Assembly (NCBI GenBank): GCA_025059745.1
Contig: JANXDH010000006.1
Location: 67,343-127,724 of the forward strand
DNA from: Aigarchaeota archaeon
Lineage (GTDB): Archaea > Thermoproteota > Nitrososphaeria_A > Caldarchaeales > Calditenuaceae
DNA: 60,382 bases
Reading direction: 5' to 3'
Part shown: one piece after another, positions 1 through 60,382 of the stretch
Layout: each line of letters starts with the position of its first letter
Position numbering within the stretch: position 1 is the first letter of the stretch
Position numbers and translations under genes: made by a program
Notes under the pieces: model-generated
Told to the model about the DNA's origin: nothing
What the model saw: only the letters and a program-made list of their open reading frames with translations
Databases searched by the model: none

Positions 1-2
1 CC

Positions 3-278
3 CGGGAGAGGTTAGGTCTCACCCGCGAGGAGCTGGCCAGCAGGATCCAGGAGAAGGCGAGTTACGTTAAGAAGATCGAGAACGGGGAGGCGAAACCGTC
101 TGTTAGCCTCGCTAGGAAGATCGAGAGGGTATTAAAGATAAAACTTCTGGAGGAGGTCTCGCAGTATGAGGGGCAACAGGATGTGGGTACTGGTGGCGGT
201 AAACGGGATCTGACACTTGCGGATCTGGTCGATCTGGAAGGGATTTACGGTGAGGGCGAGAAGAGGTACAAAAGGTAG
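3..278 (+). CDS. MBF1-like HTH protein, C-terminal part (5' end outside window)
   Basis: An open frame enters from the left edge and ends at TAG 276-278, giving the last 91 residues. It reads as a Cro/C1-type helix-turn-helix (LTREELASRI, then KKIENGEAKPSVSLARKIER), followed by LLEEV and a Gly-rich linker to a charged tail with LTLADL. This is the layout of archaeal multiprotein bridging factor 1 after its N-terminal zinc ribbon. MBF1 is thought to be a general coactivator or ribosome-associated factor. It is followed after 32 nt by hflX in the same direction, a neighbourhood I recall from other archaea. The zinc ribbon lies outside the window, so a plain HTH regulator cannot be excluded. Confidence 0.75.
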   Translation, partial: RERLGLTREELASRIQEKASYVKKIENGEAKPSVSLARKIERVLKIKLLEEVSQYEGQQDVGTGGGKRDLTLADLVDLEGIYGEGEKRYKR

Positions 279-310
279 GACGACGAGATCGTAAGTGGTC
301 ACCGCAGGTA

Positions 311-1600
311 ATGAATTTGAGGGATAGAAGGGTAGCTGTCGTTTGCAGACTTGACGATGAGTCAGAGGTTGATTTGAACGAGCTCGTAGAGCTGTGCAAG
401 ACCGCTGGCTACGAGGTCACTCACACGTTAGTTCAAAGACGCCCCCCTCACCCCAGATATAACATAGGTCCGGGAAGGTTGAAGGAGCTGAAGACCGCTG
501 TCGAGAGACACGGTATCTCAAAGGTGATATTCGATAACGAGATAAAACCACAGCAGGAGTACAACGTCGCGAAGGAGTTGGGCGTGGAGGTCTCCACTAG
601 GTTGAAGTTGATACTCGAGGTCTTTTCGCTCCACGCGTCAAGTGCCGAGGCGAAGCTTCAGATAAAGCTCGCCGAGTTGAAGTACGAGCTCTCTCGGGCC
701 AAGGAGAGGGTCAGGTTGGCCAAGCTCGGGGAGCAACCTGGATTTCACGGACTAGGAGCGTACGAGGCTGACATCTACTACCGCGAGATAGCGAGGAGGA
801 TAAACCACGTCTCAAAGAAACTCGAGGAGGTGTCGAGGAGGAAACAACTGATGAGGTTCAAGCGAGAGGAGAGCGGGATCCCGACCGTCGCACTGGCTGG
901 ATATACCAACGCGGGAAAGTCGACCCTCTTCAACTACCTAACGGGAGGGGCGGCCGAGGTGTCACCGAAGCCCTTCACCACCCTGTCGACGAGGAGGAGG
1001 CTCTCGCGGATCAGGGGGAGGCCCGTCTACGTGACCGATACGGTGGGTTTCATAAAGAACGTCCCGACACTACTCATCTCGGCTTTCCACTCCACACTCC
1101 AAGAGGTCGCCTACTCTAACTTGATACTGCTGCTCGTCGACTCCTCCGAGCCGAATCAAACGATCTTGGAGAAACTTAACGTCTCGCTGATGACGTTGAG
1201 AAGGGTGGGGGTCGTGAACACACCCCTCGTCGTCGTGCTGAACAAGATCGATTTAGTGGACCGAGACAGATTGGCTGAGATCGAGTCTATCATACCCAAA
1301 GCGTACACTACCGTTGCGATCTCGGCCCTCGAGGGCACGAACGTGGAGAGATTGGAGGAGTTGATCCTCAGGACCTTGGACGTATTCCTCACGTTCGAAG
1401 CCAAGCTAAAGGCCACCCACGAGGTGATGCGCGTGCTTAACGAGCTGCACTCCGCAGGACGCGTATATGAAGTCAAGTACGATGGCGATGAGGTAGTGAT
1501 CCGGGCAGATGCGCCTCACGCGCTCGCAGAGAGGGTACGTAAGATGTGTGAAAGCGGTAACTTCAGGGTAGTAGAGAGCGCGCTTAAGTCGGCCACGTAA
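311..1600 (+). CDS. hflX: GTPase HflX
   Basis: Ribosome-binding GTPase of the Obg-HflX superfamily, 429 residues, a usual length. The N-terminal HflX domain contains HPRYNIGPGRLKEL, and a long helical linker covers about residues 110-190. The G domain follows: G1 AGYTNAGKST near residue 197, the TTLST switch, G3 DTVGFI, G4 NKID and G5 SALEG. The ATG sits just after GCAGGTA, a weak Shine-Dalgarno match. It lies 32 nt after the MBF1-like gene, so the two are probably cotranscribed. HflX proteins split or rescue ribosomes, mostly under heat stress. That role is family knowledge and is not shown by the sequence itself. Confidence 0.95.
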   Translation: MNLRDRRVAVVCRLDDESEVDLNELVELCKTAGYEVTHTLVQRRPPHPRYNIGPGRLKELKTAVERHGISKVIFDNEIKPQQEYNVAKELGVEVSTRLKLILEVFSLHASSAEAKLQIKLAELKYELSRAKERVRLAKLGEQPGFHGLGAYEADIYYREIARRINHVSKKLEEVSRRKQLMRFKREESGIPTVALAGYTNAGKSTLFNYLTGGAAEVSPKPFTTLSTRRRLSRIRGRPVYVTDTVGFIKNVPTLLISAFHSTLQEVAYSNLILLLVDSSEPNQTILEKLNVSLMTLRRVGVVNTPLVVVLNKIDLVDRDRLAEIESIIPKAYTTVAISALEGTNVERLEELILRTLDVFLTFEAKLKATHEVMRVLNELHSAGRVYEVKYDGDEVVIRADAPHALAERVRKMCESGNFRVVESALKSAT

Positions 1601-1634
1601 ACTATATCTACAATCGAATTCATGACTCTCCGGG

Positions 1635-1790
1635 TTGTTCAGGGAGGACGATGCCATACGTAGGCTGAGGGGACCCTCACCGATGCTACCCTCCGACATA
1701 GAGTTCCTAGTGAGGGAGGTCCAGTCCATCAAGAGCGAGTTGATCAAGATCAGGAAGGCCCTTGAGCTCCACGGAATCAAGGTAGAGTAG
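1635..1790 (+). CDS. Small hypothetical coiled-coil protein, 51 aa
   Basis: A short frame from TTG 1635 to TAG 1788-1790 between hflX and the convergent exonuclease gene. The product is charged; its second half (IEFLVREVQSIKSELIKIRK) has the heptad spacing of a short coiled coil. Support comes from a TATA-like ACTATATC at about 1601-1608, 27-34 nt before the TTG, which fits the leaderless pattern of the region, and from codon use like its neighbours. The 3' end overlaps the exonuclease gene by 14 nt. I do not recognise a family. Homologues in related archaea would be needed to confirm it. Confidence 0.5.
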   Translation: MFREDDAIRRLRGPSPMLPSDIEFLVREVQSIKSELIKIRKALELHGIKVE

Positions 1791-2394
1791 GCAGGTCATG
1801 GTGGACGTGATGGATGAGGGACTTCATCCTCTTCATCACCGCCCGCGTTCTCCTCAGGTCATCGAGACAGTGACGCACGATCTCGGCCCTGAACCTGCGG
1901 TTACCCCTGATGTAACCTAGGTAGAGCCTCGGTATGTCAGAGTTCAATGTGCTCGGCCCCTGTTCTATCCCCAAGTAGCGACAGACGTTCCACATGCTGT
2001 AGGAACTCAGCTTGAGTGTCCTCCGGGCAACCTCTGCTAGATCGACGTGCCTCCTCCTGTATAGCGGGGAGAAATCTATCGAGTACTTCAGCGCGCGGGC
2101 TGTCAAAAAGGGGACATCGAACGCCGAACCGTTCCAGGTGAGGTAAACGTGGCATTTCTCGAGGGTCCTGAGGAAGGAGGTGATCACGCTCTTCTCGGAG
2201 GCGGGCGATGGCGCGAAGAAAGTCTTCGTTTTGTCCTCGTTCAGGGTCATGAGACCTATGCATATCACGTACCCAGTATCGGCATCGAGTGATGTCGTTT
2301 CTATGTCAAGTATCGCGGTGTTGGGCTTCAGCCTCATGTACTCATGGGCCTGTGAATCGCTATTAAGCCTTCCTGCAGACTTATAGAATCTCAC
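1777..2394 (-). CDS. RNase H-fold 3'-5' exonuclease, YprB-like (DEDD superfamily)
   Basis: A 205-residue protein with the DEDD exonuclease motifs: ExoI AILDIETTSL near residue 28, ExoII WNGSAFDVPFL near residue 105, HVDLAEVAR, and a C-terminal HCLDDLRRT that can supply the last acidic ligand. It resembles the stand-alone RNase H-like domain of the YprB family, also related to the proofreading domain of family B polymerases, but no polymerase domain is attached. The start is GTG 2394; an ATG lies about 19 codons further in (EYMRLK) and leaves all motifs intact. It sits 3 nt after the BtuF-like gene in the same direction. The nucleic acid substrate cannot be told from sequence. Confidence 0.75.
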   Translation of the reverse strand: MRFYKSAGRLNSDSQAHEYMRLKPNTAILDIETTSLDADTGYVICIGLMTLNEDKTKTFFAPSPASEKSVITSFLRTLEKCHVYLTWNGSAFDVPFLTARALKYSIDFSPLYRRRHVDLAEVARRTLKLSSYSMWNVCRYLGIEQGPSTLNSDIPRLYLGYIRGNRRFRAEIVRHCLDDLRRTRAVMKRMKSLIHHVHHDLPTLP

Positions 2395-2397
2395 GGA

Positions 2398-3309
2398 TCA
2401 GATCGGGCTCCTCATGAAGGAACCTGGAGGCGCCACCCCTTTAACTACTCTAGGATGGAGTATCTCCGCGAGGACCTTCACCCCATCGACGACGCTCACA
2501 CCGTGCGAGCTGAAGTAACGCTTGGCGTCAACCGCGTAGACCTCTCCAGCCAGAACAGCGGGCTGTCTCGTGAACCAGGACTTATCGTAGAGCGCGAGTA
2601 GCTCCTCCATCGCTCTATTCAGATTAAAACCACATGGACCGAATATGATCACATCCGGGGAGTGGCGGTCGACCTCATCCTCTCTCACAGGTCTTGAAGG
2701 TTTGCCGAGCTCACCGAGGTCGATCCCGTTCACCCTTGAGATCATGTCTGGCACCCAGTGTCCCGAGCAGAACGCCGGCTCAGGCCATTCAATGAAGAAC
2801 GTCCTCTTTTCCTCTGTACCCACGGTTAACCTCATGAGCGATTCTATCTCTGAGGACATACGGCTCTTCAGCTCCTCACCCTCGGCTCGCCTTCCAATAG
2901 CGGAGGCTACTTTCACGACGTCCTTCATTATGTCGTTCAAGTCATGGGGATGAAGGTCCACTACCCTCGGTCGGGGCGATAAAGTCGCTAATGCCTCCAT
3001 GATATCGTCTGGTATGACAGCGCAGACCTCACAGAGTGATTGACAGAAAACTACATCCGGTCTGAGCTCCTTCAAGGTCTGGACATCTATCACGTACGGG
3101 CTGAGGCCTTGCTGCCTGATCTCGTTCATCATCTGATTTATCTCCCTCGCAGACATGCCTTCAGTGTCGACTCTGGGCTTTACGACTAATTTCCTGTTAC
3201 CACGACCCACGAGGTCCTCGCACGCATAGGTTATGCCAACCAGCTCATCCACGGCACCCAACCGGAGGACTATCTCGGTAGCTCCCGGCACGAGTGAGAC
3301 TATGCGCAT
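2398..3309 (-). CDS. BtuF/FhuD-like substrate-binding domain protein without signal peptide
   Basis: A 303-residue protein with the class III (helical-backbone) binding-protein fold of cobalamin/iron-siderophore ABC systems: MRIVSLVPGATEIVLRLGA at the N terminus, LRPDVVFCQSLC in the middle, then WVPDMI and PDVIIFGPCGFN. It starts directly with the first strand, with no signal peptide or lipobox, so as it stands it would be cytoplasmic. No permease or ATPase is adjacent. Soluble orphan members of this COG0614-type group are known in archaea and actinobacteria; their role is unclear, and binding of a corrinoid or another metal complex is only a guess. A TATA-like ATTTAAAT lies at 3344-3351 on this strand. 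Confidence 0.7.
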   Translation of the reverse strand: MRIVSLVPGATEIVLRLGAVDELVGITYACEDLVGRGNRKLVVKPRVDTEGMSAREINQMMNEIRQQGLSPYVIDVQTLKELRPDVVFCQSLCEVCAVIPDDIMEALATLSPRPRVVDLHPHDLNDIMKDVVKVASAIGRRAEGEELKSRMSSEIESLMRLTVGTEEKRTFFIEWPEPAFCSGHWVPDMISRVNGIDLGELGKPSRPVREDEVDRHSPDVIIFGPCGFNLNRAMEELLALYDKSWFTRQPAVLAGEVYAVDAKRYFSSHGVSVVDGVKVLAEILHPRVVKGVAPPGSFMRSPI

Positions 3310-3396
3310 AATCGAGCGTCACTTTTTCGAGATAGACCATCGTATTTAAATTATCTTTCACGTAACAGAGAAGTCGTTAAATATGATAGGGTATAT

Positions 3397-3822
3397 ATGA
3401 GGTATGAGATGGACGACTTGGAGTTAGATCGCATAAAGATAAGGAAGATGATGGAGATGATGCGAGGACGCGAACCGGGCGGGAAGGTTAACGTCTCCGG
3501 AGGACATCCGGTGGTAGTGAACGACTCGAACTTTGACGAGCTGATCAGATCGAACACCATGGTCATCGTCGACTTCTGGGCGGATTGGTGTATGCCGTGC
3601 AGGATGCTGGCACCGATAGTGGAGGAGTTGGCGTCTGAGCTCAGGGGTAAGGCGGTTGTCGGAAAATTGAACGTGGATGAAAACCCGGTCTCTGCGTCGA
3701 AGTACGGCATAATGAGTATCCCTACTCTAATGATCTTTAAGGACGGGAGACCGGTAGACGCGATAATCGGCGTGACCTCAAAGAGCAACATTCTCAAGAA
3801 GATCAACAAGTACCTCTCGTGA
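3397..3822 (+). CDS. trxA: Thioredoxin
   Basis: A 141-residue protein. Residues 1-35 are a charged N-terminal extension (MDDLELDRIKIRKMMEMM). The thioredoxin fold follows, with VIVDFWADWCMPCRMLAPI containing the active-site WCMPC, and cis-proline SIPTLMIF. The redox pair is complete, so it should act as a cytosolic dithiol reductant. The N-terminal extension is longer than in E. coli TrxA (109 aa) and resembles the extended archaeal thioredoxins. An in-frame ATG at 3409 is an alternative start, and a TATA-like GTTAAATA at about 3375 would favour it. It is divergent from the BtuF-like gene. Confidence 0.9.
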   Translation: MRYEMDDLELDRIKIRKMMEMMRGREPGGKVNVSGGHPVVVNDSNFDELIRSNTMVIVDFWADWCMPCRMLAPIVEELASELRGKAVVGKLNVDENPVSASKYGIMSIPTLMIFKDGRPVDAIIGVTSKSNILKKINKYLS

Positions 3823-3904
3823 AGTATTCAGATATCTCTCCGAACGCTAGATCCGCTCCCGATTGTTTTAAAAAACGTTAACAGTTTATAAGGGTGTTTG
3901 TCTC

Positions 3905-4873
3905 TTGAAGTATTGGTTGAGTGACCGGCTTCAGACCAGAGCCGTTGTGACGAAGGACCCGTTCCTCGAATTCATATCAACCAGACGCGCTGAGATAGAG
4001 GACTGGATATCTAGGCACATCACAGGGAGGGAGGATAGGGCGTTATTCCATAGGGTCCTGATGGAGGGGAAGAGGTTGAGGCCTTTGCTGCTCCTCCTCG
4101 TCTTTGAGGCTCTGGGGGGCACGAAGAGGGAGTCGGCGCTCGACGTGGCCATGTCGTTAGAACTGGCTCATAACGCGAGTCTCATCCACGACGACGTGAT
4201 AGACATGGACCTCTACAGGAGGGGAAAACCCGCGCTCTGGCGGCAGGTCGGGATAGGCCGAGCGGTCATAGAAGGTCACAGGATCATAAACTTGGCCTAC
4301 AAGATAGTGCTAGAGAAGGGGGTCGAAGTGGCCAGAGTGTTTTTAGATGCTTGGGATAAGGCATCGTTCGGGGTCTTCGAGGAGGTGCTTACCAAATCGA
4401 GCTCACTCAACGAACTTTATCTCAAGATAGCGGCCGAGAAGACCGGGTACCTGTTCGCAGCAGCGGCCGAGGTAGCCTCTATATTAGCGGAGACTGATCA
4501 GACTACCCGTGCCTCGATGAAGAGGTACGGGCTCCTTGTGGGCACGCTCTACCAGCTCGCTGATGACTGCGTGGAGATCCGGAGGGGAGGGGGGTTGCTC
4601 AGGGTGATCCTAAAAATACAGCAGATAGAGGACATCGTCAGGAAGGCATACATAGCGCTCAAGGTCGGTAGGTTCAGGAGCGCGATGAGTAGCATCGTTC
4701 AGCTCAATTCGTTATCTGTCTTCATCAAAGAGAACATGACGAGGATACTCAATGAGATAGATGAGTTGATCGACTCGATAGACGTGCGCCATGAATATAG
4801 GGATATGTTGAAGCGCTATCCTCGATATTGTGTGAACGAGATGTTGGAAGAGGCCAAGTTAAAGAGGAGATAA
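3905..4873 (+). CDS. Polyprenyl diphosphate synthase family protein, atypical second Asp-rich motif
   Basis: A 322-residue isoprenyl synthase. It has the IPP-binding GKRLRP (55-60) and a first Asp-rich motif LIHDDVIDMD (94-102) followed by RRGKPALW. The second motif is QLADDCVEIRRG (218-228), DDxxE rather than DDxxD. The usual GK..G.D...GK.T lid after it is absent; the chain runs straight into LLRVILKIQQ. Archaea use such enzymes to make geranylgeranyl/farnesylgeranyl diphosphate for lipids, but the altered motif leaves product or activity uncertain. TTG 3905 is the longest start. A TATA-like TTTATAAG near 3890 lies too close to it, so TTG 3917 or GTG 3947 may be used. The acylphosphatase gene follows at 16 nt. 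Confidence 0.8.
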   Translation: MKYWLSDRLQTRAVVTKDPFLEFISTRRAEIEDWISRHITGREDRALFHRVLMEGKRLRPLLLLLVFEALGGTKRESALDVAMSLELAHNASLIHDDVIDMDLYRRGKPALWRQVGIGRAVIEGHRIINLAYKIVLEKGVEVARVFLDAWDKASFGVFEEVLTKSSSLNELYLKIAAEKTGYLFAAAAEVASILAETDQTTRASMKRYGLLVGTLYQLADDCVEIRRGGGLLRVILKIQQIEDIVRKAYIALKVGRFRSAMSSIVQLNSLSVFIKENMTRILNEIDELIDSIDVRHEYRDMLKRYPRYCVNEMLEEAKLKRR

Positions 4874-4889
4874 CCAAGCGGGTATTGAT

Positions 4890-5165
4890 ATGAAGGTGAG
4901 GGCGCGCCTGAGGATACATGGGAAGGTGCAGGGCGTCTACTTCAGGCATAACACGAAGAGCGTAGCAGATTCGCATAACGTCAAGGGGTGGGTTAGAAAT
5001 CTTCCGGACGGTAGCGTAGAAGCGGTGCTAGAGGGTGAGCAAGAGGACGTCACACAGGTCATAGAGTGGTGCAAGGTGGGCCCTCCCGCAGCCAGAGTCA
5101 TTAAGGTCGAAGTGGAGTACGGCCAGTACAGAGGCGAGTTTGAGAGCTTCGATATAATTCAATAG
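4890..5165 (+). CDS. acyP: Acylphosphatase
   Basis: Small hydrolase of carboxyl-phosphate bonds, 91 residues, normal for the family. The diagnostic loop GKVQGVYFRHNTK carries the phosphate-binding Arg, and GWVRNLPDGSVEAVLEG carries the catalytic Asn. The full alpha/beta sandwich length is present. It begins 16 nt after the polyprenyl synthase gene and is probably cotranscribed with it, although the pairing suggests no obvious shared pathway. Its stop lies 11 nt from the end of the convergent ATPase C gene. Confidence 0.93.
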   Translation: MKVRARLRIHGKVQGVYFRHNTKSVADSHNVKGWVRNLPDGSVEAVLEGEQEDVTQVIEWCKVGPPAARVIKVEVEYGQYRGEFESFDIIQ

Positions 5166-5176
5166 AAAGGTTCGTT

Positions 5177-6238
5177 CTACGTCAACTTCTCGATTATAAC
5201 GTTAGGCGGGAGACGTTCCGAGAGTCCGGTGGCTATGACTGATAGATTATTCACCTCTCGTTCCTTGAGGATTACGGTCGCTACCGCTACGGTCTGCGGC
5301 GCACCAAGCCTCAGGTAGCTACGCTCTGCCCTCTCTATCATGAGGTTCCTAAAGGTGGACTCCAAGGACTTGATCACGCTCTCCGGTGAGCCGCTAACAG
5401 AGACCGAGTCCCTCAACCGGCGGACGTTCGATAGCATCGATACCGTATCATCATACGTGTTCGCATCTATCAGTGACTTTATGAGGGTTCGAGGTAGAGT
5501 CGTCTCTATCTCACCGACGAGCCTGTTGATCTCCGAGATTTGTAGACCCCAGAGCTTTGCACGTAAGATGCCTGTGATAATGAACCCGTCCACCATTGGC
5601 TGTAGTAAATGAGTTAATAACTTCCTCTCACCACCTTTCACCTCCTTCAGGCCTCTTCCCATCTCGTTCATTACGTACCTGTCGATCTCTACATCGAAGA
5701 CTACTGGGTCCTTTATCCGTTCATACAATTGGTAGGCAGAGGTGACCGCCTTACCGAACATCGTGCGGCTGAGCGACTCGATGGCCTCTGACAGGGACTC
5801 GGATGAGAGGGCCTTGATCACCACGTCTCGCATGCCCACCAACTCCTCTGCCCTCAGGTCAATGATCTCAGATAGCTGTTGGTATCCCATCTTGATAGCG
5901 AGGCCCCTCAGTACGGTCTTCAGGTTCCTGCCAACGTACCGCAAGTACATGGCGTCCAATAGAGAGGGCGGCTGGATGAGTAGCCTGAGGCGATAGTGTA
6001 GCTCGATCAGAGCCCTACGGATGACGTTTCCCAGCCTCACTGGATCGAAAGGTGGGGCGATGGTCGCGAGGTACTCCGAGTAGGTCGTGTTCCTCAGAGC
6101 GTTAACGAACTCTGCTAAGTCCTTCAGGTCGGCCAGTTCCTCTAAGAACTGCCTCTTCAACAGTTTTCCCTTCTCACCGAAGCCCTTGGCTATTGTATAG
6201 GACCCGGTTACTCTGATTGCGCGAGAGAGGGGCTTCAT
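5177..6238 (-). CDS. atpC: A/V-type ATP synthase subunit C
   Basis: A 353-residue, mostly helical protein of the V-ATPase subunit C/AC39 family. This subunit forms the funnel-shaped socket joining the central stalk to the membrane ring. Recognisable features are the repeated three-part helical architecture with RNLKTVLRGLAIKMGY, YVMNEMGRGLKEV, and the conserved end REVNNLSVIATGLSERLPP. The start is ATG 6238, 3 nt after the stop of the coiled-coil subunit upstream, so they form one operon. No other ATPase subunits (A, B, D, E, F, I, K) are in the window, so the complex is encoded in at least two places or continues elsewhere. Confidence 0.88.
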   Translation of the reverse strand: MKPLSRAIRVTGSYTIAKGFGEKGKLLKRQFLEELADLKDLAEFVNALRNTTYSEYLATIAPPFDPVRLGNVIRRALIELHYRLRLLIQPPSLLDAMYLRYVGRNLKTVLRGLAIKMGYQQLSEIIDLRAEELVGMRDVVIKALSSESLSEAIESLSRTMFGKAVTSAYQLYERIKDPVVFDVEIDRYVMNEMGRGLKEVKGGERKLLTHLLQPMVDGFIITGILRAKLWGLQISEINRLVGEIETTLPRTLIKSLIDANTYDDTVSMLSNVRRLRDSVSVSGSPESVIKSLESTFRNLMIERAERSYLRLGAPQTVAVATVILKEREVNNLSVIATGLSERLPPNVIIEKLT

Positions 6239-6241
6239 GTC

Positions 6242-6559
6242 TTACTCGAGTAACCTCTCCATTATCAGGTTAGAGAGTTCGTCAAGCTTCCGGTCGAGGC
6301 TCTTGCGTATCTTCTTCACCCGTTCCTCTGACGTCCTCCTCAGTCTCTCCTGGTAGGCGCGCATCTCCTCCTCTGCCTCCCTGAGGAGTCTCTCTTTCTC
6401 TTCCTTGACGGTCCTCTCTATCACCTCAGAACCGCGCTGTGCTACATCCTCCACGATGCTCACGATCTGCTTCCTCCACTCCCTGACCTCTGCCTGAAGA
6501 TTGTCTAGATTGGCTTCAATCGCCTTCAGTCGCTCGATGACCTGGGGTATCTCGGACAT
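6242..6559 (-). CDS. A-type ATP synthase subunit H-like coiled-coil protein
   Basis: A 105-residue protein that is almost entirely predicted coiled coil: IPQVIERLKAIEANLDNL, then Glu/Arg-rich heptads ending LSNLIMERLLE. No other domain is visible. Its position directly before subunit C and its length match the archaeal A-ATPase peripheral-stalk subunit H (AhaH), which pairs with subunit E. The assignment rests on context and composition because coiled coils lack diagnostic motifs; subunit E-like or an unrelated coiled coil are alternatives. The promoter at 6583-6590 suggests a leaderless ATG. Confidence 0.65.
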   Translation of the reverse strand: MSEIPQVIERLKAIEANLDNLQAEVREWRKQIVSIVEDVAQRGSEVIERTVKEEKERLLREAEEEMRAYQERLRRTSEERVKKIRKSLDRKLDELSNLIMERLLE

Positions 6560-6582
6560 CAGGTTACCGTTGACATGAGTGC

Positions 6583-6590
6583 CCTATAAG
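6583..6590 (-). promoter_or_regulatory. TATA box for the ATPase H-C operon
   Basis: Read on the minus strand the box is CTTATAGG, ending 24 nt before the ATG at 6559. This spacing implies transcription starts at or within a few bases of the start codon. It is divergent from the L12 promoter 43 nt away. Confidence 0.5.
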
Positions 6591-6632
6591 TATTCAGAAG
6601 ACGTTTCTCGTTCCTGCCGAAAGCTGTCTTAA

Positions 6633-6640
6633 CATTTATT
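6633..6640 (+). promoter_or_regulatory. TATA box for the rpl12-alaS unit
   Basis: CATTTATT ends 35 nt before the L12 ATG, preceded by a purine-rich stretch that may serve as BRE. The predicted leader is about 10 nt. Confidence 0.4.
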
Positions 6641-6674
6641 AGTGCCTTAGTCGCTCTGGTATAATAGAACGGAA

Positions 6675-6977
6675 ATGGAGTACGTTTACGCTGCGCTGCT
6701 GTTGCACAAGCTGGGCAAACCGATAAGCGAGGAGGGGGTGAGGAAAATCATCGAGGCCGCAGGAGGTACTGTGGATGAGGTCAGGGTGAAGGCGTTGGTC
6801 ACTTCTCTACAGGGCATAAACATAGACGAGGCCCTGAAATCGGCAACTCAGGTCCAAGTCGCGGCCGTTCCGAGTGCGCCCGCACAGCCACAGGCAGCAC
6901 CGGCCAAGGAGGAGAAGCCGAAGGAGGAGAAGAAGGAGGAGGAGGCCTTAGCGGGTCTAAGTGCCCTGTTCGGCTGA
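6675..6977 (+). CDS. rpl12: Large ribosomal subunit protein P1/L12
   Basis: The 100-residue archaeal acidic stalk protein. It has the helical dimerisation domain [31 protein letters not shown], an Ala/Pro hinge around residues 68-82, a Lys/Glu-rich segment and the conserved tail GLSALFG that recruits elongation-factor GTPases. Length and ending are canonical. In many archaea it follows rpl10; here rpl10 is on the other side of alaS and on the opposite strand, so stoichiometric co-regulation with L10 cannot come from a shared transcript. It is followed by alaS at 49 nt. Confidence 0.97.
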
Positions 6978-7026
6978 GAATGGAGGTCTAAGCGGATTTA
7001 TTCGCGTCCTCTCATAGTCCAGTAGC

Positions 7027-9780
7027 ATGTTCGGCCCTGAGGTTTATTCCATTGACTTCTTCAGGACCGTAGACTTCAAGAGGAAGACCTGCAGCTCCTG
7101 TAACGCGCCATTCTGGACATCGGACTGGTCTCGCGAGATATGTGGGGAGGCCCCATGTGAGCCCTATACCTTCATAGAGAGACCACCGGCCAAGTCAAAG
7201 TATACCATAGACCAGATGCGGGATTCGTTCCTGAACTTCTTCAACCGACTCGGTCACGCGGTAATCGACCCCTATCCGGTCATACCGAGGTGGAGAAGGG
7301 ACCTCTTTTTAGTGTCGGCTAGCATAGTGGATTTCCAACCCTACGTCACCTCCGGACTCGCGGAACCGCCTGCCAACCCTCTAGTGATAAGTCAACCCTG
7401 CATAAGGTTGGTCGACATCGACAAGGTCGGACTGACGTTCGGCAGACACATGACGATCTTTGAGATGGGAGGGGCGCACGCGTTCAATTTCCCTGATAGA
7501 AAGGTGTACTGGAAGGACGAGACTGTCATGTACTGCCACGACTTCATACGGTCGCTAGGTGTAGATGAGGACCTAATTACCTATAAGGAGTCGGTATGGA
7601 GTGGTGGAGGGAACGCGGGCCCATGCTTCGAGGTCATAGTGGGCGGATTGGAGGTCGCCACTTTGGTTTTCATGAGCTACAGGACCTCTGACAATGACCT
7701 GATAGAGGTACCTGTGAAGACGGTTGATACCGGGTACGGTATAGAGAGGTTCACCTGGTTGACCCAAGGCACCGTCAGCGCATTCGACGCGGTCTACGCG
7801 GGGTTGATCTATGACGCTGAGAGATTGATAGAGAGGCCGAGGATCGACCAAGAGTTACTGAGGAGGTACGCGAGGTACTCCGCATGGATCAAACCCGACA
7901 GGGCAGGGTCTGTGGGCGAGGCGAGGAGGGTGGCAGGCCGGCTGGCCAGTATAGATGTCTCGGAGATCGAGCGGCAACTTCGCGGTCTGGAACAGTTTTA
8001 CGCTGCGCTCGATTTCTCGAAGGCGTTATCTTTTATACTCGCAGAGGGAATAGTACCCTCAAACATCAAGGTGGGATACCTCGCGCGACTCTTGCTCAGA
8101 CGGACCTATAGGCTACTCTCGAACATGAGGTCACAGGACAGGCTCCTTGATCTGATTGAGCTACAGCTGAGGTGGTGGGGGAAGAAGTTTCCGAAACTCT
8201 CAGAGATGAGGGACGAGGTGATGGAGATCGTCGACCACGAGGTGAAGAAGTTCGAGGCCACAGTGGAAAAGGGAAGGCAAGCCGTAGAGCGGGAGCTCTC
8301 GCTCATGAAGAAGCGGGGGGCCCAGGTATCCGAGGAGTTCTTCGTGAGGATGTATGACGAGAAGGGGATCACTCCTGACATAGTGACTGAGGTGGCTAGC
8401 CGGCTCGGTATGAATCTGGCTCCCCCAGAGAACATATACGAGCTGGTAGCCATGAGGCACTCGACGGAGAGAGAAGACCAAGAGGAGGTCGATAAGAGGG
8501 TCTTGAGGTTCGAGCCATTGACTGGAGGACTGCCGCCGACTGTCAAGACCTATTACCAACTGCCCTTCCTCTACCGGGACAACGCGAAGGTCTTGAGGGT
8601 GTTAGACGGTGCCGTCATATTAGATAGGACGGTCTTCTACCCCGAGGGGGGCGGCCAAGTAGCCGATACGGGAACCATATACCACCGTAACGGTAGATGC
8701 CGCGTGACTGATGTACAACTACTGAACGACCTGGTCGTTCACTTCATAGATGGAGAACCTCCCAAGGAGGGCGAGGAGGTGACCTGTGAGGTCGATGCAG
8801 AGAGGAGACTGAGCATTGTGAGGCATCACACCGCGACACACATACTCATAGGAGCCTGTAGGCGCGTGTTAGGGAGGCACGCGTGGCAGATGGGAGCTAG
8901 GAAGGAACCGGAGCGTGGGAGGTTGGATGTAAGCCATCATAAGAGGTTGACTATCGAGGACGTGAGAAGAATAGAGGAGCTCGCTAACTCCGTGATACGT
9001 CAGAGGGTCCCTGTGGGTATATCCTGGATGAAGAGGTCCGACGCGGAGAGTAAGTTCGGGTTCTTCATCTATCAGGGCGGAGAGGTTCCCCTGGGTACCA
9101 TCAGGATAGTAGAGGTCAAGGGCTGGGACGCCGAGGCGTGTGGTGGACTTCACTGTGAGAGCTCAGAGGATGTGGGACTGATAAAGATCGTTCACACAGA
9201 GCGCATCCAGGACGGTGTGGAACGGCTGATCTTCACTGCAGGACCCGCAGCCCTACCCTACGTACAATCCTCCTTCGCTACCGTCGAGTACTTCGCCGAG
9301 GCCCTCTCCTCTCCCGTTGAGATGGTGAAGGACCGGTTGGACGACGTTTTAGGTGAGGTGCGCGAGCTGAGGAAAACTATCAGGAGGCTCGCGGGGTCGT
9401 TAGCGACCCTCAAGGCAGATAACTTGATCAGGTCTTCCACCAAGATAGGCCACCTGAACCTAGTGATCTCACGTGAGGAGATCGATGAGGAAGATTACTT
9501 ACTATCGTTGGCTCAGGCGATCGTCAAGAGGCCGGAACCTACTCTGGCCGTGTTGATAAGCGGTGAGGACGTGCCGAACGTTATAGTCGTTTGTAACGAG
9601 GGTGCCAACGGGATGGGTGTCGATGCAGGGAAGATCGTCGATAGGTTCTCGAGGTCACTGGGCGGTCGAGGTGGTGGTAAGAGGGACTTCGGGAAGGGTG
9701 GCGGGGGGAGCTTCAATCGGTTAGAACCGGCTATAGACGACATCAGGTCCTTTTTGGGTGACCTCCTCTCTACGACTTGA
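7027..9780 (+). CDS. alaS: Alanyl-tRNA synthetase, archaeal type
   Basis: A 917-residue class II synthetase that charges tRNA-Ala. The archaeal N-terminal Cys cluster is present (CSSCNAPFW...CGEAPC), followed by the class II core with RWRRDLFLVSASIVDFQP and the GYGIERF motif. The editing domain has both zinc/active-site elements, HHTATHIL and CGGLHC. The C-Ala domain ends with a Gly-rich stretch (GGRGGGKRDFGKGGGG) that matches the known conserved C-terminal glycine motif. The length is normal. Its 3' end overlaps the convergent L10 gene by 11 nt. A weak TATA-like GATTTATT lies about 30 nt upstream, so it may have a promoter besides read-through from rpl12. Confidence 0.97.
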   Translation: MFGPEVYSIDFFRTVDFKRKTCSSCNAPFWTSDWSREICGEAPCEPYTFIERPPAKSKYTIDQMRDSFLNFFNRLGHAVIDPYPVIPRWRRDLFLVSASIVDFQPYVTSGLAEPPANPLVISQPCIRLVDIDKVGLTFGRHMTIFEMGGAHAFNFPDRKVYWKDETVMYCHDFIRSLGVDEDLITYKESVWSGGGNAGPCFEVIVGGLEVATLVFMSYRTSDNDLIEVPVKTVDTGYGIERFTWLTQGTVSAFDAVYAGLIYDAERLIERPRIDQELLRRYARYSAWIKPDRAGSVGEARRVAGRLASIDVSEIERQLRGLEQFYAALDFSKALSFILAEGIVPSNIKVGYLARLLLRRTYRLLSNMRSQDRLLDLIELQLRWWGKKFPKLSEMRDEVMEIVDHEVKKFEATVEKGRQAVERELSLMKKRGAQVSEEFFVRMYDEKGITPDIVTEVASRLGMNLAPPENIYELVAMRHSTEREDQEEVDKRVLRFEPLTGGLPPTVKTYYQLPFLYRDNAKVLRVLDGAVILDRTVFYPEGGGQVADTGTIYHRNGRCRVTDVQLLNDLVVHFIDGEPPKEGEEVTCEVDAERRLSIVRHHTATHILIGACRRVLGRHAWQMGARKEPERGRLDVSHHKRLTIEDVRRIEELANSVIRQRVPVGISWMKRSDAESKFGFFIYQGGEVPLGTIRIVEVKGWDAEACGGLHCESSEDVGLIKIVHTERIQDGVERLIFTAGPAALPYVQSSFATVEYFAEALSSPVEMVKDRLDDVLGEVRELRKTIRRLAGSLATLKADNLIRSSTKIGHLNLVISREEIDEEDYLLSLAQAIVKRPEPTLAVLISGEDVPNVIVVCNEGANGMGVDAGKIVDRFSRSLGGRGGGKRDFGKGGGGSFNRLEPAIDDIRSFLGDLLSTT

Positions 9781-10627
9781 TCATCTCGCTCAACGTCTTG
9801 ACCTGTGACTCAGCGATCGCGAGTAACCTATAGATGACGTCCGGCTCGTAGACTCCGGCCTCTACTCCAACCGAGATGGCCTCTCTGTAGGCCCTCGCCA
9901 TTATCGGGACTATGCTCTCAGGAACGTAGTAATTGACATTGACCGCGAAGCTCAACGCGCTCGAGTGGGCCTCAACCATCTCTCTCAGCGTGGCCTCTGG
10001 GTCTATCGTCAACTTTTCCGCGGGGATCAACAGGTCGCCGTAGAACGCCCCCAGCACCTCGAGGCCCTTGACGACAGAGGGGATGTTGAGCTTGGAGAGT
10101 ATGCTCGCGAGCGCGGGGGAGATTACGTCGCCCTTTTTAGCGACGACCGTCTCGCGGGCTATCCATATCTGACCGCCCTCGATCTTGGTCGGGATCTTCA
10201 TCTTACCGAACTCGGACAGTATGGGACCCGGTTGGAGGCCAGTGTTCATCACCGGGATGGTCACGTCTATATCGGCCTTCTCTCCGGCCTTCGCGAAGGT
10301 AGTGATTCGGTTCTTGTCCAGCTCTAGTTTGAGGCGAAAGGGATCACCCTCCGAGTATATGAACCCCATGGGCTCCCTAGACTCTCTGATGTAATCGGTC
10401 AGTCTTGACCTTCCCGCTCTCTCTGCCGCCAACCTCGCCAGGTTCTTCTTCGTAACCTTTATGATTGCCCTCCCCCTCATCTTCCTCCTCAACTGGTGGA
10501 TGATGCTGCCCCTGGTCCCCTTCAGTTGAAAGACTACGACTACGTTGTAGCGCCTGAAGAGGTCGGTCAGCTCCTCAAGGATCTTGCCCTTCTGCTGCCG
10601 AGCGCCCTTGACTATCGCCAGTCCCAT
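9770..10627 (-). CDS. rpl10: Large ribosomal subunit protein L10/P0, without the acidic C-terminal tail
   Basis: A 285-residue stalk base protein. The rRNA-binding N-terminal domain is clear (GKILEELTDLFRRYNVVVVFQLKGT, then RRKMRGRAIIKVTKKNL), as is the archaeal insertion domain with EFGKMKIPTKIEGGQIWIARETVV. Helices for binding L12 dimers follow (YREAISVGVEAGVYEPDVIYRLLAIAESQVKTLSEMIKS). The protein stops there. The usual Lys/Glu-rich hinge and LFG tail of archaeal P0 is missing, and no continuation is found in any frame past the stop. The gene stands alone with its own promoter. The ATG is at 10627 with AGGAG immediately before it. Confidence 0.95.
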   Translation of the reverse strand: MGLAIVKGARQQKGKILEELTDLFRRYNVVVVFQLKGTRGSIIHQLRRKMRGRAIIKVTKKNLARLAAERAGRSRLTDYIRESREPMGFIYSEGDPFRLKLELDKNRITTFAKAGEKADIDVTIPVMNTGLQPGPILSEFGKMKIPTKIEGGQIWIARETVVAKKGDVISPALASILSKLNIPSVVKGLEVLGAFYGDLLIPAEKLTIDPEATLREMVEAHSSALSFAVNVNYYVPESIVPIMARAYREAISVGVEAGVYEPDVIYRLLAIAESQVKTLSEMIKS

Positions 10628-10659
10628 CTCCTAGTTCCAACCCGTTAGAGTAAGGGCGG

Positions 10660-10667
10660 TATTTAAG
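10660..10667 (-). promoter_or_regulatory. TATA box for rpl10
   Basis: On the minus strand the box reads CTTAAATA, 33 nt before the L10 ATG, predicting a leader of about 9 nt that includes AGGAG next to the ATG. The box is nearly symmetrical but is too close to the plus-strand gene at 10677 to serve that start. Confidence 0.5.
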
Positions 10668-10676
10668 TTACTTAGA

Positions 10677-11429
10677 ATGGGGAGGGCTCATACGAACACT
10701 TTTATGGGAAGCGCGCCCTTACAGCTCATAGCTTTGGACAGTGACTACCTGAAGTCAACGAACAGGTTCGTCAGGTACACCGAGTCACATTGGAGAACTC
10801 TCCATAGCAAGAGGGAGCGGGCACTCGAAGTCATGGAGACCTTCGCTAAGTATGGCTTCGAACCGGTTCTGTACGGTAGCGTCGCGCGCGGTGACGTGAC
10901 GGAGAGGAGTGACGTGGACGTTTTCCTTCAGGCGATCAACAACCCCAGTGTGGCAGAGACTATAGTAGAGCGCGAGCTGGGAGGTTTCGTGGCTCGTAGC
11001 GTAGTTCAACCCACGCCCCTTCATACCTTAAAGGGATATATCTACATAGATGAGCTCACATCTGTATCGTTCACGTTCTCGGAGATGAGGAGGAGCGAGA
11101 TCGAATTCTACGACGTCGCTGGTCGAGTGAGTCTGAGCGACCTAAGAAGGGGTGTGAGGGTCGCAGGGATGAACAAGGACCTGAAGGTCATCCTGCCTGT
11201 CGAGGACGGTCACGTAGAGTTCCCCGCGGACCAAGATCACGACGTGGCCGCGTCTCTGATAGGCGTGGACCCCTCGGTGATCAGGGAGAGAGTAACTGTC
11301 ATCAGGAGGAGGAGGGAGTTGGGCAGGACTGGGCTCTTCAGGGAGATCTACATAGACGTTAGTGAGGACTTTGGGACGGCCCTAATGCAGTTGATGAGCG
11401 GCGGGCCGCGACGGAGGAGGCTGGTATGA
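10677..11429 (+). CDS. Nucleotidyltransferase-domain protein (COG1665-like)
   Basis: A 250-residue protein with the minimal nucleotidyltransferase signature YGSVARGDVTERSDVDVFL near residues 62-80 (GS, then DxD). A third acidic residue may come from the following strand. The C-terminal half is helical/basic and ends RRRR. Such proteins precede pelota or other translation genes in several TACK archaea; the substrate is unknown to me. The first ATG is 10677, but a TATA-like CTTTTATG at about 10699 and the conserved-looking DSDYLK suggest TTG 10734 may be the true leaderless start. It lies 1 nt before pelota, so the two are surely cotranscribed. Confidence 0.7.
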   Translation: MGRAHTNTFMGSAPLQLIALDSDYLKSTNRFVRYTESHWRTLHSKRERALEVMETFAKYGFEPVLYGSVARGDVTERSDVDVFLQAINNPSVAETIVERELGGFVARSVVQPTPLHTLKGYIYIDELTSVSFTFSEMRRSEIEFYDVAGRVSLSDLRRGVRVAGMNKDLKVILPVEDGHVEFPADQDHDVAASLIGVDPSVIRERVTVIRRRRELGRTGLFREIYIDVSEDFGTALMQLMSGGPRRRRLV

Positions 11430-11430
11430 C

Positions 11431-12513
11431 GTGCTCGTGAAACAGCTTGATGAGAAGGAGAGGAGGGTCGTCCTAGTACCGGAGAGTGGCATAGACCTGC
11501 TCAACGTCTATCGTCTGGTCTCGGAGGGAGACCTGGTCTACTCGGAGACGACAAGAGAGGTCAAGAAGTACCGCGCGGATGGTTCGGTGGATAGCGAGAG
11601 GGTCCAAGTCGTCATAGGGATCGAGCTCGAGAAGAAGTCTCTGGACCCAGTGATGAGGCGTGTGGACCTGCTCGGGAAGATAGTGTCCGTGAAGGGATAT
11701 AGAGCTGACATCGAGAAGAAGTACCACACGATCCATCTGGGGATTAACGACCGGGTCACGTTGGTCAGCAGGACTAACTTCTGGAAGGTCGTGAGGCTGG
11801 CTAAGGCCTCAAGGGGTGCATCGGAATCGAGGCCCCTCCTGTGTCTCTCAGTCGATGATGAGACAGCGTCCCTGTTCTTGATAGACGAGGGTGGCATAGA
11901 GCAGGTATCTAGCGTGTCAGATCCGCTCGACCTGGGCCCTAAAAGCAACACGGTAGCGTGGACCAAGAGAGAGTCCAAGGGGTTGGCTGACCTGCTAGCC
12001 ACCGCGGAGGAGCTCGTGGGTGAGCGGGGGTACGAACTAGTCCTGATAGGTCCCTCGATCATCACCGACGAGGTGATGAAGAGGGCGAAAAGGTGTCACA
12101 GATCGCTCCTAAACTCATTGAAGAAGACCGTGGCGACTTCGAGTGGAGGCGAGGTTGGGCTGATGGAAGCCATAAGGAGGGGGGCGCTGGGTGAGGATTA
12201 CAGGCCCCTGAGGGAGACGGTCATCTTGGAGCGGGTACTCAAGTTGCTGGCCACCGAGGGGGTGAGGGTGTACATAGGTATCGATGAGGTGAGAGATGCC
12301 CTTGAGAGGGGAGACATCTCTTTAGTAATCGTCAGTGAGGACTTCATCTGGTCTAACGTTGATGATGAGAGAGTAAAACTGGTCCTAGACCAAGTTGAGA
12401 GCGGGAGAATCGAGGCCGTGATAATGACCTCGGGCAGCGAGTCTGCACACTCCCTGAACAGGTTGCACGGGATCGTCGGTGTGCCCGTCAGCCAGAGATA
12501 CAGGCTGCGTTAA
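11431..12513 (+). CDS. pelA: mRNA surveillance protein pelota
   Basis: Archaeal Pelota/Dom34, 360 residues, the stalled-ribosome rescue factor working with aABCE1 and the EF1A-like GTPase. The N-terminal Sm-like domain is seen in LVSEGDLVYSETTREVKKYRADG and VQVVIGIELEKKSLDPVMRRVDLLGKI. The central eRF1 domain 2-like part includes LVLIGPSIITDEVMKRAK. The C-terminal domain ends LNRLHGIVGVPVSQRYRLR. As expected for pelota, the GGQ of eRF1 is absent. The start is GTG 11431, directly after the nucleotidyltransferase stop. The 3' end overlaps dnaG by 4 nt. Confidence 0.95.
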   Translation: MLVKQLDEKERRVVLVPESGIDLLNVYRLVSEGDLVYSETTREVKKYRADGSVDSERVQVVIGIELEKKSLDPVMRRVDLLGKIVSVKGYRADIEKKYHTIHLGINDRVTLVSRTNFWKVVRLAKASRGASESRPLLCLSVDDETASLFLIDEGGIEQVSSVSDPLDLGPKSNTVAWTKRESKGLADLLATAEELVGERGYELVLIGPSIITDEVMKRAKRCHRSLLNSLKKTVATSSGGEVGLMEAIRRGALGEDYRPLRETVILERVLKLLATEGVRVYIGIDEVRDALERGDISLVIVSEDFIWSNVDDERVKLVLDQVESGRIEAVIMTSGSESAHSLNRLHGIVGVPVSQRYRLR

Positions 12514-13664
12514 AGGTCCTCGAAAGTGAGTATGTGAACGTTAGGTTTGATGGAGAGGTTGTCTGTCGCCCTCGCCCCTATCAGGTAGACCTCCTTGCCC
12601 TTGTCCGCGGCCGCATCGACCAGCCTCTGGGTGATGACGCCATCGAAGACCACCAGTTTGAAGTCCTGGAGCTCCTCCAATCTCTTAACCAACTCGCTGA
12701 CCGGTAACTTGGCGAGCTCGTTGAGGCTCTCATCCAGAACGACTCCCATCAGGTTCCCCTCTATGTCCTGGATGAACGATTTAACCCTCGTCTTCATCTC
12801 GTCCGGGAGGCTGACCCTCTCGTGGACCACGCTTACCCTCGCGCGCCTCAGTGCCTCCTCCAACGGTATCGGCTGCTGGAGAGCCTCCGCTATCTCTTTC
12901 GCGTTCAGGTCCTCCACCTCCTTCCCGTTGGGAGCTCTCGCGACCTGATCGATCTTGATCACCTTGGAGAGTTCCCTCAGTACCATGTCGCCTCCCCTGT
13001 CACCGTCGAGGAACGCAATGATCCGCTTCTTCTTCCCGAGTAGTTCGTTCAGAGATTGCGGGATCTTGATGCCCTCTATCCCTATCACGTTCCTGTAACC
13101 GTACCTGACCAAGTTCAGGACGTCCGCCCTGCCCTCGACTATTATTATCTGATCTTCGCTCTCGACGTCTGGACCTGCGAGTAGTTTCTCGGGGCCGTAT
13201 TCCTTGACCTTGGCCTTGAGGAGCGATTCCTCTAGCTCCTTCAGGATCATGTCCTCCTCCGGTATCTTCTTCTTCTCCCACTCGTAGAGAATGGACCTAG
13301 CCCTCTCGACGATCTTCTTCCTCTTCTCGACCCTGACGTCCTCGATCTTCTCAGTGACCACCTTCGCCGAGTAGGGGCCGACCTTGTCTAAACTCTCCAC
13401 CATCGCGGCGATCAGCGCGGTGTAGAACCTGTCCATGCTACTCGGTATGTGGATCCTCCCGACTGTCCTGTTACCTTGATGTTGGAGGGAGACCTCGATC
13501 CTCCCGATGCGGCCTGTCTTCTGGAGCTCCCTCAGATCGAGCTCAGAGCTGAATATGCCCTCGGTCTGACCGAAAGTGGCACCTATAACGTCGTTCTTAT
13601 CGACGATACCGTCTATCTCTATCCTTACCTCGATAACATATTTCGTTGATGTCTGGGAACTCAA
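12510..13664 (-). CDS. dnaG: Archaeal DnaG (Toprim-domain primase-like protein)
   Basis: A 384-residue archaeal DnaG. The N-terminal domain includes YVIEVRIEIDGIVDKNDVIGATFGQTEG. The Toprim domain at about residues 168-260 has its acidic motifs: IIVEGRADVLNLVRYGYRNVIGIEG and IAFLDGDRGGD. The C-terminal part is typical of the archaeal family (IDGVVLDE-like segments, PVSELVKRLEEL). Archaeal DnaG is reported both to have primase activity and to associate with the exosome; sequence does not discriminate. The bacterial zinc and helicase-binding domains are absent, as normal for archaea. Confidence 0.94.
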   Translation of the reverse strand: MSSQTSTKYVIEVRIEIDGIVDKNDVIGATFGQTEGIFSSELDLRELQKTGRIGRIEVSLQHQGNRTVGRIHIPSSMDRFYTALIAAMVESLDKVGPYSAKVVTEKIEDVRVEKRKKIVERARSILYEWEKKKIPEEDMILKELEESLLKAKVKEYGPEKLLAGPDVESEDQIIIVEGRADVLNLVRYGYRNVIGIEGIKIPQSLNELLGKKKRIIAFLDGDRGGDMVLRELSKVIKIDQVARAPNGKEVEDLNAKEIAEALQQPIPLEEALRRARVSVVHERVSLPDEMKTRVKSFIQDIEGNLMGVVLDESLNELAKLPVSELVKRLEELQDFKLVVFDGVITQRLVDAAADKGKEVYLIGARATDNLSIKPNVHILTFEDL

Positions 13665-13760
13665 ACTGTGACACCTTACTTTTCCAGTAAGAAGGTTCGC
13701 CTCTCAATTTAAATATTTAACCTTTCTTCTTCACCTCTACGAGCTTCTTGGTCAGTCTGA

Positions 13761-15146
13761 TCACCTGTAAGGCATCTCCCCCCACCTCATGTAGGGGACG
13801 AAGTTGGCCAAGATCAGCGCTATGTGCTCGATCCCGTTAAGGTAGTCCTCCACCCTCACGTTCTCGTTCGGTGCGTGTATATGTGAGTCCTTTCTGAAGA
13901 ACCCGACGCCCACGCAGGGTATTTTGAGGACGTCCGTGATCAGGTACATAGGTCCTGAAGTCGGCGAGTACGGGTAGAAGAACGATCTCCTCCCGTAGGC
14001 GATCTCCGCGGTCTCCAGCGCCACCCTCGCTATTGGAGAGTCCGGGCTTGTCCTAGCCGCGGGGTAGCTCTGGAGCTCCCTCAGTTCAAGGTCCTTGAAC
14101 CCGTGCCTCTCGAGGTGCGACTCTATCAGAGAGACAACCCTCTCAGGTCGCATCTCCCTCACCAACCTCACATCTATTTTTGCGACCGCGCGGTTCGGCA
14201 GGACGGTCTTGCTCCCGATCCCCGAGTACCCGGAGTAGATGCCAGAGACGTTCATAGAGGGGTGTGAGAGGAGACGTCTGAGGAACTCGGCCTTACTTCC
14301 TATCGATCCGATCGAGTGGCGTTCGTATTCCTCATAGTCCTCAAATCCTTCTTTGGTCAGGGTCTCGATCATCTGAACGCTCGAAGAATCTAGGTCCTCC
14401 ACGTCGTCGTAGAACCCCTCGATGGTGACGTTGCCTCCGTCATCACGCATAGTCGATAGCGCCCTGATCAGTCTCCACGCCGGGTTCTCTATCACCGGGC
14501 TCCAAGACGAGTGTAAATCTGGCCTCTCCTGTCTAGCCTCCATCTCCAAGTACAGCATACCCTTTGCGCCCAAGTGTACAATCGGCCTACCCGACTCGTC
14601 AACGGTCCCGTTCTCCCAGAGGCACGCGTCTGCGTCTAACATCTCGGCCCTTCGTCTCACGAAATCTGTGAAGGATTTGCTTCCTATCTCCTCCTCTCCC
14701 TCGACGACGAACTTGATGTTCACGGGAACCTCTCCGTATAGTGACATCAACACCTCTATGGCCTTCAGCCTTGCCAGGAGGTGACTCTTGTTGTCCGTAG
14801 CACCCCTCGCGAAGACCCTTCCGTCCCTAATAGTCGGTGAGAAGGGCGGGGTTTGCCACTCTTTCAGAGGGTCTGGGGGCTGGACGTCGTAGTGGTTGTA
14901 AATTAGCAGGGTGCCGTGCCGCTCCTCCCTCAGCTCACCGAACAGGATAGGGTTCCCGCCCTCCTCGTAGACGTCGACCTTGAGTCCTACACCCTCCATG
15001 GCCGACCTCACTGCCTCCACACACCCCCGAATCCCCTCACCGGTAGCCGAGACGCTAGGGTATCTGAGCAACTCGATCAGCTCCTCGATGAGTCGGGACC
15101 TCTCCCTCTCTATACGTTCCCGGACCTCCCTAACGACGTAGCTCAC
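13761..15146 (-). CDS. M20 family metallopeptidase (dipeptidase/ArgE-DapE type)
   Basis: A 461-residue zinc peptidase. Metal ligands are in NHYDVQPPDP (His), RGATDNKSHLLA (bridging Asp), GEEEIGSKSF (Glu-Glu) and the late HIHAPNENV (His). A dimerisation domain is inserted around residues 200-320, with DLHSSWSPVIENPAW where CNDP-like dipeptidases have DLHSG..GG. It most resembles the M20 dipeptidase group, so it is probably a cytosolic di/oligopeptidase; ArgE or DapE activity cannot be excluded. GTG 15146 is chosen because a TATA box lies 23 nt upstream. It precedes dnaG in the same direction with a 96-nt gap. Confidence 0.85.
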   Translation of the reverse strand: MSYVVREVRERIERERSRLIEELIELLRYPSVSATGEGIRGCVEAVRSAMEGVGLKVDVYEEGGNPILFGELREERHGTLLIYNHYDVQPPDPLKEWQTPPFSPTIRDGRVFARGATDNKSHLLARLKAIEVLMSLYGEVPVNIKFVVEGEEEIGSKSFTDFVRRRAEMLDADACLWENGTVDESGRPIVHLGAKGMLYLEMEARQERPDLHSSWSPVIENPAWRLIRALSTMRDDGGNVTIEGFYDDVEDLDSSSVQMIETLTKEGFEDYEEYERHSIGSIGSKAEFLRRLLSHPSMNVSGIYSGYSGIGSKTVLPNRAVAKIDVRLVREMRPERVVSLIESHLERHGFKDLELRELQSYPAARTSPDSPIARVALETAEIAYGRRSFFYPYSPTSGPMYLITDVLKIPCVGVGFFRKDSHIHAPNENVRVEDYLNGIEHIALILANFVPYMRWGEMPYR

Positions 15147-15168
15147 GCCAATAGAACCTCTGAGGCGG

Positions 15169-15176
15169 TTTATCTA
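15169..15176 (-). promoter_or_regulatory. TATA box for the M20 peptidase gene
   Basis: TAGATAAA on the minus strand, 23 nt before GTG 15146, supporting a leaderless GTG start. Confidence 0.45.
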
Positions 15177-15269
15177 TGTTGATGTGTGATCACCATAGGA
15201 CCAAGGTATTAGTTGGCTATTACTAGGTCAATCCATTTAGCATACCTGAGTCGATATAGCCTTGCTCAG

Positions 15270-15277
15270 ATATAATA
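15270..15277 (+). promoter_or_regulatory. TATA box for the DUF2258-like gene
   Basis: ATATAATA, ending 23 nt before ATG 15300, predicting a leaderless transcript. Confidence 0.5.
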
Positions 15278-15299
15278 TGCGCGTACCCCTCACATTTAG

Positions 15300-15653
15300 A
15301 TGCTGAAGTACAGGCTGAGGTCGGGGCTGGTCATAGGGGGGGCCTTTGCGCTCAAGATAAGGAGGGGGCTCTTCGCCCAGATGAAACCAGTGATGAGGGT
15401 CGGTCACGTCACACAGGAGGAAGTCTCGCACGCCGCGGGTGAGTTGAACAGGTTCCTATACGACGTGCTCGTGACTCATCTGAAGATCTCAAAGGGCGAT
15501 GTCGTGCGCATATCCATCGAGTACTCGGTGGAGGACGGAAAGATAGTGTGGGACCTCGAGTCACTGAACCTAGAGGTCTTCAGGAGGGTGCCAGAGGGTG
15601 AGGTCCGGTCTGTAATCAACGAACTGAAGACTGGGCACTCTCCGCGCGGTTAG
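15300..15653 (+). CDS. DUF2258-like conserved archaeal protein
   Basis: A 117-residue protein. The start LKYRLRSGLVIGGAFALKIRRGLFAQ and later LKISKGDVVRISIEYSVEDGKIVWDLESLNLEV match what I recall of the small DUF2258 family found in Crenarchaeota and relatives, whose function is not established. It is an alpha/beta protein with no signal peptide or membrane segment and no catalytic motif that I can name. It has its own promoter and is 95 nt upstream of a ribbon-helix-helix gene in the same direction. The family name is from memory. Confidence 0.6.
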   Translation: MLKYRLRSGLVIGGAFALKIRRGLFAQMKPVMRVGHVTQEEVSHAAGELNRFLYDVLVTHLKISKGDVVRISIEYSVEDGKIVWDLESLNLEVFRRVPEGEVRSVINELKTGHSPRG

Positions 15654-15735
15654 ACCCGATTCTCAGCTCGGAATATCTGCGAAAAACTTATTTGTTATTA
15701 CGTAGAGCCTCGTATGATTTAATACTTGGTCGATT

Positions 15736-15742
15736 AGGAGGT
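15736..15742 (+). promoter_or_regulatory. Shine-Dalgarno site of the ribbon-helix-helix gene
   Basis: AGGAGGT ends 6 nt before ATG 15749. It is one of the few strong Shine-Dalgarno sites here, since most first genes look leaderless. It fixes the start of the 65-residue protein. Confidence 0.6.
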
Positions 15743-15748
15743 GGGTAG

Positions 15749-15946
15749 ATGAAGCTCATAAGCGTCAAGCTGCCCGAGGCACTAATACAGGGCATGGACG
15801 AACTTGTCAAGAGGGGCGCCTACCCCAGTAGGTCAGCGATAATTAGGACCGCTCTCAGAGACCTGCTCAGGGAGGAGTTGTGGAGTAACGATAAGTCAAG
15901 GGGTTTAAGCGGCCGGGAGAACTATTATATGTCAGATGAAGAGTGA
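15749..15946 (+). CDS. Ribbon-helix-helix (CopG/MetJ-type) regulator
   Basis: A 65-residue protein. The first strand MKLISVKLPEALI and the two helices MDELVKRGAYPSRSAIIRTALRDLLREEL form a textbook RHH DNA-binding dimerisation unit. A short acidic/polar tail follows (SGRENYYMSDEE), which could be a regulatory tail but has no ligand domain. No toxin gene is adjacent, so an antitoxin role is unlikely. Neighbours are a DUF2258-like gene upstream and a ThiR-like regulator downstream. The target is unknown. Confidence 0.85.
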   Translation: MKLISVKLPEALIQGMDELVKRGAYPSRSAIIRTALRDLLREELWSNDKSRGLSGRENYYMSDEE

Positions 15947-16039
15947 TCGTTCAGGACTGTAATCTCCCGCTGGGACCATTTAACTACCCTCATTCTCAAA
16001 CAATATCAAAAAATACCTCCATCACGCGTGCTACGGTAG

Positions 16040-16978
16040 ATGCTTCCACCTGAGGAGATCTATGTCAGGGAGTTCCTCCCGGCCCTGAGAGGTCTCTTGG
16101 CGCACAGGATGAGGGAGCTCGGATACACCCAAGGTAAGATCGCGACGGCCCTTAAAGTCACTCAGGCCGCTGTAAGTCAGTACCTCTCCGAGGGTAAAGA
16201 GAGGTACGAGGCGAGGATAGCGTCGCTTGGTATACCCAAACGCGAGGTTGAGGCCCTGCTCGGATCGGTCGTTGGTAACCCGCTGGACCACAAAGCGAGT
16301 ACCGAGGCATTGATCCACGGTTGGAGGGACTTCTTGGGCAAGGGTTACCTCTGCGAGTACCACAGGAGCAGGTATCCCGAGCTGGTCGGTTGCGACGTCT
16401 GCATAATCACCTACAACAAGTCTTTCAACGAGGGCGACCGTTCGATATTGGAGAACTTGGAGTGGTGCGTGAAGGCAATAGAGGAGAGGCCGTACATGAG
16501 TCTCCTCTCACCTGAGGTCGGCATGAACATCGCCGAGTGCCTACACGGCGCTGGGAGTCCGCATCAGGTCGCTGCCATACCTGGGAGGATAGTGAGGGTG
16601 GGCGGGGGCCTCAAGGCAGTGAGTCGACCTGCGTTCGGCTCCTCTCAACACCTCGCGGCTATCTTGACATCGCTCAACAGGGTCCATCAAAAGGTCCGGT
16701 CCGTGATGAACATCAGGTTCGACCAATACGTGGAGCACGCCGTGAGGAGGTTGGGGTTGAAGTACGTCTACACGGGCGACCCTAAGGATCTGGTCGATGA
16801 GAACCAGATAATAAGGAGGGTGAGTCACTCTGTTTTAACGGATCCTAGTATCGATGTGGTCTTCGATAGAGGGGGACAAGGTTTTGAGCCTGCGACCTAC
16901 GTGTTCGGGGTCGATTCGGTCTCTGCGGTCAAGAAGGCCGTGGATCTAGCACGCGAGGTCCTCTCTCTCAAGACCTGA
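16040..16978 (+). CDS. HTH-ThiN domain protein, ThiR-like thiamine regulator
   Basis: A 312-residue protein. The N-terminal HTH (RELGYTQGKIATALKVTQAAVSQYLS, about residues 28-55) is followed by a Cys-containing linker (YLCEYHRSRYPELVGCDVC). A C-terminal ThiN domain spans about residues 150-308 (GMNIAECLHGAGSPHQVAAIPGRI, AFGSSQHLAAIL, NIRFDQYVE, FDRGGQGFEPATYVFG). In archaea the HTH-ThiN fusion acts as the thiamine-pathway repressor ThiR, with ThiN sensing thiamine phosphates. Fusions with ThiD are enzymes, but no ThiD is present, so regulator is the better call. An AT-rich box about 25 nt upstream suggests a leaderless ATG. The 3' end overlaps dtdA by 11 nt. Confidence 0.8.
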   Translation: MLPPEEIYVREFLPALRGLLAHRMRELGYTQGKIATALKVTQAAVSQYLSEGKERYEARIASLGIPKREVEALLGSVVGNPLDHKASTEALIHGWRDFLGKGYLCEYHRSRYPELVGCDVCIITYNKSFNEGDRSILENLEWCVKAIEERPYMSLLSPEVGMNIAECLHGAGSPHQVAAIPGRIVRVGGGLKAVSRPAFGSSQHLAAILTSLNRVHQKVRSVMNIRFDQYVEHAVRRLGLKYVYTGDPKDLVDENQIIRRVSHSVLTDPSIDVVFDRGGQGFEPATYVFGVDSVSAVKKAVDLAREVLSLKT

Positions 16979-17804
16979 CGTACTCTATGCCTGAGCGCTC
17001 GAGCGCCTCGATGACCGACCTCCTATGCTCGCCCCTCAACCCCTTCCAGTCTATCACCGCGAGCTTCTTCGCCTCGACGACCCTGTCGTAAGCCGTCCTG
17101 ATCATCGAGAGATCGGTCGGGAAGACGTACTCGGGTATTATGTGGCCGAAAGCGAGCCTGTCCTCTATCGACATCTTCGTGAACTTTGGTGCGTAATGCG
17201 ACCCACCTATGCCTATGTGCGCGATCTCGGCCTCTCTAGCGTTAACCGCGGATATACACGCAGAGGCGACGGCTTGGGCTGCGTCACGATCGTTGAGTGC
17301 GTTCTCGGTGCCTCCGTACTCCACAAAGAGGAGGGGGGTTGAGGAGAAGGGGCCGTGATGGGTGGCCTCAAACCCGACGTGCCACCCCTCGAGAGATTTG
17401 TTGGCCGCTGACTCCTCCAGTAGAGTGAACAGTGCAGCTCGTAGCGCACCAGCCATCGAGTAGGATACCTCGTTGGGTAGTCCACCAAGCTCAGAATTGC
17501 TTCCCCAATTTCCCGTCGCGTGAACCAGTAGAGCGTTGACGCCTTTCTCCGACCTGTGTCTATAAGCCACGACGATCAATCTTGAGTTGAGTGACCTCAG
17601 TTCTGCGTCCGATAGGAAGAGGGCCTCGCTATTGGTGGTAACGCCGAGTACCTCGCCGAGCCTTATAACCCCGTTCCCGAAGATCACCTCGTCGGATTCA
17701 GTGAACCCGAAGTTCTCCGTGAGAGCGCTCTTGACAGTCATGGAGGCCGGATCCTTTTTCGAGAAAAGTATCACGCGTCTAGTGACACTCTGAACCTCGC
17801 TCAT
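16968..17804 (-). CDS. dtdA: D-aminoacyl-tRNA deacylase, archaeal DtdA type
   Basis: A 278-residue DTD2/GEK1-type deacylase that removes D-amino acids from tRNA. Family hallmarks are ALLVHATGNW, the long HVGFEATHHGPFSSTPLLFVEYGGTE-type region and AHIGIGGSHYAPKFT. I chose ATG 17804 because it overlaps the fumarase stop by the classic ATGA and removes a 71-residue basic extension that is just the other frame of fumC. It is the second gene of a fumC-dtdA operon. The convergent overlap with the ThiR-like gene is 11 nt. Confidence 0.92.
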   Translation of the reverse strand: MSEVQSVTRRVILFSKKDPASMTVKSALTENFGFTESDEVIFGNGVIRLGEVLGVTTNSEALFLSDAELRSLNSRLIVVAYRHRSEKGVNALLVHATGNWGSNSELGGLPNEVSYSMAGALRAALFTLLEESAANKSLEGWHVGFEATHHGPFSSTPLLFVEYGGTENALNDRDAAQAVASACISAVNAREAEIAHIGIGGSHYAPKFTKMSIEDRLAFGHIIPEYVFPTDLSMIRTAYDRVVEAKKLAVIDWKGLRGEHRRSVIEALERSGIEYVRS

Positions 17805-19204
17805 CTCTCGAGTGAGGGGAGGCCTCCCCTCGTCAACTTGAGTAAGTCGAGCATCTTCTCCACGCGTTCCCTCTGTACGCCCTCCTCTATTAGCAGATCC
17901 CTCAGGGACTTCTTCTCGTTCAAGAACCGCTTCGCGATCACGGCGGCCTTGTCGTAACCTATGATCGGTGCTATTACGGTCACCAGTGCGGGACTCGATT
18001 CCGCGTACCTCTTGCATACATCAACGTTGGCGGTTATCCCAGAGATGCACTGCCTCGCCAAGTTTGCCGCCGCGTTACTCAGGACCTCGATCGACTGTAT
18101 AAGAGAATAGCCTATCAACGGCATCCCCATGTTGAGCTCTAGCTCTCCAATCCTGGACGCTTGGAATACAGCCTCATCGTTGCCTATGACCAAGCAGCAG
18201 GCTAGCATCGTCGACTCTATTATCACCGGGTTCACCTTCCCTGGCATGATCGAGGAGCCCGGCTGGACGGCCGGTATGTCTATCTCGGCAAGGCCTGTGT
18301 TAGGCCCTGACGCCAGTAATCTGAGGTCGTTGCAGATCTTCAGCAAGCTCCCCGCTATGACCCTGAGCACCCCGCTCAGCTCGACGCAGGAGTCCTTTGA
18401 TCCCATCGCCTCGAACCTATCGCGTGCTATCCTAAACCCGAGATCTGTGATCTCGTTAAGGGTGTTGACAACCAGACCGGCGAACTCCGGGTGAGCGTTC
18501 AGTCCCGTCCCTGTAGCCGTCCCCCCGATCGGCAGCTCTAGTAGATCCTCAACTACGCGGTTGAGCCTCACTGTACCTTTTCGTATCATCTCAGCGTATC
18601 CGCCGAACTCCTGACCTAGGGTCACCGGCACCGCGTCCTGAAGGTGGGTGCGACCGCTCTTGACGACGTCCTTGAACTCGTCAGCCTTTTTATTCAGAGC
18701 GTTCTCCAGCTCCTTCAATGAGGGAATGAGTCGACTCTTGACAAGTTCGACCGCGGCGACGTGTATCGAGGTTGGGAATACGTCATTAGTTGATTGGCAC
18801 ATGTTCACGTGATCGTTCGGGTGTATGAGGGCTTTGTCCCCCCTCTTCCCTCCGAGTATCTCGACGGCCCTGTTCGCTATGACCTCATTAGCGTTCATGT
18901 TGGTCGAAGTGCCGGAGCCGGTCTGGAGTACGTCGACTACAAATTGGCTGTCGTGATCTCCATTAACGACCTCCATCGCGGCCTTCATTATGGCCTCTGC
19001 TTTGTCCTTGGGGAGAAGGCCGAGAGAGGCATTCGCTTTGGCAGCTGCGTATTTGATCAGGGCCAGGGACCTTATGAAGTGTCTCTGAAATCGAAGGCCT
19101 GATATCGGAAAATTGCTGAGGGCCCTCGCCGTCTGGACACCGTAATACGCGTCCTCGGGGATTGAGAGCTCTCCCAATGTATCTCTCTCTACCCTGTACC
19201 TCAT
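17801..19204 (-). CDS. fumC: Class II fumarate hydratase
   Basis: A 467-residue member of the fumarase/aspartase superfamily. GSGTSTNMNANEVIANRA, HPNDHVNMCQSTNDVFPT, GTATGTGLNAHPEFA and the signature GSSIMPGKVNP are all present. LNAHPEFA after GTG is the fumarase form; aspartases carry a different residue pattern there. It interconverts fumarate and malate in the citric-acid cycle and recycles fumarate released by purine synthesis. It is the first gene of an operon with dtdA, with a promoter 28 nt upstream. Confidence 0.92.
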   Translation of the reverse strand: MRYRVERDTLGELSIPEDAYYGVQTARALSNFPISGLRFQRHFIRSLALIKYAAAKANASLGLLPKDKAEAIMKAAMEVVNGDHDSQFVVDVLQTGSGTSTNMNANEVIANRAVEILGGKRGDKALIHPNDHVNMCQSTNDVFPTSIHVAAVELVKSRLIPSLKELENALNKKADEFKDVVKSGRTHLQDAVPVTLGQEFGGYAEMIRKGTVRLNRVVEDLLELPIGGTATGTGLNAHPEFAGLVVNTLNEITDLGFRIARDRFEAMGSKDSCVELSGVLRVIAGSLLKICNDLRLLASGPNTGLAEIDIPAVQPGSSIMPGKVNPVIIESTMLACCLVIGNDEAVFQASRIGELELNMGMPLIGYSLIQSIEVLSNAAANLARQCISGITANVDVCKRYAESSPALVTVIAPIIGYDKAAVIAKRFLNEKKSLRDLLIEEGVQRERVEKMLDLLKLTRGGLPSLER

Positions 19205-19231
19205 CTCGAGACGAATACCACATACAGTACT

Positions 19232-19239
19232 AAATATAT
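19232..19239 (-). promoter_or_regulatory. TATA box for fumC-dtdA
   Basis: ATATATTT on the minus strand, about 28 nt before ATG 19204, within an AT-rich island. It predicts a leader of a few bases. Confidence 0.5.
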
Positions 19240-19251
19240 CTGGATTGCCGA

Positions 19252-20769
19252 TCAGGGCGTACCTATGATCGAGGTGAGGGTTTCCTTCTTAGGCTCCCTG
19301 ATTTGATCGAGATTGAGGAAGACCGCCCCTTGTTTCATCGCCAAGTCATAAAGCTCGTTGTCCAACGGTACCAGTGGCACAATAATGAGGTGCATTATGT
19401 CTAGGTCGGACTTGAGGATGAATAGCTTGATGAGCCTTCGCATGGCGGCCTCCCCACCCACGCGTAGGGTGATTATGAGTGCGCGGTACCTGTCGCCCGC
19501 CTTGACTGCAATATCGACGTCATAGATCGCACCCGACTTCCCGGTTATCTTCGCGTTACGCTCGACGACGAACCCCATCTCCCTGAGGGCGGTCAGGAGT
19601 GTCTTCTGCACCTCGATAGAGGCCTTGTATTTGGAGAGTACGTCTCGATTCACGGTATACCTATAGAACGGTTTCAACCCAGCGTCTGTTATCCCGTATC
19701 TCTCACCGCACGTCAGGCACTTGAATATGAGTATCGGTTCGATGAAGACGTCTCCGCAGTCCTCACACTTGAAGAAGGACGATTTTATCACACTCTCTGA
19801 GTGAATCTCTATGTCCCTTGTCAGGTCTACTCGACAGGTGGGACATATGTACGAGTGATTGAACTTGAACAGTGACTCAGGACCGACGGTCCTGCAGGTC
19901 GTATGTTGGAGGGTGATGGTCTTGAACAGCCTGTTACTAGAGCAGTTCCTGCATAGTAACTCGACGTTGTAAATACTGCTCGCACACTTCGGGCATTTAA
20001 TCGCTTTGAACTCGACGGATGCGGGCGTCAATACGCCGCGCTCACTCAACCTGATGATCACCTCGGTAGCCTCGTGAGAATTGACGTTCAGCATCTCCTC
20101 AACCATCGGGTACCTACCACCTAGGATCTCCGTCCTGTCAGGTACGGGAGTTATCTCGCGGATGCCTCTAGTATCGATGTACTCTATAAGAACCATCTCC
20201 CGGTCGGAGAGGGGGACGTCGCTGACTAGACTCTGAGGGGAGGGCTCCTCGACAATAGGCGTCGTTGCGGCCTCTACTACGGGAGTCGTTTCCTTGGGCG
20301 CTTTACTCGGTTGCGCCTCAACCTCATCCCTCTGAACGCTTTGGACTACATTGGGGGCGGGGACGGTCCTCGCCTCAGGTCTTCTCTGGACCTTCACAGC
20401 CTTACGCTTCTTGTTCGTCCTATAAATGACGAGCGTTACTAACGGAATAACGAGTAACAACTCCCAAAGTAATAAGTTTGTAAATTGATTGAAGAGGGAC
20501 GTTAGGAACGGTATACCCGTCTTGCCCTCAAAGATGGCCGTTCTCACCGCGACGGATAGAACGTAACCGGCGGGTGGTGAGACGAGTATCATAAGGGCCT
20601 TCAGTTTCAGCAGGTGCGTGATCCCTAGGACGGATAACGTTACTATTAAGACGGAGAAGACCTCAAGTAATAGTTGAGGAAGGAGCCCTGTGATCAATAG
20701 ATCAAGAAGAATCCATATAGATATGGCTAAACCTAAAGACGCTAGCGACCCGGACGCGGTAGCTCCCAA
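19252..20769 (-). CDS. Membrane protein with TackOD1-like zinc domain and nuclease-like C-terminal domain
   Basis: A 505-residue multidomain protein. About four membrane helices lie in residues 8-118, followed by a basic/Pro linker, then a winged-helix-like part (about 187-250). A zinc region of CxxC knuckles follows: CPKC, CRNC, then LQHTTCRTVGPESLFKFNHSYICPTC, CEDC and CLTC. The HTTC...CPTC...CEDC portion resembles TackOD1, the output domain seen in thaumarchaeal signalling proteins (recalled, not searched). The last 130 residues (VEVQKTLL-like, GAIYDVDIAVKAGDRYRALIITLRV) have a restriction-endonuclease-fold look with DVD...I-x-L in place of a clean D-ExK, so catalysis is doubtful. It is divergent from two pilin genes. 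The start TTG 20769 is preceded by GGTGAG. Confidence 0.6.
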   Translation of the reverse strand: MGATASGSLASLGLAISIWILLDLLITGLLPQLLLEVFSVLIVTLSVLGITHLLKLKALMILVSPPAGYVLSVAVRTAIFEGKTGIPFLTSLFNQFTNLLLWELLLVIPLVTLVIYRTNKKRKAVKVQRRPEARTVPAPNVVQSVQRDEVEAQPSKAPKETTPVVEAATTPIVEEPSPQSLVSDVPLSDREMVLIEYIDTRGIREITPVPDRTEILGGRYPMVEEMLNVNSHEATEVIIRLSERGVLTPASVEFKAIKCPKCASSIYNVELLCRNCSSNRLFKTITLQHTTCRTVGPESLFKFNHSYICPTCRVDLTRDIEIHSESVIKSSFFKCEDCGDVFIEPILIFKCLTCGERYGITDAGLKPFYRYTVNRDVLSKYKASIEVQKTLLTALREMGFVVERNAKITGKSGAIYDVDIAVKAGDRYRALIITLRVGGEAAMRRLIKLFILKSDLDIMHLIIVPLVPLDNELYDLAMKQGAVFLNLDQIREPKKETLTSIIGTP

Positions 20770-20962
20770 CTCTCACCAGTCTGTTTAATAAAATTAATGT
20801 CCTTTTTTTAACTTTTACCTTTCTATCCTCCGGCGTAATATTTGGACAATGAGGTGAGGCGTACACCGATCTGTCTTTATTGCTTGAGAATCTCATTACC
20901 CAGCAGATGTAGTGCAGATTCGGCCAAAGTACGAGTCCTGTGCGAGGTTAGGCCAGACAATA

Positions 20963-20970
20963 CTTTAATA
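20963..20970 (+). promoter_or_regulatory. TATA box for the pilin pair
   Basis: CTTTAATA ends 26 nt before TTG 20997, consistent with a leaderless TTG start. The 227-nt divergent region 20770-20996 otherwise shows only the AT-rich promoter of the opposite gene and no further feature that I can name. Confidence 0.4.
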
Positions 20971-20996
20971 TTAATTCAGAGGTTTTAGTCATATAA

Positions 20997-21491
20997 TTGA
21001 CAGGTAAGAAGGCCGTAAGCCCGATCGTGTCGACGGTGATCTTGACCGCAATAGTGATCTCTTTAGGTTTCATCATATGGGCTCTTAGTGCAGGATTATC
21101 GAGGCAGTTGGTCATAGACCTGAGCGTGGACTTGGATGAGAGGGTGGCCAACGTTAGGTCCTCGTTAGTGATCGAGTACGCAACTTACACACCAGACAAC
21201 TTGTTTTACATCTGTGTCTACAACAATTTAGAGACCCCGCTTAGGGTCGTCGATGTCATCTACCTTAACGTAAGTAGAAACCCACTCAACGACTTGACCC
21301 CTAGTCTAATCCTTGAATTACCCCCTAAATCAAAGAACGCCTTGTGCTTCAAAGACACGCCTCCAATCCTCATACCAAATTTAGTGATCGTCCAGGTGTG
21401 GGCGATGCCAGCGCATCTCTTCAGCCCGTCAGCACCTTTTGAAAGACTTGATAAGGCCGTCAAAGCCGAGAGGGAGGTCACTATACCATGA
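20997..21491 (+). CDS. Type IV pilin-like protein 1 (class III signal peptide)
   Basis: A 164-residue protein. The N terminus MTGKKAVSPIVSTVILTAIVI matches archaeal pilins: a short basic leader, cleavage expected after KKA, then VSPIVSTV and a hydrophobic helix to about residue 35. The remainder is a beta-rich ectodomain with two Cys. It would be processed by the PibD-type peptidase and assembled on or in the membrane. It overlaps the next pilin gene by ATGA, so the two products are probably made together. The start is TTG 20997. The size fits a minor or adhesive pilin. Confidence 0.8.
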   Translation: MTGKKAVSPIVSTVILTAIVISLGFIIWALSAGLSRQLVIDLSVDLDERVANVRSSLVIEYATYTPDNLFYICVYNNLETPLRVVDVIYLNVSRNPLNDLTPSLILELPPKSKNALCFKDTPPILIPNLVIVQVWAMPAHLFSPSAPFERLDKAVKAEREVTIP

Positions 21492-22585
21492 GTTCGCGCG
21501 GTCGGGGCATCTCCACGGTAATAGGAGGTTTAATAATGATCGCGATATTATTTAGTACATTTGTACCAATGTTCTTCTTCCGCGATCATATAGACCTAAA
21601 TTTCAATAGAGCGGTCTCAGAGAGGAGGTTGTTCGAGGACATGAGGGCGGCAGAGAAGTTGTCCAGTTCTGCCTACCAAGACTTCGCCGATGGTGGTAAG
21701 ATAAAGGTCTACGTAAGGAACGTAGGGAGCGTACCTCTGAGAGTTCTCAGGGTCTGGGTCGTAGATAAAACAACCCCAGATATTCCGAACGTCATAATCA
21801 CAGATCTCTTTCTGAACGCGTTTCAGAGCGGCGTAGTGATCAACACAGGTATCGTACCAGTAGTAAACAAACAATATAACGTCTTCTTAATAACCGAGAG
21901 AGGGAATCTTATTGTTCCCGTTGGTTCACCTATAATAGGGAAAAATCCATCCCCTCCACCTACTGATCCTCAGACCTTCCCGTACACTCTCTCCGTTACC
22001 TTGAAGAACACGTTACACGGAGCCATCTACAATCTGACACTGAAAGGTAACCTGCCTGGAGGAAAGACGACTTTGTTTCATAGGGCTACAGCTACGCGCT
22101 CAGACGTCTCGCTGGACTTCGGTGTATATCCGGGCAATTATACGTTGATCGTGAATGGCACTAGATTGGGCACACTATTAGTGCTCAAAACCCTTCAAGT
22201 CACGGTACCCGACGTGAGTAACGTCCTCGTAAACGTCGGAGTGGCGCCGATAGTCGGTTTCAGTGCGTTCGGAGATGCTCCCTATAAGGTCTGCGTCAAT
22301 GAGTTATTCGTGACGTCCCTCTACCTATTGAACACGGGTACAGTGGACCTCTACAATTTCAAGATAACATTTGATATAGTAGATGCGGGCTGGGATCTGT
22401 TTAGTACTCAAATTTATCAGATACCTAAATTGGCTGTGGACGAGATCGCTACCTTTACATGGTCAGTAAGAGCTCCCAGCAGCCCGGCGACCACTACGTT
22501 CAAGATCAGCATCTCTGGAAAAACGGAGGCTAATGTTTCAGTAGACGATGTAGTATATGTAGAAGTAACAGCTATTTCATGCTGA
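21488..22585 (+). CDS. Type IV pilin-like protein 2 with large ectodomain
   Basis: A 365-residue protein. A class III-like start, SSRGRGISTVIGGLIMIAILF, is followed by MFFFRDHIDLNFN. After the single hydrophobic helix there are repeated beta-sandwich-like segments: one around residues 70-150, then YTLSVTLKNTLHGAIYNLTLKG and a C-terminal part with LYLLNTGTVDLYNFKITFDI and APSSPATTTFKISISG, resembling CARDB/NEW3-type adhesion folds. It could be a surface adhesin carried on the pilus. It overlaps pilin 1 by 4 nt and ends 2 nt from the convergent platform gene. Confidence 0.7.
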   Translation: MSSRGRGISTVIGGLIMIAILFSTFVPMFFFRDHIDLNFNRAVSERRLFEDMRAAEKLSSSAYQDFADGGKIKVYVRNVGSVPLRVLRVWVVDKTTPDIPNVIITDLFLNAFQSGVVINTGIVPVVNKQYNVFLITERGNLIVPVGSPIIGKNPSPPPTDPQTFPYTLSVTLKNTLHGAIYNLTLKGNLPGGKTTLFHRATATRSDVSLDFGVYPGNYTLIVNGTRLGTLLVLKTLQVTVPDVSNVLVNVGVAPIVGFSAFGDAPYKVCVNELFVTSLYLLNTGTVDLYNFKITFDIVDAGWDLFSTQIYQIPKLAVDEIATFTWSVRAPSSPATTTFKISISGKTEANVSVDDVVYVEVTAISC

Positions 22586-22587
22586 TC

Positions 22588-24360
22588 TCAGGTCGCTCCA
22601 ATGACTGTGAAGATCGACATTACGTACGGTGAGAGTAAGAATGTTAGAATCATGATAAAGAGTATCAGCACAGAGTGCTTGAAGCCTGCAGCCACCGACT
22701 CCTCGCTCAACTTCCCTGCGACGAGGCCCATCATGGCTGCGTTTATTACTATGGGTGGCAAAAAGGTCCTTAGGAACTGATCGAACTCTAACGTCCTCCC
22801 GGCCAAGAGTAAGCTCTCCTTCATATACCCCAAGAGGGCTATCGAGGTAAATGCCAATAAAATTGCACCGATGTAGGGTATTATCACCAACGGCCTCATG
22901 CTGGATCTCCTCTTCTGCTCAATCGCCAGCAGCCTCTCATTGAACGAGCTCATAATGTCGAGGGTCTCTGGAGTCCCACCACCCACCTCTATAGAGTCGA
23001 AGAATGTGAAGAGGCTGATCTTCGTCAACCAGCTCCTTATACGTCCCTCTAGGTAGTTGTAGATCGATAGGAGTGAGGCACCCCAGGCCAGTTTATTTGC
23101 TATAATCTTCAGTATCTTATTGAATCGGCCGTAATTCTTTCCGGATAGCTCAATTATCGCCTTCTCAGGGTTCAGACCCGTCTTTCTGATCTCTACGACC
23201 TCCCTCATGAACTGCACCGCTCCCTTGAAGACGCTGCTCTCATACCTGCTTATTTTGATCTCGACGATGGCAGGCGGTATAAAGAGGACGATGAGGGATA
23301 CCGCGATGCTTATCGCGAGGTCGAAACCTCTACTGATTCCAAAATAATCGATCAGGATGTACTTAAAAACGTTGACGGGTGAGAAGATGAGTGACAGTTC
23401 AGGAGAGATGTAAGGAGCCAACAGAGCGATCAGTACGATGGAGGACGGTATTATCGAGATGAGGAGGACCCGGTAGGGTCTCATATCGTAATAGGGGTAC
23501 TTGATCTGGGAGATATCTGCCAAGTAGAGAAATATCACACTGATGAGGGGGAGCAAGAGGTAACTGAAGCTAAAGAAAGCCTCGATGCTCAAGAATTCCG
23601 CACCCACCCTCAGAGTCCTCGAGACCATGAACATCATGTAAAATCCTAATGCTAGGAGTACCGACGCGGCCAGATATGCCTCCATGTAGATTGAGAACCT
23701 CTCTATTAATGCGTTTATCTTCAACTCGAAGAGGTCGAAGATTAATTCAGCCCTCCTCTTGAAATAGCTCACTACATCCCCGCCGCTTCTGACCGTTGAA
23801 GCGTAACCCTTCAAGAGCTCCGAAAGGTCCCTCTGGGGGAGTATGGTAGCTATGTGCTCCGTCGATGATATCGGATCCAGCCACCAAGCCTTCGTTGATA
23901 TATCGATCATCCGGCTCACCTTTCCTATGGTTGGCGTCAATCCTATCCTGTCTAATCTCGAGAGGCTTGTGAACGGGTGAGTTCCACCTGAGATCATGAC
24001 GGCCATGTAAAAGGAGGCGTACGGGAACTCTGACTCTAATTTACTTTTGATATTTGAGGCGATGATCGAGGGATAGGTCAGTAAAAGAACGAATATTATA
24101 AACGGAATGCACATAGCTATGAGAGCTACTAAGAGACCTATCTGGGCAATTAGGAGGAGTACAGATATGATCACGGACGTAATCATGGAGACGAGTAGCC
24201 AGAAACCCAACATCCCAATGTAGGCCTCCGGATAGATCCGCACTCCTATGGACTTCAACCTCTCGGGGAGCCTGGGCGAGATGCTCAGTATTAGCGGAGT
24301 GAGCCACTCGTACCGTCTAGAGAGTTTCGTGAGGATGGATGCCGACCCCATGGTGACCAT
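22588..24360 (-). CDS. FlaJ/TadC-type pilus assembly membrane platform
   Basis: A 590-residue polytopic protein with two type II secretion F domains: the first in PTIGKVSRMIDISTKAWWLDPIS...GDVVSYFKRRAELI, the second in FKGAVQFMREVVEIRKTGLNPEKAIIELSGKNYGRF...VGGGTPETLDIM. Membrane helix clusters lie near residues 45-95, 225-320, 340-360 and 500-585. The doubled layout is typical of archaeal FlaJ/ArlJ-like proteins. It follows the ATPase at a 3-nt gap and would form the inner-membrane platform driven by it. No archaellum accessory genes (arlF, G, H) are present, so a pilus-like system is favoured over an archaellum. Confidence 0.88.
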   Translation of the reverse strand: MVTMGSASILTKLSRRYEWLTPLILSISPRLPERLKSIGVRIYPEAYIGMLGFWLLVSMITSVIISVLLLIAQIGLLVALIAMCIPFIIFVLLLTYPSIIASNIKSKLESEFPYASFYMAVMISGGTHPFTSLSRLDRIGLTPTIGKVSRMIDISTKAWWLDPISSTEHIATILPQRDLSELLKGYASTVRSGGDVVSYFKRRAELIFDLFELKINALIERFSIYMEAYLAASVLLALGFYMMFMVSRTLRVGAEFLSIEAFFSFSYLLLPLISVIFLYLADISQIKYPYYDMRPYRVLLISIIPSSIVLIALLAPYISPELSLIFSPVNVFKYILIDYFGISRGFDLAISIAVSLIVLFIPPAIVEIKISRYESSVFKGAVQFMREVVEIRKTGLNPEKAIIELSGKNYGRFNKILKIIANKLAWGASLLSIYNYLEGRIRSWLTKISLFTFFDSIEVGGGTPETLDIMSSFNERLLAIEQKRRSSMRPLVIIPYIGAILLAFTSIALLGYMKESLLLAGRTLEFDQFLRTFLPPIVINAAMMGLVAGKLSEESVAAGFKHSVLILFIMILTFLLSPYVMSIFTVIGAT

Positions 24361-24363
24361 CGT

Positions 24364-26172
24364 TTAGATGTTCTTTGCGACCACCCTGCCGCTCTTCTCG
24401 ACTTCTATTCTACCCGATGCCTGTAGGTTGTTGATGGTCCTCCAGAACACTTCCTCGCTCAGCCTACTATTCCTCAATAGATCGATTAAATTGCTCTCAC
24501 CGCCGCTCCTGATCAGCAGAGTCTCTATCGCGAAAGAGGCTTCAGATATAGCTGTGGTGGAGGCCGTTGCCAGTTTCTCTAGTTGAGTTACAGCTTCGCC
24601 GAACGCAGATGTTGGATCCTGATAGTATCTCGTTATCCTCTCAGTGACGTCCTCGATCTTGAGTATGTTGGACTTGGCCAGCCATTCGATATAAAGGGCC
24701 CTCTTGTGTAACTCGGTCAATAGCTCGTTGAGCTCGACCCCTATCCTCGAGGACATCTGCTGTAAGTGGTAGCTCTTCTCCAACTTCAGATTGAATTTGG
24801 AGGAGGGCTCATCGAACGATGTGATCTCATTGAACTCATCGTGCTTTATTATCTCCCAGCACCTCTTTACCCTCCTTACTGGGAGCCTGATATCTCCCCA
24901 GAACTTCTCCAGCGTCCTCTCTATCAGTATAACCGCATTGACCAGCGGTATGTTAGCTTGGTCTATCTCCATGGGCGGAGAGGTCAGCCGCGAGACAAGG
25001 GACGTTACGGATTCAGCGTGCACTGTAGTGAGACCGCCGTGTCCCGTAGCTATAGCTTGGAACAGCACGCTCGCCTCCTTCCCTCTCACCTCACCGACAA
25101 TAAGGTAATCCGGCCTGTACCTAAGACTGACCCTCACTAGATCGAAGAGCCCGATAGCAGAGGAAATCGTGCCCGTGAACCCGTAAGACTCACGCGTGAC
25201 CAGTCGGGTCCAGTTCTGATGCGTGATGTATATCTCGGGGGTCTCCTCTACCGTAACGATCTTGTGTGTGGGATAGAGGAGCGAACAGAGAGCGTTGAGC
25301 AGAGTAGTCTTCCCTGAGCCTGTGGCGCCTATTATCAGGATGCTAAACTTGTTCTCTAGCAGCAGCCACAAGTATGCGACCAGTTGAGAGGGTAGGACGC
25401 CGCTCCTGACGAGCTCGGCGATCGAGAATGGTTCCACCCTGAACTTCCTGATCGCGAAGGTGCCGCCCGATGGGGTGACCTCGTCACCATAGGTTGCGGC
25501 TATCCTGTGCTGTCCGGGTAATATCGCGTCGAGTATGGGGAAGGCCGTTGATATGTGTTTGCCGCTCCTGTGGGCCAGCATCACTATGTAGTCGTTGAGG
25601 ACCTCCCGTGACTCGAAGCTCAGGTTCGTCGGTAGTGATTCGTACCTCTTGTGAAAGACGTATATGGGGCGGTCTACGCCGTTACATGAGATGTCCTCGA
25701 TCTTGGGGTCCCTTAATATTGGTTCTAAATGTCCTAACCCGTTGAAGTTACGTGAGAGGTAATATCTTATCTTCCTCAGCTCGTCCTGGTTCAGACCCCT
25801 TATCAACCAGCCGTACTTCTTGAACGTCCTGTCGAGGAACTTGTTCAGTATTAATTGAGGGTCACTGTCATCGGGCGCGAGTTCTCTCGGATCTAGTTCG
25901 GCCTCTATCACCTCGCCTATCTCCTTCAGGGCCTCTAGTCCCCTAGGGGTGAGGGAGGGTTCTTCAACAAAGTAGACCGTTTGATTCTCCTCAGGTACAA
26001 TAGCAATGGTAACCTTAGCGAAGGGTTCTATAACCCAGTAGGACTCGATGGTTACTGCGTCACGCGGTAGACGTCTCCTAACTATCCCAAAGAAGCGCTC
26101 TTTCTCGGCCACCTGACCTTCAGACCTGACTATCCGATTTTGAGAACTGAGATATAACGTTTGAACGCTCAA
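24364..26172 (-). CDS. FlaI/GspE-type pilus assembly ATPase
   Basis: A 602-residue secretion ATPase. An N-terminal domain of about 150 residues leads into NFNGLGHLEPILRDPKIEDISCNG. The RecA-like core has Walker A IIGATGSGKTTLLNALC, an Asp-box around KIVTVEETPEIYI, Walker B DYLIVGEVRGKEASVLFQA and the His box GHGGLTTVHAES. A C-terminal extension of about 160 residues after the core carries helical repeats (LEKLATASTTAI...SEEVFWRTINNLQASGRIEVEKSGRV), the last part looking like a winged helix; this is longer than in archaellum FlaI. It is the third gene of the binding-protein operon, 28 nt after the lamin-tail gene. Confidence 0.9.
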   Translation of the reverse strand: MSVQTLYLSSQNRIVRSEGQVAEKERFFGIVRRRLPRDAVTIESYWVIEPFAKVTIAIVPEENQTVYFVEEPSLTPRGLEALKEIGEVIEAELDPRELAPDDSDPQLILNKFLDRTFKKYGWLIRGLNQDELRKIRYYLSRNFNGLGHLEPILRDPKIEDISCNGVDRPIYVFHKRYESLPTNLSFESREVLNDYIVMLAHRSGKHISTAFPILDAILPGQHRIAATYGDEVTPSGGTFAIRKFRVEPFSIAELVRSGVLPSQLVAYLWLLLENKFSILIIGATGSGKTTLLNALCSLLYPTHKIVTVEETPEIYITHQNWTRLVTRESYGFTGTISSAIGLFDLVRVSLRYRPDYLIVGEVRGKEASVLFQAIATGHGGLTTVHAESVTSLVSRLTSPPMEIDQANIPLVNAVILIERTLEKFWGDIRLPVRRVKRCWEIIKHDEFNEITSFDEPSSKFNLKLEKSYHLQQMSSRIGVELNELLTELHKRALYIEWLAKSNILKIEDVTERITRYYQDPTSAFGEAVTQLEKLATASTTAISEASFAIETLLIRSGGESNLIDLLRNSRLSEEVFWRTINNLQASGRIEVEKSGRVVAKNI

Positions 26173-26200
26173 GATCGGCGAAGAGCACCTAATATGCCCC

Positions 26201-27001
26201 CTATCTGTTCGGCTCTCCCCGGGTGCCCCGTCTCAGGTCCCAGATGTCCGATCCGTCAGGCACCCTCTGCAGTGTGAAGTCGTTCGAGAAGAGATCTGTG
26301 AGACCGCTATTTAGCACGCACGGCGTCCCGTTGATGTAGTGCTCCTGGGTGTCCCTGAGGATTATGCATGCGTTCGAGTTGGGGATGAAGTCACCGCTAC
26401 TCATCTCTATGACCACGTATCCGTTCGGCTGGATCACGGTGCCGTTGGGGATTGTCGTGAGGAGCATTATACCCGCGAAGAGCTTCCACCTGCCCACATT
26501 GACCGGGAAGCTGTTCGGGTTGTAGAGCTCGATCCACTCTCTAGATCCTGAGGGAGGGTTCGACTCGACCTCATTGATGATTATTGGTCTGGACTCGATA
26601 ATGCGCGTAGTGGTGAACGACTGAGTGTATGTAACGGTCGATATCGAGGTGTGGGTGGTTACCGATGTAGTCGTCACGCTGGTGGTCAAAGTCGTGGACG
26701 TGGTGACGGTGAGCCTGAGCATCTCCGTTAAGATAGAGGTTGTTGTCTGAAGCTGAGTCATAGTCTCCCTGATCGTCAGGAAAACCAAGGAGTTCTGAGT
26801 TAGTATGATCGGTGATGTCACGGTATAGTACACACTTCTGGTCTCAGTGGCATATACTGTAGAGATTTGGTCCCTTGAGAAAGCTGATGCGCCACCGATA
26901 AATCCCCCAAGGACTCCCACGGCTATAGCCACTATTATAATTACTGGCAGTAGTACTTTATGTCTCTCGCTCCTATAAGGGAACACGGATGACCCACCCA
27001 T
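26201..27001 (-). CDS. Membrane-anchored lamin-tail-domain protein with Thr-rich stalk
   Basis: A 266-residue protein. A short cytosolic basic N terminus leads to one membrane helix (VLLPVIIIVAIAVGVLGGFIGG, about residues 15-37). A Thr/Ser-rich stalk of about 100 residues follows (TVTTSTTLTTSVTTTSVTT), then a lamin-tail domain at about 135-245 with IIINEVESNPPSGSREWIELYNPNSFPVNVGRWKLF and NGYVVIEMSSGD. The domain is an Ig-like fold common in secreted archaeal and bacterial proteins, often next to surface or nuclease domains. The stalk is a likely O-glycosylation target. Its stop is 28 nt from the ATPase start and its start abuts the binding-protein stop, so it belongs to that operon. Confidence 0.8.
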   Translation of the reverse strand: MGGSSVFPYRSERHKVLLPVIIIVAIAVGVLGGFIGGASAFSRDQISTVYATETRSVYYTVTSPIILTQNSLVFLTIRETMTQLQTTTSILTEMLRLTVTTSTTLTTSVTTTSVTTHTSISTVTYTQSFTTTRIIESRPIIINEVESNPPSGSREWIELYNPNSFPVNVGRWKLFAGIMLLTTIPNGTVIQPNGYVVIEMSSGDFIPNSNACIILRDTQEHYINGTPCVLNSGLTDLFSNDFTLQRVPDGSDIWDLRRGTRGEPNR

Positions 27002-28855
27002 TTAAAGATGAGCATTTAAATGATGAGGGGAAACAGTCCGGGTCGTATTTTTACGAGAAAGTGGACGTATGACTCGACTAATACCTGTAGTTCTCCTGTA
27101 GTGCCTTATGCCCAGAGCTATCATGATGAGGATCCCCAATACCATCAGACCGGAGATGGCCGCGACGGTGACGTAGACCCACTCTGGCGCGATCTCTAAA
27201 TATCTCTCAACCACTCTCGTATGGGTCTCGTAGGAGGTTACCAGGACCTTCGTGGTCAACGTAGTGGTCACCCTCTCTATCAGCAGTAGTCTCTCATTAT
27301 GAGCCATGACACGGAGAATTGAGAACGGTGAGAGGGGATGCCACTGACCTATCTCATCGACAACTCCACTCCTGTAAGCGGTCAACCTTATCGACGCCAC
27401 CACGGGTATCAATGGCAGATCACGACTGAGGACGTTTCCTATAGTACTTATCAACCTCGCCCGGTAACTTGGGTCGATCTCGCTGTCTAACTGGTAGATC
27501 AGTGATGGAAGGAGGGGGTCGTTGTAGCGCGACCAGTTGGACCTGCCGGTAGGTGTCAATAGGTCCGCGTAGACCTCTCGCAGGTCATCTCCATAACCGA
27601 CCTCTAGGATCACCACATCGTAACCTCCCTGAGCGTAGTACTCCCCTAGCTTAGATGCATTTAGATTGATTTCGGTAACTCTGATCCCGAGGTCCTTGAG
27701 GGTCGAGGAGAAGTACCGTCCCACCTTGACCGCCCATGCACTATCAGACTGAACTCCGACCCTTATCATCAGCTCCTTATTGTGACCATCAACCCAGCGT
27801 CCGTCAGGGGTTCTGGTGTATCCTGCATCCCTGAGCAATGACGTTGCAACAGTAACGTTACGCTCGATTACGACGCTCCTCTCCCTCACGAGCCAGTTGA
27901 ATTTAGATGATAGGAGGTCGAGACCTATCAACTCCGCTGGACCGTCTAACACGTCGAGGAGTCTCCTCGTGTCCATCAACTGATAGATCGCCATCCTGAG
28001 AGCTCTATTACCAGTTAGTTCTCCCTTGACGTTGAAGAAGATCACTAACAACCGGTCACCGGCTATAGAGACTGGGACCGTCCTACCGTCTGTAAGTCGT
28101 TGCAGATCTACAGGCGAGAAGGGATAACCAGCCACTAGATCAATATCACCCCTTATCAGGCCGTCAATTAATGCCCCCGTAGCCGGGTAACTCCTCAGAC
28201 GCAGAATGAAGTTTTTTGATAACGGGTGTCTGTAGCTCTCAAAGGGAGCCAGTTCTACGATGTGACTCTCCGATCGGATGAGACGAAAAGGACCTGAACC
28301 TACGAGTCGCGGCAAGTTAGGACTTAATGGGTCCACGTTCTCGAATGAGCGACGCTGAACGATGGGGACCTTCGATAGGACCGATAGAGCCCTGTAAGCT
28401 TTGGGGGTGACTATCTCAAAAGTCCTCTTGTCTAGGACGTTCACGCTCTTGATGAGGTTCGAGAGGCCGTAGACGTCTAATCGGCTAGCGTACTTGGGCG
28501 AGGTGATTGTGGATAACGTGAATATCACGTCGTCCGAGGTGACCTCACTACCGTCGTGCCAGAGGGCCTTATCGGATAAACGAAACCTCAACCTGTCCCT
28601 CTCGATTGCCTCGTATTCTGCCAACCATGGCAATATCCGCCCATCCATCCCTATCGTCACCAGTGGTTCGTATATCAAGCATAGTATCGACAGGGAGGCT
28701 TCTCCCCTAGCAATGAACGGGTTGAGGCTAGCTTGCTCACCGTTTAAGCCCATCCTCAGGACGTTGGCGGTCTGGGACGCGGTGTTCGGCGTTGTTATAG
28801 TAATAAAGCCTACAATTATCAGGACAATGATTGTCAGGCTTTTAAGAGTGCCCAT
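27002..28855 (-). CDS. Family 5 (oligopeptide-type) solute-binding protein, membrane anchored
   Basis: A 617-residue protein with an N-terminal Sec signal helix (SLTIIVLIIVGFITIT), then the SBP_bac_5 fold: MGLNGEQASLNPFIARGEASL, WHDGSEVTSDDVIFTL, then PALRMAIYQLMD-like and LLRDAGYTRTPDGRW segments. A C-terminal membrane helix at about residues 569-592 (VYVTVAAISGLMVLGILIMIALG) is followed by a basic tail. The two-ended anchor is common in archaeal binding proteins. No permease or ABC ATPase lies nearby. Instead it heads an operon with a lamin-tail protein and pilus assembly genes, with a 0-nt gap to the next gene. Peptide or sugar ligands are both possible. Confidence 0.85.
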   Translation of the reverse strand: MGTLKSLTIIVLIIVGFITITTPNTASQTANVLRMGLNGEQASLNPFIARGEASLSILCLIYEPLVTIGMDGRILPWLAEYEAIERDRLRFRLSDKALWHDGSEVTSDDVIFTLSTITSPKYASRLDVYGLSNLIKSVNVLDKRTFEIVTPKAYRALSVLSKVPIVQRRSFENVDPLSPNLPRLVGSGPFRLIRSESHIVELAPFESYRHPLSKNFILRLRSYPATGALIDGLIRGDIDLVAGYPFSPVDLQRLTDGRTVPVSIAGDRLLVIFFNVKGELTGNRALRMAIYQLMDTRRLLDVLDGPAELIGLDLLSSKFNWLVRERSVVIERNVTVATSLLRDAGYTRTPDGRWVDGHNKELMIRVGVQSDSAWAVKVGRYFSSTLKDLGIRVTEINLNASKLGEYYAQGGYDVVILEVGYGDDLREVYADLLTPTGRSNWSRYNDPLLPSLIYQLDSEIDPSYRARLISTIGNVLSRDLPLIPVVASIRLTAYRSGVVDEIGQWHPLSPFSILRVMAHNERLLLIERVTTTLTTKVLVTSYETHTRVVERYLEIAPEWVYVTVAAISGLMVLGILIMIALGIRHYRRTTGISRVIRPLSRKNTTRTVSPHHLNAHL

Positions 28856-28883
28856 CCTTCTGTTTACAAAGTTCCACTAAAAT

Positions 28884-28891
28884 AATTAAAT
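28884..28891 (-). promoter_or_regulatory. TATA box for the binding protein-pilus operon
   Basis: ATTTAATT on the minus strand, 29 nt before ATG 28855. It is the only clear promoter for the four-gene minus-strand unit 28855-22588. Confidence 0.4.
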
Positions 28892-29022
28892 CTTAACCTG
28901 CCCGCATGGCCAAAGATCAATAGAAACACCTCATTGAGACGTATACAGACAAGTTCTACCGTTAGACATTATTTAAAATCGGCCGTTCTATGAGAAGTCC
29001 ATGCAAAAGACCGTACATTAGA

Positions 29023-29030
29023 TTTATATA
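29023..29030 (+). promoter_or_regulatory. TATA box for pilin 3
   Basis: TTTATATA, ending 25 nt before ATG 29056, a strong box with leaderless spacing. It is divergent from the binding-protein operon. Confidence 0.55.
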
Positions 29031-29055
29031 TTAGTTTATCCCCATACGGTTAAAG

Positions 29056-29475
29056 ATGATCCATACCAAAAACGTCAGAAGGTCAAGAGGCATAAGCCCG
29101 TTGATAGCGACGATAATACTAGTCGTGATAACGATAGTCCTCTCCCTTGGAGTGGCGTTCTGGTCTAACTCGCTAGTCTCGTCGTTCTCGAGTACAGAGA
29201 GGTTGGAGGTCAGGTTAATAGCGGTCTCGCCTACACTATTCCAGATGCAGCTAAAGAACGTGGGTAGCTTTGATATTCAGATCACCGATATACTGACGAT
29301 GACAAACGGCGTTCAAGTAACTAGATATACTGTGTGGGGAGGCCTTAGCGTATTAACTCCAGGTCAGACTGCGAGGGCGAGTTCGGCCCACGCTGTGCCG
29401 AGGGGTGCGTCCTTTGATGTCTGTGTAATAACCACATTAGGAAACACATATTGTGCGGTAGGTACCGTCCCCTAA
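29056..29475 (+). CDS. Type IV pilin-like protein 3
   Basis: A 139-residue protein with a class III signal: basic leader MIHTKNVRRSRG, then ISPLIATIILVVITIVLSLGVAFW as the assembly helix. The small beta-rich ectodomain has two Cys close to the C terminus (FDVCVITTLGNTYCAVG) that could form a disulfide. It is short and simple, so it is a candidate major pilin of the locus. A glycosyltransferase gene follows 8 nt later in the same direction, suggesting joint expression. Confidence 0.8.
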   Translation: MIHTKNVRRSRGISPLIATIILVVITIVLSLGVAFWSNSLVSSFSSTERLEVRLIAVSPTLFQMQLKNVGSFDIQITDILTMTNGVQVTRYTVWGGLSVLTPGQTARASSAHAVPRGASFDVCVITTLGNTYCAVGTVP

Positions 29476-29483
29476 CCTGAAAG

Positions 29484-30467
29484 ATGCCTTTACAAGAGGG
29501 AAAGTTCGATACAGACGACTGTTTTATAACGTTTCGTAACGAAGTCGAGGGGCCACTAGTTAGCGTAATAATAGCGAGTAGGAACGGGAAAGTAAGATCT
29601 CTTGATAGGTTGATGGCGGGAGATCTCATCGAGGTCATAGTCGTCAGGGGGAGGTCTCCTGGAATGAACAGGAACATCGGTGCCATAGTGAGTAAGGCGG
29701 AATACCTGGCCTTTATCGATGATGATGCCGTAATGGACTCGCATACTTTACTGAAATGCCTTAGACACTTCTCAGACGGGAACGTAGGGGTCGTCGGTGG
29801 CCCAAACTTAACGATGGAGAATTCAACGCTCTGGGAGAGGGTGAGTGGATACGCATTGGCTTCACCCCTGGGTAGCTCGACGATGAGGTGGAGGTACAGC
29901 GCCATGCGGGGAATCGTCAAAACAGATGAGAGGGCTTTGACCAGTTGTAACCTCATTATAAGGAGGGGCGTCTTCTTCGCCGCAGGGGGTTTCCCAGAGA
30001 AGATCTATCCTGCAGAGGAGAACGTATTGCTCCATAGGATCTCGAGACTCGGTTACACACTGATCTATGACTCAGAGTTCGTCGCCTATCATAAGAGGCG
30101 CGGATCCCTCATTGGTCACATAGTTCAGGTATTCAGATATGGAAGGGGACGAGCGATGATGCTGAAGGTTTGTCCGGATGCGTTCAAACCCATATTTGTA
30201 ATGCCCTCAATAGGACTCATCACGATTTGCAGCACGCTCACCTTAGCATCGATCGGGGCCCTTTCACTGCTGATCCCCCTCACGCTGCTCTCGACATACC
30301 TCTCCGCTACGGCTTTTGAGTCCATCAGAACGTCCATCGTTAACCGAGATCTAAGGGCACTACCTGCATTGATGATACTGATGCCGCTACACCACTTAGC
30401 CTACGCTTTAGGGTTCACAAGGGGCCTACTCTCAAGGAAGGTTGATGGACGTAAGGGCCTGGGATAA
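29484..30467 (+). CDS. Family 2 glycosyltransferase with C-terminal membrane helices
   Basis: A 327-residue GT-A enzyme. LVSVIIASRNGK starts the nucleotide-sugar fold, and FIDDDAVMD near residue 77 is the metal-binding DxD. NLIIRRGVFFAAGGFPEKIYPAEENVLLHRISRLGY carries the acceptor/catalytic ED-like motif. Two membrane segments follow near residues 235-270 and 295-310. It probably transfers a sugar to a lipid-linked or surface acceptor at the cytosolic face. Its position 8 nt after pilin 3 makes pilin or stalk glycosylation an attractive but unproven role. Confidence 0.85.
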   Translation: MPLQEGKFDTDDCFITFRNEVEGPLVSVIIASRNGKVRSLDRLMAGDLIEVIVVRGRSPGMNRNIGAIVSKAEYLAFIDDDAVMDSHTLLKCLRHFSDGNVGVVGGPNLTMENSTLWERVSGYALASPLGSSTMRWRYSAMRGIVKTDERALTSCNLIIRRGVFFAAGGFPEKIYPAEENVLLHRISRLGYTLIYDSEFVAYHKRRGSLIGHIVQVFRYGRGRAMMLKVCPDAFKPIFVMPSIGLITICSTLTLASIGALSLLIPLTLLSTYLSATAFESIRTSIVNRDLRALPALMILMPLHHLAYALGFTRGLLSRKVDGRKGLG

Positions 30468-30646
30468 CTCTCTGACCACTTGAGGGTTTCGAGGTATTAT
30501 TCTACATGGTAGAGCATAGATATTATGACGTCAGGGGTTCACCGATAAAGAAGACGTAGAGACTGAGCTTGGTAGTACTAGTGATTATGTTAGATAGTGA
30601 CGTTTGCATGGTTTATCAGTTCGGGTGTTAATATCTGATCGGACCG

Positions 30647-32074
30647 ATGAGGGGGTGGTCGATTAGAAATCCAGTTCTCTGGAGAATCGTCCAGGCGCTC
30701 ATTCTAATCACAGTGCCGCTAACAATAAGGCTGGGAGTGTGGTTCACCCAAGTCGCTTCAACTCTAGGGTTGGCTACATGGGATATCGAGCTCTACCGGG
30801 ACATGGGCTCGTCGTTCGTCAGTAATTTCATCTCGGGTAACCTGACTGCCTACCCCATTGTAGGTAACCCTCCTCTCGGCCTCGCGTTCATAGGGGCCCT
30901 GCTCCCCCTGACTGAGAGGTTAGTGACACCGCCCATCGACGTGCTCTTGATCCCGATATTGTTCTCCGCGTTGACCTGCTGGATCATATATCTCGTGGGT
31001 AGCCGCTACTCTTGGAAGGTAGGACTCATTGCTTGGGGCCTGGTGTCTTTTGACCCGTACTCGATCCAGTTCTCTGCAACGTTCCTAGACCCTATAATGA
31101 ACTTCTTCATATCCATCGCGATATACCTGACCGTTAACGACTACCTCAGGTCTTTCAGGGGAGTTATACTCTTATCCTTTGTCCTATCTCTGGCTGTGAT
31201 AACCAAGTTAACCGCAGCGATCTTAGTCCTACTCTTCTCGGTCCTCTACGCCATTACTTTCAGGGAGTTCAAGAAGGGGCTGCTAATTTTGGTGGTCACT
31301 GGTGCACTGGCCTTCGGCCTTACCGTCCAGAACTGGACACTGGAGGGGTTGAGGGAGTTCTTTGTAGGCACGGGGAAGATGGTTGGGCCGGGTACACCGA
31401 CTTTCAATACTCTCAGATTGCCTGTTATCTTCGGCCCCTTCGACATAGGCATGTTGATAGCTTATCCGTGGTACCTCCTCACCTACCTTGGAATCGGTTA
31501 CATACACAGGAGCGTCCTGCCGTACGTCTCCCACATGCTCCTCCTAGTATTAGTGTTAGTATTGTCGTTAGTTTATCGGGGTGTCAAGTCCGATAGAACG
31601 CTCACGTTGTGGATGTCCGCGTCCATACTCAGCATCACGTTCCTGCCTCGTAACTACTGGACAGCTAACTGGGCAGAGGGGTTTGTCGTTGGTATAATAG
31701 CGAAACAGTTCTATCCGTATTACTTCTTAGTGACCCTACCGGCTTTATCGTTGTTTCTCGCTCACTTAATTGTTGGGAGAAGACAGACTGAGGGGGCTGA
31801 TGTCTCCTCGTGGAGTAAGCTACTTTGGGTGCCGATTCTATCGTTTGCGGCTTTGGCTCCGATACCGTTCGTTATGCTCAGCATGCGGATGCCCTACTGG
31901 GACTTCATCTTCACCCTCATATATAATTACTGGAAGGACAGCAGCTTCATAGTTGGTTATTACGCGTTCCTATTAACGGTAGTGATCCTGATATATCTAG
32001 TGGCCTTTGTAGTGATGATGATGCGGAGAATCTTCCGCTCACAGGAGCACCTTGATCAGACTGCCCTGACCTAA
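30647..32074 (+). CDS. GT-C fold membrane glycosyltransferase (PMT/ArnT-like)
   Basis: A 475-residue protein with about 11 membrane helices. The first external loop has acidic residues (WDIELYRDMGSSF), the place where GT-C enzymes keep catalytic Asp/Glu, followed by NPPLGLAFIGALL. It resembles the dolichyl-phosphate-mannose-protein mannosyltransferase/ArnT group, which moves sugars from polyprenyl phosphate to acceptors outside the cell. With the adjacent GT2 gene it may form a two-step surface glycosylation path for the Thr-rich proteins nearby. It overlaps a convergent gene by 36 nt. The 179-nt gap before it (30468-30646) holds only AT-rich promoter-like sequence. Confidence 0.75.
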   Translation: MRGWSIRNPVLWRIVQALILITVPLTIRLGVWFTQVASTLGLATWDIELYRDMGSSFVSNFISGNLTAYPIVGNPPLGLAFIGALLPLTERLVTPPIDVLLIPILFSALTCWIIYLVGSRYSWKVGLIAWGLVSFDPYSIQFSATFLDPIMNFFISIAIYLTVNDYLRSFRGVILLSFVLSLAVITKLTAAILVLLFSVLYAITFREFKKGLLILVVTGALAFGLTVQNWTLEGLREFFVGTGKMVGPGTPTFNTLRLPVIFGPFDIGMLIAYPWYLLTYLGIGYIHRSVLPYVSHMLLLVLVLVLSLVYRGVKSDRTLTLWMSASILSITFLPRNYWTANWAEGFVVGIIAKQFYPYYFLVTLPALSLFLAHLIVGRRQTEGADVSSWSKLLWVPILSFAALAPIPFVMLSMRMPYWDFIFTLIYNYWKDSSFIVGYYAFLLTVVILIYLVAFVVMMMRRIFRSQEHLDQTALT

Positions 32075-32323
32075 ACCGGACGGTCCTCCGGTTGATATTG
32101 CAGACGCCTCGAACTCCACTACCAACACGTCCCCCATCGCGTCGATCACTCTGCCCCTCCAGACGACGCCCTTGAAGTCCTCGTAAGTCACCTCGTGGTT
32201 AATCAGGGCAGTTATGTCGTCGAAGTCGGTCTGGGCGGTGGGTTGGGCTAGGACGCGCTCCTCTTCGTCGAATCCCACTACTATTGCGTCTATAGTGTTC
32301 TGGAGTTCGTCAGACATGGTCAC
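32039..32323 (-). CDS. Small conserved-looking beta-barrel protein, unknown function
   Basis: A 94-residue soluble protein. The N-terminal half is acidic/polar (DELQNTIDAIVVGFDEEERV). The C-terminal half (VTYEDFKGVVWRGRVIDAMGDVLVVEFE) has the alternating strand pattern of a small SH3- or OB-like barrel, followed by a Gly-rich loop and SLIKVLL. I do not recognise the family. The start is GTG 32323 or ATG 32317; a TATA-like ATTATATT about 25-30 nt upstream supports a leaderless start. Its last 36 nt overlap the convergent glycosyltransferase gene. It is downstream of the SWIM-protein gene with a 42-nt gap. Confidence 0.65.
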   Translation of the reverse strand: MTMSDELQNTIDAIVVGFDEEERVLAQPTAQTDFDDITALINHEVTYEDFKGVVWRGRVIDAMGDVLVVEFEASAISTGGPSGLGQGSLIKVLL

Positions 32324-32365
32324 TCGGTTAACCGATTGTTGAACTAATATAATTTTCCTTGATGG

Positions 32366-32683
32366 TCAGTCTATCATCTTCTCCCACGAGGTCCACTCCC
32401 TCATGAGTAGGTTGTACCAGGCGTCCTCCTCCTCTATCTCGTCGTACATACCTCGTTCCCTGGCTAACCTGACCGCATCTATGTGGTAGCAGGAGGGTTT
32501 GCCTCTGTGCAGGACTCTGAAGAAGTAATCGTCGCACGAGCAGTAGGGGACGTTGGGCAGGACCAGATACTCAAACTTTCTTCCCACGACGACCCACCTC
32601 GTTCTGCCGCTCGGTCTGAAGACGTACCGTTTCACCTTCAGCTCGGATACCAACCTATCCGCGCTTCCGCTCTCAGGGTTCAT
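32366..32683 (-). CDS. SWIM zinc finger protein
   Basis: A 105-residue protein with a SWIM motif of form CxCx14CxH (YCSCDD...GKPSCYH) at about residues 52-72, preceded by a strand pair (YVFRPSGRTRWVVVGRKFEYLVL). SWIM domains bind DNA or protein; stand-alone archaeal ones are often linked to recombination or repair. Its ATG overlaps the phosphoesterase stop by ATGA, so the two are translationally coupled. No catalytic domain is attached. Confidence 0.85.
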   Translation of the reverse strand: MNPESGSADRLVSELKVKRYVFRPSGRTRWVVVGRKFEYLVLPNVPYCSCDDYFFRVLHRGKPSCYHIDAVRLARERGMYDEIEEEDAWYNLLMREWTSWEKMID

Positions 32684-33489
32684 TTCGTGATGGACCTTAT
32701 CGTACCTATCTGTGTACCGTCCATCAGCGTCGCCTCTGCACTGAGAGGGTCGAACGCCCCAGACCTCAGCAGTGGGCTGATCCCCCTCGTCCCGCTTAGA
32801 CCCGAGACGCTCAACCCGGACAGGGCGTCGTTGAAGTGGGGGAGTATTATGAGTTTAATGTCACCGCTCAGACCGTCTAGGGATACGAGGGGCGCGTAAC
32901 CCGGCCTCTCTCTCAACTTCTCGGCCAGCCTCCTCTTCTCGGTCCTCAACTTCAGGAAGACGCGCCTCCTCAACTTGCTACCCTCGTCCTCCAAGGATAT
33001 AGTGGGGTGTGTATGTCCTATCAGTATGATCTTCTTTTCTAGAGACTGGGGCTGTGGCCACGTGTGACCGTGAAGCAACCAAACTTCTCCCAGACCAAAT
33101 CCCCGGCTCGATACGACCGAGGCTAGATCACCTACAAGCGAGTATATCCCCGCGTCGTGGTTCCCCGGGACGATGATGACCTCGTCGACACCTTCCCTCA
33201 CCCTCTGGACGAAATCCCTCACCTGTCTGCTCTCCCTCCAGCTCGTGCCAGCCACTCTGTGCTTGACGTCACCCAGTAGCACGAGATACTGAGCGCCGAC
33301 CTCGTCGATGATCTCCCTGATGGATGCGGCGATTCTCGGAGCCTGATATGGGACCCTTATACCCATCCTGAACAGCTCCTCCTCGTACCCGATGTGGAGG
33401 TCCGTAACTATGAGGTACCTCCTCCTCGAGTGGACCATTGCTAAGGCCGGCCTATCGGAGACTATCCGTATGTTTACTGACAATCTCAA
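32680..33489 (-). CDS. Calcineurin-like metallophosphoesterase, COG1407 type
   Basis: A 269-residue protein with the complete dinuclear metal motif set: VTDLHIG, LLGDVKH, VPGNHDAG and LLHGHTWP...IGHTHP. The family is the archaeal/bacterial predicted phosphoesterase often found with DNA repair ligases and helicases. Here its translationally coupled partner is a SWIM protein, and Top6A lies upstream 48 nt away on the same strand, so a DNA-repair or nucleic-acid role is plausible but inferred. The start is TTG 33489, with TTG 33483 as an alternative. Confidence 0.85.
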   Translation of the reverse strand: MRLSVNIRIVSDRPALAMVHSRRRYLIVTDLHIGYEEELFRMGIRVPYQAPRIAASIREIIDEVGAQYLVLLGDVKHRVAGTSWRESRQVRDFVQRVREGVDEVIIVPGNHDAGIYSLVGDLASVVSSRGFGLGEVWLLHGHTWPQPQSLEKKIILIGHTHPTISLEDEGSKLRRRVFLKLRTEKRRLAEKLRERPGYAPLVSLDGLSGDIKLIILPHFNDALSGLSVSGLSGTRGISPLLRSGAFDPLSAEATLMDGTQIGTIRSITK

Positions 33490-33537
33490 CGTTAAGAGTT
33501 CCTAAAGAGATAAAAAACTTATTGAGGGACCTCGAGT

Positions 33538-34644
33538 TCACCTCTTCTGAAGCTCCGAGATTCTTTCGGGGAGGAAGTCCTTCACGATGAACTCCAACCC
33601 GTACTTCGAGAACGCCTCGAGTTCAGCCTTACGCTTTATCTTCCAGAAGTGCTTCAGCTCCCTGACCCAGGGTTCTGACTGATACCTCGGATCGACCTCC
33701 AGTTCGCCCAGCCTCTTCATGTCCTGATCAGTCAGCTTCATCGCCGGCAACTTGTACTTCGTGATATCGGTCGCGTATACCCCTGCCCAGATAGAGTCCG
33801 GCACGTTGATCTCCTTTATATGGGCGGCGAGGGCGGACCCGTGGACGAGAACGCTGGCTATGTGAACCCCGTACGGATCAGCGTCTGTGAAGATGTAGAC
33901 CGGTAAGTTGAGCTCATCGTGGAGACGCCTTATGAGCTTCCTGCAGTTCCTCGGTGACTGACCGGCCGTGTGGATCAGTAGCGCCTTGAACTTCTTGTCA
34001 GCCCCCTCCTCCACGAACCTCGCGAAGACCGCGCCCTTCTCTATCACGAAGATCTGCTCCGCACCGCACCTTACGAACTCCGCGGTTGTCAGCGCAGGCC
34101 CTATCGCGAAGCCATCTGGGTGCGATGAGAGGTCGACCCTCCTCCCCCTGAAGCCAGGTACGGAGTACTCTATCACGAGATCGCCGAAGATGGACGCGCG
34201 TTCCTCTGGGAAGATCGAGAAGTCCTCCCTGGGGTGTCTTATTATGCTCTCGAGCTCCATGATGACGTCATCGCTCTCGCTCTGGTCCTCAAAGTCTATG
34301 CCCTCTCCGAGGCCGACGTAATATGTGTCCCTGAGAGTGGAGGTCTTCCCGCTCGTCATGAGCCTGTTCGCGAAGTGGGCGATCCATACCAGTTGAGTGA
34401 AGGGCCTGATGTGACGTATGTTCCCCAGTGACCTCTCGGATGATTTCTCACCCAAGACGTACTGCCTGAGTTCCTCATCGTAGACTATGTTCTTCGTGGA
34501 CCTGATAGGTATGTTGATCCGCGGCCACTCCTGATTCTGAATGCAGCGGACCACGTCCATCCCCAACTTCTTCATCATCCCTATTACCTCTGACCTTATC
34601 TGGTCAGATCTGTAGCCGTGAGACCTTTGACCGTCCTTGACCAT
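33538..34644 (-). CDS. top6A: DNA topoisomerase VI subunit A
   Basis: A 368-residue Spo11/Top6A protein. The 5Y-CAP winged-helix domain carries the strand-breaking Tyr in STLRDTYYVG (108-109). The Toprim domain has FVIEKGAVFARFVEEGADKKF and the metal-binding DADPYG. The archaeal end is complete, ending KYGLEFIVKDFLPERI. It needs the ATPase subunit Top6B to act, but no top6B is adjacent in this window, unlike the usual B-A pair. A TATA-like AAATTAAC is about 27 nt upstream of the ATG. Confidence 0.95.
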   Translation of the reverse strand: MVKDGQRSHGYRSDQIRSEVIGMMKKLGMDVVRCIQNQEWPRINIPIRSTKNIVYDEELRQYVLGEKSSERSLGNIRHIRPFTQLVWIAHFANRLMTSGKTSTLRDTYYVGLGEGIDFEDQSESDDVIMELESIIRHPREDFSIFPEERASIFGDLVIEYSVPGFRGRRVDLSSHPDGFAIGPALTTAEFVRCGAEQIFVIEKGAVFARFVEEGADKKFKALLIHTAGQSPRNCRKLIRRLHDELNLPVYIFTDADPYGVHIASVLVHGSALAAHIKEINVPDSIWAGVYATDITKYKLPAMKLTDQDMKRLGELEVDPRYQSEPWVRELKHFWKIKRKAELEAFSKYGLEFIVKDFLPERISELQKR

Positions 34645-34712
34645 TCTTGGTAAATGATGGAGTGCGGTTAATTTTTAGGTTATGCCGGATCGTTCCACTT
34701 GATAATATAAGC

Positions 34713-36173
34713 TCAACCTAGTAATGAGGTCGCAACCAGTCTTGAGGCTGAGAGGAATGGGGACGCGTATACCCCTATGGCTATCGAGAGGCCTGCCAGA
34801 GCTAGTAACGGAACCAACATAATTGGGCTGACCTCTTTCGCACCATCGATACCCTCGGCCTCCTTCTTCGAGAAGACTATCTGGATGACCCTGAGGTGGT
34901 ACATCGCCCCTATCAGGATGTTGAATATCATGATGGCTGCTGGGACGTAGTAGCCTATCTGGAAAGCCGCGTATAGGATTGTATACTCGCTGACGAAAAC
35001 GTTGAGTCCCGGCATGCCGGCGAGGCTGAAGGCACCTATAGCGTAGCACACCCCAGAGACGGGCATCTTGCGCGCCACACCTGAGAGCTTGCTGAGCTCG
35101 CGGACCCCCAGAGTGTGAATGAAGCAGCCCGCAGCGAGGAAGAGGAGGGCCTTGGAGACCGCGTGATTGAGGACGTGGAGGAGACCTCCCGTAAAGGCCA
35201 GCTCGGTATGCAGCCCTATCGCGAAGACTATGTAGCCTATGTTCGCGACGCTACTGAAGGCCAGTAGTCTCTTGATGTCGTCCTGCATCAGGGCCAATAA
35301 ATTACCTATGGTCATCGTGAGCAGCGCGAGTGAGAGGATGATGAAGCTCCACCCGTAAGCGGTCTCCGGGAACATAGTGGAGAAGAGCCTGAACATGAAG
35401 AATATGCCGGTCTTTATCACTACGCCCGACAGGATCGCGCTGACGGGGCTGGGCGCTGCTGGATGCGCGTCGGGTAACCACGAGTGGAACGGTGCCATGG
35501 CGGAGTTCACTCCTAACCCGCCGATTATCAGGACCATGGCTACGGTGCTCCACATCTCATTGGATACGGGAGGCCCGTTCATCACCTTAGATAGGGTCTC
35601 GAAGTTGAGGTCACCCACCATACCGTAGATCAACGAGATGCCGAAGAGGATGGCTGCAGATCCGGTGGAGCTCATGATGAGGTACTTGAGTGACGCCTCA
35701 ACCGATTCCCACCGTTTGTAGTTGAAGGCGACGAGAAGGTAGGACGAGATGCTCATGACCTCCCAGAATACGAAGAACGTCACGAAGTCACCCGAGGAGA
35801 AGACGCCGACCATTCCGACCCCAAGGAAGAGGAGTAGGATGAAGTACTCCGGCATTCTCTCGTGAACGTACCTGAGAGAGTACACAGCAGCGACTGCGAT
35901 GACCCCCAAAGAGATAGTTGAGAGGTAGACTGAGATCTGGTCTATCAAGAGCACAGATGCCGGTAACTGAGAGGGCGTTATCTGGATGGTCGATGATTCA
36001 ATTAACATGCCGTACGCCAGGAAGGTCCCGCTAGCCAGTACTGCCGACGCGTAGAGCCCGCTTATGATCTGTCGCCTGAGAGCCCTACTTATCAACGATA
36101 CTGCTATCGACACAACGCTCGCAGGGAGTAAAAAGTTCAAGATGGGGCCGAGATCGACGGGCATATTTTTCAT
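34713..36173 (-). CDS. Complex I/Mrp antiporter-type membrane subunit (NuoN/NuoM/MrpD family)
   Basis: A 486-residue protein with about 14 membrane helices and the proton-antiporter M domain. FVFWEVMSISSYLLVAF has the key membrane Glu of TM5. SMAPFHSWLPDAHPAAPSPVSAILSGVVIKTG has the Lys-bearing TM7-8 region, and LLHVLNHAVSKALLFL follows. It pumps protons or sodium as part of a respiratory complex I, hydrogenase or Mrp-type assembly. Family motifs do not separate N, M and D subtypes for me. It is isolated: the only other complex I gene here is a D subunit 4 kb away on the same strand, with an ABC transporter between. Confidence 0.8.
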   Translation of the reverse strand: MKNMPVDLGPILNFLLPASVVSIAVSLISRALRRQIISGLYASAVLASGTFLAYGMLIESSTIQITPSQLPASVLLIDQISVYLSTISLGVIAVAAVYSLRYVHERMPEYFILLLFLGVGMVGVFSSGDFVTFFVFWEVMSISSYLLVAFNYKRWESVEASLKYLIMSSTGSAAILFGISLIYGMVGDLNFETLSKVMNGPPVSNEMWSTVAMVLIIGGLGVNSAMAPFHSWLPDAHPAAPSPVSAILSGVVIKTGIFFMFRLFSTMFPETAYGWSFIILSLALLTMTIGNLLALMQDDIKRLLAFSSVANIGYIVFAIGLHTELAFTGGLLHVLNHAVSKALLFLAAGCFIHTLGVRELSKLSGVARKMPVSGVCYAIGAFSLAGMPGLNVFVSEYTILYAAFQIGYYVPAAIMIFNILIGAMYHLRVIQIVFSKKEAEGIDGAKEVSPIMLVPLLALAGLSIAIGVYASPFLSASRLVATSLLG

Positions 36174-36278
36174 GTCTCCATTTATGAGGTCAGTAATAAC
36201 CTTGACTAAATTGGTGTGGGATATAATTAACTCAGTATGCGCTCGACTGTGAAAGTATTAGACTCTTAAGCTGCATCG

Positions 36279-36302
36279 TAATATGTTAATATGTTAGTAT
36301 GA
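36279..36302 (+). repeat. Three tandem 8-nt AT-rich units before the ABC ATPase gene
   Basis: TAATATGT, TAATATGT and TAGTATGA follow one another directly, ending 20 nt before ATG 36323. The region also serves as the only TATA-like element for the gene, so the repeat may simply be the promoter or may bind a regulator. Confidence 0.45.
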
Positions 36303-36322
36303 CCGGATCTAATCGGTAGGAG

Positions 36323-37081
36323 ATGCCGGAGATCGTAGTGCAAGGACTAACCAAGACCTTCATCCACAAGACCACCGGACAGAAAGTAACCGCCATCGAG
36401 AGACTTGATTTCGAGATAGGCGAGGGTGAGATAGTCGGTATAGTCGGCAAGACAGGTTGTGGGAAGTCTACCTTTCTCAGCATTCTGTTGGGAGTTGAGA
36501 GACCGACCGAGGGCCGCGTTCTTGTGGACGGAAAAGAGCCGTACAGAGACTTTTACTACTTCAAGGGCAAGATATCAGCGATCTTCCAACAGGACTTACT
36601 CCTTCCCTGGAGGACTGCGATAGAGAACGTCAAGTTAGGACTCGAGATACTGAATTACCCGAAGGAGAAACAGATAGATATATCGAAGGCTTGGTTGGCA
36701 AAGGTCGGCCTAGAGAAGTTCTTGAACTCCTATCCTGGAGAACTATCCGGGGGTATGAGACAAAGGGTGGCCATCGCAAGGGCCTTTGCCATAAACCCCG
36801 AGATTATACTGGCCGATGAGGCCTTCGGACACCTAGACGTCGTAACGGCCACTACTCTGAGGGAGGACTTCAACAGGCTAGTTAGGGAGCAGAAGAAGAC
36901 CGCTGTAATCGTCACCCACCAACTCGACGAGGCCGTGGACATGGTCGATAGGGTACTGGTGTTTGGCAGACCCGCTAGGTTGGTGGCAGATCTACAAGTA
37001 CCAAACGGTGCAAAACAGTCTATATCGGAGAAAAAGGAGTTCGTGGAACGTTTACATAATCTCATTGAGAATAGCGGTTAG
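36323..37081 (+). CDS. NitT/TauT-type ABC transporter ATP-binding protein
   Basis: A 252-residue ABC ATPase. Walker A is GKTGCGKSTFLSIL, the Q-loop FQQDLLLPWRTAIENV, the signature LSGGMRQRVAIARAF, Walker B IILADEAFGHLD and the H-loop VTHQLDEA. The LLPWRTAIENV segment is typical of the SsuB/TauB/NrtD group. GGTAGGAG abuts the ATG. The permease and binding protein of the same type lie convergently on the other strand and overlap its 3' end by 4 nt, so the ATPase is not cotranscribed with them. The tail SEKKEFVERLHNLIENSG is normal. Confidence 0.92.
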   Translation: MPEIVVQGLTKTFIHKTTGQKVTAIERLDFEIGEGEIVGIVGKTGCGKSTFLSILLGVERPTEGRVLVDGKEPYRDFYYFKGKISAIFQQDLLLPWRTAIENVKLGLEILNYPKEKQIDISKAWLAKVGLEKFLNSYPGELSGGMRQRVAIARAFAINPEIILADEAFGHLDVVTATTLREDFNRLVREQKKTAVIVTHQLDEAVDMVDRVLVFGRPARLVADLQVPNGAKQSISEKKEFVERLHNLIENSG

Positions 37082-37839
37082 CCAGTAGGCGCCAACCTCC
37101 AACCCAAGAACCTCGACTCAGCCCTGCCTATAACGTACTCCAGCATGAGAGCGATTCCGACTAGGACGAGTGTCCACGCGATTATACCGCCCATGTTGAA
37201 GGTGGACTGATTGACGAACATCATGTATCCTATGCCTGTCGTAGCTCCGACCAGTTCAGCGATCAGCACCACCCTCACGCTCAGTCCTATCGCGGCCTTC
37301 CATGCAGTGAGCACGTTAGGTATAACAGAGGGGAGGATTAGTTTCATGAACAATTGGCGTCTGGTCGGCCTAAACGAGTAGACCATAGTATAGGGCTCCC
37401 TCGGTATACCCTTCACACCATCGAGCGTGTTATATACGAAGATGGGGAGGTTGATCATCATCAGTATGGTGATTATCCTAGCCTCGGTCTCCGCCAGCCA
37501 GATTATAATGATGAGTATCCAGCTGAGGGCTGGTATTCCGTTGATGAAGTGAACCAGCGGGATGACCCTGCTCTCTACCCTCCTGAAGATGCCCATCAGT
37601 ATCCCTAGTATGAAGCCTACGGAGAAGGCCACAACAAGGCCGATGAGGACCCTGTATAGTGTGGAGATTAGATGGGGATACTGTCTAGTCAGCGCTATCA
37701 TTATCTCGTTGAAGATCCGATCGAGGGGTGGGACTAGATAATACGGCATGAAATTGCTCGATAACTGCCATAAGAGGGCCAAAATAATGAACGTGGTTAC
37801 GGTTGCCTCGATCTTCCTGAGGTTTTTCCACTCGGCCAA
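37078..37839 (-). CDS. NitT/TauT-type ABC transporter permease
   Basis: A 253-residue permease with six membrane helices and the EAA-type loop YTMVYSFRPTRRQLFMKLILPSVIPNVLTAWKAAIGLS that docks the ATPase. The end VIGRAESRFLGWRL is characteristic of the SsuC/TauC family. It follows the binding-protein gene with a 15-nt gap on the same strand. Its last 4 nt overlap the convergent ATPase gene, an unusual arrangement for partners of a single transporter. Confidence 0.92.
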   Translation of the reverse strand: MAEWKNLRKIEATVTTFIILALLWQLSSNFMPYYLVPPLDRIFNEIMIALTRQYPHLISTLYRVLIGLVVAFSVGFILGILMGIFRRVESRVIPLVHFINGIPALSWILIIIIWLAETEARIITILMMINLPIFVYNTLDGVKGIPREPYTMVYSFRPTRRQLFMKLILPSVIPNVLTAWKAAIGLSVRVVLIAELVGATTGIGYMMFVNQSTFNMGGIIAWTLVLVGIALMLEYVIGRAESRFLGWRLAPTG

Positions 37840-37854
37840 CTTAGTCTCCCTGTT

Positions 37855-38982
37855 TTAAGGCGATGCTCTTATACCCGTGTAGAAGAACGCGTCGTCAGGA
37901 ACTCTCTCTACGAATCCTAGCCGGTTAGTCTCAGTCAATAGTTTGAGTATCGAGTCTTTCTCCATGTGTGCCGGTTTAACGAGGAACCTCAACCTGTCCT
38001 TCTCGAAGGCGTCTCTTAGTATGTCCTCTGCGACTCCGGTACGCCTACTGATGATCTTGAGTGCCTCCTCCGGGAAGTCCATTATGAACTTGGCGGCGTC
38101 TCTATGGGCCAGGTATACCCTCTCGACTATGGCAGGTTGGGTTCTCAAGACCTCGTCCCATGCAGCTATCCCCAGTAGGAAGTGGTACTTCGTGCCAGTT
38201 CTCTCTCTCCATACCTGCTCTAACTGCTGTATAGTGAATAGAGACACATACTTTCTCGGGTCCTGCATCTCCAACCTAGAGGGGACGGTCTCCCATCCGA
38301 TACCTGCTACCGCCCTACCCGTTGGTGCGGTTAACTCAGTTACAACCGCTGCGTGCTCAAAGTTTTGGAACTGAATCCTTGCCAAGTCCGCGCCCAACCA
38401 CCGCATATATACCTGCATGGCTCTAGTGTTCTCAGCTGCCAGCGGTCCTGCGACGAGCTTGCCCTCTAGATCTCTTACGGTATTAACGTCAGGGGCTCTC
38501 TCCTTGTTGATTATGAGTGCTGTCCCGAAGAGCGTCAACGTCGCAAAGACCTTCGCGGGGACTCCCCTCGCGTACATGTTCGCGAAGGTCATGAAACCTC
38601 CATGACCTATCTTGTACCTACCGGCTGTGAAGTCGTTGTAGAGTGCCGCGGTACCAGGTTGGAATACCCATTCTATCTCTATGCCGTACTTCCTGTCGAG
38701 GCCTAGCTCTTGTATTATTAGGGCGGGCCAGGAACCCTGCGACGGGGGTGCTAAAAGTCCTACAGCGATCTTAGTCAGATTCGCCGCTGGCGTCGCGGTA
38801 ACGGTAACGGGCACGGTTCTCGTGGTAACGACTGTAGTGGTTACCGTCCTAGCTCCGCCTGGACCAGTTACCGTCGTTGTGACCGTCACCGGACCTACAG
38901 AAGTCACGTATACCCCGAAGACTGAGCCCACTATCAGTAACGCCACTATAGCGATCACCATACCAACCTTGTAGTTCGCCAC
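37855..38982 (-). CDS. NMT1/SsuA-like solute-binding protein
   Basis: A 375-residue protein. An N-terminal membrane helix (VGMVIAIVALLIVGSVFGVYV) is followed by a Thr/Val-rich linker of about 35 residues (VTTTVVTTRTVPVTVTA). The NMT1/SsuA-type fold starts at KIAVGLLAPPSQGSWPALIIQELGLDRKYGIEIEWVFQPG, with FAGRYKIGHGGFMTF-like contact loops. The family carries sulfonates, nitrate-like anions, taurine or thiamine precursors; the ligand cannot be chosen from sequence. GTG 38982 is preceded by AGGTGAT. The permease gene follows directly. Confidence 0.88.
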   Translation of the reverse strand: MANYKVGMVIAIVALLIVGSVFGVYVTSVGPVTVTTTVTGPGGARTVTTTVVTTRTVPVTVTATPAANLTKIAVGLLAPPSQGSWPALIIQELGLDRKYGIEIEWVFQPGTAALYNDFTAGRYKIGHGGFMTFANMYARGVPAKVFATLTLFGTALIINKERAPDVNTVRDLEGKLVAGPLAAENTRAMQVYMRWLGADLARIQFQNFEHAAVVTELTAPTGRAVAGIGWETVPSRLEMQDPRKYVSLFTIQQLEQVWRERTGTKYHFLLGIAAWDEVLRTQPAIVERVYLAHRDAAKFIMDFPEEALKIISRRTGVAEDILRDAFEKDRLRFLVKPAHMEKDSILKLLTETNRLGFVERVPDDAFFYTGIRASP

Positions 38983-39019
38983 TTTTCAATCACCTGTGAA
39001 CATATTCTCGAACTTCTTG

Positions 39020-39030
39020 TATATATATTT
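39020..39030 (-). promoter_or_regulatory. TATA box for the binding protein-permease unit
   Basis: AAATATATATA on the minus strand about 38 nt before GTG 38982, predicting a leader of 10-15 nt containing the Shine-Dalgarno-like AGGTGAT. Confidence 0.5.
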
Positions 39031-39074
39031 TGCTTTTACATTTTGGTTTGACTAATTTTGTAGACCAAAACATA

Positions 39075-39521
39075 TCATGCGTAAGTGTACATGCTCTTCA
39101 CTTGGAAGTCGCTAGGTACGGCTCCGATCCTCTTGTAATACTTGAGCAACCGGTGTATCTTCGCCTCGACGAGTTGGAGCTTGTGGCGATTGTACCTGTC
39201 GGACCTGTTCTTGGCTAAGTGTATATGCATCCTCCTGGCCCTCTCGATCAGATTCGCTAAATCCTCTGGGACCTCGGGCGCTAGATTATTATCCTTCAGT
39301 AACTTCAGGAGCCTCTTTCCAGTCGAGGACCGGACGAGCGGCACCCCGTAGGAGTCCCTCAGCACGGTGCCGATCATGCTAGGCCTCATGCCCTCCTTCG
39401 CCATCTTGATCACTAGGTTCTCCACCTCGTCCGGAGCTAGCGGTACCCATGGCGGAGGGGTCTTACTCAGAGGCCTTATGGACTGCGATCTGCCTCTCTT
39501 CCTTGAGTGCATTCTAGCCAT
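39075..39521 (-). CDS. rps15: Small ribosomal subunit protein S15
   Basis: Archaeal/eukaryal-type S15 (S13e family), 148 residues from ATG 39521. It has the typical start MARMHSRKRGRSQS, the N-terminal extension with PPPWVPLAPDEVENLVIKMAKEGMRPSMIGTVLRDSYGVP, and the S15 core HLAKNRSDRYNRHKLQLVEAKIHRLLKYYKRIG. I reject a start 15 codons upstream because a strong Shine-Dalgarno site lies just before ATG 39521. It is the last gene of the nuoD-ubl-Cgi121-rps15 run, and a TATA-like element within the 46-nt gap may give it an extra promoter. Confidence 0.96.
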   Translation of the reverse strand: MARMHSRKRGRSQSIRPLSKTPPPWVPLAPDEVENLVIKMAKEGMRPSMIGTVLRDSYGVPLVRSSTGKRLLKLLKDNNLAPEVPEDLANLIERARRMHIHLAKNRSDRYNRHKLQLVEAKIHRLLKYYKRIGAVPSDFQVKSMYTYA

Positions 39522-39523
39522 GT

Positions 39524-39532
39524 CCTCCTTCC
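39524..39532 (-). promoter_or_regulatory. Shine-Dalgarno site of rps15
   Basis: GGAAGGAGG on the minus strand, 2 nt before ATG 39521. It decides the S15 start. A TATA-like TTTATAAT at 39553-39560 lies upstream and could drive a short leader carrying this site. Confidence 0.6.
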
Positions 39533-39567
39533 TTATGACTCGAGGGAACTTAATTATAAACTTCACA

Positions 39568-40095
39568 TCAAGCGAGGCCCGATAGCGCGATCCTCTGGAC
39601 CAGGTCGGATACCTCGTCCCCTTTACATCTCCTACCTCCTAACCCGTAGAGGTCTCTCACGAAAGTCCGGTCACCGAGCACATCTATCCTTGTCACGTTA
39701 CCCGAGAAGGATTGATAGGCGACTCGTTCACAGATGCGACAAGGCACTTCTCCCCTACGGAGTATAGCGATGGTAACGTTCCTATGACTTGGCGTAACAC
39801 CTATTTTCCTTATCGCATCGGCGATCTGAGTCGACCCGCTCATCTTCAACAGGAACTCTACCCCGAGACGTCTGGCCCTAGAAGTGCCCGCAAGAAAAGA
39901 GTTGACGGCCGACATGAAGGCCGCGATCACCTGAAGATCTCTCACGACGCACTTGGGGTCGAAGGCCTGTAACTCCTCGTCGACCTCCGGTACGTACGAG
40001 TTTAATCCCTCCAGTGGGTCTCTCTTAACGTCCGTGAGAGTGAACGCGCAGAGCTGGTACCCGCGGTACCTAGACGTGAGAATTAATTCCTCCAT
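39568..40095 (-). CDS. cgi121: KEOPS complex subunit Cgi121
   Basis: A 175-residue protein. The central helices VIAAFMSAVNSFLAGTSRARRLGVEFLLKMSGSTQIADAIRKIGVTP-type sequence matches the Cgi121/TPRKB core (ALxF...R.R.L..E.L..LSG..QI..AI...G). The subunit binds Bud32 and the CCA end of tRNA in the KEOPS complex that makes t6A37. The C-terminal 50 residues contain a CRIC pair and are less conserved. Its ATG lies inside the 3' end of the ubiquitin-like gene (26-nt overlap), so its translation is coupled. The Kae1, Bud32 and Pcc1 genes are not in the window. Confidence 0.75.
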   Translation of the reverse strand: MEELILTSRYRGYQLCAFTLTDVKRDPLEGLNSYVPEVDEELQAFDPKCVVRDLQVIAAFMSAVNSFLAGTSRARRLGVEFLLKMSGSTQIADAIRKIGVTPSHRNVTIAILRRGEVPCRICERVAYQSFSGNVTRIDVLGDRTFVRDLYGLGGRRCKGDEVSDLVQRIALSGLA

Positions 40096-40351
40096 GGATC
40101 ATCGGCACCAACGCTATCCTATCAGAGTCCGATACGAGGATCTCGTAGTTATAGACGGTCCTAGCGTCTACGTCATTGACCAGTATCATTACGTTCGGTT
40201 TTATTGATCCGTACTCGTCCAGCAGTTGCTCTCTCAGGGGAGACGGGAGCGCCTTCAGGAGGTCCTTCAACGACACCTTACCGTCCACCCTCACCTCTAT
40301 TGACGTCGCCTTCAGCTCGTACCTCAGGTGACCGAACAGTTCTATCTTCAT
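40070..40351 (-). CDS. MoaD/ThiS/ubiquitin-like beta-grasp protein with extended C terminus
   Basis: A 93-residue protein with the beta-grasp pattern of MoaD: KIELFGHLRYELKA, VSLKDLLKALPSPL, VMILVNDVDARTVYNYEILVSDSDRIALVPMIHGG. The expected terminal Gly-Gly is at residues 87-88 but is followed by five more residues, INSHV. In MoaD, ThiS and archaeal SAMPs the Gly-Gly is the very end and is adenylated. This one would need trimming, as eukaryotic ubiquitin precursors do, or may act unprocessed. No E1-like or JAMM gene is adjacent. The tail sits exactly in the 26-nt overlap with the Cgi121 gene. Confidence 0.8.
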   Translation of the reverse strand: MKIELFGHLRYELKATSIEVRVDGKVSLKDLLKALPSPLREQLLDEYGSIKPNVMILVNDVDARTVYNYEILVSDSDRIALVPMIHGGINSHV

Positions 40352-40355
40352 CGAC

Positions 40356-40538
40356 CTACACCTCAGTGAGGTTCATGGTCTTCATAGAGCGCCTGGGCCC
40401 TCCGTACAGGTCGGTCTCATCATCGAGTATAATCGCGTCCCCGTCTGATATTAGCGTTTTCCTCGTTAGAAAGACCTTATCATCTGTCCCATTCGACGGG
40501 CCAGTAGTTGTTGCCCCAGTAGACGACGGGGATGTCCG
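40356..40538 (-). other. Open frame without start codon after nuoD, coding-like in its second half
   Basis: A 60-codon open frame ends at TAG 40356-40358, 4 nt before the ubiquitin-like ATG. It overlaps the nuoD 3' end in another frame. Its downstream 40 codons read KVFLTRKTLISDGDAIIL then DDETDLYGGPRRSMKTMNLTEV, with neighbour-like codon use. There is no ATG, GTG or TTG until MKTMNLTEV, only ATA/ATT/CTG. It could be a small protein with a rare start, a frameshifted extension of NuoD, or chance. The 124-nt gap between nuoD and the next gene has no other content. Confidence 0.3.
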
Positions 40539-41712
40539 CTAACTTGGAGTTCCTCGCTAAGTAGGGTATAACGAGGAGGTTCCTGAATGAGGGGACTAAG
40601 ATCCTGACCCTGTACGGTTTATCAGTCCCGTCTGATCTGATGTAGTAGGCTATCTCGCCGTGCGCCGCCTCTGCCCTAGCGAAGGACTCGCCCGCGGGCA
40701 CTCGGATGTTGATGGGGTGCTGCTTGAGTTTGACGGGACCGTCTGGCATCCCTTCGATGGCCTGCTGAATAATCCTGACGCTCTGCCTCATCTCCTCGAA
40801 ACCCACCAGAGCTCTTGCGTAAGCGTCGCCCTCACTCCTCACGGGCACATCGAACTTGAATTTTGGATAGGCGTCGTAGGGCTCATCTATCCTGACGTCC
40901 CTCTGTACACCGGACCCCCTCAGCACTACTCCTACAGAACCTAGCCTTATCGCCTCCTCAGCCGTTAGCTTCCCAACGCCCTTGGTCCTCTCCTTGAAGA
41001 TCGCGTTATCTAGCATGAGATCTCGATAATAGTCGAGTCGCGCATCAAAGAACTCTGTCACCAGCCTCACGTACTTCTTGAAGTCGTCGGTGAGCATCTC
41101 CTGCTTGACCGGTCTACCGGTCGCGTCCTTATACCAACTCCTGAAGAGCTGGACCAACCTGTAGGGTACCTTCGAGGGTGCGTCGTTCCTCACACCTCCA
41201 GGCACGAAGTATGCGTGGGTTATCCTTTGACCGCCGATGAATTGAACTATATCGACCAGATACTCTCTGTCACCGAAGCACCACATGAAGGAGCCCGTTA
41301 ACCCGAGGAACACACCGTAGAGAGCGAACCAGTAGAGGTGGCTCCCGATCCTGTTGAGCTCGGCGACCACGGCCCTCAGATACTTGGCCCTCTCAGGGAC
41401 CTCCACGTTCATCAACCTCTCAACTGCCAAGCAGTAGCCGTAGAGCAGTCCTGCGGAGTCCAATATCGCCGGCCTCTCAAGATGAGGAACGTTCGTTATC
41501 CACGTCTTGTACTCGCACATCTTCTCTTCTCCCCTGTGGACGAACCCAGGGTCTGGTTCGGCCTCAACCACGGTGTCGCCTACTAACCTGATGATCAACC
41601 TGAAGTGGCCGGTGCCGGGGTGCTGAGGGCCGTAACTGAAGACCAGACCCTCCCCCGTGTCGTATACTGCTACCTCACGAGACTCGGCCACCTCTCGATC
41701 CGAGCTGCTCAA
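40480..41712 (-). CDS. nuoD: NADH-quinone oxidoreductase-type subunit D (49 kDa family)
   Basis: A 410-residue subunit of complex I-like enzymes. SYGPQHPGTGHFRLIIRLVGDTVVEAEPDPGFVHRGEEK-type N terminus carries the quinone-site His region. LERPAILDSAGLLYGYCLAVERLMNVEVPERAKYLR and AYFVPGGVRNDAP follow, with the family end ADIPVVYWGNNYWPVEWDR. NiFe-hydrogenase Cys pairs are absent, so it is a complex I/Fpo-type subunit. The final segment differs from the usual S-D-PV-GxVDR ending. TTG 41712 fits the TATA box upstream. It is the first gene of the nuoD-ubl-Cgi121-rps15 run; no nuoA, B, C, H, I, J, K or L gene is adjacent. Confidence 0.88.
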   Translation of the reverse strand: MSSSDREVAESREVAVYDTGEGLVFSYGPQHPGTGHFRLIIRLVGDTVVEAEPDPGFVHRGEEKMCEYKTWITNVPHLERPAILDSAGLLYGYCLAVERLMNVEVPERAKYLRAVVAELNRIGSHLYWFALYGVFLGLTGSFMWCFGDREYLVDIVQFIGGQRITHAYFVPGGVRNDAPSKVPYRLVQLFRSWYKDATGRPVKQEMLTDDFKKYVRLVTEFFDARLDYYRDLMLDNAIFKERTKGVGKLTAEEAIRLGSVGVVLRGSGVQRDVRIDEPYDAYPKFKFDVPVRSEGDAYARALVGFEEMRQSVRIIQQAIEGMPDGPVKLKQHPINIRVPAGESFARAEAAHGEIAYYIRSDGTDKPYRVRILVPSFRNLLVIPYLARNSKLADIPVVYWGNNYWPVEWDR

Positions 41713-41739
41713 GTCTCTGATATAGAGCTTCTCGTTCGT

Positions 41740-41747
41740 ATTTTAAG
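41740..41747 (-). promoter_or_regulatory. TATA box for nuoD
   Basis: CTTAAAAT on the minus strand, 28 nt before TTG 41712, predicting a leader of only a few bases. A long inverted repeat lies directly upstream. Confidence 0.5.
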
Positions 41748-41753
41748 TATTCA

Positions 41754-41783
41754 GAGTAACTCGGCCGGTGCCGGCCGATACTC
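41754..41783. repeat. Long inverted repeat between nuoD and purS
   Basis: TCGGCCGG-TG-CCGGCCGA is a perfect 8-bp inverted repeat (41761-41778). Outside it GAGTA (41754-41758) and TACTC (41779-41783) also pair, with a 2-nt bulge AC on one side, giving 13 pairs in 30 nt. It sits 7 nt upstream of the nuoD TATA box and 72 nt upstream of the purS TATA box. It could be a dimeric repressor or activator site, more likely for nuoD by distance. It is not downstream of any gene, so it is not a terminator. Confidence 0.6.
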
Positions 41784-41854
41784 ACGATGAGCATTTCGCC
41801 TGACCGTCAGTGATTAAAAAGTATTTTCGTTCGTGTGGTCAGTCTATTGCAAAA

Positions 41855-41862
41855 CATATAAA
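41855..41862 (+). promoter_or_regulatory. TATA box for the purine cluster
   Basis: CATATAAA, ending 22 nt before ATG 41885 of purS. This is leaderless spacing and the only clear promoter before the twelve-gene run ending at folD. Confidence 0.6.
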
Positions 41863-41884
41863 GTTAGATCAGAAAAGCTGAGAA

Positions 41885-42148
41885 ATGATGGGTGACGTCT
41901 GGACGATAAGTGTCTTGATCGAACTCAAGCCCTCGATCAGGGACCCCGAGGGCGAGACAATACTCAGGGACCTGATCAGGAGGGGGGGAGAGAAGTCAGT
42001 AGAGGAGGTGAGGGCCGCTAAGTTGTTGCGGTTCAAGGTCAGGGCGAACAACAGGGAGGAGGCGGAAAATTTGGTACGTACGTTGTGTGATGAGTTGCGC
42101 CTCTATAATCCCATCGCGCACGTCTGTAACGTATGGAGTGATCGGTAG
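41885..42148 (+). CDS. purS: Phosphoribosylformylglycinamidine synthase subunit PurS
   Basis: A small 87-residue subunit that bridges PurL and PurQ in the FGAM synthase complex (step 4 of purine synthesis). The pattern WTISVLIELKPSIRDPEGETILRDLIRRGG, then EVRAAKLLRFKVRANNREEAENLVRTLCDELRLYNPIAHVC, matches PurS throughout. It is first in the cluster and abuts purQ. ATG 41885 has leaderless spacing to its promoter; the second codon is also ATG. Confidence 0.93.
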   Translation: MMGDVWTISVLIELKPSIRDPEGETILRDLIRRGGEKSVEEVRAAKLLRFKVRANNREEAENLVRTLCDELRLYNPIAHVCNVWSDR

Positions 42149-42853
42149 ATGAACGTCACCATACTGAAGTTCCCGGGGACGAACTGTGACAGGGACGTAG
42201 CTGCAGCTCTCGAGAGGGTCCCCGGAGTGAGGCGTGAGATAGTGTGGCACACTCAGTTCAAACGGAGCTCTACGGACCTCTTGGTGTTGCCTGGAGGCTT
42301 CTCGTACAGCGACAGACTGAGGGCCGGCGCGATAGCTGCCAGATCACCAGTTATGGACGTCGTGAGGGACCTCATAGATGATGGTGGGCTGGTGCTCGGT
42401 ATATGTAACGGTTTCCAGATACTCGTCGAGGCCGGGATACTACCAGGAGCGCTCCTCCCGAACCTGAGCACGAGATTCATCTGTAGATGGGTCTGTCTGA
42501 GAGTCGAGAACTCAAGGACTCCATTCACCAACCTCTTCTCAGAGGGCCAGTTGATCAGCATGCCGATCGCTCACAACGAGGGCAGGTACGTGTCTGGCGG
42601 GTCGCTCAGGGAGCTGAGGTCCAAGAGGAGAATAATCTTCACCTACGTGGGGGCCGATGGGAAGAGGGGTGAGGACGCAAACCCTAACGGATCGGATGGA
42701 GCCGTTGCAGGGATCTCGAACGACGACTACAACGTCCTTGGTCTGATGCCGCACCCGGAGAGGGCTAGCGACCCGCTCCTCTCGCCCTACGGCACTGAGC
42801 ACGGACACACGCTGTTCCTCTCCATCGCGAACTATGTGAGGGGGAGAGCGTAA
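42149..42853 (+). CDS. purQ: Phosphoribosylformylglycinamidine synthase subunit PurQ
   Basis: A 234-residue glutamine amidotransferase subunit. LKFPGTNCDRDVAAAL starts the class I GATase fold. GGFSYSDRLRAGAIAA and VLGICNGFQILVEAGILPG carry the nucleophile Cys and oxyanion loop, and LMPHPERASDPLL supplies the His and Glu of the triad. It provides ammonia to PurL. It follows purS with no gap and is 1 nt before purL. Confidence 0.95.
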   Translation: MNVTILKFPGTNCDRDVAAALERVPGVRREIVWHTQFKRSSTDLLVLPGGFSYSDRLRAGAIAARSPVMDVVRDLIDDGGLVLGICNGFQILVEAGILPGALLPNLSTRFICRWVCLRVENSRTPFTNLFSEGQLISMPIAHNEGRYVSGGSLRELRSKRRIIFTYVGADGKRGEDANPNGSDGAVAGISNDDYNVLGLMPHPERASDPLLSPYGTEHGHTLFLSIANYVRGRA

Positions 42854-42854
42854 G

Positions 42855-45059
42855 TTGGCCGTTACATCGAACTCTATGTTTAACTTAACGCCCGATGAGG
42901 TCAGGTACGCTAGGGAGAGGCTTGGCCGCGAGCCGACCCTGATAGAGTGGGCGATGATGAACGCCCTATGGTCAGAGCACTGCAGTTACAAGTCGTCGAG
43001 GCACCTCTTGAAGACGTTACCAACGAGTGGGTATCGGGTCGTGCTGGGGCCTGGTTACGACGCGGGCATTGTAGACGTTGGTGAGGGATGGGTGGTCTCA
43101 GTTCACATAGAGAGCCACAATCACCCTTCAGCCATAGATCCGTACGGTGGAGCCGCGACGGGCGTCGGAGGCGTGGTGAGAGACATACTCACTGTGGGGA
43201 CCAAACCGATAGCTATACTTAACTCGTTGAGGTTCGGAGACATTATGAAGAGCGGTCACTCGAGGTGGCTTTTGAAGAACGTGGTGAAGGGAATATCTGA
43301 CTACGGCAACTCGATAGGTATCCCGACCGTAGCGGGCGAGGTTGAGTTCGACGAGTGCTTCGAGAGGAACTGTCTGGTCGATGTCGCGTGCGTAGGAGTC
43401 GCTCACAAAAACAGCCTGCTCATACCCTCTGCGAGAGAGGTGGGCTCTCACATACTCCTGGTAGGTAACGCTACCGGACGGGACGGTATAGGAGGTGCGA
43501 ACCTAGCTTCAAAGACCCTCGATTCAAGCTCTGAGTCAGAGAGAGGGGCGGTCCAGATACCGGACCCCTACATGGAGAAGATAATAATCGATGCGATAGA
43601 GGAGTTGGTCGAGAAGGGGCTGCTCTTAGCGATAAAGGACTTGGGTGCCGGAGGTCTGGCCACAGCAATCCCCGAGCTCGTCCACAAGTCGAAGATGGGG
43701 GCGATTCTTGACCTGTCTGCGGTCCACCTGAGAGAGGGTGACATGAGCTCGTTGGAGGTGTTGATCTCTGAGAGTCAAGAGAGGATGTTGCTCGTCGTCA
43801 GTTCAGAAAATCTTGAGGAGGTCAGGTCCATACTCGAGAAGTATGAGGTGCCGAACTCGCTGATAGGCAAGGTCACTCCTGATGGACGGATAAAGGTCTT
43901 ATGGAGGGGTGAGTTGATCGCGGACGCACCGGTCGATGTCTTGGTCGAGGCGCCACCTTCGCAAAAGGAGTCGAGGAGACCTCAGCGCAGACCAGATTCG
44001 TTCACATTACCGCGCGTAAGTAATCTGGAGGACGCCTTTGTGAGCCTCCTCTCATCGCCTAACGTGTGCTCGAAGAGGTGGGTCTACGAGCAGTACGACC
44101 AAGAGGTCGGCGCTAGGACCGTGGTGAGGCCGGGTGAGGCTGATGCAGCGGTGATGAAGCTACCCAATGGGAAGTACCTGGCGTTGAAGATCGATGGTGA
44201 TCCGAAAAAGTGCCACGTAGACCCTTACATGGGTGCGATGAACCTCCTCTCCGAGTCGCTCAGGAACCTCACCTGCGTTGGAGCCGAGATGACGGCGATA
44301 GTGGATCACCTTCAATTCGGCGATCCAAATGACCCCGAGGTCTACTGGTCCTTCGAGGAGGTCGTCAAAGGAATAAGGGACTACTGCGTCGCTGCAGAGA
44401 TACCGATCGTTGGTGGAAAGGTCAGTTTCTACAACAGCGACTCGACCACCGGTAAGGCCATAAAGCCAACGCCGGTAATATGTGCGGTGGGTCTGATCAG
44501 CGATCACAGGTACATAACTAGGTCGAGCTTTAGGAAGGTGGGAAGTCCCGTCGTGGCCGTCGGTATCACCAGCGATGAGGTCGGAGGGTCCGAGTACCTG
44601 GAGCGCGTGCACGGCATCACGGGGGGAGCGGTCCCAAAGGTCGACGTGAGGGAGGACGTAAGGCTGTCTCAGTCAGTACTTCAGGCGATATACTCTGGAG
44701 CCGTAGTATCCGCACACGACTGCTCGAGGGGGGGACTGGGCGTCGCTCTCGCGGAGATGTGCATGACTAACGGCATAGGTGTCAAAGTTGACTTGAGCAA
44801 ACTACCCACCACAGGAGACCATAGGGCCGACCTCAGGCTGTTCTCTGAGGGGAGGAGCCGCGTACTGATGGAAGTCGATAAGTCCAAACTCAAGGACTGC
44901 GAGAGGATCCTTCGAGGGGCTGGTGTTCCGTATGCGATCATAGGAGTTACAGGTGGACGTAGGCTTGAGATCAACCTTAAGCAGAGAGAGCTGATAGATT
45001 TATCAGTGAGTGAGTTAAGAGAGTTCTATAGAGACGCCTTGAGTTTGTATATGGGGTGA
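42855..45059 (+). CDS. purL: Phosphoribosylformylglycinamidine synthase subunit PurL
   Basis: A 734-residue small-type PurL, the ATP-dependent amidotransferase core. WSEHCSYKSSRHLLKTLP at the start, SHNHPSAIDPYGGAATGVGGVVRDI, and the duplicated AIR-synthase folds (KDLGAGGLATAIPELVHKSKMGA in the first half, AHDCSRGGLGVALAEM in the second) are all present. The length matches archaeal and Gram-positive PurL, which need PurS and PurQ, both encoded upstream. The start is TTG 42855. Its stop overlaps the purF start as GTGA. Confidence 0.96.
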   Translation: MAVTSNSMFNLTPDEVRYARERLGREPTLIEWAMMNALWSEHCSYKSSRHLLKTLPTSGYRVVLGPGYDAGIVDVGEGWVVSVHIESHNHPSAIDPYGGAATGVGGVVRDILTVGTKPIAILNSLRFGDIMKSGHSRWLLKNVVKGISDYGNSIGIPTVAGEVEFDECFERNCLVDVACVGVAHKNSLLIPSAREVGSHILLVGNATGRDGIGGANLASKTLDSSSESERGAVQIPDPYMEKIIIDAIEELVEKGLLLAIKDLGAGGLATAIPELVHKSKMGAILDLSAVHLREGDMSSLEVLISESQERMLLVVSSENLEEVRSILEKYEVPNSLIGKVTPDGRIKVLWRGELIADAPVDVLVEAPPSQKESRRPQRRPDSFTLPRVSNLEDAFVSLLSSPNVCSKRWVYEQYDQEVGARTVVRPGEADAAVMKLPNGKYLALKIDGDPKKCHVDPYMGAMNLLSESLRNLTCVGAEMTAIVDHLQFGDPNDPEVYWSFEEVVKGIRDYCVAAEIPIVGGKVSFYNSDSTTGKAIKPTPVICAVGLISDHRYITRSSFRKVGSPVVAVGITSDEVGGSEYLERVHGITGGAVPKVDVREDVRLSQSVLQAIYSGAVVSAHDCSRGGLGVALAEMCMTNGIGVKVDLSKLPTTGDHRADLRLFSEGRSRVLMEVDKSKLKDCERILRGAGVPYAIIGVTGGRRLEINLKQRELIDLSVSELREFYRDALSLYMG

Positions 45060-46492
45060 CGTCCGTGCGCGAGAAATGCGGTATCGTGATGGCCAGATCC
45101 TACTCCGGTCATGACGTATCCGGATTCGTAGTGAACGGTCTGAAGGCCCTACAACATAGGGGACAGGAGGGTTGGGGCGTCTCATTATCATGGAAGTTCG
45201 TATTTAGGAGGGGGGGCTTAGTCTCCCACGCAGAGAGAGAGTTTTACTCCTCGCTCCCTAACGAGAGGTTCACCTCAGGTATAGGGCACGTAAGGTACTC
45301 GACCGTCGGTGGCGCGGAGTACATCCAGCCGCTGGACATAGGTGAGTCCTTTAGGATCGCGCACAACGGGACCATCGCCAACTACCAGCGGTTGGCATTG
45401 GAGTGCGGCCTAGATCCGAGATACTACATGAGCGATACACTCGTCGCAGGAGTTTTGATTGAGAAGTTACTGACAAAGAGGGAGGGCGACTGGGTCGGGA
45501 CTCTGAACGAGTTCGTGAGGGTCGCGTGCGGCTCGTTCTGCTTCGCCATCCAGCTACCAAATAGTGACGTTATAGCGGTCAGGGACCCCATGGGTTTCAG
45601 ACCACTATGCCTGGGTCATCACAACGAGACCGATACTTATGTCGTTGCGTCCGAGAGCTGTGCGCTGGACGTGCTGGGTGCTGATCTGATAAGGGACGTC
45701 AAACCCGGTGAGGCAATAATTATGTCTAAGGACGGCGTCGAATCGGTCCAGTACGTCGAACAGAAGGAGTCGAGGATCTGCGCTTTCGAGTACGTCTACT
45801 TCGCGCACCCCAGCTCTATAATTGAGGGAGCCAGTGTCTACGAGGTGAGGCGGATGATGGGAAAGCTGCTCGCTGAGAAGTACCCGCTGAACGGTGACCT
45901 TGTGGTCCCGGTCCCTGAGTCCGCACGGCCTGCAGCCCTTGGGTTCGCGGAGGCCAGGAGGATACCGATAGAGGAGGCTCTCGTGAAGTACAGGTACTTC
46001 TGGAAGGGTAGGATGAGGGGGTTCATAGAGCCGAAGAGTGACGACAGGAACGAGGTGAGCAGGTGGATAATACCGATAAAGAGCGCTGTCAAGGACAAGG
46101 AGGTCATACTGGTCGAGGACAGCATAGTCAGGGGTACGACCGCAAAGGAGATCGTTGAGACGATGCGCAGGGCTGGCGCTAAGAGGGTGGGGATAGTGGT
46201 GACGTTCCCGCCGATCGCCCACCCGTGTTTCATGGGTATAGACTTCCCGGATAGGTCAGAGCTGATAGCCCACAAGGTATCTGTAGGTACTGAGAGCGGT
46301 ATCGAGAAGACCGGTGAGCGGGTCGCGAGGGAGATAGGGGCAGACTACGTCCTGTACAACGACCCGGAGACGTTGGCCAGGGCTATAGGTAGGAGGTTGG
46401 GGCAGATCTGCGTCAGCTGTGTGACTGGGGATTACGGCCAGCTTGTCGATCTACCGCTCACTACCACGAGAAGGGAGTTCAAGGGGGGCTGA
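45056..46492 (+). CDS. purF: Amidophosphoribosyltransferase PurF, catalytically complete copy
   Basis: A 478-residue enzyme for the first purine step (PRPP plus glutamine). A 7-residue propeptide precedes the nucleophile (MTSVREK then C8-GIV). The glutaminase has ALQHRGQEGWG, HVRYSTVGG and AHNGTIANY. The PRPP loop VILVEDSIVRGTT is intact. Four Cys positions correspond to the Fe-S ligands of the Bacillus enzyme: RICAFEYVYFA, HPCFMGIDFP and CVSC near the end. GTG 45056 overlaps the purL stop. A degenerate paralogue follows 3 nt later. Confidence 0.95.
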   Translation: MTSVREKCGIVMARSYSGHDVSGFVVNGLKALQHRGQEGWGVSLSWKFVFRRGGLVSHAEREFYSSLPNERFTSGIGHVRYSTVGGAEYIQPLDIGESFRIAHNGTIANYQRLALECGLDPRYYMSDTLVAGVLIEKLLTKREGDWVGTLNEFVRVACGSFCFAIQLPNSDVIAVRDPMGFRPLCLGHHNETDTYVVASESCALDVLGADLIRDVKPGEAIIMSKDGVESVQYVEQKESRICAFEYVYFAHPSSIIEGASVYEVRRMMGKLLAEKYPLNGDLVVPVPESARPAALGFAEARRIPIEEALVKYRYFWKGRMRGFIEPKSDDRNEVSRWIIPIKSAVKDKEVILVEDSIVRGTTAKEIVETMRRAGAKRVGIVVTFPPIAHPCFMGIDFPDRSELIAHKVSVGTESGIEKTGERVAREIGADYVLYNDPETLARAIGRRLGQICVSCVTGDYGQLVDLPLTTTRREFKGG

Positions 46493-46495
46493 TAC

Positions 46496-47794
46496 GTGCC
46501 GGGTCTGATCGGTATATGTTCCTTTGGCGAGGGTAGCGAGAAGTGGAACGTATTGAGGTTCACGTACTACGCCATGCTTGCTCTTCAGAATAGAGGCCAG
46601 GAGGCGTTCAGTATCGCATGGGTTGATAAGGCCACGGGTAGCCTGAGAAAGGTTGAGGCGTCCGGAAACGTGGAGGAGTTGCTCCCATTGATTGATGGTT
46701 CTAGCGGTCACGTTGCAATAGGGATGACCTCTCCTCTAGTGAGTGATCACATAGTAGAGGTCGATGGAGATGTGCGCGTCGCGGTAGCAATGGACGGGAA
46801 GACGCTCGATCACCGGGATAGGAGAGAGGCGTGTAAAGCGATAGGGGAGGAACTATCGTCAGGTTCCCCTCTTCATGAGTCCATGTTGAGGGTGGCCACC
46901 AAATACAGGGTCGGTTATTCCTTCCTAGTCCTCACGGAGAAGGGGGAGGTCGGTTGCGGCCGTTCGGCTGTTGGCCTCAAGCCCCTTACGATTGGGAGCA
47001 TAGGTTTCGATCTAGGCTGCGTGGCATCTGAATCGTCAGCGCTCGATGTGATAGGTGCAACGTATTCGTCGATCGTTGGAGCGGGTGAGATAATAACGAT
47101 GACCCCATTGACGTTGAAGAGGGATAGGGTGATAGGTGCTACAGAGGAACCGTGTACGTTCGAGTTCGTCTATCTGGCACGACACGACTCGGTCGTCTTC
47201 CAGGAGGACGTGTACAGGGTCCGCGAGGAGGTCGGTAAGTGTCTAGCTAGAGGTGATGAGGTCGATTGTGATGTCGTTATAGGCGTACCTGAGACTTCCT
47301 ACCCGATCGCTCTGAGTTACGGCGCTACCAGGAGGAGGGCGGTGAAGCTGGGGTTCGTGAGGAGCGGCGATCACATAAGGTCTGCCCTCAAGGGCTCTCA
47401 GCTGGAGAGGCTAATAGGGTTGCAGTTGAAGTTGAACCCGGTGCCCTCGGTCGTAGACGGCAAGAACGTGGTCCTCATAGACGACAGCATAGTTAGGGGG
47501 AACACGCTGAAGAACGTGATAAGCCTCCTGAGGCGGAAGGGTGCGGTAGGAGTCCACGTCAGGATAGGCAGTCCGCAGATAGTTAAGACCTGTCCCTACG
47601 GTACCGAGATCCCGCCTCGGGATGAGCTGATAGCGGGTAACCTCAGACTGGAGGACATCAAGAAGGTGATTGGGTGTGACAGCATAGAGTTCCTCAGGTT
47701 AGAGGACCTTGAGCGGTTAATCAGCAAGGACAACGTCAGGCCCTGCACTGGGTGCTTTGGGGGGAGGTACGCAGGTGATGTGAAGGTTGATTAA
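46496..47794 (+). CDS. PurF paralogue with inactivated glutaminase domain (PurF2)
   Basis: A 432-residue PurF homologue directly after purF. The nucleophile is gone: it begins MPGLIGIC, with Pro at the Cys position. The Arg loop HVRYST is replaced by HVAIGMTSP, and AHNGTIANY by AMDGKTLDHR. The phosphoribosyltransferase half is preserved, with VVLIDDSIVRGNT as PRPP loop, and all four Fe-S Cys positions remain (PCTFEFVYLAR, TCPYGTEIPP, PCTGC). It may use free ammonia, form a hetero-oligomer with PurF, or sense PRPP/nucleotides. GTG 46496 is the only start fitting the homology. I recall similar PurF-like partners in Crenarchaeota but cannot verify this here. Confidence 0.88.
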   Translation: MPGLIGICSFGEGSEKWNVLRFTYYAMLALQNRGQEAFSIAWVDKATGSLRKVEASGNVEELLPLIDGSSGHVAIGMTSPLVSDHIVEVDGDVRVAVAMDGKTLDHRDRREACKAIGEELSSGSPLHESMLRVATKYRVGYSFLVLTEKGEVGCGRSAVGLKPLTIGSIGFDLGCVASESSALDVIGATYSSIVGAGEIITMTPLTLKRDRVIGATEEPCTFEFVYLARHDSVVFQEDVYRVREEVGKCLARGDEVDCDVVIGVPETSYPIALSYGATRRRAVKLGFVRSGDHIRSALKGSQLERLIGLQLKLNPVPSVVDGKNVVLIDDSIVRGNTLKNVISLLRRKGAVGVHVRIGSPQIVKTCPYGTEIPPRDELIAGNLRLEDIKKVIGCDSIEFLRLEDLERLISKDNVRPCTGCFGGRYAGDVKVD

Positions 47795-49307
47795 GGTACT
47801 CGGGATAGGAGGGGGTGCCAGAGAGCACTCGTTGGCAGAGAAGGTCGCTCAGAGCGCCCATCACCCCAAGATCTATTGGATCTCCGAGTGGAGGAACCCG
47901 GGGATATACGAGATATGCAGGAGCACTGGCGGCGAGTACATTATAGGATCGACGACGGACCCCCTCTTTGTCTCTAAGAGATCCAAAACACTCGGCGTCG
48001 ACTTGGTCATCATAGGCCCTGAGGAGCCGAACTTCTATGGGGTCGCGGACGCCGTGAGGGATGCCGGGATACCCTGTCTAGGCCCCTACAGAGACGTAGC
48101 AGTGATAGAGCAATCTAAGGCCGCACTCAGGAGGTTGCAGTGGAAGTACGATATACCGGGGAGGCTACTCTTCAGGACGTTCAGGGACGTAAGATCCGCT
48201 AAGGAGGCGTTGAACGAGGCCAGTAAATCACTCACCTGGTTACAGAACGTCGTGCTGAAGCCGGCCAGACAGGCGGGCGGGAAGGGCGTCAAGGTGATTG
48301 AGGACAAACAGGCGTACCTGCTCAACGAGAAACTCACGTTCAAGATGTCACACATCGAGTGGTTGAGCGATTACATGTCCGGGTATGAGGACATTCAGGA
48401 CAGGGTGCTCGCCGAGGAGTGCGTGTGGGGCCCCGAGTACACGCTCCACTGCTTTACAGACGGTAAGACGGTGGTCGGCATGCCTCTGGTACAGGACAAC
48501 AAACACGCTTTCGACTTCGACATCGGTCCGGAGACCGGTGGCATGGGTTCGATATCAGGTCCAGGGATGGCGTTGGACTTCATAACCCGTGAGGAGTACG
48601 AGAGATCTCTTGAGATCGTCAGATCCGTAATTCGGGCCATCCAGGACGAGACCGGGAAGGATTACATTGGCGTCGCCGCAGGTCAGATGATGGTGACCGA
48701 GATAGAGGGCCCCACCCTGATCGAGATGTACAGCAGGTTGGGAGATCCCGAGGCTCTCAACGTTCTGGCGGTGCTCAAGACGGACATTTTGGATCTGGCA
48801 TTTGCCATCTGTGAGGGCAGGTTATCAAAGGTGGGTGTGGACTTCGAGAAGAATGCAGTCGTCGTTAAGGCGGTGGCACCTGAAGGTTACCCAGACAGGA
48901 AAGATCTAGCAAAGGGACACGAAGTGTTAGTAGACAGAGACGAGGTCCTGAAGAGGGGTTGTAAACTCTACTGGGGTGCGGCCCATCTGGAGGACGGGCG
49001 AATAGTCACAACAGGTTCTAGGTTCGTCGAGTTGGTCGCAAAGGAGAGGTCCGTCGAGAGGGCGGCCGAGTTGGTGAACGGTTGCCTAGGCCTCCCCAGA
49101 CTTAAAGGGTGGAGGACGTTATATCGCGTGGACATAGGTACGAGAGAGCTGAACGAGAGGAGGACGGAGCTCGCCGAGAAGGTCAGACGCTTATATAAGT
49201 TCAGAGAGAGTAGAGGGTTGTTAGGTTCTAGACTCGATTGGGTACCCGGGATGGGTTTAATAGATCCCGCGCTAGAAGTGAAAAAGTACGAGGTAGACAG
49301 AACCTGA
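47787..49307 (+). CDS. purD: Phosphoribosylamine-glycine ligase
   Basis: A 506-residue ATP-grasp ligase for the second purine step. [20 protein letters not shown] begins the N-terminal domain. [17 protein letters not shown] and [13 protein letters not shown] belong to the ATP-grasp, and [14 protein letters not shown] carries the metal-binding region where bacterial PurD has NARFGDPE. It is longer than bacterial PurD (about 430), with extra sequence near residues 85-200 and a C-terminal tail, as in some archaea. The start TTG 47787 overlaps the purF2 end by 8 nt. Confidence 0.93.
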
Positions 49308-49309
49308 AG

Positions 49310-49747
49310 GTGAGAGTAGCCATTTTAGCTGGTAGCAAGTCAGACGAGAAGCTCATCAATGAGGCCTCTGAGGTGCTGAAGAACCTCGGTATTGAACACG
49401 AGTCTGCCGTGATCTCCGCACACAGGGACCCTGAGAGGCTCCGCGAGTACTTGCTAAACAGTGATGCGGACGTGTTCATCGCCATAGCCGGCCTGGCCGC
49501 GCACCTTCCTGGAGTCATCGCGTCGCGCACCATCAAGCCCGTCATAGGCGTCCCGGTCTCCGCGAAGCTCAACGGTCTCGACTCTCTCCTCTCATCGGTC
49601 CAGATGCCTTTTGGTGCTCCTGTAGCGACGGTAGGCATAGATAACGCGAGGAACGCGGCGCTACTTGCGGCTGAAATATTGGCTCTGAAGGACCCAGAGA
49701 TCGCACCTAAGATCTTACAGCTCCGAGAGTCCCTAAGACGTGGTTGA
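49310..49747 (+). CDS. purE: N5-carboxyaminoimidazole ribonucleotide mutase-type PurE
   Basis: A 145-residue protein from GTG 49310. [41 protein letters not shown] contains the phosphate loop and the catalytic His; [25 protein letters not shown] and [17 protein letters not shown] are standard. I reject starts upstream that read through the purD end. SAHRDP and PVIGVP fit class I, although no purK is in the window, so the enzyme might take CO2 directly as class II enzymes do. It lies 2 nt after purD and 6 nt before purC. Confidence 0.92.
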
Positions 49748-49753
49748 GAGACC

Positions 49754-50581
49754 ATGAAGTTGATCAAGAGAGGCAAGGTCAAGGACATTTACGAGGTTGC
49801 CGAGGATGTCCTGCTCTTCGAGTTCTCCGATAGGGTATCTGCGTTCGATGTAGTCCTTCCCACCCCGATACCGAGGAAGGGGGAGGTCCTCAACAGATTT
49901 GCGGAGTTCTTCTTCAAAGTCGTGGAGTTCCCCAACCACATGATCGAGCGAGTCTCACCGAGGCAGATGACGGTGAAGAGGCTGAGCATCATACCGATAG
50001 AGTTCGTTATCAGGGGATATCTTTACGGCAGTCTGTATGAGAGGGTCCAGAAGGGCGAGGTCAGATTGGATATCGAGCCAGTGCTAGCCGCCAAATTACC
50101 GTCACCTATACTGGACCCAACGACAAAATCCGACGTGAAGGACGTCCCCATTACCAAACAAGAGGTGGTCAGTCAGAGACTGCTCCTCGAGACGGAGTAC
50201 GATATGTTGTCGGACGTTAGCATCAGAATATATAACAAGTTAGCCGGCCTCGCGGATAAAGCGGGCTTCATAATGGCCGATCTCAAGATCGAGTTCGGTA
50301 AGGACAAGATGGGGAACGTATACCTCGCCGACTCGATAGGCCCAGACGAGTTCAGGCTGTGGCCGAAGGAGAGCTATAAAGTCGGCAAACCGCAGGAGAG
50401 CTTCGATAAGCAGGTCGTCAGGGATTGGTTGATCTCGGTCGGCTATAGAGACGCGTTGAATAAGGCCCGATCCCAAAACCTTCCGCCCCCACCCCCGCCG
50501 GAGCTACCTAGGGACATCGTTGAGCTGACGGCAAAGAGATACATCGAGGCCTTCGAACGCATAACGGGAACGAAGTTTTGA
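49754..50581 (+). CDS. purC: SAICAR synthetase
   Basis: A 275-residue enzyme that couples CAIR with aspartate. MKLIKRGKVKDIYEVAEDVLLFEFSDRVSAFDVVLPTPIPRKGEVLN, then EFVIRGYLYGSLYERVQKGEV, DLKIEFGKD and LADSIGPDEFRLW are all family landmarks. The archaeal length is normal. A short Pro-rich linker (LPPPPPPELPRD) near residue 245 precedes the last helix; it is unusual but in frame. The stop overlaps the purM TTG start. Confidence 0.96.
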   Translation: MKLIKRGKVKDIYEVAEDVLLFEFSDRVSAFDVVLPTPIPRKGEVLNRFAEFFFKVVEFPNHMIERVSPRQMTVKRLSIIPIEFVIRGYLYGSLYERVQKGEVRLDIEPVLAAKLPSPILDPTTKSDVKDVPITKQEVVSQRLLLETEYDMLSDVSIRIYNKLAGLADKAGFIMADLKIEFGKDKMGNVYLADSIGPDEFRLWPKESYKVGKPQESFDKQVVRDWLISVGYRDALNKARSQNLPPPPPPELPRDIVELTAKRYIEAFERITGTKF

Positions 50582-51603
50582 GCACGAGATCGGGCTGGAC
50601 CTATGCTCGTGCGGGAGTAGACCGGTCCAAAATCCACGATCTCCATAAGTTAGCTCTTAGGGCAGTCAGCACCCGGCCACGTAAGTGGGGTGCGTACGCA
50701 GGCACGGTTAGATACTCAGGGATAACTATCGCAGGCCACGTGGACGGTGTTGGAACGAAGGCCCTCCTCGCTAGAGATCCAGAGGATTACCGCGTGATAG
50801 GCATCGATGCAGTAGCCATGAACGTGAACGACATGATATGTGTGGGTGCGAGGCCGATTGCAGTTCTTGACTACATAGGGCTACCTAAACCGTCGACAGA
50901 GATAGTCGAGAACGTAATCTCGGGCATCTCTCACGCATGTAAAGCCGTTGGCGCTAAATTGATAGGCGGAGAGACGGCGATACTACCCGACATCTACGCG
51001 AATGAGAGATGCATCGACGTGATCGCTTTCGTGATAGGAGTGAAGGGCAGGTACTCGAGATCGTTGAACCGTATCGGAGCTGGTGATGTCGCCATAGGTG
51101 TAGCGAGCTCCGGTCTCCACTCCAACGGATTCAGTCTCGTCAGGAAGTTACTTCTCGAGGAGAAGGGGTACAAGCTCGATGACTTCGTAGACAGATTGGG
51201 TAGGCCGTTAACGGATGAGCTCATGAGGGCGACCAAAATATATACGAGGCTGGTAGAGTCTCTGATGAGGCGTGGACCAAGACCTACAGCTATAGCTCAC
51301 ATCACCGGCGGGGGTTACACCAAACTGATGCGCCTCGTAGAAGGCAAGGGATTGAAGATAGTCTTGGACTCTATGCCAGAACCACCCGCCGTATTCAAGT
51401 TCATACAAGAAGAGGGGGAGATAGCTGACCCGGAGATGTATAAGACGTTCAATATGGGAGTTGGCCTAGTGATGACATTTAGGGACGAGGACTTAGATGC
51501 CGCCCTAAAAGGTATCAGAAGGGCCGGTGAGGTCGGCTGGCACATAGGCCGTGTTGAGAGGGGAAGAGGAGTCTACGTGAAAGGGATGAGGTTAGATCGA
51601 TGA
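50578..51603 (+). CDS. purM: Phosphoribosylformylglycinamidine cyclo-ligase
   Basis: A 341-residue AIR synthetase. WTYARAGVDRSKIHDLHKLAL, HVDGVGTKALLARDP, GIDAVAMNVNDMICVGARPIAVLDYIGL, LIGGETAILPDIY and AHITGGGYTKLMRLVEG are standard motifs of the nucleotide-binding fold shared with PurL. The start is TTG 50578, overlapping purC by 4 nt. The stop overlaps the first purN by ATGA. Gene order C-M-N-N is preserved without gaps. Confidence 0.95.
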   Translation: MSTRSGWTYARAGVDRSKIHDLHKLALRAVSTRPRKWGAYAGTVRYSGITIAGHVDGVGTKALLARDPEDYRVIGIDAVAMNVNDMICVGARPIAVLDYIGLPKPSTEIVENVISGISHACKAVGAKLIGGETAILPDIYANERCIDVIAFVIGVKGRYSRSLNRIGAGDVAIGVASSGLHSNGFSLVRKLLLEEKGYKLDDFVDRLGRPLTDELMRATKIYTRLVESLMRRGPRPTAIAHITGGGYTKLMRLVEGKGLKIVLDSMPEPPAVFKFIQEEGEIADPEMYKTFNMGVGLVMTFRDEDLDAALKGIRRAGEVGWHIGRVERGRGVYVKGMRLDR

Positions 51604-52295
51604 GGCTCGCGGTCCTAGCGTCGGGTGAGGGATCTATCTTCCAGTCCATCGTCGACCACGTGAAACTCGGAGTTCTCAGGGGTGTTGAGGTGACGCTCTT
51701 GATCTCTAACAAGCGGGACTCGAGAGCACTCCTGAGAGCGGAGAGATCGGGAGTGAAGTCCCTGTGCGTGGACAACAGACTGGAAAACAATGTCAAGCTA
51801 CCCTTCTCTGAGGTTGAGGAGAAGATAATTAAGTCCTTAAAGGACCACGATATAGACCTCGTATTTCTAACGGGCTGGAACAAGATACTGGATAGGGTCG
51901 TAGACGAGTATCCGTACAGGATAATGAACACGCACCCCTCGCTCCTACCGGCGTTCTCGGGCCTCTTCGGTATCGAGGTGCACAGAGCGGTCCTCTCACA
52001 CGGGTGCAAGATCACTGGGTGTACCATCCACTTTGTTGACAAAGGCGTGGACACGGGTCCCATCATAATCCAGAGGGCGGTGGAGGTTCGTGAGGACGAG
52101 GTTGTGGAGAGCCTGGCTGAGAGGGTGAAGTCGGTAGAGAAGCTCGTAGTACCAATGGCTATACAGCTTTATCGGGACAGCAGGATATCACTAACGAGGA
52201 GGGAGGGGAGGGTGTACGCTAAGGTCGATTACTCAGGTGGTTGGTTGGAGACGTGGAACGAGCGGCAGAAGACCTATACGTCTCATATCGAGTGA
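51600..52295 (+). CDS. purN: Glycinamide ribonucleotide formyltransferase, copy 1 (PurN1)
   Basis: A 231-residue formyltransferase. The catalytic set Asn-His-Asp is intact: IMNTHPSLLPAFSG (N110, H112) and HFVDKGVDTGPII (D151). The substrate phosphate loop is altered, however: ASGEGSIFQ has Ile13 where PurN normally has the Asn of GSN. The C-terminal tail, longer than in bacteria, carries a WxxxWxxRQxxY element shared with copy 2. It uses 10-formyl-THF or a related folate in known homologues. Coupled to purM by overlap and followed by a second copy 13 nt later. Confidence 0.9.
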   Translation: MRLAVLASGEGSIFQSIVDHVKLGVLRGVEVTLLISNKRDSRALLRAERSGVKSLCVDNRLENNVKLPFSEVEEKIIKSLKDHDIDLVFLTGWNKILDRVVDEYPYRIMNTHPSLLPAFSGLFGIEVHRAVLSHGCKITGCTIHFVDKGVDTGPIIIQRAVEVREDEVVESLAERVKSVEKLVVPMAIQLYRDSRISLTRREGRVYAKVDYSGGWLETWNERQKTYTSHIE

Positions 52296-52297
52296 GA

Positions 52298-52305
52298 AGG
52301 GGAGG
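52298..52305 (+). promoter_or_regulatory. Shine-Dalgarno site deciding the purN2 start
   Basis: AGGGGAGG ends 3 nt before TTG 52309. It favours TTG 52309 over frames that begin inside the upstream purN. Confidence 0.5.
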
Positions 52306-52308
52306 CCG

Positions 52309-53064
52309 TTGCCTGAGACTAAGATAGCGGTGTTCGCGTCCGGCAGGGGGAGTAACTTCAAGTCGATCCTGGATCACGTCAGGCTCGGCGTGCTCAGAAA
52401 TTGCGAGGTGAGGCTTCTCGTAACGAACGAGGCCTCCGCTGGAGCCTTGAGTATCGCACGGGAGTACAGCGTACCTCATGCATACATGGACCATCGGGGG
52501 GTCTCGCTCTACGAATACGAGCAAAAGGTACTGGAACGTCTGAGAGAGATGGAGATAGATCTCTTGGTAATGGCCGGATGGAACTGGATGGTGGGCAGGA
52601 CCCTCTCTTCGTCGTATGAGTGGCGCATAATGGCGATACACCCCTCACTACATCCAGCCTTCATGGGGCCACTCCTTAGTCCCGAGGAAGTTTACGCGCA
52701 GGTGCTACGTAGCGGCGTGAAGGTCACGGGGTGTACCGTATACTACGTTAGTGCCAACGTTGATATGGGGCCCATCGTCCTCCAATCGGCTGTCGAGATA
52801 CCGTCGAGGGTCTACGATCTCTATCTCAGGGACGCTCGCTCCGCGGTGGAGAGTCTCAGAGAGATCGTATCTAAGCGGGAGCACATAACCTTACCCAAGG
52901 CCATCCAGCTCCACGTCGATGGGATGATAGAGCTCCGGAGGTTAGACGGGGGTTACCACGCCATCGTACGCAGTGACGAGAGGTGGGATGAGGATTGGGA
53001 GGGGAGGCAGGCAATCTATAAGAGATTCGCAGGTCTCGTCGATCAGGAGAGGGACCCCGTTTGA
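52309..53064 (+). CDS. PurN paralogue lacking the catalytic Asn (PurN2)
   Basis: A 251-residue paralogue of the preceding gene. It keeps the canonical phosphate loop ASGRGSNFKS (N16), which copy 1 lacks, but has IMAIHPSLHPAFMG, so the catalytic Asn is Ala109 while His111 and the Asp of VDMGP (D152) remain. HFV becomes YYV. The shared tail WDEDWEGRQAIY marks common descent by tandem duplication. It may be a formyltransferase with other chemistry or substrate, or a partner subunit of copy 1. The last 4 nt overlap folD. Confidence 0.85.
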   Translation: MPETKIAVFASGRGSNFKSILDHVRLGVLRNCEVRLLVTNEASAGALSIAREYSVPHAYMDHRGVSLYEYEQKVLERLREMEIDLLVMAGWNWMVGRTLSSSYEWRIMAIHPSLHPAFMGPLLSPEEVYAQVLRSGVKVTGCTVYYVSANVDMGPIVLQSAVEIPSRVYDLYLRDARSAVESLREIVSKREHITLPKAIQLHVDGMIELRRLDGGYHAIVRSDERWDEDWEGRQAIYKRFAGLVDQERDPV

Positions 53065-53975
53065 CGGTGATAATAGACGCCAAGCCGCTGTTCATCAAGA
53101 TCAGAGAGGAGGTTAAGGCGGAGGTCAGTAAACTGAAGGAGAGGGGCATCACCCCGGGCCTTGCCGCCATCCTCTCTGAGGACGATCCCACCTCTAAGCT
53201 CTACGTCTCCAAGAAGGTGAAGGACTGCGCCAAGTGCGGTATATACAGCGAGGTCTGGGAGATCTACAGGTACCCGCCCGAGGAGAGGGAGAACGAACTG
53301 ATCAACCTGATATCGTACCTGAACCTCAGACACGACGTTACCGGCATACTGGTCCAACTTCCCCTCCCGTCATACATCGATGTGTACAGGGTCTTCGATC
53401 ACGTGAGTGTGGCCAAAGACGTTGATGGTCTCACTCCTACTAATAAGGGCAAGCAGTACAGCAGGTACGACCCCAGTAAAGATCTGCTACCGTGCACCGC
53501 GATAGGCATAGTCGAGTTGCTAGATCACTATAGAATAAATGTCGATGGTATGTTCGTCACGATAATCGGCAGGAGCGATCTGGTCGGCAAACCGTTGCTG
53601 AAGCTCCTACTCGATAGGAACGCCACACCGGTCTGTCTACATACACATACCCGCAACGCGTTAAGTCTGATCGCTGAGGCCGACATGGTGGTCTCGGCAG
53701 TCGGCCGACCTCCGGAGCTATACGGAGGTGAGGGTTTCAAGTTGCGCGGTGAGATGATCAAGGAGGGTGCGGTGGTCGTTAACGTCGGGTTGAAGAGGAC
53801 GGATACAGGCCTGGTATACTATGACGTCGACTTCGACAGCGTGGTCGAGAGGGCCTCCTTCGTTACGAAGAACGAGACAGTCGGTTACATGACGAGGGCC
53901 AGGCTTTTGAAGAACACCGTCATAGCAACTAGAGAGTTCGCGAGGTCGCTTGAGGAGAGGTCCCTGACGACCTGA
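53061..53975 (+). CDS. folD: Bifunctional methylene-THF dehydrogenase/cyclohydrolase
   Basis: A 304-residue FolD that makes 10-formyl-THF, the formyl donor for PurN. Landmarks: SKLYVSKKVKDCAKCGI with the catalytic Lys, GILVQLPLPSYID, KDVDGLTPTNKGK, the Rossmann motif IIGRSDLVGKPLLKLLL and AVVVNVGLKRTDTGL. The length is normal (about 285-300). The start TTG 53061 overlaps purN2 by 4 nt. Its inclusion in the cluster means the one-carbon unit is delivered on a folate-type carrier here, rather than through the formate-dependent PurT/PurP route of many archaea. Confidence 0.94.
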   Translation: MTVIIDAKPLFIKIREEVKAEVSKLKERGITPGLAAILSEDDPTSKLYVSKKVKDCAKCGIYSEVWEIYRYPPEERENELINLISYLNLRHDVTGILVQLPLPSYIDVYRVFDHVSVAKDVDGLTPTNKGKQYSRYDPSKDLLPCTAIGIVELLDHYRINVDGMFVTIIGRSDLVGKPLLKLLLDRNATPVCLHTHTRNALSLIAEADMVVSAVGRPPELYGGEGFKLRGEMIKEGAVVVNVGLKRTDTGLVYYDVDFDSVVERASFVTKNETVGYMTRARLLKNTVIATREFARSLEERSLTT

Positions 53976-53982
53976 GAACTGA

Positions 53983-53990
53983 TATTAAGG
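53983..53990 (+). promoter_or_regulatory. TATA-like box for the HTH-PRT regulator
   Basis: TATTAAGG, ending 28 nt before ATG 54019. It suggests the regulator can be transcribed separately from the purine genes. Confidence 0.35.
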
Positions 53991-54018
53991 TGTAAGGCCG
54001 TTTTACTAGTCGGTCCAG

Positions 54019-54756
54019 ATGGGTTATTCTAAAAAGCTTTACGGGAATTTTGGTGATCTGAAGTTGAGGCTCTTCGCGGTAGAGGCCCTATCTGTCCTTC
54101 GCAAGGTTCACGACTACAAGTCGCTTACCAAACGCCTCGATATATCACCGTCCATGATCAGCAGGTACACACACGGCAAATTCCTCCCGAACGTAGAGAG
54201 GGCCCGTCGCATACTATCTCTGCTCAACAGTGAGGCCCTAGAGAAGATCGTGAGGCCCTTGATAGTGAGGTCCGAGGGAGACTATTATGAATTGTCGAAG
54301 ATAGTGAGCGACGTCAGGTTACAACGCTTCATCGCTAGGCTGGTGTGCGCGGAGTTTGCGGACGCAGAGATAGAGAAGGTCCTGACGGTCGCAACCGATG
54401 GTGTGCCGCTGGCCGTACTGGTAGCGGATGAGTTGGGGGTCGATGTAGTTATCGCTAAAGGTAGAAAGGAGCCTTACATCAGCGGTTACATAGAGGAGAA
54501 CTTGATGAGGGCCCCACCGATAGTTGAGTACCTCTACATACCCCGCCGATCGATAAAGAGAGGAGAGCGCGTCTTCATAGTCGATGACATCTTGAGGAGC
54601 GGAAAGACCATTGAAGCTCTTCACAGGTTCGTGGTTCGTTCGGGCGCTGAGCTCGTAGGTGCGTTCGTCATAGCTACGATCGGACGGTTGAGGGATAAAA
54701 GTAACATTAGTTTCTTAAGGGGCCGTAAGCTTGTAACGCTGGTAGAACTGACGTAG
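54019..54756 (+). CDS. HTH-phosphoribosyltransferase-domain regulator, candidate purine regulator
   Basis: A 245-residue protein. The N-terminal HTH is YKSLTKRLDISPSMISRYTHGKFLPNVERARRILSLL (about residues 34-72). The C-terminal type I phosphoribosyltransferase domain contains GVPLAVLVADELGVDVVIAKGRKEP and the PRPP loop VFIVDDILRSGKTIEALHRFV. PRTase folds joined to HTH domains act as PRPP-sensing regulators (bacterial PurR, haloarchaeal GfcR-type). Placed 43 nt after folD, it most likely controls the purine cluster in response to PRPP; this is inference from context. Confidence 0.8.
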   Translation: MGYSKKLYGNFGDLKLRLFAVEALSVLRKVHDYKSLTKRLDISPSMISRYTHGKFLPNVERARRILSLLNSEALEKIVRPLIVRSEGDYYELSKIVSDVRLQRFIARLVCAEFADAEIEKVLTVATDGVPLAVLVADELGVDVVIAKGRKEPYISGYIEENLMRAPPIVEYLYIPRRSIKRGERVFIVDDILRSGKTIEALHRFVVRSGAELVGAFVIATIGRLRDKSNISFLRGRKLVTLVELT

Positions 54757-54762
54757 AAGGGT

Positions 54763-54849
54763 CGTGGGGGGCGGGATTTGAACCCGCGCGGGCTTCATCA
54801 GCCCAGTGGCTTAGCAGGCCACCCCCCTACCGGGCTAGGGCACCCCCAC
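54763..54849 (-). tRNA. tRNA-Ser(GCU)
   Basis: An 87-nt class II tRNA. The acceptor GTGGGGG pairs with CCCCCAC, and the discriminator is G. The D arm is closed by CCC/GGG, the anticodon arm GTGGC-CTGCTAA-GCCAC gives anticodon GCT, the long variable arm GGGCTGATGAAGCCC is typical of serine, and the T arm is GCGGG-TTCAAAT-CCCGC. No intron and no encoded CCA. It reads AGC/AGU codons. It lies between the purine regulator and the catabolic genes, on the minus strand. Confidence 0.96.
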
Positions 54850-54855
54850 ATCACT

Positions 54856-54870
54856 CTCCAGTGATTGGAG
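54856..54870 (-). repeat. Small hairpin just upstream of tRNA-Ser
   Basis: CTCCA-GTGAT-TGGAG forms a 5-bp stem with a 5-nt loop ending 6 nt before the mature tRNA 5' end. A TATA-like AGATTTAT lies about 60 nt upstream of the tRNA on this strand, so the hairpin may be part of a 5' leader removed by RNase P. The rest of 54871-55018 holds GGGGCA/TGCCCC arms 53 nt apart and no recognisable gene. Confidence 0.35.
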
Positions 54871-55018
54871 ACCTAATGCGGCACTCCGGGTAGAATGAGG
54901 GGCAGCGATCAGATAAATCTGTCGGAAGGGAGTAGCGGGACGAGTGCCCCCTACACTTCACGTTAGAACTATCCCAAGATCTTCATCAATAAAATGAAGG
55001 TCTACAGTCGCGGAATGA

Positions 55019-55840
55019 TCACCAAGTGCTACGCAAGACCTTCCTCCTCCTGCTCACCCACGGGTCCTGCTTCTTCACGAACGACCTACAGCTCTGCTTC
55101 TTCTCGTCCGTTGTCCAACAGACCGTAGAGGAGAGGGCCTCGAATGCGAGGGCGGTACGTAGGTCTGCCTCGACTCCCTTCTGGATGATCAGCTTCGCCA
55201 GTTTCAGGATCAGAGGGCTCTTGGTCCTCAGTATGTCGAGTAGCTCGTTGACCGCGGCGTCCAACTCGCCCTTCTTGACCACCTTGTTTACGAGGCCGTA
55301 ATCCAGCGCCTCTTCTGCGGTCAGAAAGCTCCCGAGGTATATCAGTTCCTTGGTCTTTCTCCTCCCTATCAGCCTGACGAGTCTCTGGGTGCCTCCCCAC
55401 CCGGGAGTTATCCCTATGTCTATCTCCGGCATGCCAAACATAGACCCCTCCTCCGCTATCACGAAGTCGCAGACCATCGTCACCTCGAGGCCGCCGCCGA
55501 CCGCGTAGCCCTGGACCGCAGCTATCGTTATCTTATCCAAGTCCTCTATGATGTTCGCGGTATCCTGATAGTATCTTATGCGGTCTATGACCGCCGAGGA
55601 GTCTCCCCAGTCGTCGAACTCAGAGATGTCATCGCCCGCTGAGAAGTTGCCGCCGGCACCTCTGAAGACCACGAACCTTATTGATGGGTCCCTCCTGATC
55701 TTCTCGATCGCGTCCCTCAGCTCGTCGCTCATCTTGATGCTCAGCGGATTGACCTTGTCCGGTTTGTTGAGGGTTATCTTCGCGACGTCGCCCTCTCTCT
55801 CAAATACTATCTCCTCGTAACGGTTTTGAACAGATACCAT
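55019..55840 (-). CDS. Enoyl-CoA hydratase/isomerase family protein
   Basis: A 273-residue crotonase-fold enzyme. The oxyanion-hole parts are FSAGDDISEF and YAVGGGLE. Both catalytic Glu of hydratases are present, in GGGLEVTMVCDF and FGMPEIDIGITPGWGG, so hydration of enoyl-CoA is likely. The C-terminal 25 residues (CRSFVKKQDPWVSRRRKVL) differ from the usual end, but no frameshift was found. It is divergent from the HpaB-family gene, with a TATA box at 55862-55869 giving leaderless spacing. It could serve fatty-acid or aromatic-derived acyl-CoA oxidation, or a crotonyl-CoA step. Confidence 0.9.
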   Translation of the reverse strand: MVSVQNRYEEIVFEREGDVAKITLNKPDKVNPLSIKMSDELRDAIEKIRRDPSIRFVVFRGAGGNFSAGDDISEFDDWGDSSAVIDRIRYYQDTANIIEDLDKITIAAVQGYAVGGGLEVTMVCDFVIAEEGSMFGMPEIDIGITPGWGGTQRLVRLIGRRKTKELIYLGSFLTAEEALDYGLVNKVVKKGELDAAVNELLDILRTKSPLILKLAKLIIQKGVEADLRTALAFEALSSTVCWTTDEKKQSCRSFVKKQDPWVSRRRKVLRSTW

Positions 55841-55861
55841 GCAGATAAATATTATTAGAGG

Positions 55862-55869
55862 TTTATAAG
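55862..55869 (-). promoter_or_regulatory. TATA box for the enoyl-CoA hydratase gene
   Basis: CTTATAAA on the minus strand, 22 nt before ATG 55840, leaderless spacing. Confidence 0.5.
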
Positions 55870-55906
55870 ATTTTCTAAATCATCTAGTTTGTCTTATTAG
55901 AAGAAA

Positions 55907-55914
55907 TTTATAAT
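55907..55914 (+). promoter_or_regulatory. TATA box for the HpaB/AbfD-family gene
   Basis: TTTATAAT, ending 20 nt before ATG 55935. It lies back-to-back with the box of the divergent hydratase gene, 37 nt away. Confidence 0.5.
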
Positions 55915-55934
55915 AGCGTTGGGCACGTTGTGAT

Positions 55935-57383
55935 ATGAGGACTCCCGACCAGTACCTTTCCAGCCTCAGAGATGGCAGAGCGGTTTATTATGGAGGGAAA
56001 AAGGTTGAGGACGTGACGACCCATCCCGTACTGAGGGTGGCCGTCTCCCACGCCAGTAGACTCTATGAGTTGAGAAGTGACGCGCGATTGCGTGAAATAC
56101 TCGTCTATCATGATGAGGGAATGGGAACGATGAGCTCATTTTTCAAAGTACCAAGGAGTGTAGAGGATCTTTTACTGCGGTCAATAGCTATTCAGGAGAC
56201 CACGCGCTCTAGTAACGGCGTATTTAATATAATACAGGTCATAGGAAGCGATGCCCTGTTCGCTTTGATGATCGTGGCTAAAAAAATTTGGGATGAGGTG
56301 CGTAAGGCGGAGTACTATGAGAGAGTCCTTCGGTACTACGAATACGTGGCTTCCAACGACCTAGCTATAGCTACCGCCCAGACAGATGTGAAGGGAGATA
56401 GAACGAAAAGGCCTCATGAACAGTCAGATCCCGATATGTACTTGAGGGTGGTCGATGTCACCGATGAGGGGATAGTCGTCAATGGCGCCAAGGCCCACAC
56501 CACACAGAGCGTAGTTGCTAACGAGGTAATATTTCTCCCCTCGAGGGCTCTGGGCGAGCTAGATAGGGACTACGCTGTAGCTTTCGCTCTGCCTGCCAGC
56601 ACCAAGGGATTGAAGCTCATCGCGCGACCTTTGATGGAGGTTGAGGGCGTTCCCTCAGAAGAGGATGCTCCCCTTAGCTCGAGGGGGGCCGAGGTTGAGA
56701 GCCTTACTGTACTCGATCACGTGATGGTCCCCTGGGAGAGAGTCTTTCTCTTCAAGGAGTGGAAGTACGCGGGGGAGCTGGCGAACCTGTTCGCGACGTT
56801 TCACCGCTTCTCGGCGATATCGTACAGATGCGTCGTTGCTGATCTATATCTGGGGGCGGCCAGATTAGCCGCAAAGGCGAACGGCATAGAGGAGGTCCCT
56901 CACGTGAGAGACGGTGTGCTCGAGATCGTCCTATACAAGGAGATCATGAATATGGCCTTGAGGATGTCTGCCATTGATGGGGTTCTCGATGTCGGCACGA
57001 AAATTATCGTCCCGAATCCGATCTCAACAAACGTCGGAAAACTCTACTCGAACACAAACTTCGCCAACGTAGTAAGGAACGTCATAGACATAGCTGGGGG
57101 ATACGTTTCGACCCTTCCGTCGACGCTAGATCTGGAGAACCCAGAGACGGGACAGTACATCGAGAAGTTCCTAGGACGGGGCTCGGGATATGAGGGGGCT
57201 GAGAGGTATAAGGTCCTCCGATTGGTCAGGGAGTTAGTGGGTGGTCCACTTGCGGGCTACATGTTGGGATTGATGATACATGCTGAGGGGTCCGCTGCGG
57301 CCAGCAGAATAGCGCTGTACAGGAGCTACGAATTCGATGAGGCTGAGAGGCTAGCGCTCGAGGCGGCACGCCTAATCAAGTAA
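55935..57383 (+). CDS. HpaB/4-hydroxybutyryl-CoA dehydratase family flavoprotein, Fe-S ligands lost
   Basis: A 482-residue acyl-CoA dehydrogenase-fold protein, colinear with Clostridium 4-hydroxybutyryl-CoA dehydratase (sequence recalled): TDVKGDRTKRP, QSDPDMYLRVVDVTDEGIVVNGAKAHTT, FHRFSAISYRCVVADLYLGAA and VIDIAGGYVSTLPS. Of its four cluster ligands only the His remains (H290); the Cys positions are N98, V102 and Y297. It thus cannot hold the 4Fe-4S cluster. It may be a flavin monooxygenase of the HpaB/phenol type, a delta-isomerase, or a new activity. No flavin-reductase gene is adjacent. It has its own promoter; a ThDP enzyme gene follows. Confidence 0.8.
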   Translation: MRTPDQYLSSLRDGRAVYYGGKKVEDVTTHPVLRVAVSHASRLYELRSDARLREILVYHDEGMGTMSSFFKVPRSVEDLLLRSIAIQETTRSSNGVFNIIQVIGSDALFALMIVAKKIWDEVRKAEYYERVLRYYEYVASNDLAIATAQTDVKGDRTKRPHEQSDPDMYLRVVDVTDEGIVVNGAKAHTTQSVVANEVIFLPSRALGELDRDYAVAFALPASTKGLKLIARPLMEVEGVPSEEDAPLSSRGAEVESLTVLDHVMVPWERVFLFKEWKYAGELANLFATFHRFSAISYRCVVADLYLGAARLAAKANGIEEVPHVRDGVLEIVLYKEIMNMALRMSAIDGVLDVGTKIIVPNPISTNVGKLYSNTNFANVVRNVIDIAGGYVSTLPSTLDLENPETGQYIEKFLGRGSGYEGAERYKVLRLVRELVGGPLAGYMLGLMIHAEGSAAASRIALYRSYEFDEAERLALEAARLIK

Positions 57384-57413
57384 TTGGTTTCGATTGGTGG
57401 AAAATCCTGTAAA

Positions 57414-57421
57414 AAATATAA
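57414..57421 (+). promoter_or_regulatory. TATA box for the ThDP enzyme gene
   Basis: AAATATAA, ending 23 nt before ATG 57445, leaderless spacing. It shows this gene is not simply cotranscribed with the HpaB-family gene. Confidence 0.5.
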
Positions 57422-57444
57422 GTTAGAGCTACAAATCAGACTAC

Positions 57445-59118
57445 ATGAAGGGTGCAGATTTAGTAGTAAAGTGTCTAGCCGATGCGGGAGTAAGTCACGT
57501 CTTCGGTCTGAGCGGCCACACGACCCTCGAGGTCCTCGACGCGATATACAGAAGTGAGAAGTGCAGGTTCATAGCGGTGAGGCACGAGCAGGCCGCGTCG
57601 TGTGCTGCTGACGGGTTCGCCAGAGCGAGGGGGAGGCACGGGGTATGCCTGGGACACGTGGGACCTGGGAACGCCAACATGGTCATCGGGGTTGCAACAG
57701 CTCTCCGGGACTCCTCACCAGTACTGGCGTTAACCTGTAACGAGGACTTCGAGTCATTGGGACGTGACGTCTTTCAGGAGTGGGACCAGGTGTCTATCTT
57801 CAGGCCAATAACTAAGTGGAGCGCTCAGATTAGGCACACGCGTGAGATAACGAGAGTCATGCGTAACGCTCTACTGAAGGCAATAATAGGTAGGCCTGGG
57901 CCGGTACAGGTAGACCTACCGATGGACGTGATGGCAGAGGACGTTGACGGCTCGGTCCCGGAGAAGGTACCGGCCTATCACAATTACTCTTCACGCGTGA
58001 GGCCGGATCCCGAGTTACTACTGAAGGCTTGCAAGATGCTACTGGAGGCGGAGAGGCCGCTAATAGTAGCAGGTGGCGGAGCGCTCTGGTCTGGGGCGTC
58101 GGAGGAGCTCATAAAGCTGGCTGAGTTGCTCTACATCCCGGTCTCAGTAACCCTCACCGGTAGGGGCGTAGTCCCGGACACGCACCCGCTCTTCGTGGGA
58201 GTGCTGGGCCGGTGGGGACACGTGACCGCGACCGACGCATGTAAGGAGTCCGACCTCATACTGGGACTGGGGTGCCGTTTCGCGGACATAACCACGTTGA
58301 GGTGGTCTATTATAAGGGAGGACTCGAAGATAATTCAGGTCGATATCGACCCTAACGAGATAGCGAGACAGTACGCCGTGGACGTAGGGATGGTCTCTGA
58401 CGTCAAGATGTTTTGTCGTGATGCGATCGAGACGGTAAAGCAGCTCCAGAGAAGCCCTGACATCAAGAGGTCGGAGAGGTTGAGGTTACTGAGGGCGCAA
58501 CACGAACAGGAGGTTGAGAAATTATTCAGTGGAAATTTAGACGCGACTCCCATTAAGCCCCAACGTATCGTTAAAGAGGTCGCTCGTACGTTGGACGGGA
58601 ACTACATCATTACGGTCGGTGCCGGCAAGCATGCAGAGTTCTCTCATAAGGTCCTGATAAAGGAGCCGAGGACCTACTTCAAGTCCGTGGGTTTCGGATC
58701 TATGGGCTGGGCCTACCCTGCCGCGATAGGAGCCAAGCTCGCGCGGCCCGAGAAGACCGTTATCTCTCTCGTCGGAGACGGAGACTTCGCGATGTCAGTT
58801 CACGAGATAGAGACGGCGGTAAGGGAGAACGTACCCGTCATAGCGATAATATTCAACGACCAGTCCTTCTCCTCCATCAAGAGGTTCCAAGAGGTCTATT
58901 ACGGGGGAAGAATTATAGGTTCGGATTATAGGGAGACCAACTTCGCGAAGATCGCTGAGCTCAGTGGCGCCCTAGGGATCAGGGTTCAAGATCCGGCCGA
59001 ATTAGGACCCACTTTGAGAAGGGTCGTGAAGGAGGACGTCCCCGCGGTCATCGACGTAGTCACCGATCCCAGAGAGTATCCTCACGTGACGTGGGGCATA
59101 ATGGGCCTAAAGAAGTGA
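57445..59118 (+). CDS. Thiamine diphosphate-dependent enzyme, acetolactate synthase/decarboxylase family
   Basis: A 557-residue enzyme with the full three-domain POX/ALS layout. The PYR domain has the catalytic Glu48 in AVRHEQAASCAADGFARA and DVFQEWDQVSIFRPITKWS. The central domain includes LIVAGGGALWSG and DLILGLGCRFAD. The PP domain has the ThDP motif LVGDGDFAMSVHEIETAVRENVPVIAIIFND. True ALS large subunits usually have FGYPGG at the start; here it is FGLSGHTTLEV, which suggests a related decarboxylase or carboligase (2-oxoacid decarboxylase type). No ALS small subunit gene is adjacent. Confidence 0.85.
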   Translation: MKGADLVVKCLADAGVSHVFGLSGHTTLEVLDAIYRSEKCRFIAVRHEQAASCAADGFARARGRHGVCLGHVGPGNANMVIGVATALRDSSPVLALTCNEDFESLGRDVFQEWDQVSIFRPITKWSAQIRHTREITRVMRNALLKAIIGRPGPVQVDLPMDVMAEDVDGSVPEKVPAYHNYSSRVRPDPELLLKACKMLLEAERPLIVAGGGALWSGASEELIKLAELLYIPVSVTLTGRGVVPDTHPLFVGVLGRWGHVTATDACKESDLILGLGCRFADITTLRWSIIREDSKIIQVDIDPNEIARQYAVDVGMVSDVKMFCRDAIETVKQLQRSPDIKRSERLRLLRAQHEQEVEKLFSGNLDATPIKPQRIVKEVARTLDGNYIITVGAGKHAEFSHKVLIKEPRTYFKSVGFGSMGWAYPAAIGAKLARPEKTVISLVGDGDFAMSVHEIETAVRENVPVIAIIFNDQSFSSIKRFQEVYYGGRIIGSDYRETNFAKIAELSGALGIRVQDPAELGPTLRRVVKEDVPAVIDVVTDPREYPHVTWGIMGLKK

Positions 59119-59192
59119 TTGTAATTACGGTCTCTAGAGGACCGTGTTAACTTACGCTCGACTTTACTTTTAACCATGCAAAAGAATTATAT

Positions 59193-60194
59193 TTGGCCGA
59201 CCAAAATTCTCCCCGAAGTCGGTTGAGAGTGGACGTACATTCCCACTTTGTACCCGATACGATAACGTCCAGGCTGGATCTGATAAAGGGCACGATGATG
59301 AAGGTGGGTGATAAGATAGCGATAAAGTACGATGAGGTCATGATAGGGCCTCTCCCTCCCAGCGGATTCGACCTATCAGCGAGGCTGAGGGAGATGGACT
59401 CGCTAGGAACAGACGTACAGGTTGCGTCCCCCGTCCACCAGCTGTTCATGTATAAGTCCGAGCTAAAGGTCGCCAAGACCATCTGCAGGGCCTATAACGA
59501 GGGCCTCTCCGACGTGGTCAAGAGGTCCAAGGGTAGACTCGTTGGGAACGCCATAATACCGTTACAAGACCCTCAGTCGTCCGTAGAGGAGCTTGAGTAC
59601 GCGATAATGAGCCTCGGTCACAGGGGAGTGGAGATCGGGACGAACGTCGCTGGTAAGAATCTGGACGACGAGAGCCTCCACAGGTTCTACAAGAAGGTCG
59701 AAGAGCTGGGAGTCCCGATCTTCGTGCACCCCAACGATATACTCTGTCCGGAGAGGCACAGAAAATATTACTCGCCGATAGTGGTTGGCACCTTGGCCGA
59801 GACCAACCTAGCCATACTCAGCGTTGTATTCGGGGGCGTTTTAGATGCGTTCCCTGGGTTGAGGTTCATCTTCTCGCACGGCGGGGGCGGCATTCCGTAT
59901 CAGGTGGGGAGGTTGGAGCACGCATCGAAGGTCAGGAAGGAGATCGGTGGGTTGAAGAGGAGGGTCCTCGACTACCTGAGGAGCGTCTATTACGATTCGG
60001 TCGTGTTCAACCGCGAGACGCTGGAGTTACTCGTCAGGGTCGTAACGCCCTCGAGGGTCGTCTTAGGAACCGATTACCCGTTCGATATGGGAGACTTCGA
60101 GTCTCATAAAGTCATAGAAGCGTCTGATCAGTTGAGCGATGAGGAGAAGAGAAAGATACTATCAGGGAACGCGACGGAACTCTACCGGATCTAA
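59193..60194 (+). CDS. ACMSD-type amidohydrolase family protein
   Basis: A 333-residue amidohydrolase-2 protein. The metal-binding VDVHSHFVP (HxH) is near residue 14, the strand-5 His in IFVHPND, the strand-6 His in FIFSHGGGGIPYQVGR and the final Asp in VLGTDYPFDMGD. The set matches the non-hydrolytic decarboxylases of this group (aminocarboxymuconate-semialdehyde, resorcylate or dihydroxybenzoate decarboxylase). Together with the HpaB-family and ThDP genes this suggests catabolism of an aromatic or branched acid, unproven. The start is TTG 59193; the TATA-like CTTTTAAC about 25 nt upstream fits a leaderless TTG. Confidence 0.87.
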   Translation: MADQNSPRSRLRVDVHSHFVPDTITSRLDLIKGTMMKVGDKIAIKYDEVMIGPLPPSGFDLSARLREMDSLGTDVQVASPVHQLFMYKSELKVAKTICRAYNEGLSDVVKRSKGRLVGNAIIPLQDPQSSVEELEYAIMSLGHRGVEIGTNVAGKNLDDESLHRFYKKVEELGVPIFVHPNDILCPERHRKYYSPIVVGTLAETNLAILSVVFGGVLDAFPGLRFIFSHGGGGIPYQVGRLEHASKVRKEIGGLKRRVLDYLRSVYYDSVVFNRETLELLVRVVTPSRVVLGTDYPFDMGDFESHKVIEASDQLSDEEKRKILSGNATELYRI

Positions 60195-60204
60195 GTGCGC
60201 GTTT

Positions 60205-60382
60205 TACTTGAGCTTCCTCATGTAGTCGTATAGCGACACGTAGCCCTTTATCCGGTTCTCCCTGCTGACGACTATAACCTCCCTGACCAGGTCCTGGAGC
60301 TCTCTCGTGGTGGCGTACTTACCTATGACGTAGAGGCCGAGCCTCTCGTGGTATATGTCTACGTAGGTGTGAAGGTCGAAGA
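60205..60382 (-). CDS. C-terminal part of an unidentified protein (5' end outside window)
   Basis: An open frame on the minus strand enters from the right edge and ends at TAA 60205-60207. The last 58 residues include FDLHTYVDIYHERLGLYVIG and end with GYVSLYDYMRKLK. Codon use matches the neighbours. The fragment is alpha/beta-like but too short for me to name the family. It converges on the amidohydrolase gene with a 10-nt gap. Confidence 0.6.

Follow-up and report, generated by a model that had tools for sequence, protein, structure and literature searches.

The locus studied here (positions 19252-30467 of the window, by which we mean the whole 60,382-nucleotide stretch of DNA analysed) raises the question of what a solute-binding protein does in the operon of a pilus motor. 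The host is a Caldarchaeales archaeon of the family around Calditenuaceae. In its genome a family-5 binding protein (SBP5) and a protein with a lamin-tail domain (LTD) precede a FlaI-type ATPase and a FlaJ-type platform protein, and an earlier note proposed that these might form a surface uptake or adhesion machine analogous to the Sulfolobus bindosome.

The gene calls and strands of that note were reproduced by our open reading frame calls, which give a four-gene minus-strand operon in the window in the order SBP5-LTD-FlaI-FlaJ, with SBP5 as the first gene and gaps of 0, 28 and 3 nt (Table 1). The plus-strand genes on both sides of the operon are confirmed as pilin-like by the pilin N-terminal model or by their N-termini, the divergent membrane zinc-ribbon protein is a TackOD1 protein, and a glycosyltransferase is present in the interval as claimed. 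Upstream of SBP5, an AT-rich, TATA-like stretch, TTTAATTATTTTAG, ends about 21 nt before the start codon and is read as a putative promoter, a spacing that would be compatible with a leaderless transcript. The GC contents of SBP5 (0.513) and LTD (0.524) both match the locus, and composition gives no signal of a recent foreign origin for either gene. The probable GT39/OST-type gene lies beyond the studied interval, yet it is a recurrent pilus neighbour.

Table 1. Features of the pilus locus, with positions in the window
Feature	Positions	Strand	Evidence
TackOD1 membrane protein, 505 aa	19252..20769	-	Pfam TackOD1 3e-29; hydropathy
pilA, small class III pilin	20997..21491	+	TIGR02537 9.7e-7; class III scan
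pilB, 365-aa pilin-like protein	21488..22585	+	class III scan; orthologues adjoin pilA in relatives
FlaJ/TadC-type platform membrane protein	22588..24360	-	T2SSF 2.3e-15
FlaI/VirB11-type pilus assembly ATPase	24364..26172	-	T2SSE 3.8e-34; trees
LTD surface protein	26201..27001	-	LTD 4e-12
Family-5 binding protein (SBP5), 617 aa	27002..28855	-	SBP_bac_5 1.1e-38
Putative operon promoter	28856..28990	-	sequence reading only
pilC, UpsA-like pilin	29056..29475	+	TIGR02537 4.3e-8; UpsA 2.5e-11
Family-2 glycosyltransferase	29484..30467	+	Glycos_transf_2 4e-8
Polytopic membrane protein, probable GT39/OST type	30647..32074	+	9 hydrophobic segments, without Pfam hit

The gene set expected of a type IV pilus (T4P) is encoded: a FlaI/VirB11-type ATPase, a TadC/FlaJ-type platform, class III pilins and, elsewhere in the genome, a prepilin peptidase (Peptidase_A24 at C3:522300, 29.7 bits against a cut-off of 26.5). 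Three proteins carry class III signals, with the cut marked by a stroke: pilA, which has a TTG start (KKA/VSPIVSTVI), pilB (N-terminus SRGRG/ISTVIGG) and pilC (RSRG/ISPLIATI). A scan of 905 kb out of 1166 kb, set to accept only G or A ahead of the cut and hence blind to K-S, recognised no clear class III protein besides these three; the remaining quarter or so of the genome was covered by whole-genome family searches. Both pilA and pilC score above the archaellin/pilin N-terminal model. pilB aligns with pilin-like genes of relatives and is predicted, in a low-confidence model (pLDDT 52, five sequences), to consist of a long N-terminal helix followed by a beta-rich body; it is possibly a minor pilin or tip adhesin.

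The TackOD1 protein comprises four N-terminal hydrophobic segments, a proline-rich linker, the zinc domain (residues 189-373) and a C-terminal alpha/beta domain. Membrane-bound orthologues adjoin pilus genes in seven other genomes of the order (G019, G023, G017, G027, G002, G003 and G011), and the locus, in which TackOD1 adjoins the motor, belongs with the TackOD1-associated T4P (arCOG06883). The association between TackOD1 and pili is not new, having been published for thaumarchaeal T4P loci, where the zinc-ribbon gene likewise adjoins the ATPase and platform genes (Makarova 2016, PMC4858521; Galperin 2018, PMC5847659). In contrast to the thaumarchaeal proteins, the one described here has membrane segments at its N-terminus and a further domain at its C-terminus.

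Phylogenetic analysis groups the window ATPase with those of two relatives, G019 and G023 (SH-aLRT 100), within a TACK T4P clade that is separate from the archaellum clade, from the BasE/UpsE clade (SH-aLRT 99) and from a presumed AapE clade, which was assigned by size and exclusion rather than by a model. As to whether the ATPase groups with known adhesion pili, a possibility that the earlier note had considered, the tree places the protein among putative pili of the TACK archaea and outside both BasE/UpsE and the presumed AapE. We reject a Sulfolobus Aap or Ups pilus, the presumed AapE clade and the UpsE clade both being separate from the window ATPase. Profile scores agree, with 240 bits for the ATPase against the BasE model (cut-off 1000) and 337.8 bits against the archaellum ArlI model (cut-off 550), and with FlaJ scoring 69.7 bits against UpsF, 65.5 against BasF and 46.9 against ArlJ, each far under its cut-off. 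The locus resembles an archaellum in having FlaI/FlaJ homologues and filament proteins with class III signals but lacks ArlF, ArlG and ArlH, and a true archaellum locus is found on contig C3 around 309-316 kb; an archaellum is thereby rejected. The absence of archaellum genes, prepilin peptidase and ABC permease that the earlier note described holds for the interval itself, whereas the genome contains the first two on C3, and an ABC permease lies outside the interval. The latter, of the thiamine-precursor type (window 37078-37839), is paired with its own binding protein.

Comparison with relatives separates what is common in this pilus from what is not. Of the 26 FlaI loci compared within the Caldarchaeales, some of them short contigs, 23 have FlaJ, 16 pilC, 14 pilA, nine pilB and eight the GT39-like gene, while a homologue of the family-2 glycosyltransferase occurs in only one (L045). 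In G019 and G023 the order FlaI-FlaJ-pilB-pilA-TackOD1 is kept, with TackOD1 inverted. The T4P loci of relatives (among them G023:C20, G019:C8, HRbin02 and SKYB103) have FlaI, FlaJ, pilA with pilB, pilC, the GT39-like gene and membrane TackOD1 in common with the window; they differ in lacking SBP5 and LTD, and in most of them FlaI and FlaJ do not form one operon but converge or lie apart. An additional four-gene minor-pilin cassette, carried by many of them, was not found in 905 kb of the present genome. Neither SBP5 nor LTD stands beside the pilus ATPase in any of the 26 loci, and SBP5 is found at none of 80 named loci, 48 of which have less than 20 kb. The gene order that the earlier note suggested seeking is accordingly not conserved in the relatives examined, an outcome that the note itself had listed as counting against its proposal, and a conserved module of SBP5, LTD and FlaI/FlaJ is rejected. 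Two flagged loci (L086 and L147) proved to be ABC ATPases with weak matches to the FlaI profile. As predicted from its genes, the locus is an otherwise ordinary adhesion-type T4P cluster whose oddity is the SBP5-LTD pair ahead of its motor genes. Judged by gene order, what sets it apart is an operon in which the motor and two surface proteins are encoded together, an arrangement seen in no relative examined.

SBP5 consists of a Sec-type signal, the SBP5 domain, a short Thr-rich stretch, a C-terminal transmembrane helix and a basic cytosolic tail of 34 residues. A whole-genome search finds it to be the sole PF00496 member. Permease family searches of the genome, which is 88.8% complete, identified no DppB/DppC pair: nine BPD_transp_1 matches lie in loci resembling phosphate, iron, NMT1, phosphonate or tungstate/molybdate transporters. 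Nor were dedicated Dpp ATPases found in this genome, the Dpp-like ATPases resolving, where tested, to ECF, Liv-type or drrA-type. SBP5 shares its family, Sec signal and C-terminal helix with the binding proteins of archaeal Dpp/Opp ABC transporters but, at the same completeness, is without the cognate DppB, DppC, DppD and DppF, either nearby or in the genome; by contrast, Dpp permease genes lie just downstream in all eight of its best homologues. The orphan status claimed for the binding protein is thus upheld and strengthened. SBP5 has a very long branch without a supported sister, no close homologue was found by homologue search or in the tree, and its single-sequence structure prediction reaches a pLDDT of 35.

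The LTD protein has an N-terminal membrane anchor, a stalk of about 90 residues (48% Ser/Thr) and the lamin-tail domain at residues 138-218; translation may instead begin at a GTG some 15 codons further on, which follows an AGGAG. Searches of 43 further genomes from the order gave no orthologue, and wherever an LTD gene and a FlaI could both be located they were not neighbours. A match in G017 covers the anchor and Ser/Thr stalk only, in a protein without an LTD domain by Pfam.

How, then, did SBP5 come to head the motor operon? In a bindosome-like machine, FlaI and FlaJ would assemble or localise SBP5, perhaps with LTD, as pilin-like subunits for uptake. The Sulfolobus system (BasABC, BasEF) does share with the locus a motor pair of FlaI/FlaJ type, pilins and an association with solute-binding proteins, and here binding protein and motor even occupy a single operon, which is itself a difference from Sulfolobus. 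Bindosome substrates are, however, defined by class III signal peptides (PMC2910488), and neither SBP5 nor LTD has a clear one: the first residues of SBP5, MGTLKSLTIIVLIIVGFITITTPNTASQTAN, look like a Sec signal, and the scan for G or A before the cut, which would miss K-S, gave no match. SBP5 moreover belongs to family 5 and carries its own C-terminal anchor, no permease was found in the genome to receive a solute, and the ATPase falls short of the BasE cut-off and outside the BasE/UpsE clade. We regard this explanation as very improbable, and on signal type, ATPase clade and missing conservation we reject bindosome membership and with it the analogy; the surface pilus machine part of the original proposal is supported. 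Still harder to credit is an assembly artefact in which a chimeric contig joined the SBP5-LTD pair to the motor. The arrangement comes from a single MAG, no relative examined has it and SBP5 is without a close homologue, but the contig is 127.7 kb long, the 0- and 28-nt junctions have intact reading frames and the composition of both genes resembles the rest of the locus.

Two other explanations deserve more weight. SBP5 could still serve uptake in the usual way, with a Dpp permease that is unassembled or a foreign one that it shares; its position in the operon would then be incidental. Its intact domain, an architecture that is also that of relatives' Dpp binding proteins and an incomplete genome that could lack a separate dpp permease speak for this; against it stand the failure to find a DppB/DppC pair or dedicated Dpp ATPases in that genome, the gene lying flush with LTD and the motor genes, and the cytosolic tail, which at 34 residues is the longest of 24, compared with 3-15 in the 23 anchored homologues. 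We consider it unlikely, though a serious contender. Somewhat less likely again is that SBP5 controls the pilus as a receptor, a ligand signal passing through the transmembrane helix and tail to FlaI/FlaJ or TackOD1. The long basic tail, the position of SBP5 as first gene and a membrane-bound TackOD1 with a large soluble domain are consistent with such control, but folding or binding by the tail is conjecture, simple loss of an ancestral stop codon could explain it equally well, and relatives without SBP5 at their pilus locus still keep TackOD1. That a recruited SBP5 relays capture of a peptide-like ligand through its acquired tail, with pilus assembly responding, we likewise hold to be rather doubtful.

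From these observations we favour, by a modest degree of belief, a lineage-specific, non-archaellum Caldarchaeales T4P whose motor would be expressed together with a surface receptor or adhesin that has no transporter; we stress that SBP5 and LTD in a pilus operon are known from one incomplete MAG, an association without replicate. As in well-established T4P, the pilins would be trimmed by the prepilin peptidase from contig C3 and polymerised by FlaI and FlaJ, and the filament would serve adhesion or aggregation. SBP5 and LTD would be co-transcribed with the motor without being its substrates, reaching the surface via Sec and being held there by their own membrane anchors. SBP5 would be a former ABC binding protein that now acts at the surface, free of a permease, as receptor or adhesin; LTD would be its stalked partner, and both would be made in step with the pilus. 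Through its cytosolic tail SBP5 could contact a partner inside the cell.

If the operon is a chance join, the locus adds one divergent example to a kind of pilus that catalogues of TACK archaea already contain. Should the co-expression serve a function, an ABC binding protein would here have parted from its transporter in nature and become associated with a pilus along a path other than that of the Sulfolobus bindosome. Nutrient sensing and attachment to surfaces would then be connected in a way open to experiment, in a lineage for which metagenome-assembled genomes are the main source of knowledge.

The ten genes of interest at this locus are listed below; the gene calls of the earlier note were borne out on re-check, and each named family is backed by Pfam. 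The locus holds a diverged but ordinary TACK pilus and, added to it, two lineage-specific genes, which encode SBP5, a family-5 (PF00496) binding protein, and LTD, a lamin-tail-domain protein.

Genes of the pilus locus and their coordinates in the window
Feature	Position	Strand	Remarks
Membrane TackOD1 (zinc-domain protein)	19252-20769	minus	Pfam
Pilins pilA and pilB	20997-22585	plus	4-nt overlap between the two; pilA with archaeal pilin N-terminus (NCBIfam)
Operon SBP5, LTD, FlaI (ATPase), FlaJ (platform)	28855 down to 22588	minus	Gaps of 0, 28 and 3 nt; Pfam
pilC (pilin), family-2 glycosyltransferase, polytopic GT39-like protein	29056-32074	plus	pilC with archaeal pilin N-terminus (NCBIfam)

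The window ATPase has only distant NCBIfam matches to ArlI/BasE, and the platform protein only distant ones to UpsF/BasF/ArlJ. In ATPase trees built with FastTree (139 rows) and IQ-TREE (57 rows), with anchors picked in Sulfolobaceae genomes through NCBIfam matches to UpsF and BasE, the window ATPase forms one group (support 100) with those of G019 and G023, its nearest relatives, among the type IV pilus ATPases of Caldarchaeales, Thermofilaceae, Brockarchaeota, Bathyarchaeota and Nezhaarchaeota. It lies outside the clade of Sulfolobaceae BasE and UpsE (support 99), that of the archaellum ATPases (support 100) and a third Sulfolobaceae clade of about 580 aa (support 100), which, by exclusion, we take to be AapE. 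Its branch is long (0.96), which makes its exact sister group less certain than its position outside the named clades. The archaellum ATPase ArlI of the same genome (G000:C3:311680-314637; L073:8680-11637) has an intein inside (TIGR01445, aa 393-475), and the pilus FlaI of four relatives (G031, G034, G038 and G049) are open frames of 1073-1124 aa split near query position 375, about the same position, as if inteins might occupy the same site.

The placement of the window ATPase outside the BasE/UpsE clade counts against the bindosome-like surface machine proposed in the earlier note, and so does the signal of SBP5. The signals of bindosome substrates are of class III and are processed by PibD (PMC2910488), whereas that of SBP5 is short and of Sec type; with its C-terminal TM helix, SBP5 has the same architecture as the dpp binding proteins of relatives. 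In a scan of 905 kb of the genome the clear class III cases were pilA, pilB and pilC only; a permissive pattern allowing K-S would match SBP5 residues 5-6. As far as sequence can tell, SBP5 would not be presented by the pilus machinery, and the bindosome reading fails.

The pilus part recurs in relatives: FlaJ is found in 23 of 26 Caldarchaeales loci around related FlaI, pilC in 16, pilA in 14, pilB in 9 and the GT39-like gene in 8, counts that are lower bounds because several contigs end early. G019 and G023 keep the FlaI-FlaJ-pilB-pilA-TackOD1 order of the window with TackOD1 inverted, and membrane TackOD1 also adjoins pilus genes in G017, G027, G002, G003 and G011. The association of TackOD1 with the pilus thus stands in seven relatives, but it is not new, since TackOD1 (arCOG06883) has been reported in thaumarchaeal type IV pilus loci (PMC4858521; PMC5847659). 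By eye, the C-terminal domain of the window TackOD1 protein (aa about 385-505) may resemble a PD-(D/E)XK/Mrr-like nuclease fold, without the catalytic lysine. At one locus (L062:8859-18288, G058) two tandem FlaI/FlaJ pairs, the second FlaJ split, are followed by a soluble TackOD1 gene. In many Caldarchaeales (L351, L352, L353, L043, L045, L048, L053, L063) the pilus comes with a conserved cassette of four genes for large pilin-like proteins (about 380, 580-640, 180-240 and 430 aa); a search of 905 kb of the genome that holds the window did not find it. In two Caldarchaeales genera the slot held in the window by SBP5 and LTD, directly 5' of FlaI, is filled by genes for an ABC ATPase and for a protein of ~507 aa with 11-13 TM segments and no Pfam match (L047:10966-13262; also L040, L041, L049, L050, L052, L053, L055).

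SBP5 is the only PF00496 protein found in a whole-genome family search (1.17 Mb, six contigs, 88.8% complete). Nine BPD_transp_1 matches were each read in gene context, the labels resting on gene order and protein sizes except for the window system, assigned by Pfam: on contig C3, a phosphate-type pair accompanied by a PhoU-like gene; on C2, a phosphonate-type system, a fused two-domain iron-type permease and a pair next to an ATPase; on C6, a tungstate/molybdate-like system; and, in the window, the NMT1-type system. None of the nine is a DppB-DppC pair, and the Dpp-like ATPases, where tested, are ECF, Liv-type and drrA-type proteins. Dpp permease genes lie just 3' of the SBP5 homologue in all eight of the best phylum homologues inspected. 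SBP5 is therefore an ABC-type binding protein standing alone, ahead of a pilus motor. The window system (36323-38982: ATPase, permease, NMT1/THI5-like binding protein) is a small transporter of the thiamine-precursor type, and the window also has a ThiN gene at 16040-16978.

SBP5 lacks close relatives: its best match is 25% identical (E 4e-35), and in a tree its branch is very long. Past its TM helix it carries a mostly basic cytosolic tail of 34 residues, where the 23 anchored homologues compared have 3 to 15; the tail could have been gained as a contact site, or a stop codon may simply have been lost. LTD is anchored at its N-terminus and continues through a stalk rich in Ser/Thr (48% over 90 residues) to the lamin-tail domain; no orthologue was found across the Caldarchaeales genomes examined (43 others of the order).

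From the gene content, signal types, anchors, ATPase placement and the lack of a permease in our search, we infer a working model that we favour by a little. The prepilin peptidase at C3:522300 would trim the pilins, which are probably glycosylated, and FlaI/FlaJ would polymerise them into a filament used for adhesion, a common role of archaeal type IV pili. Sharing one operon with the motor, SBP5 and LTD would be produced along with it; just upstream of SBP5 we noted, by eye, a promoter-like TATA stretch. The two would serve at the membrane surface as receptor or adhesin, not in uptake. What makes us doubt this model most is that only one incomplete genome shows the arrangement. The addition at the head of the operon is real; it is the odd part of the locus, and odd enough to merit follow-up.
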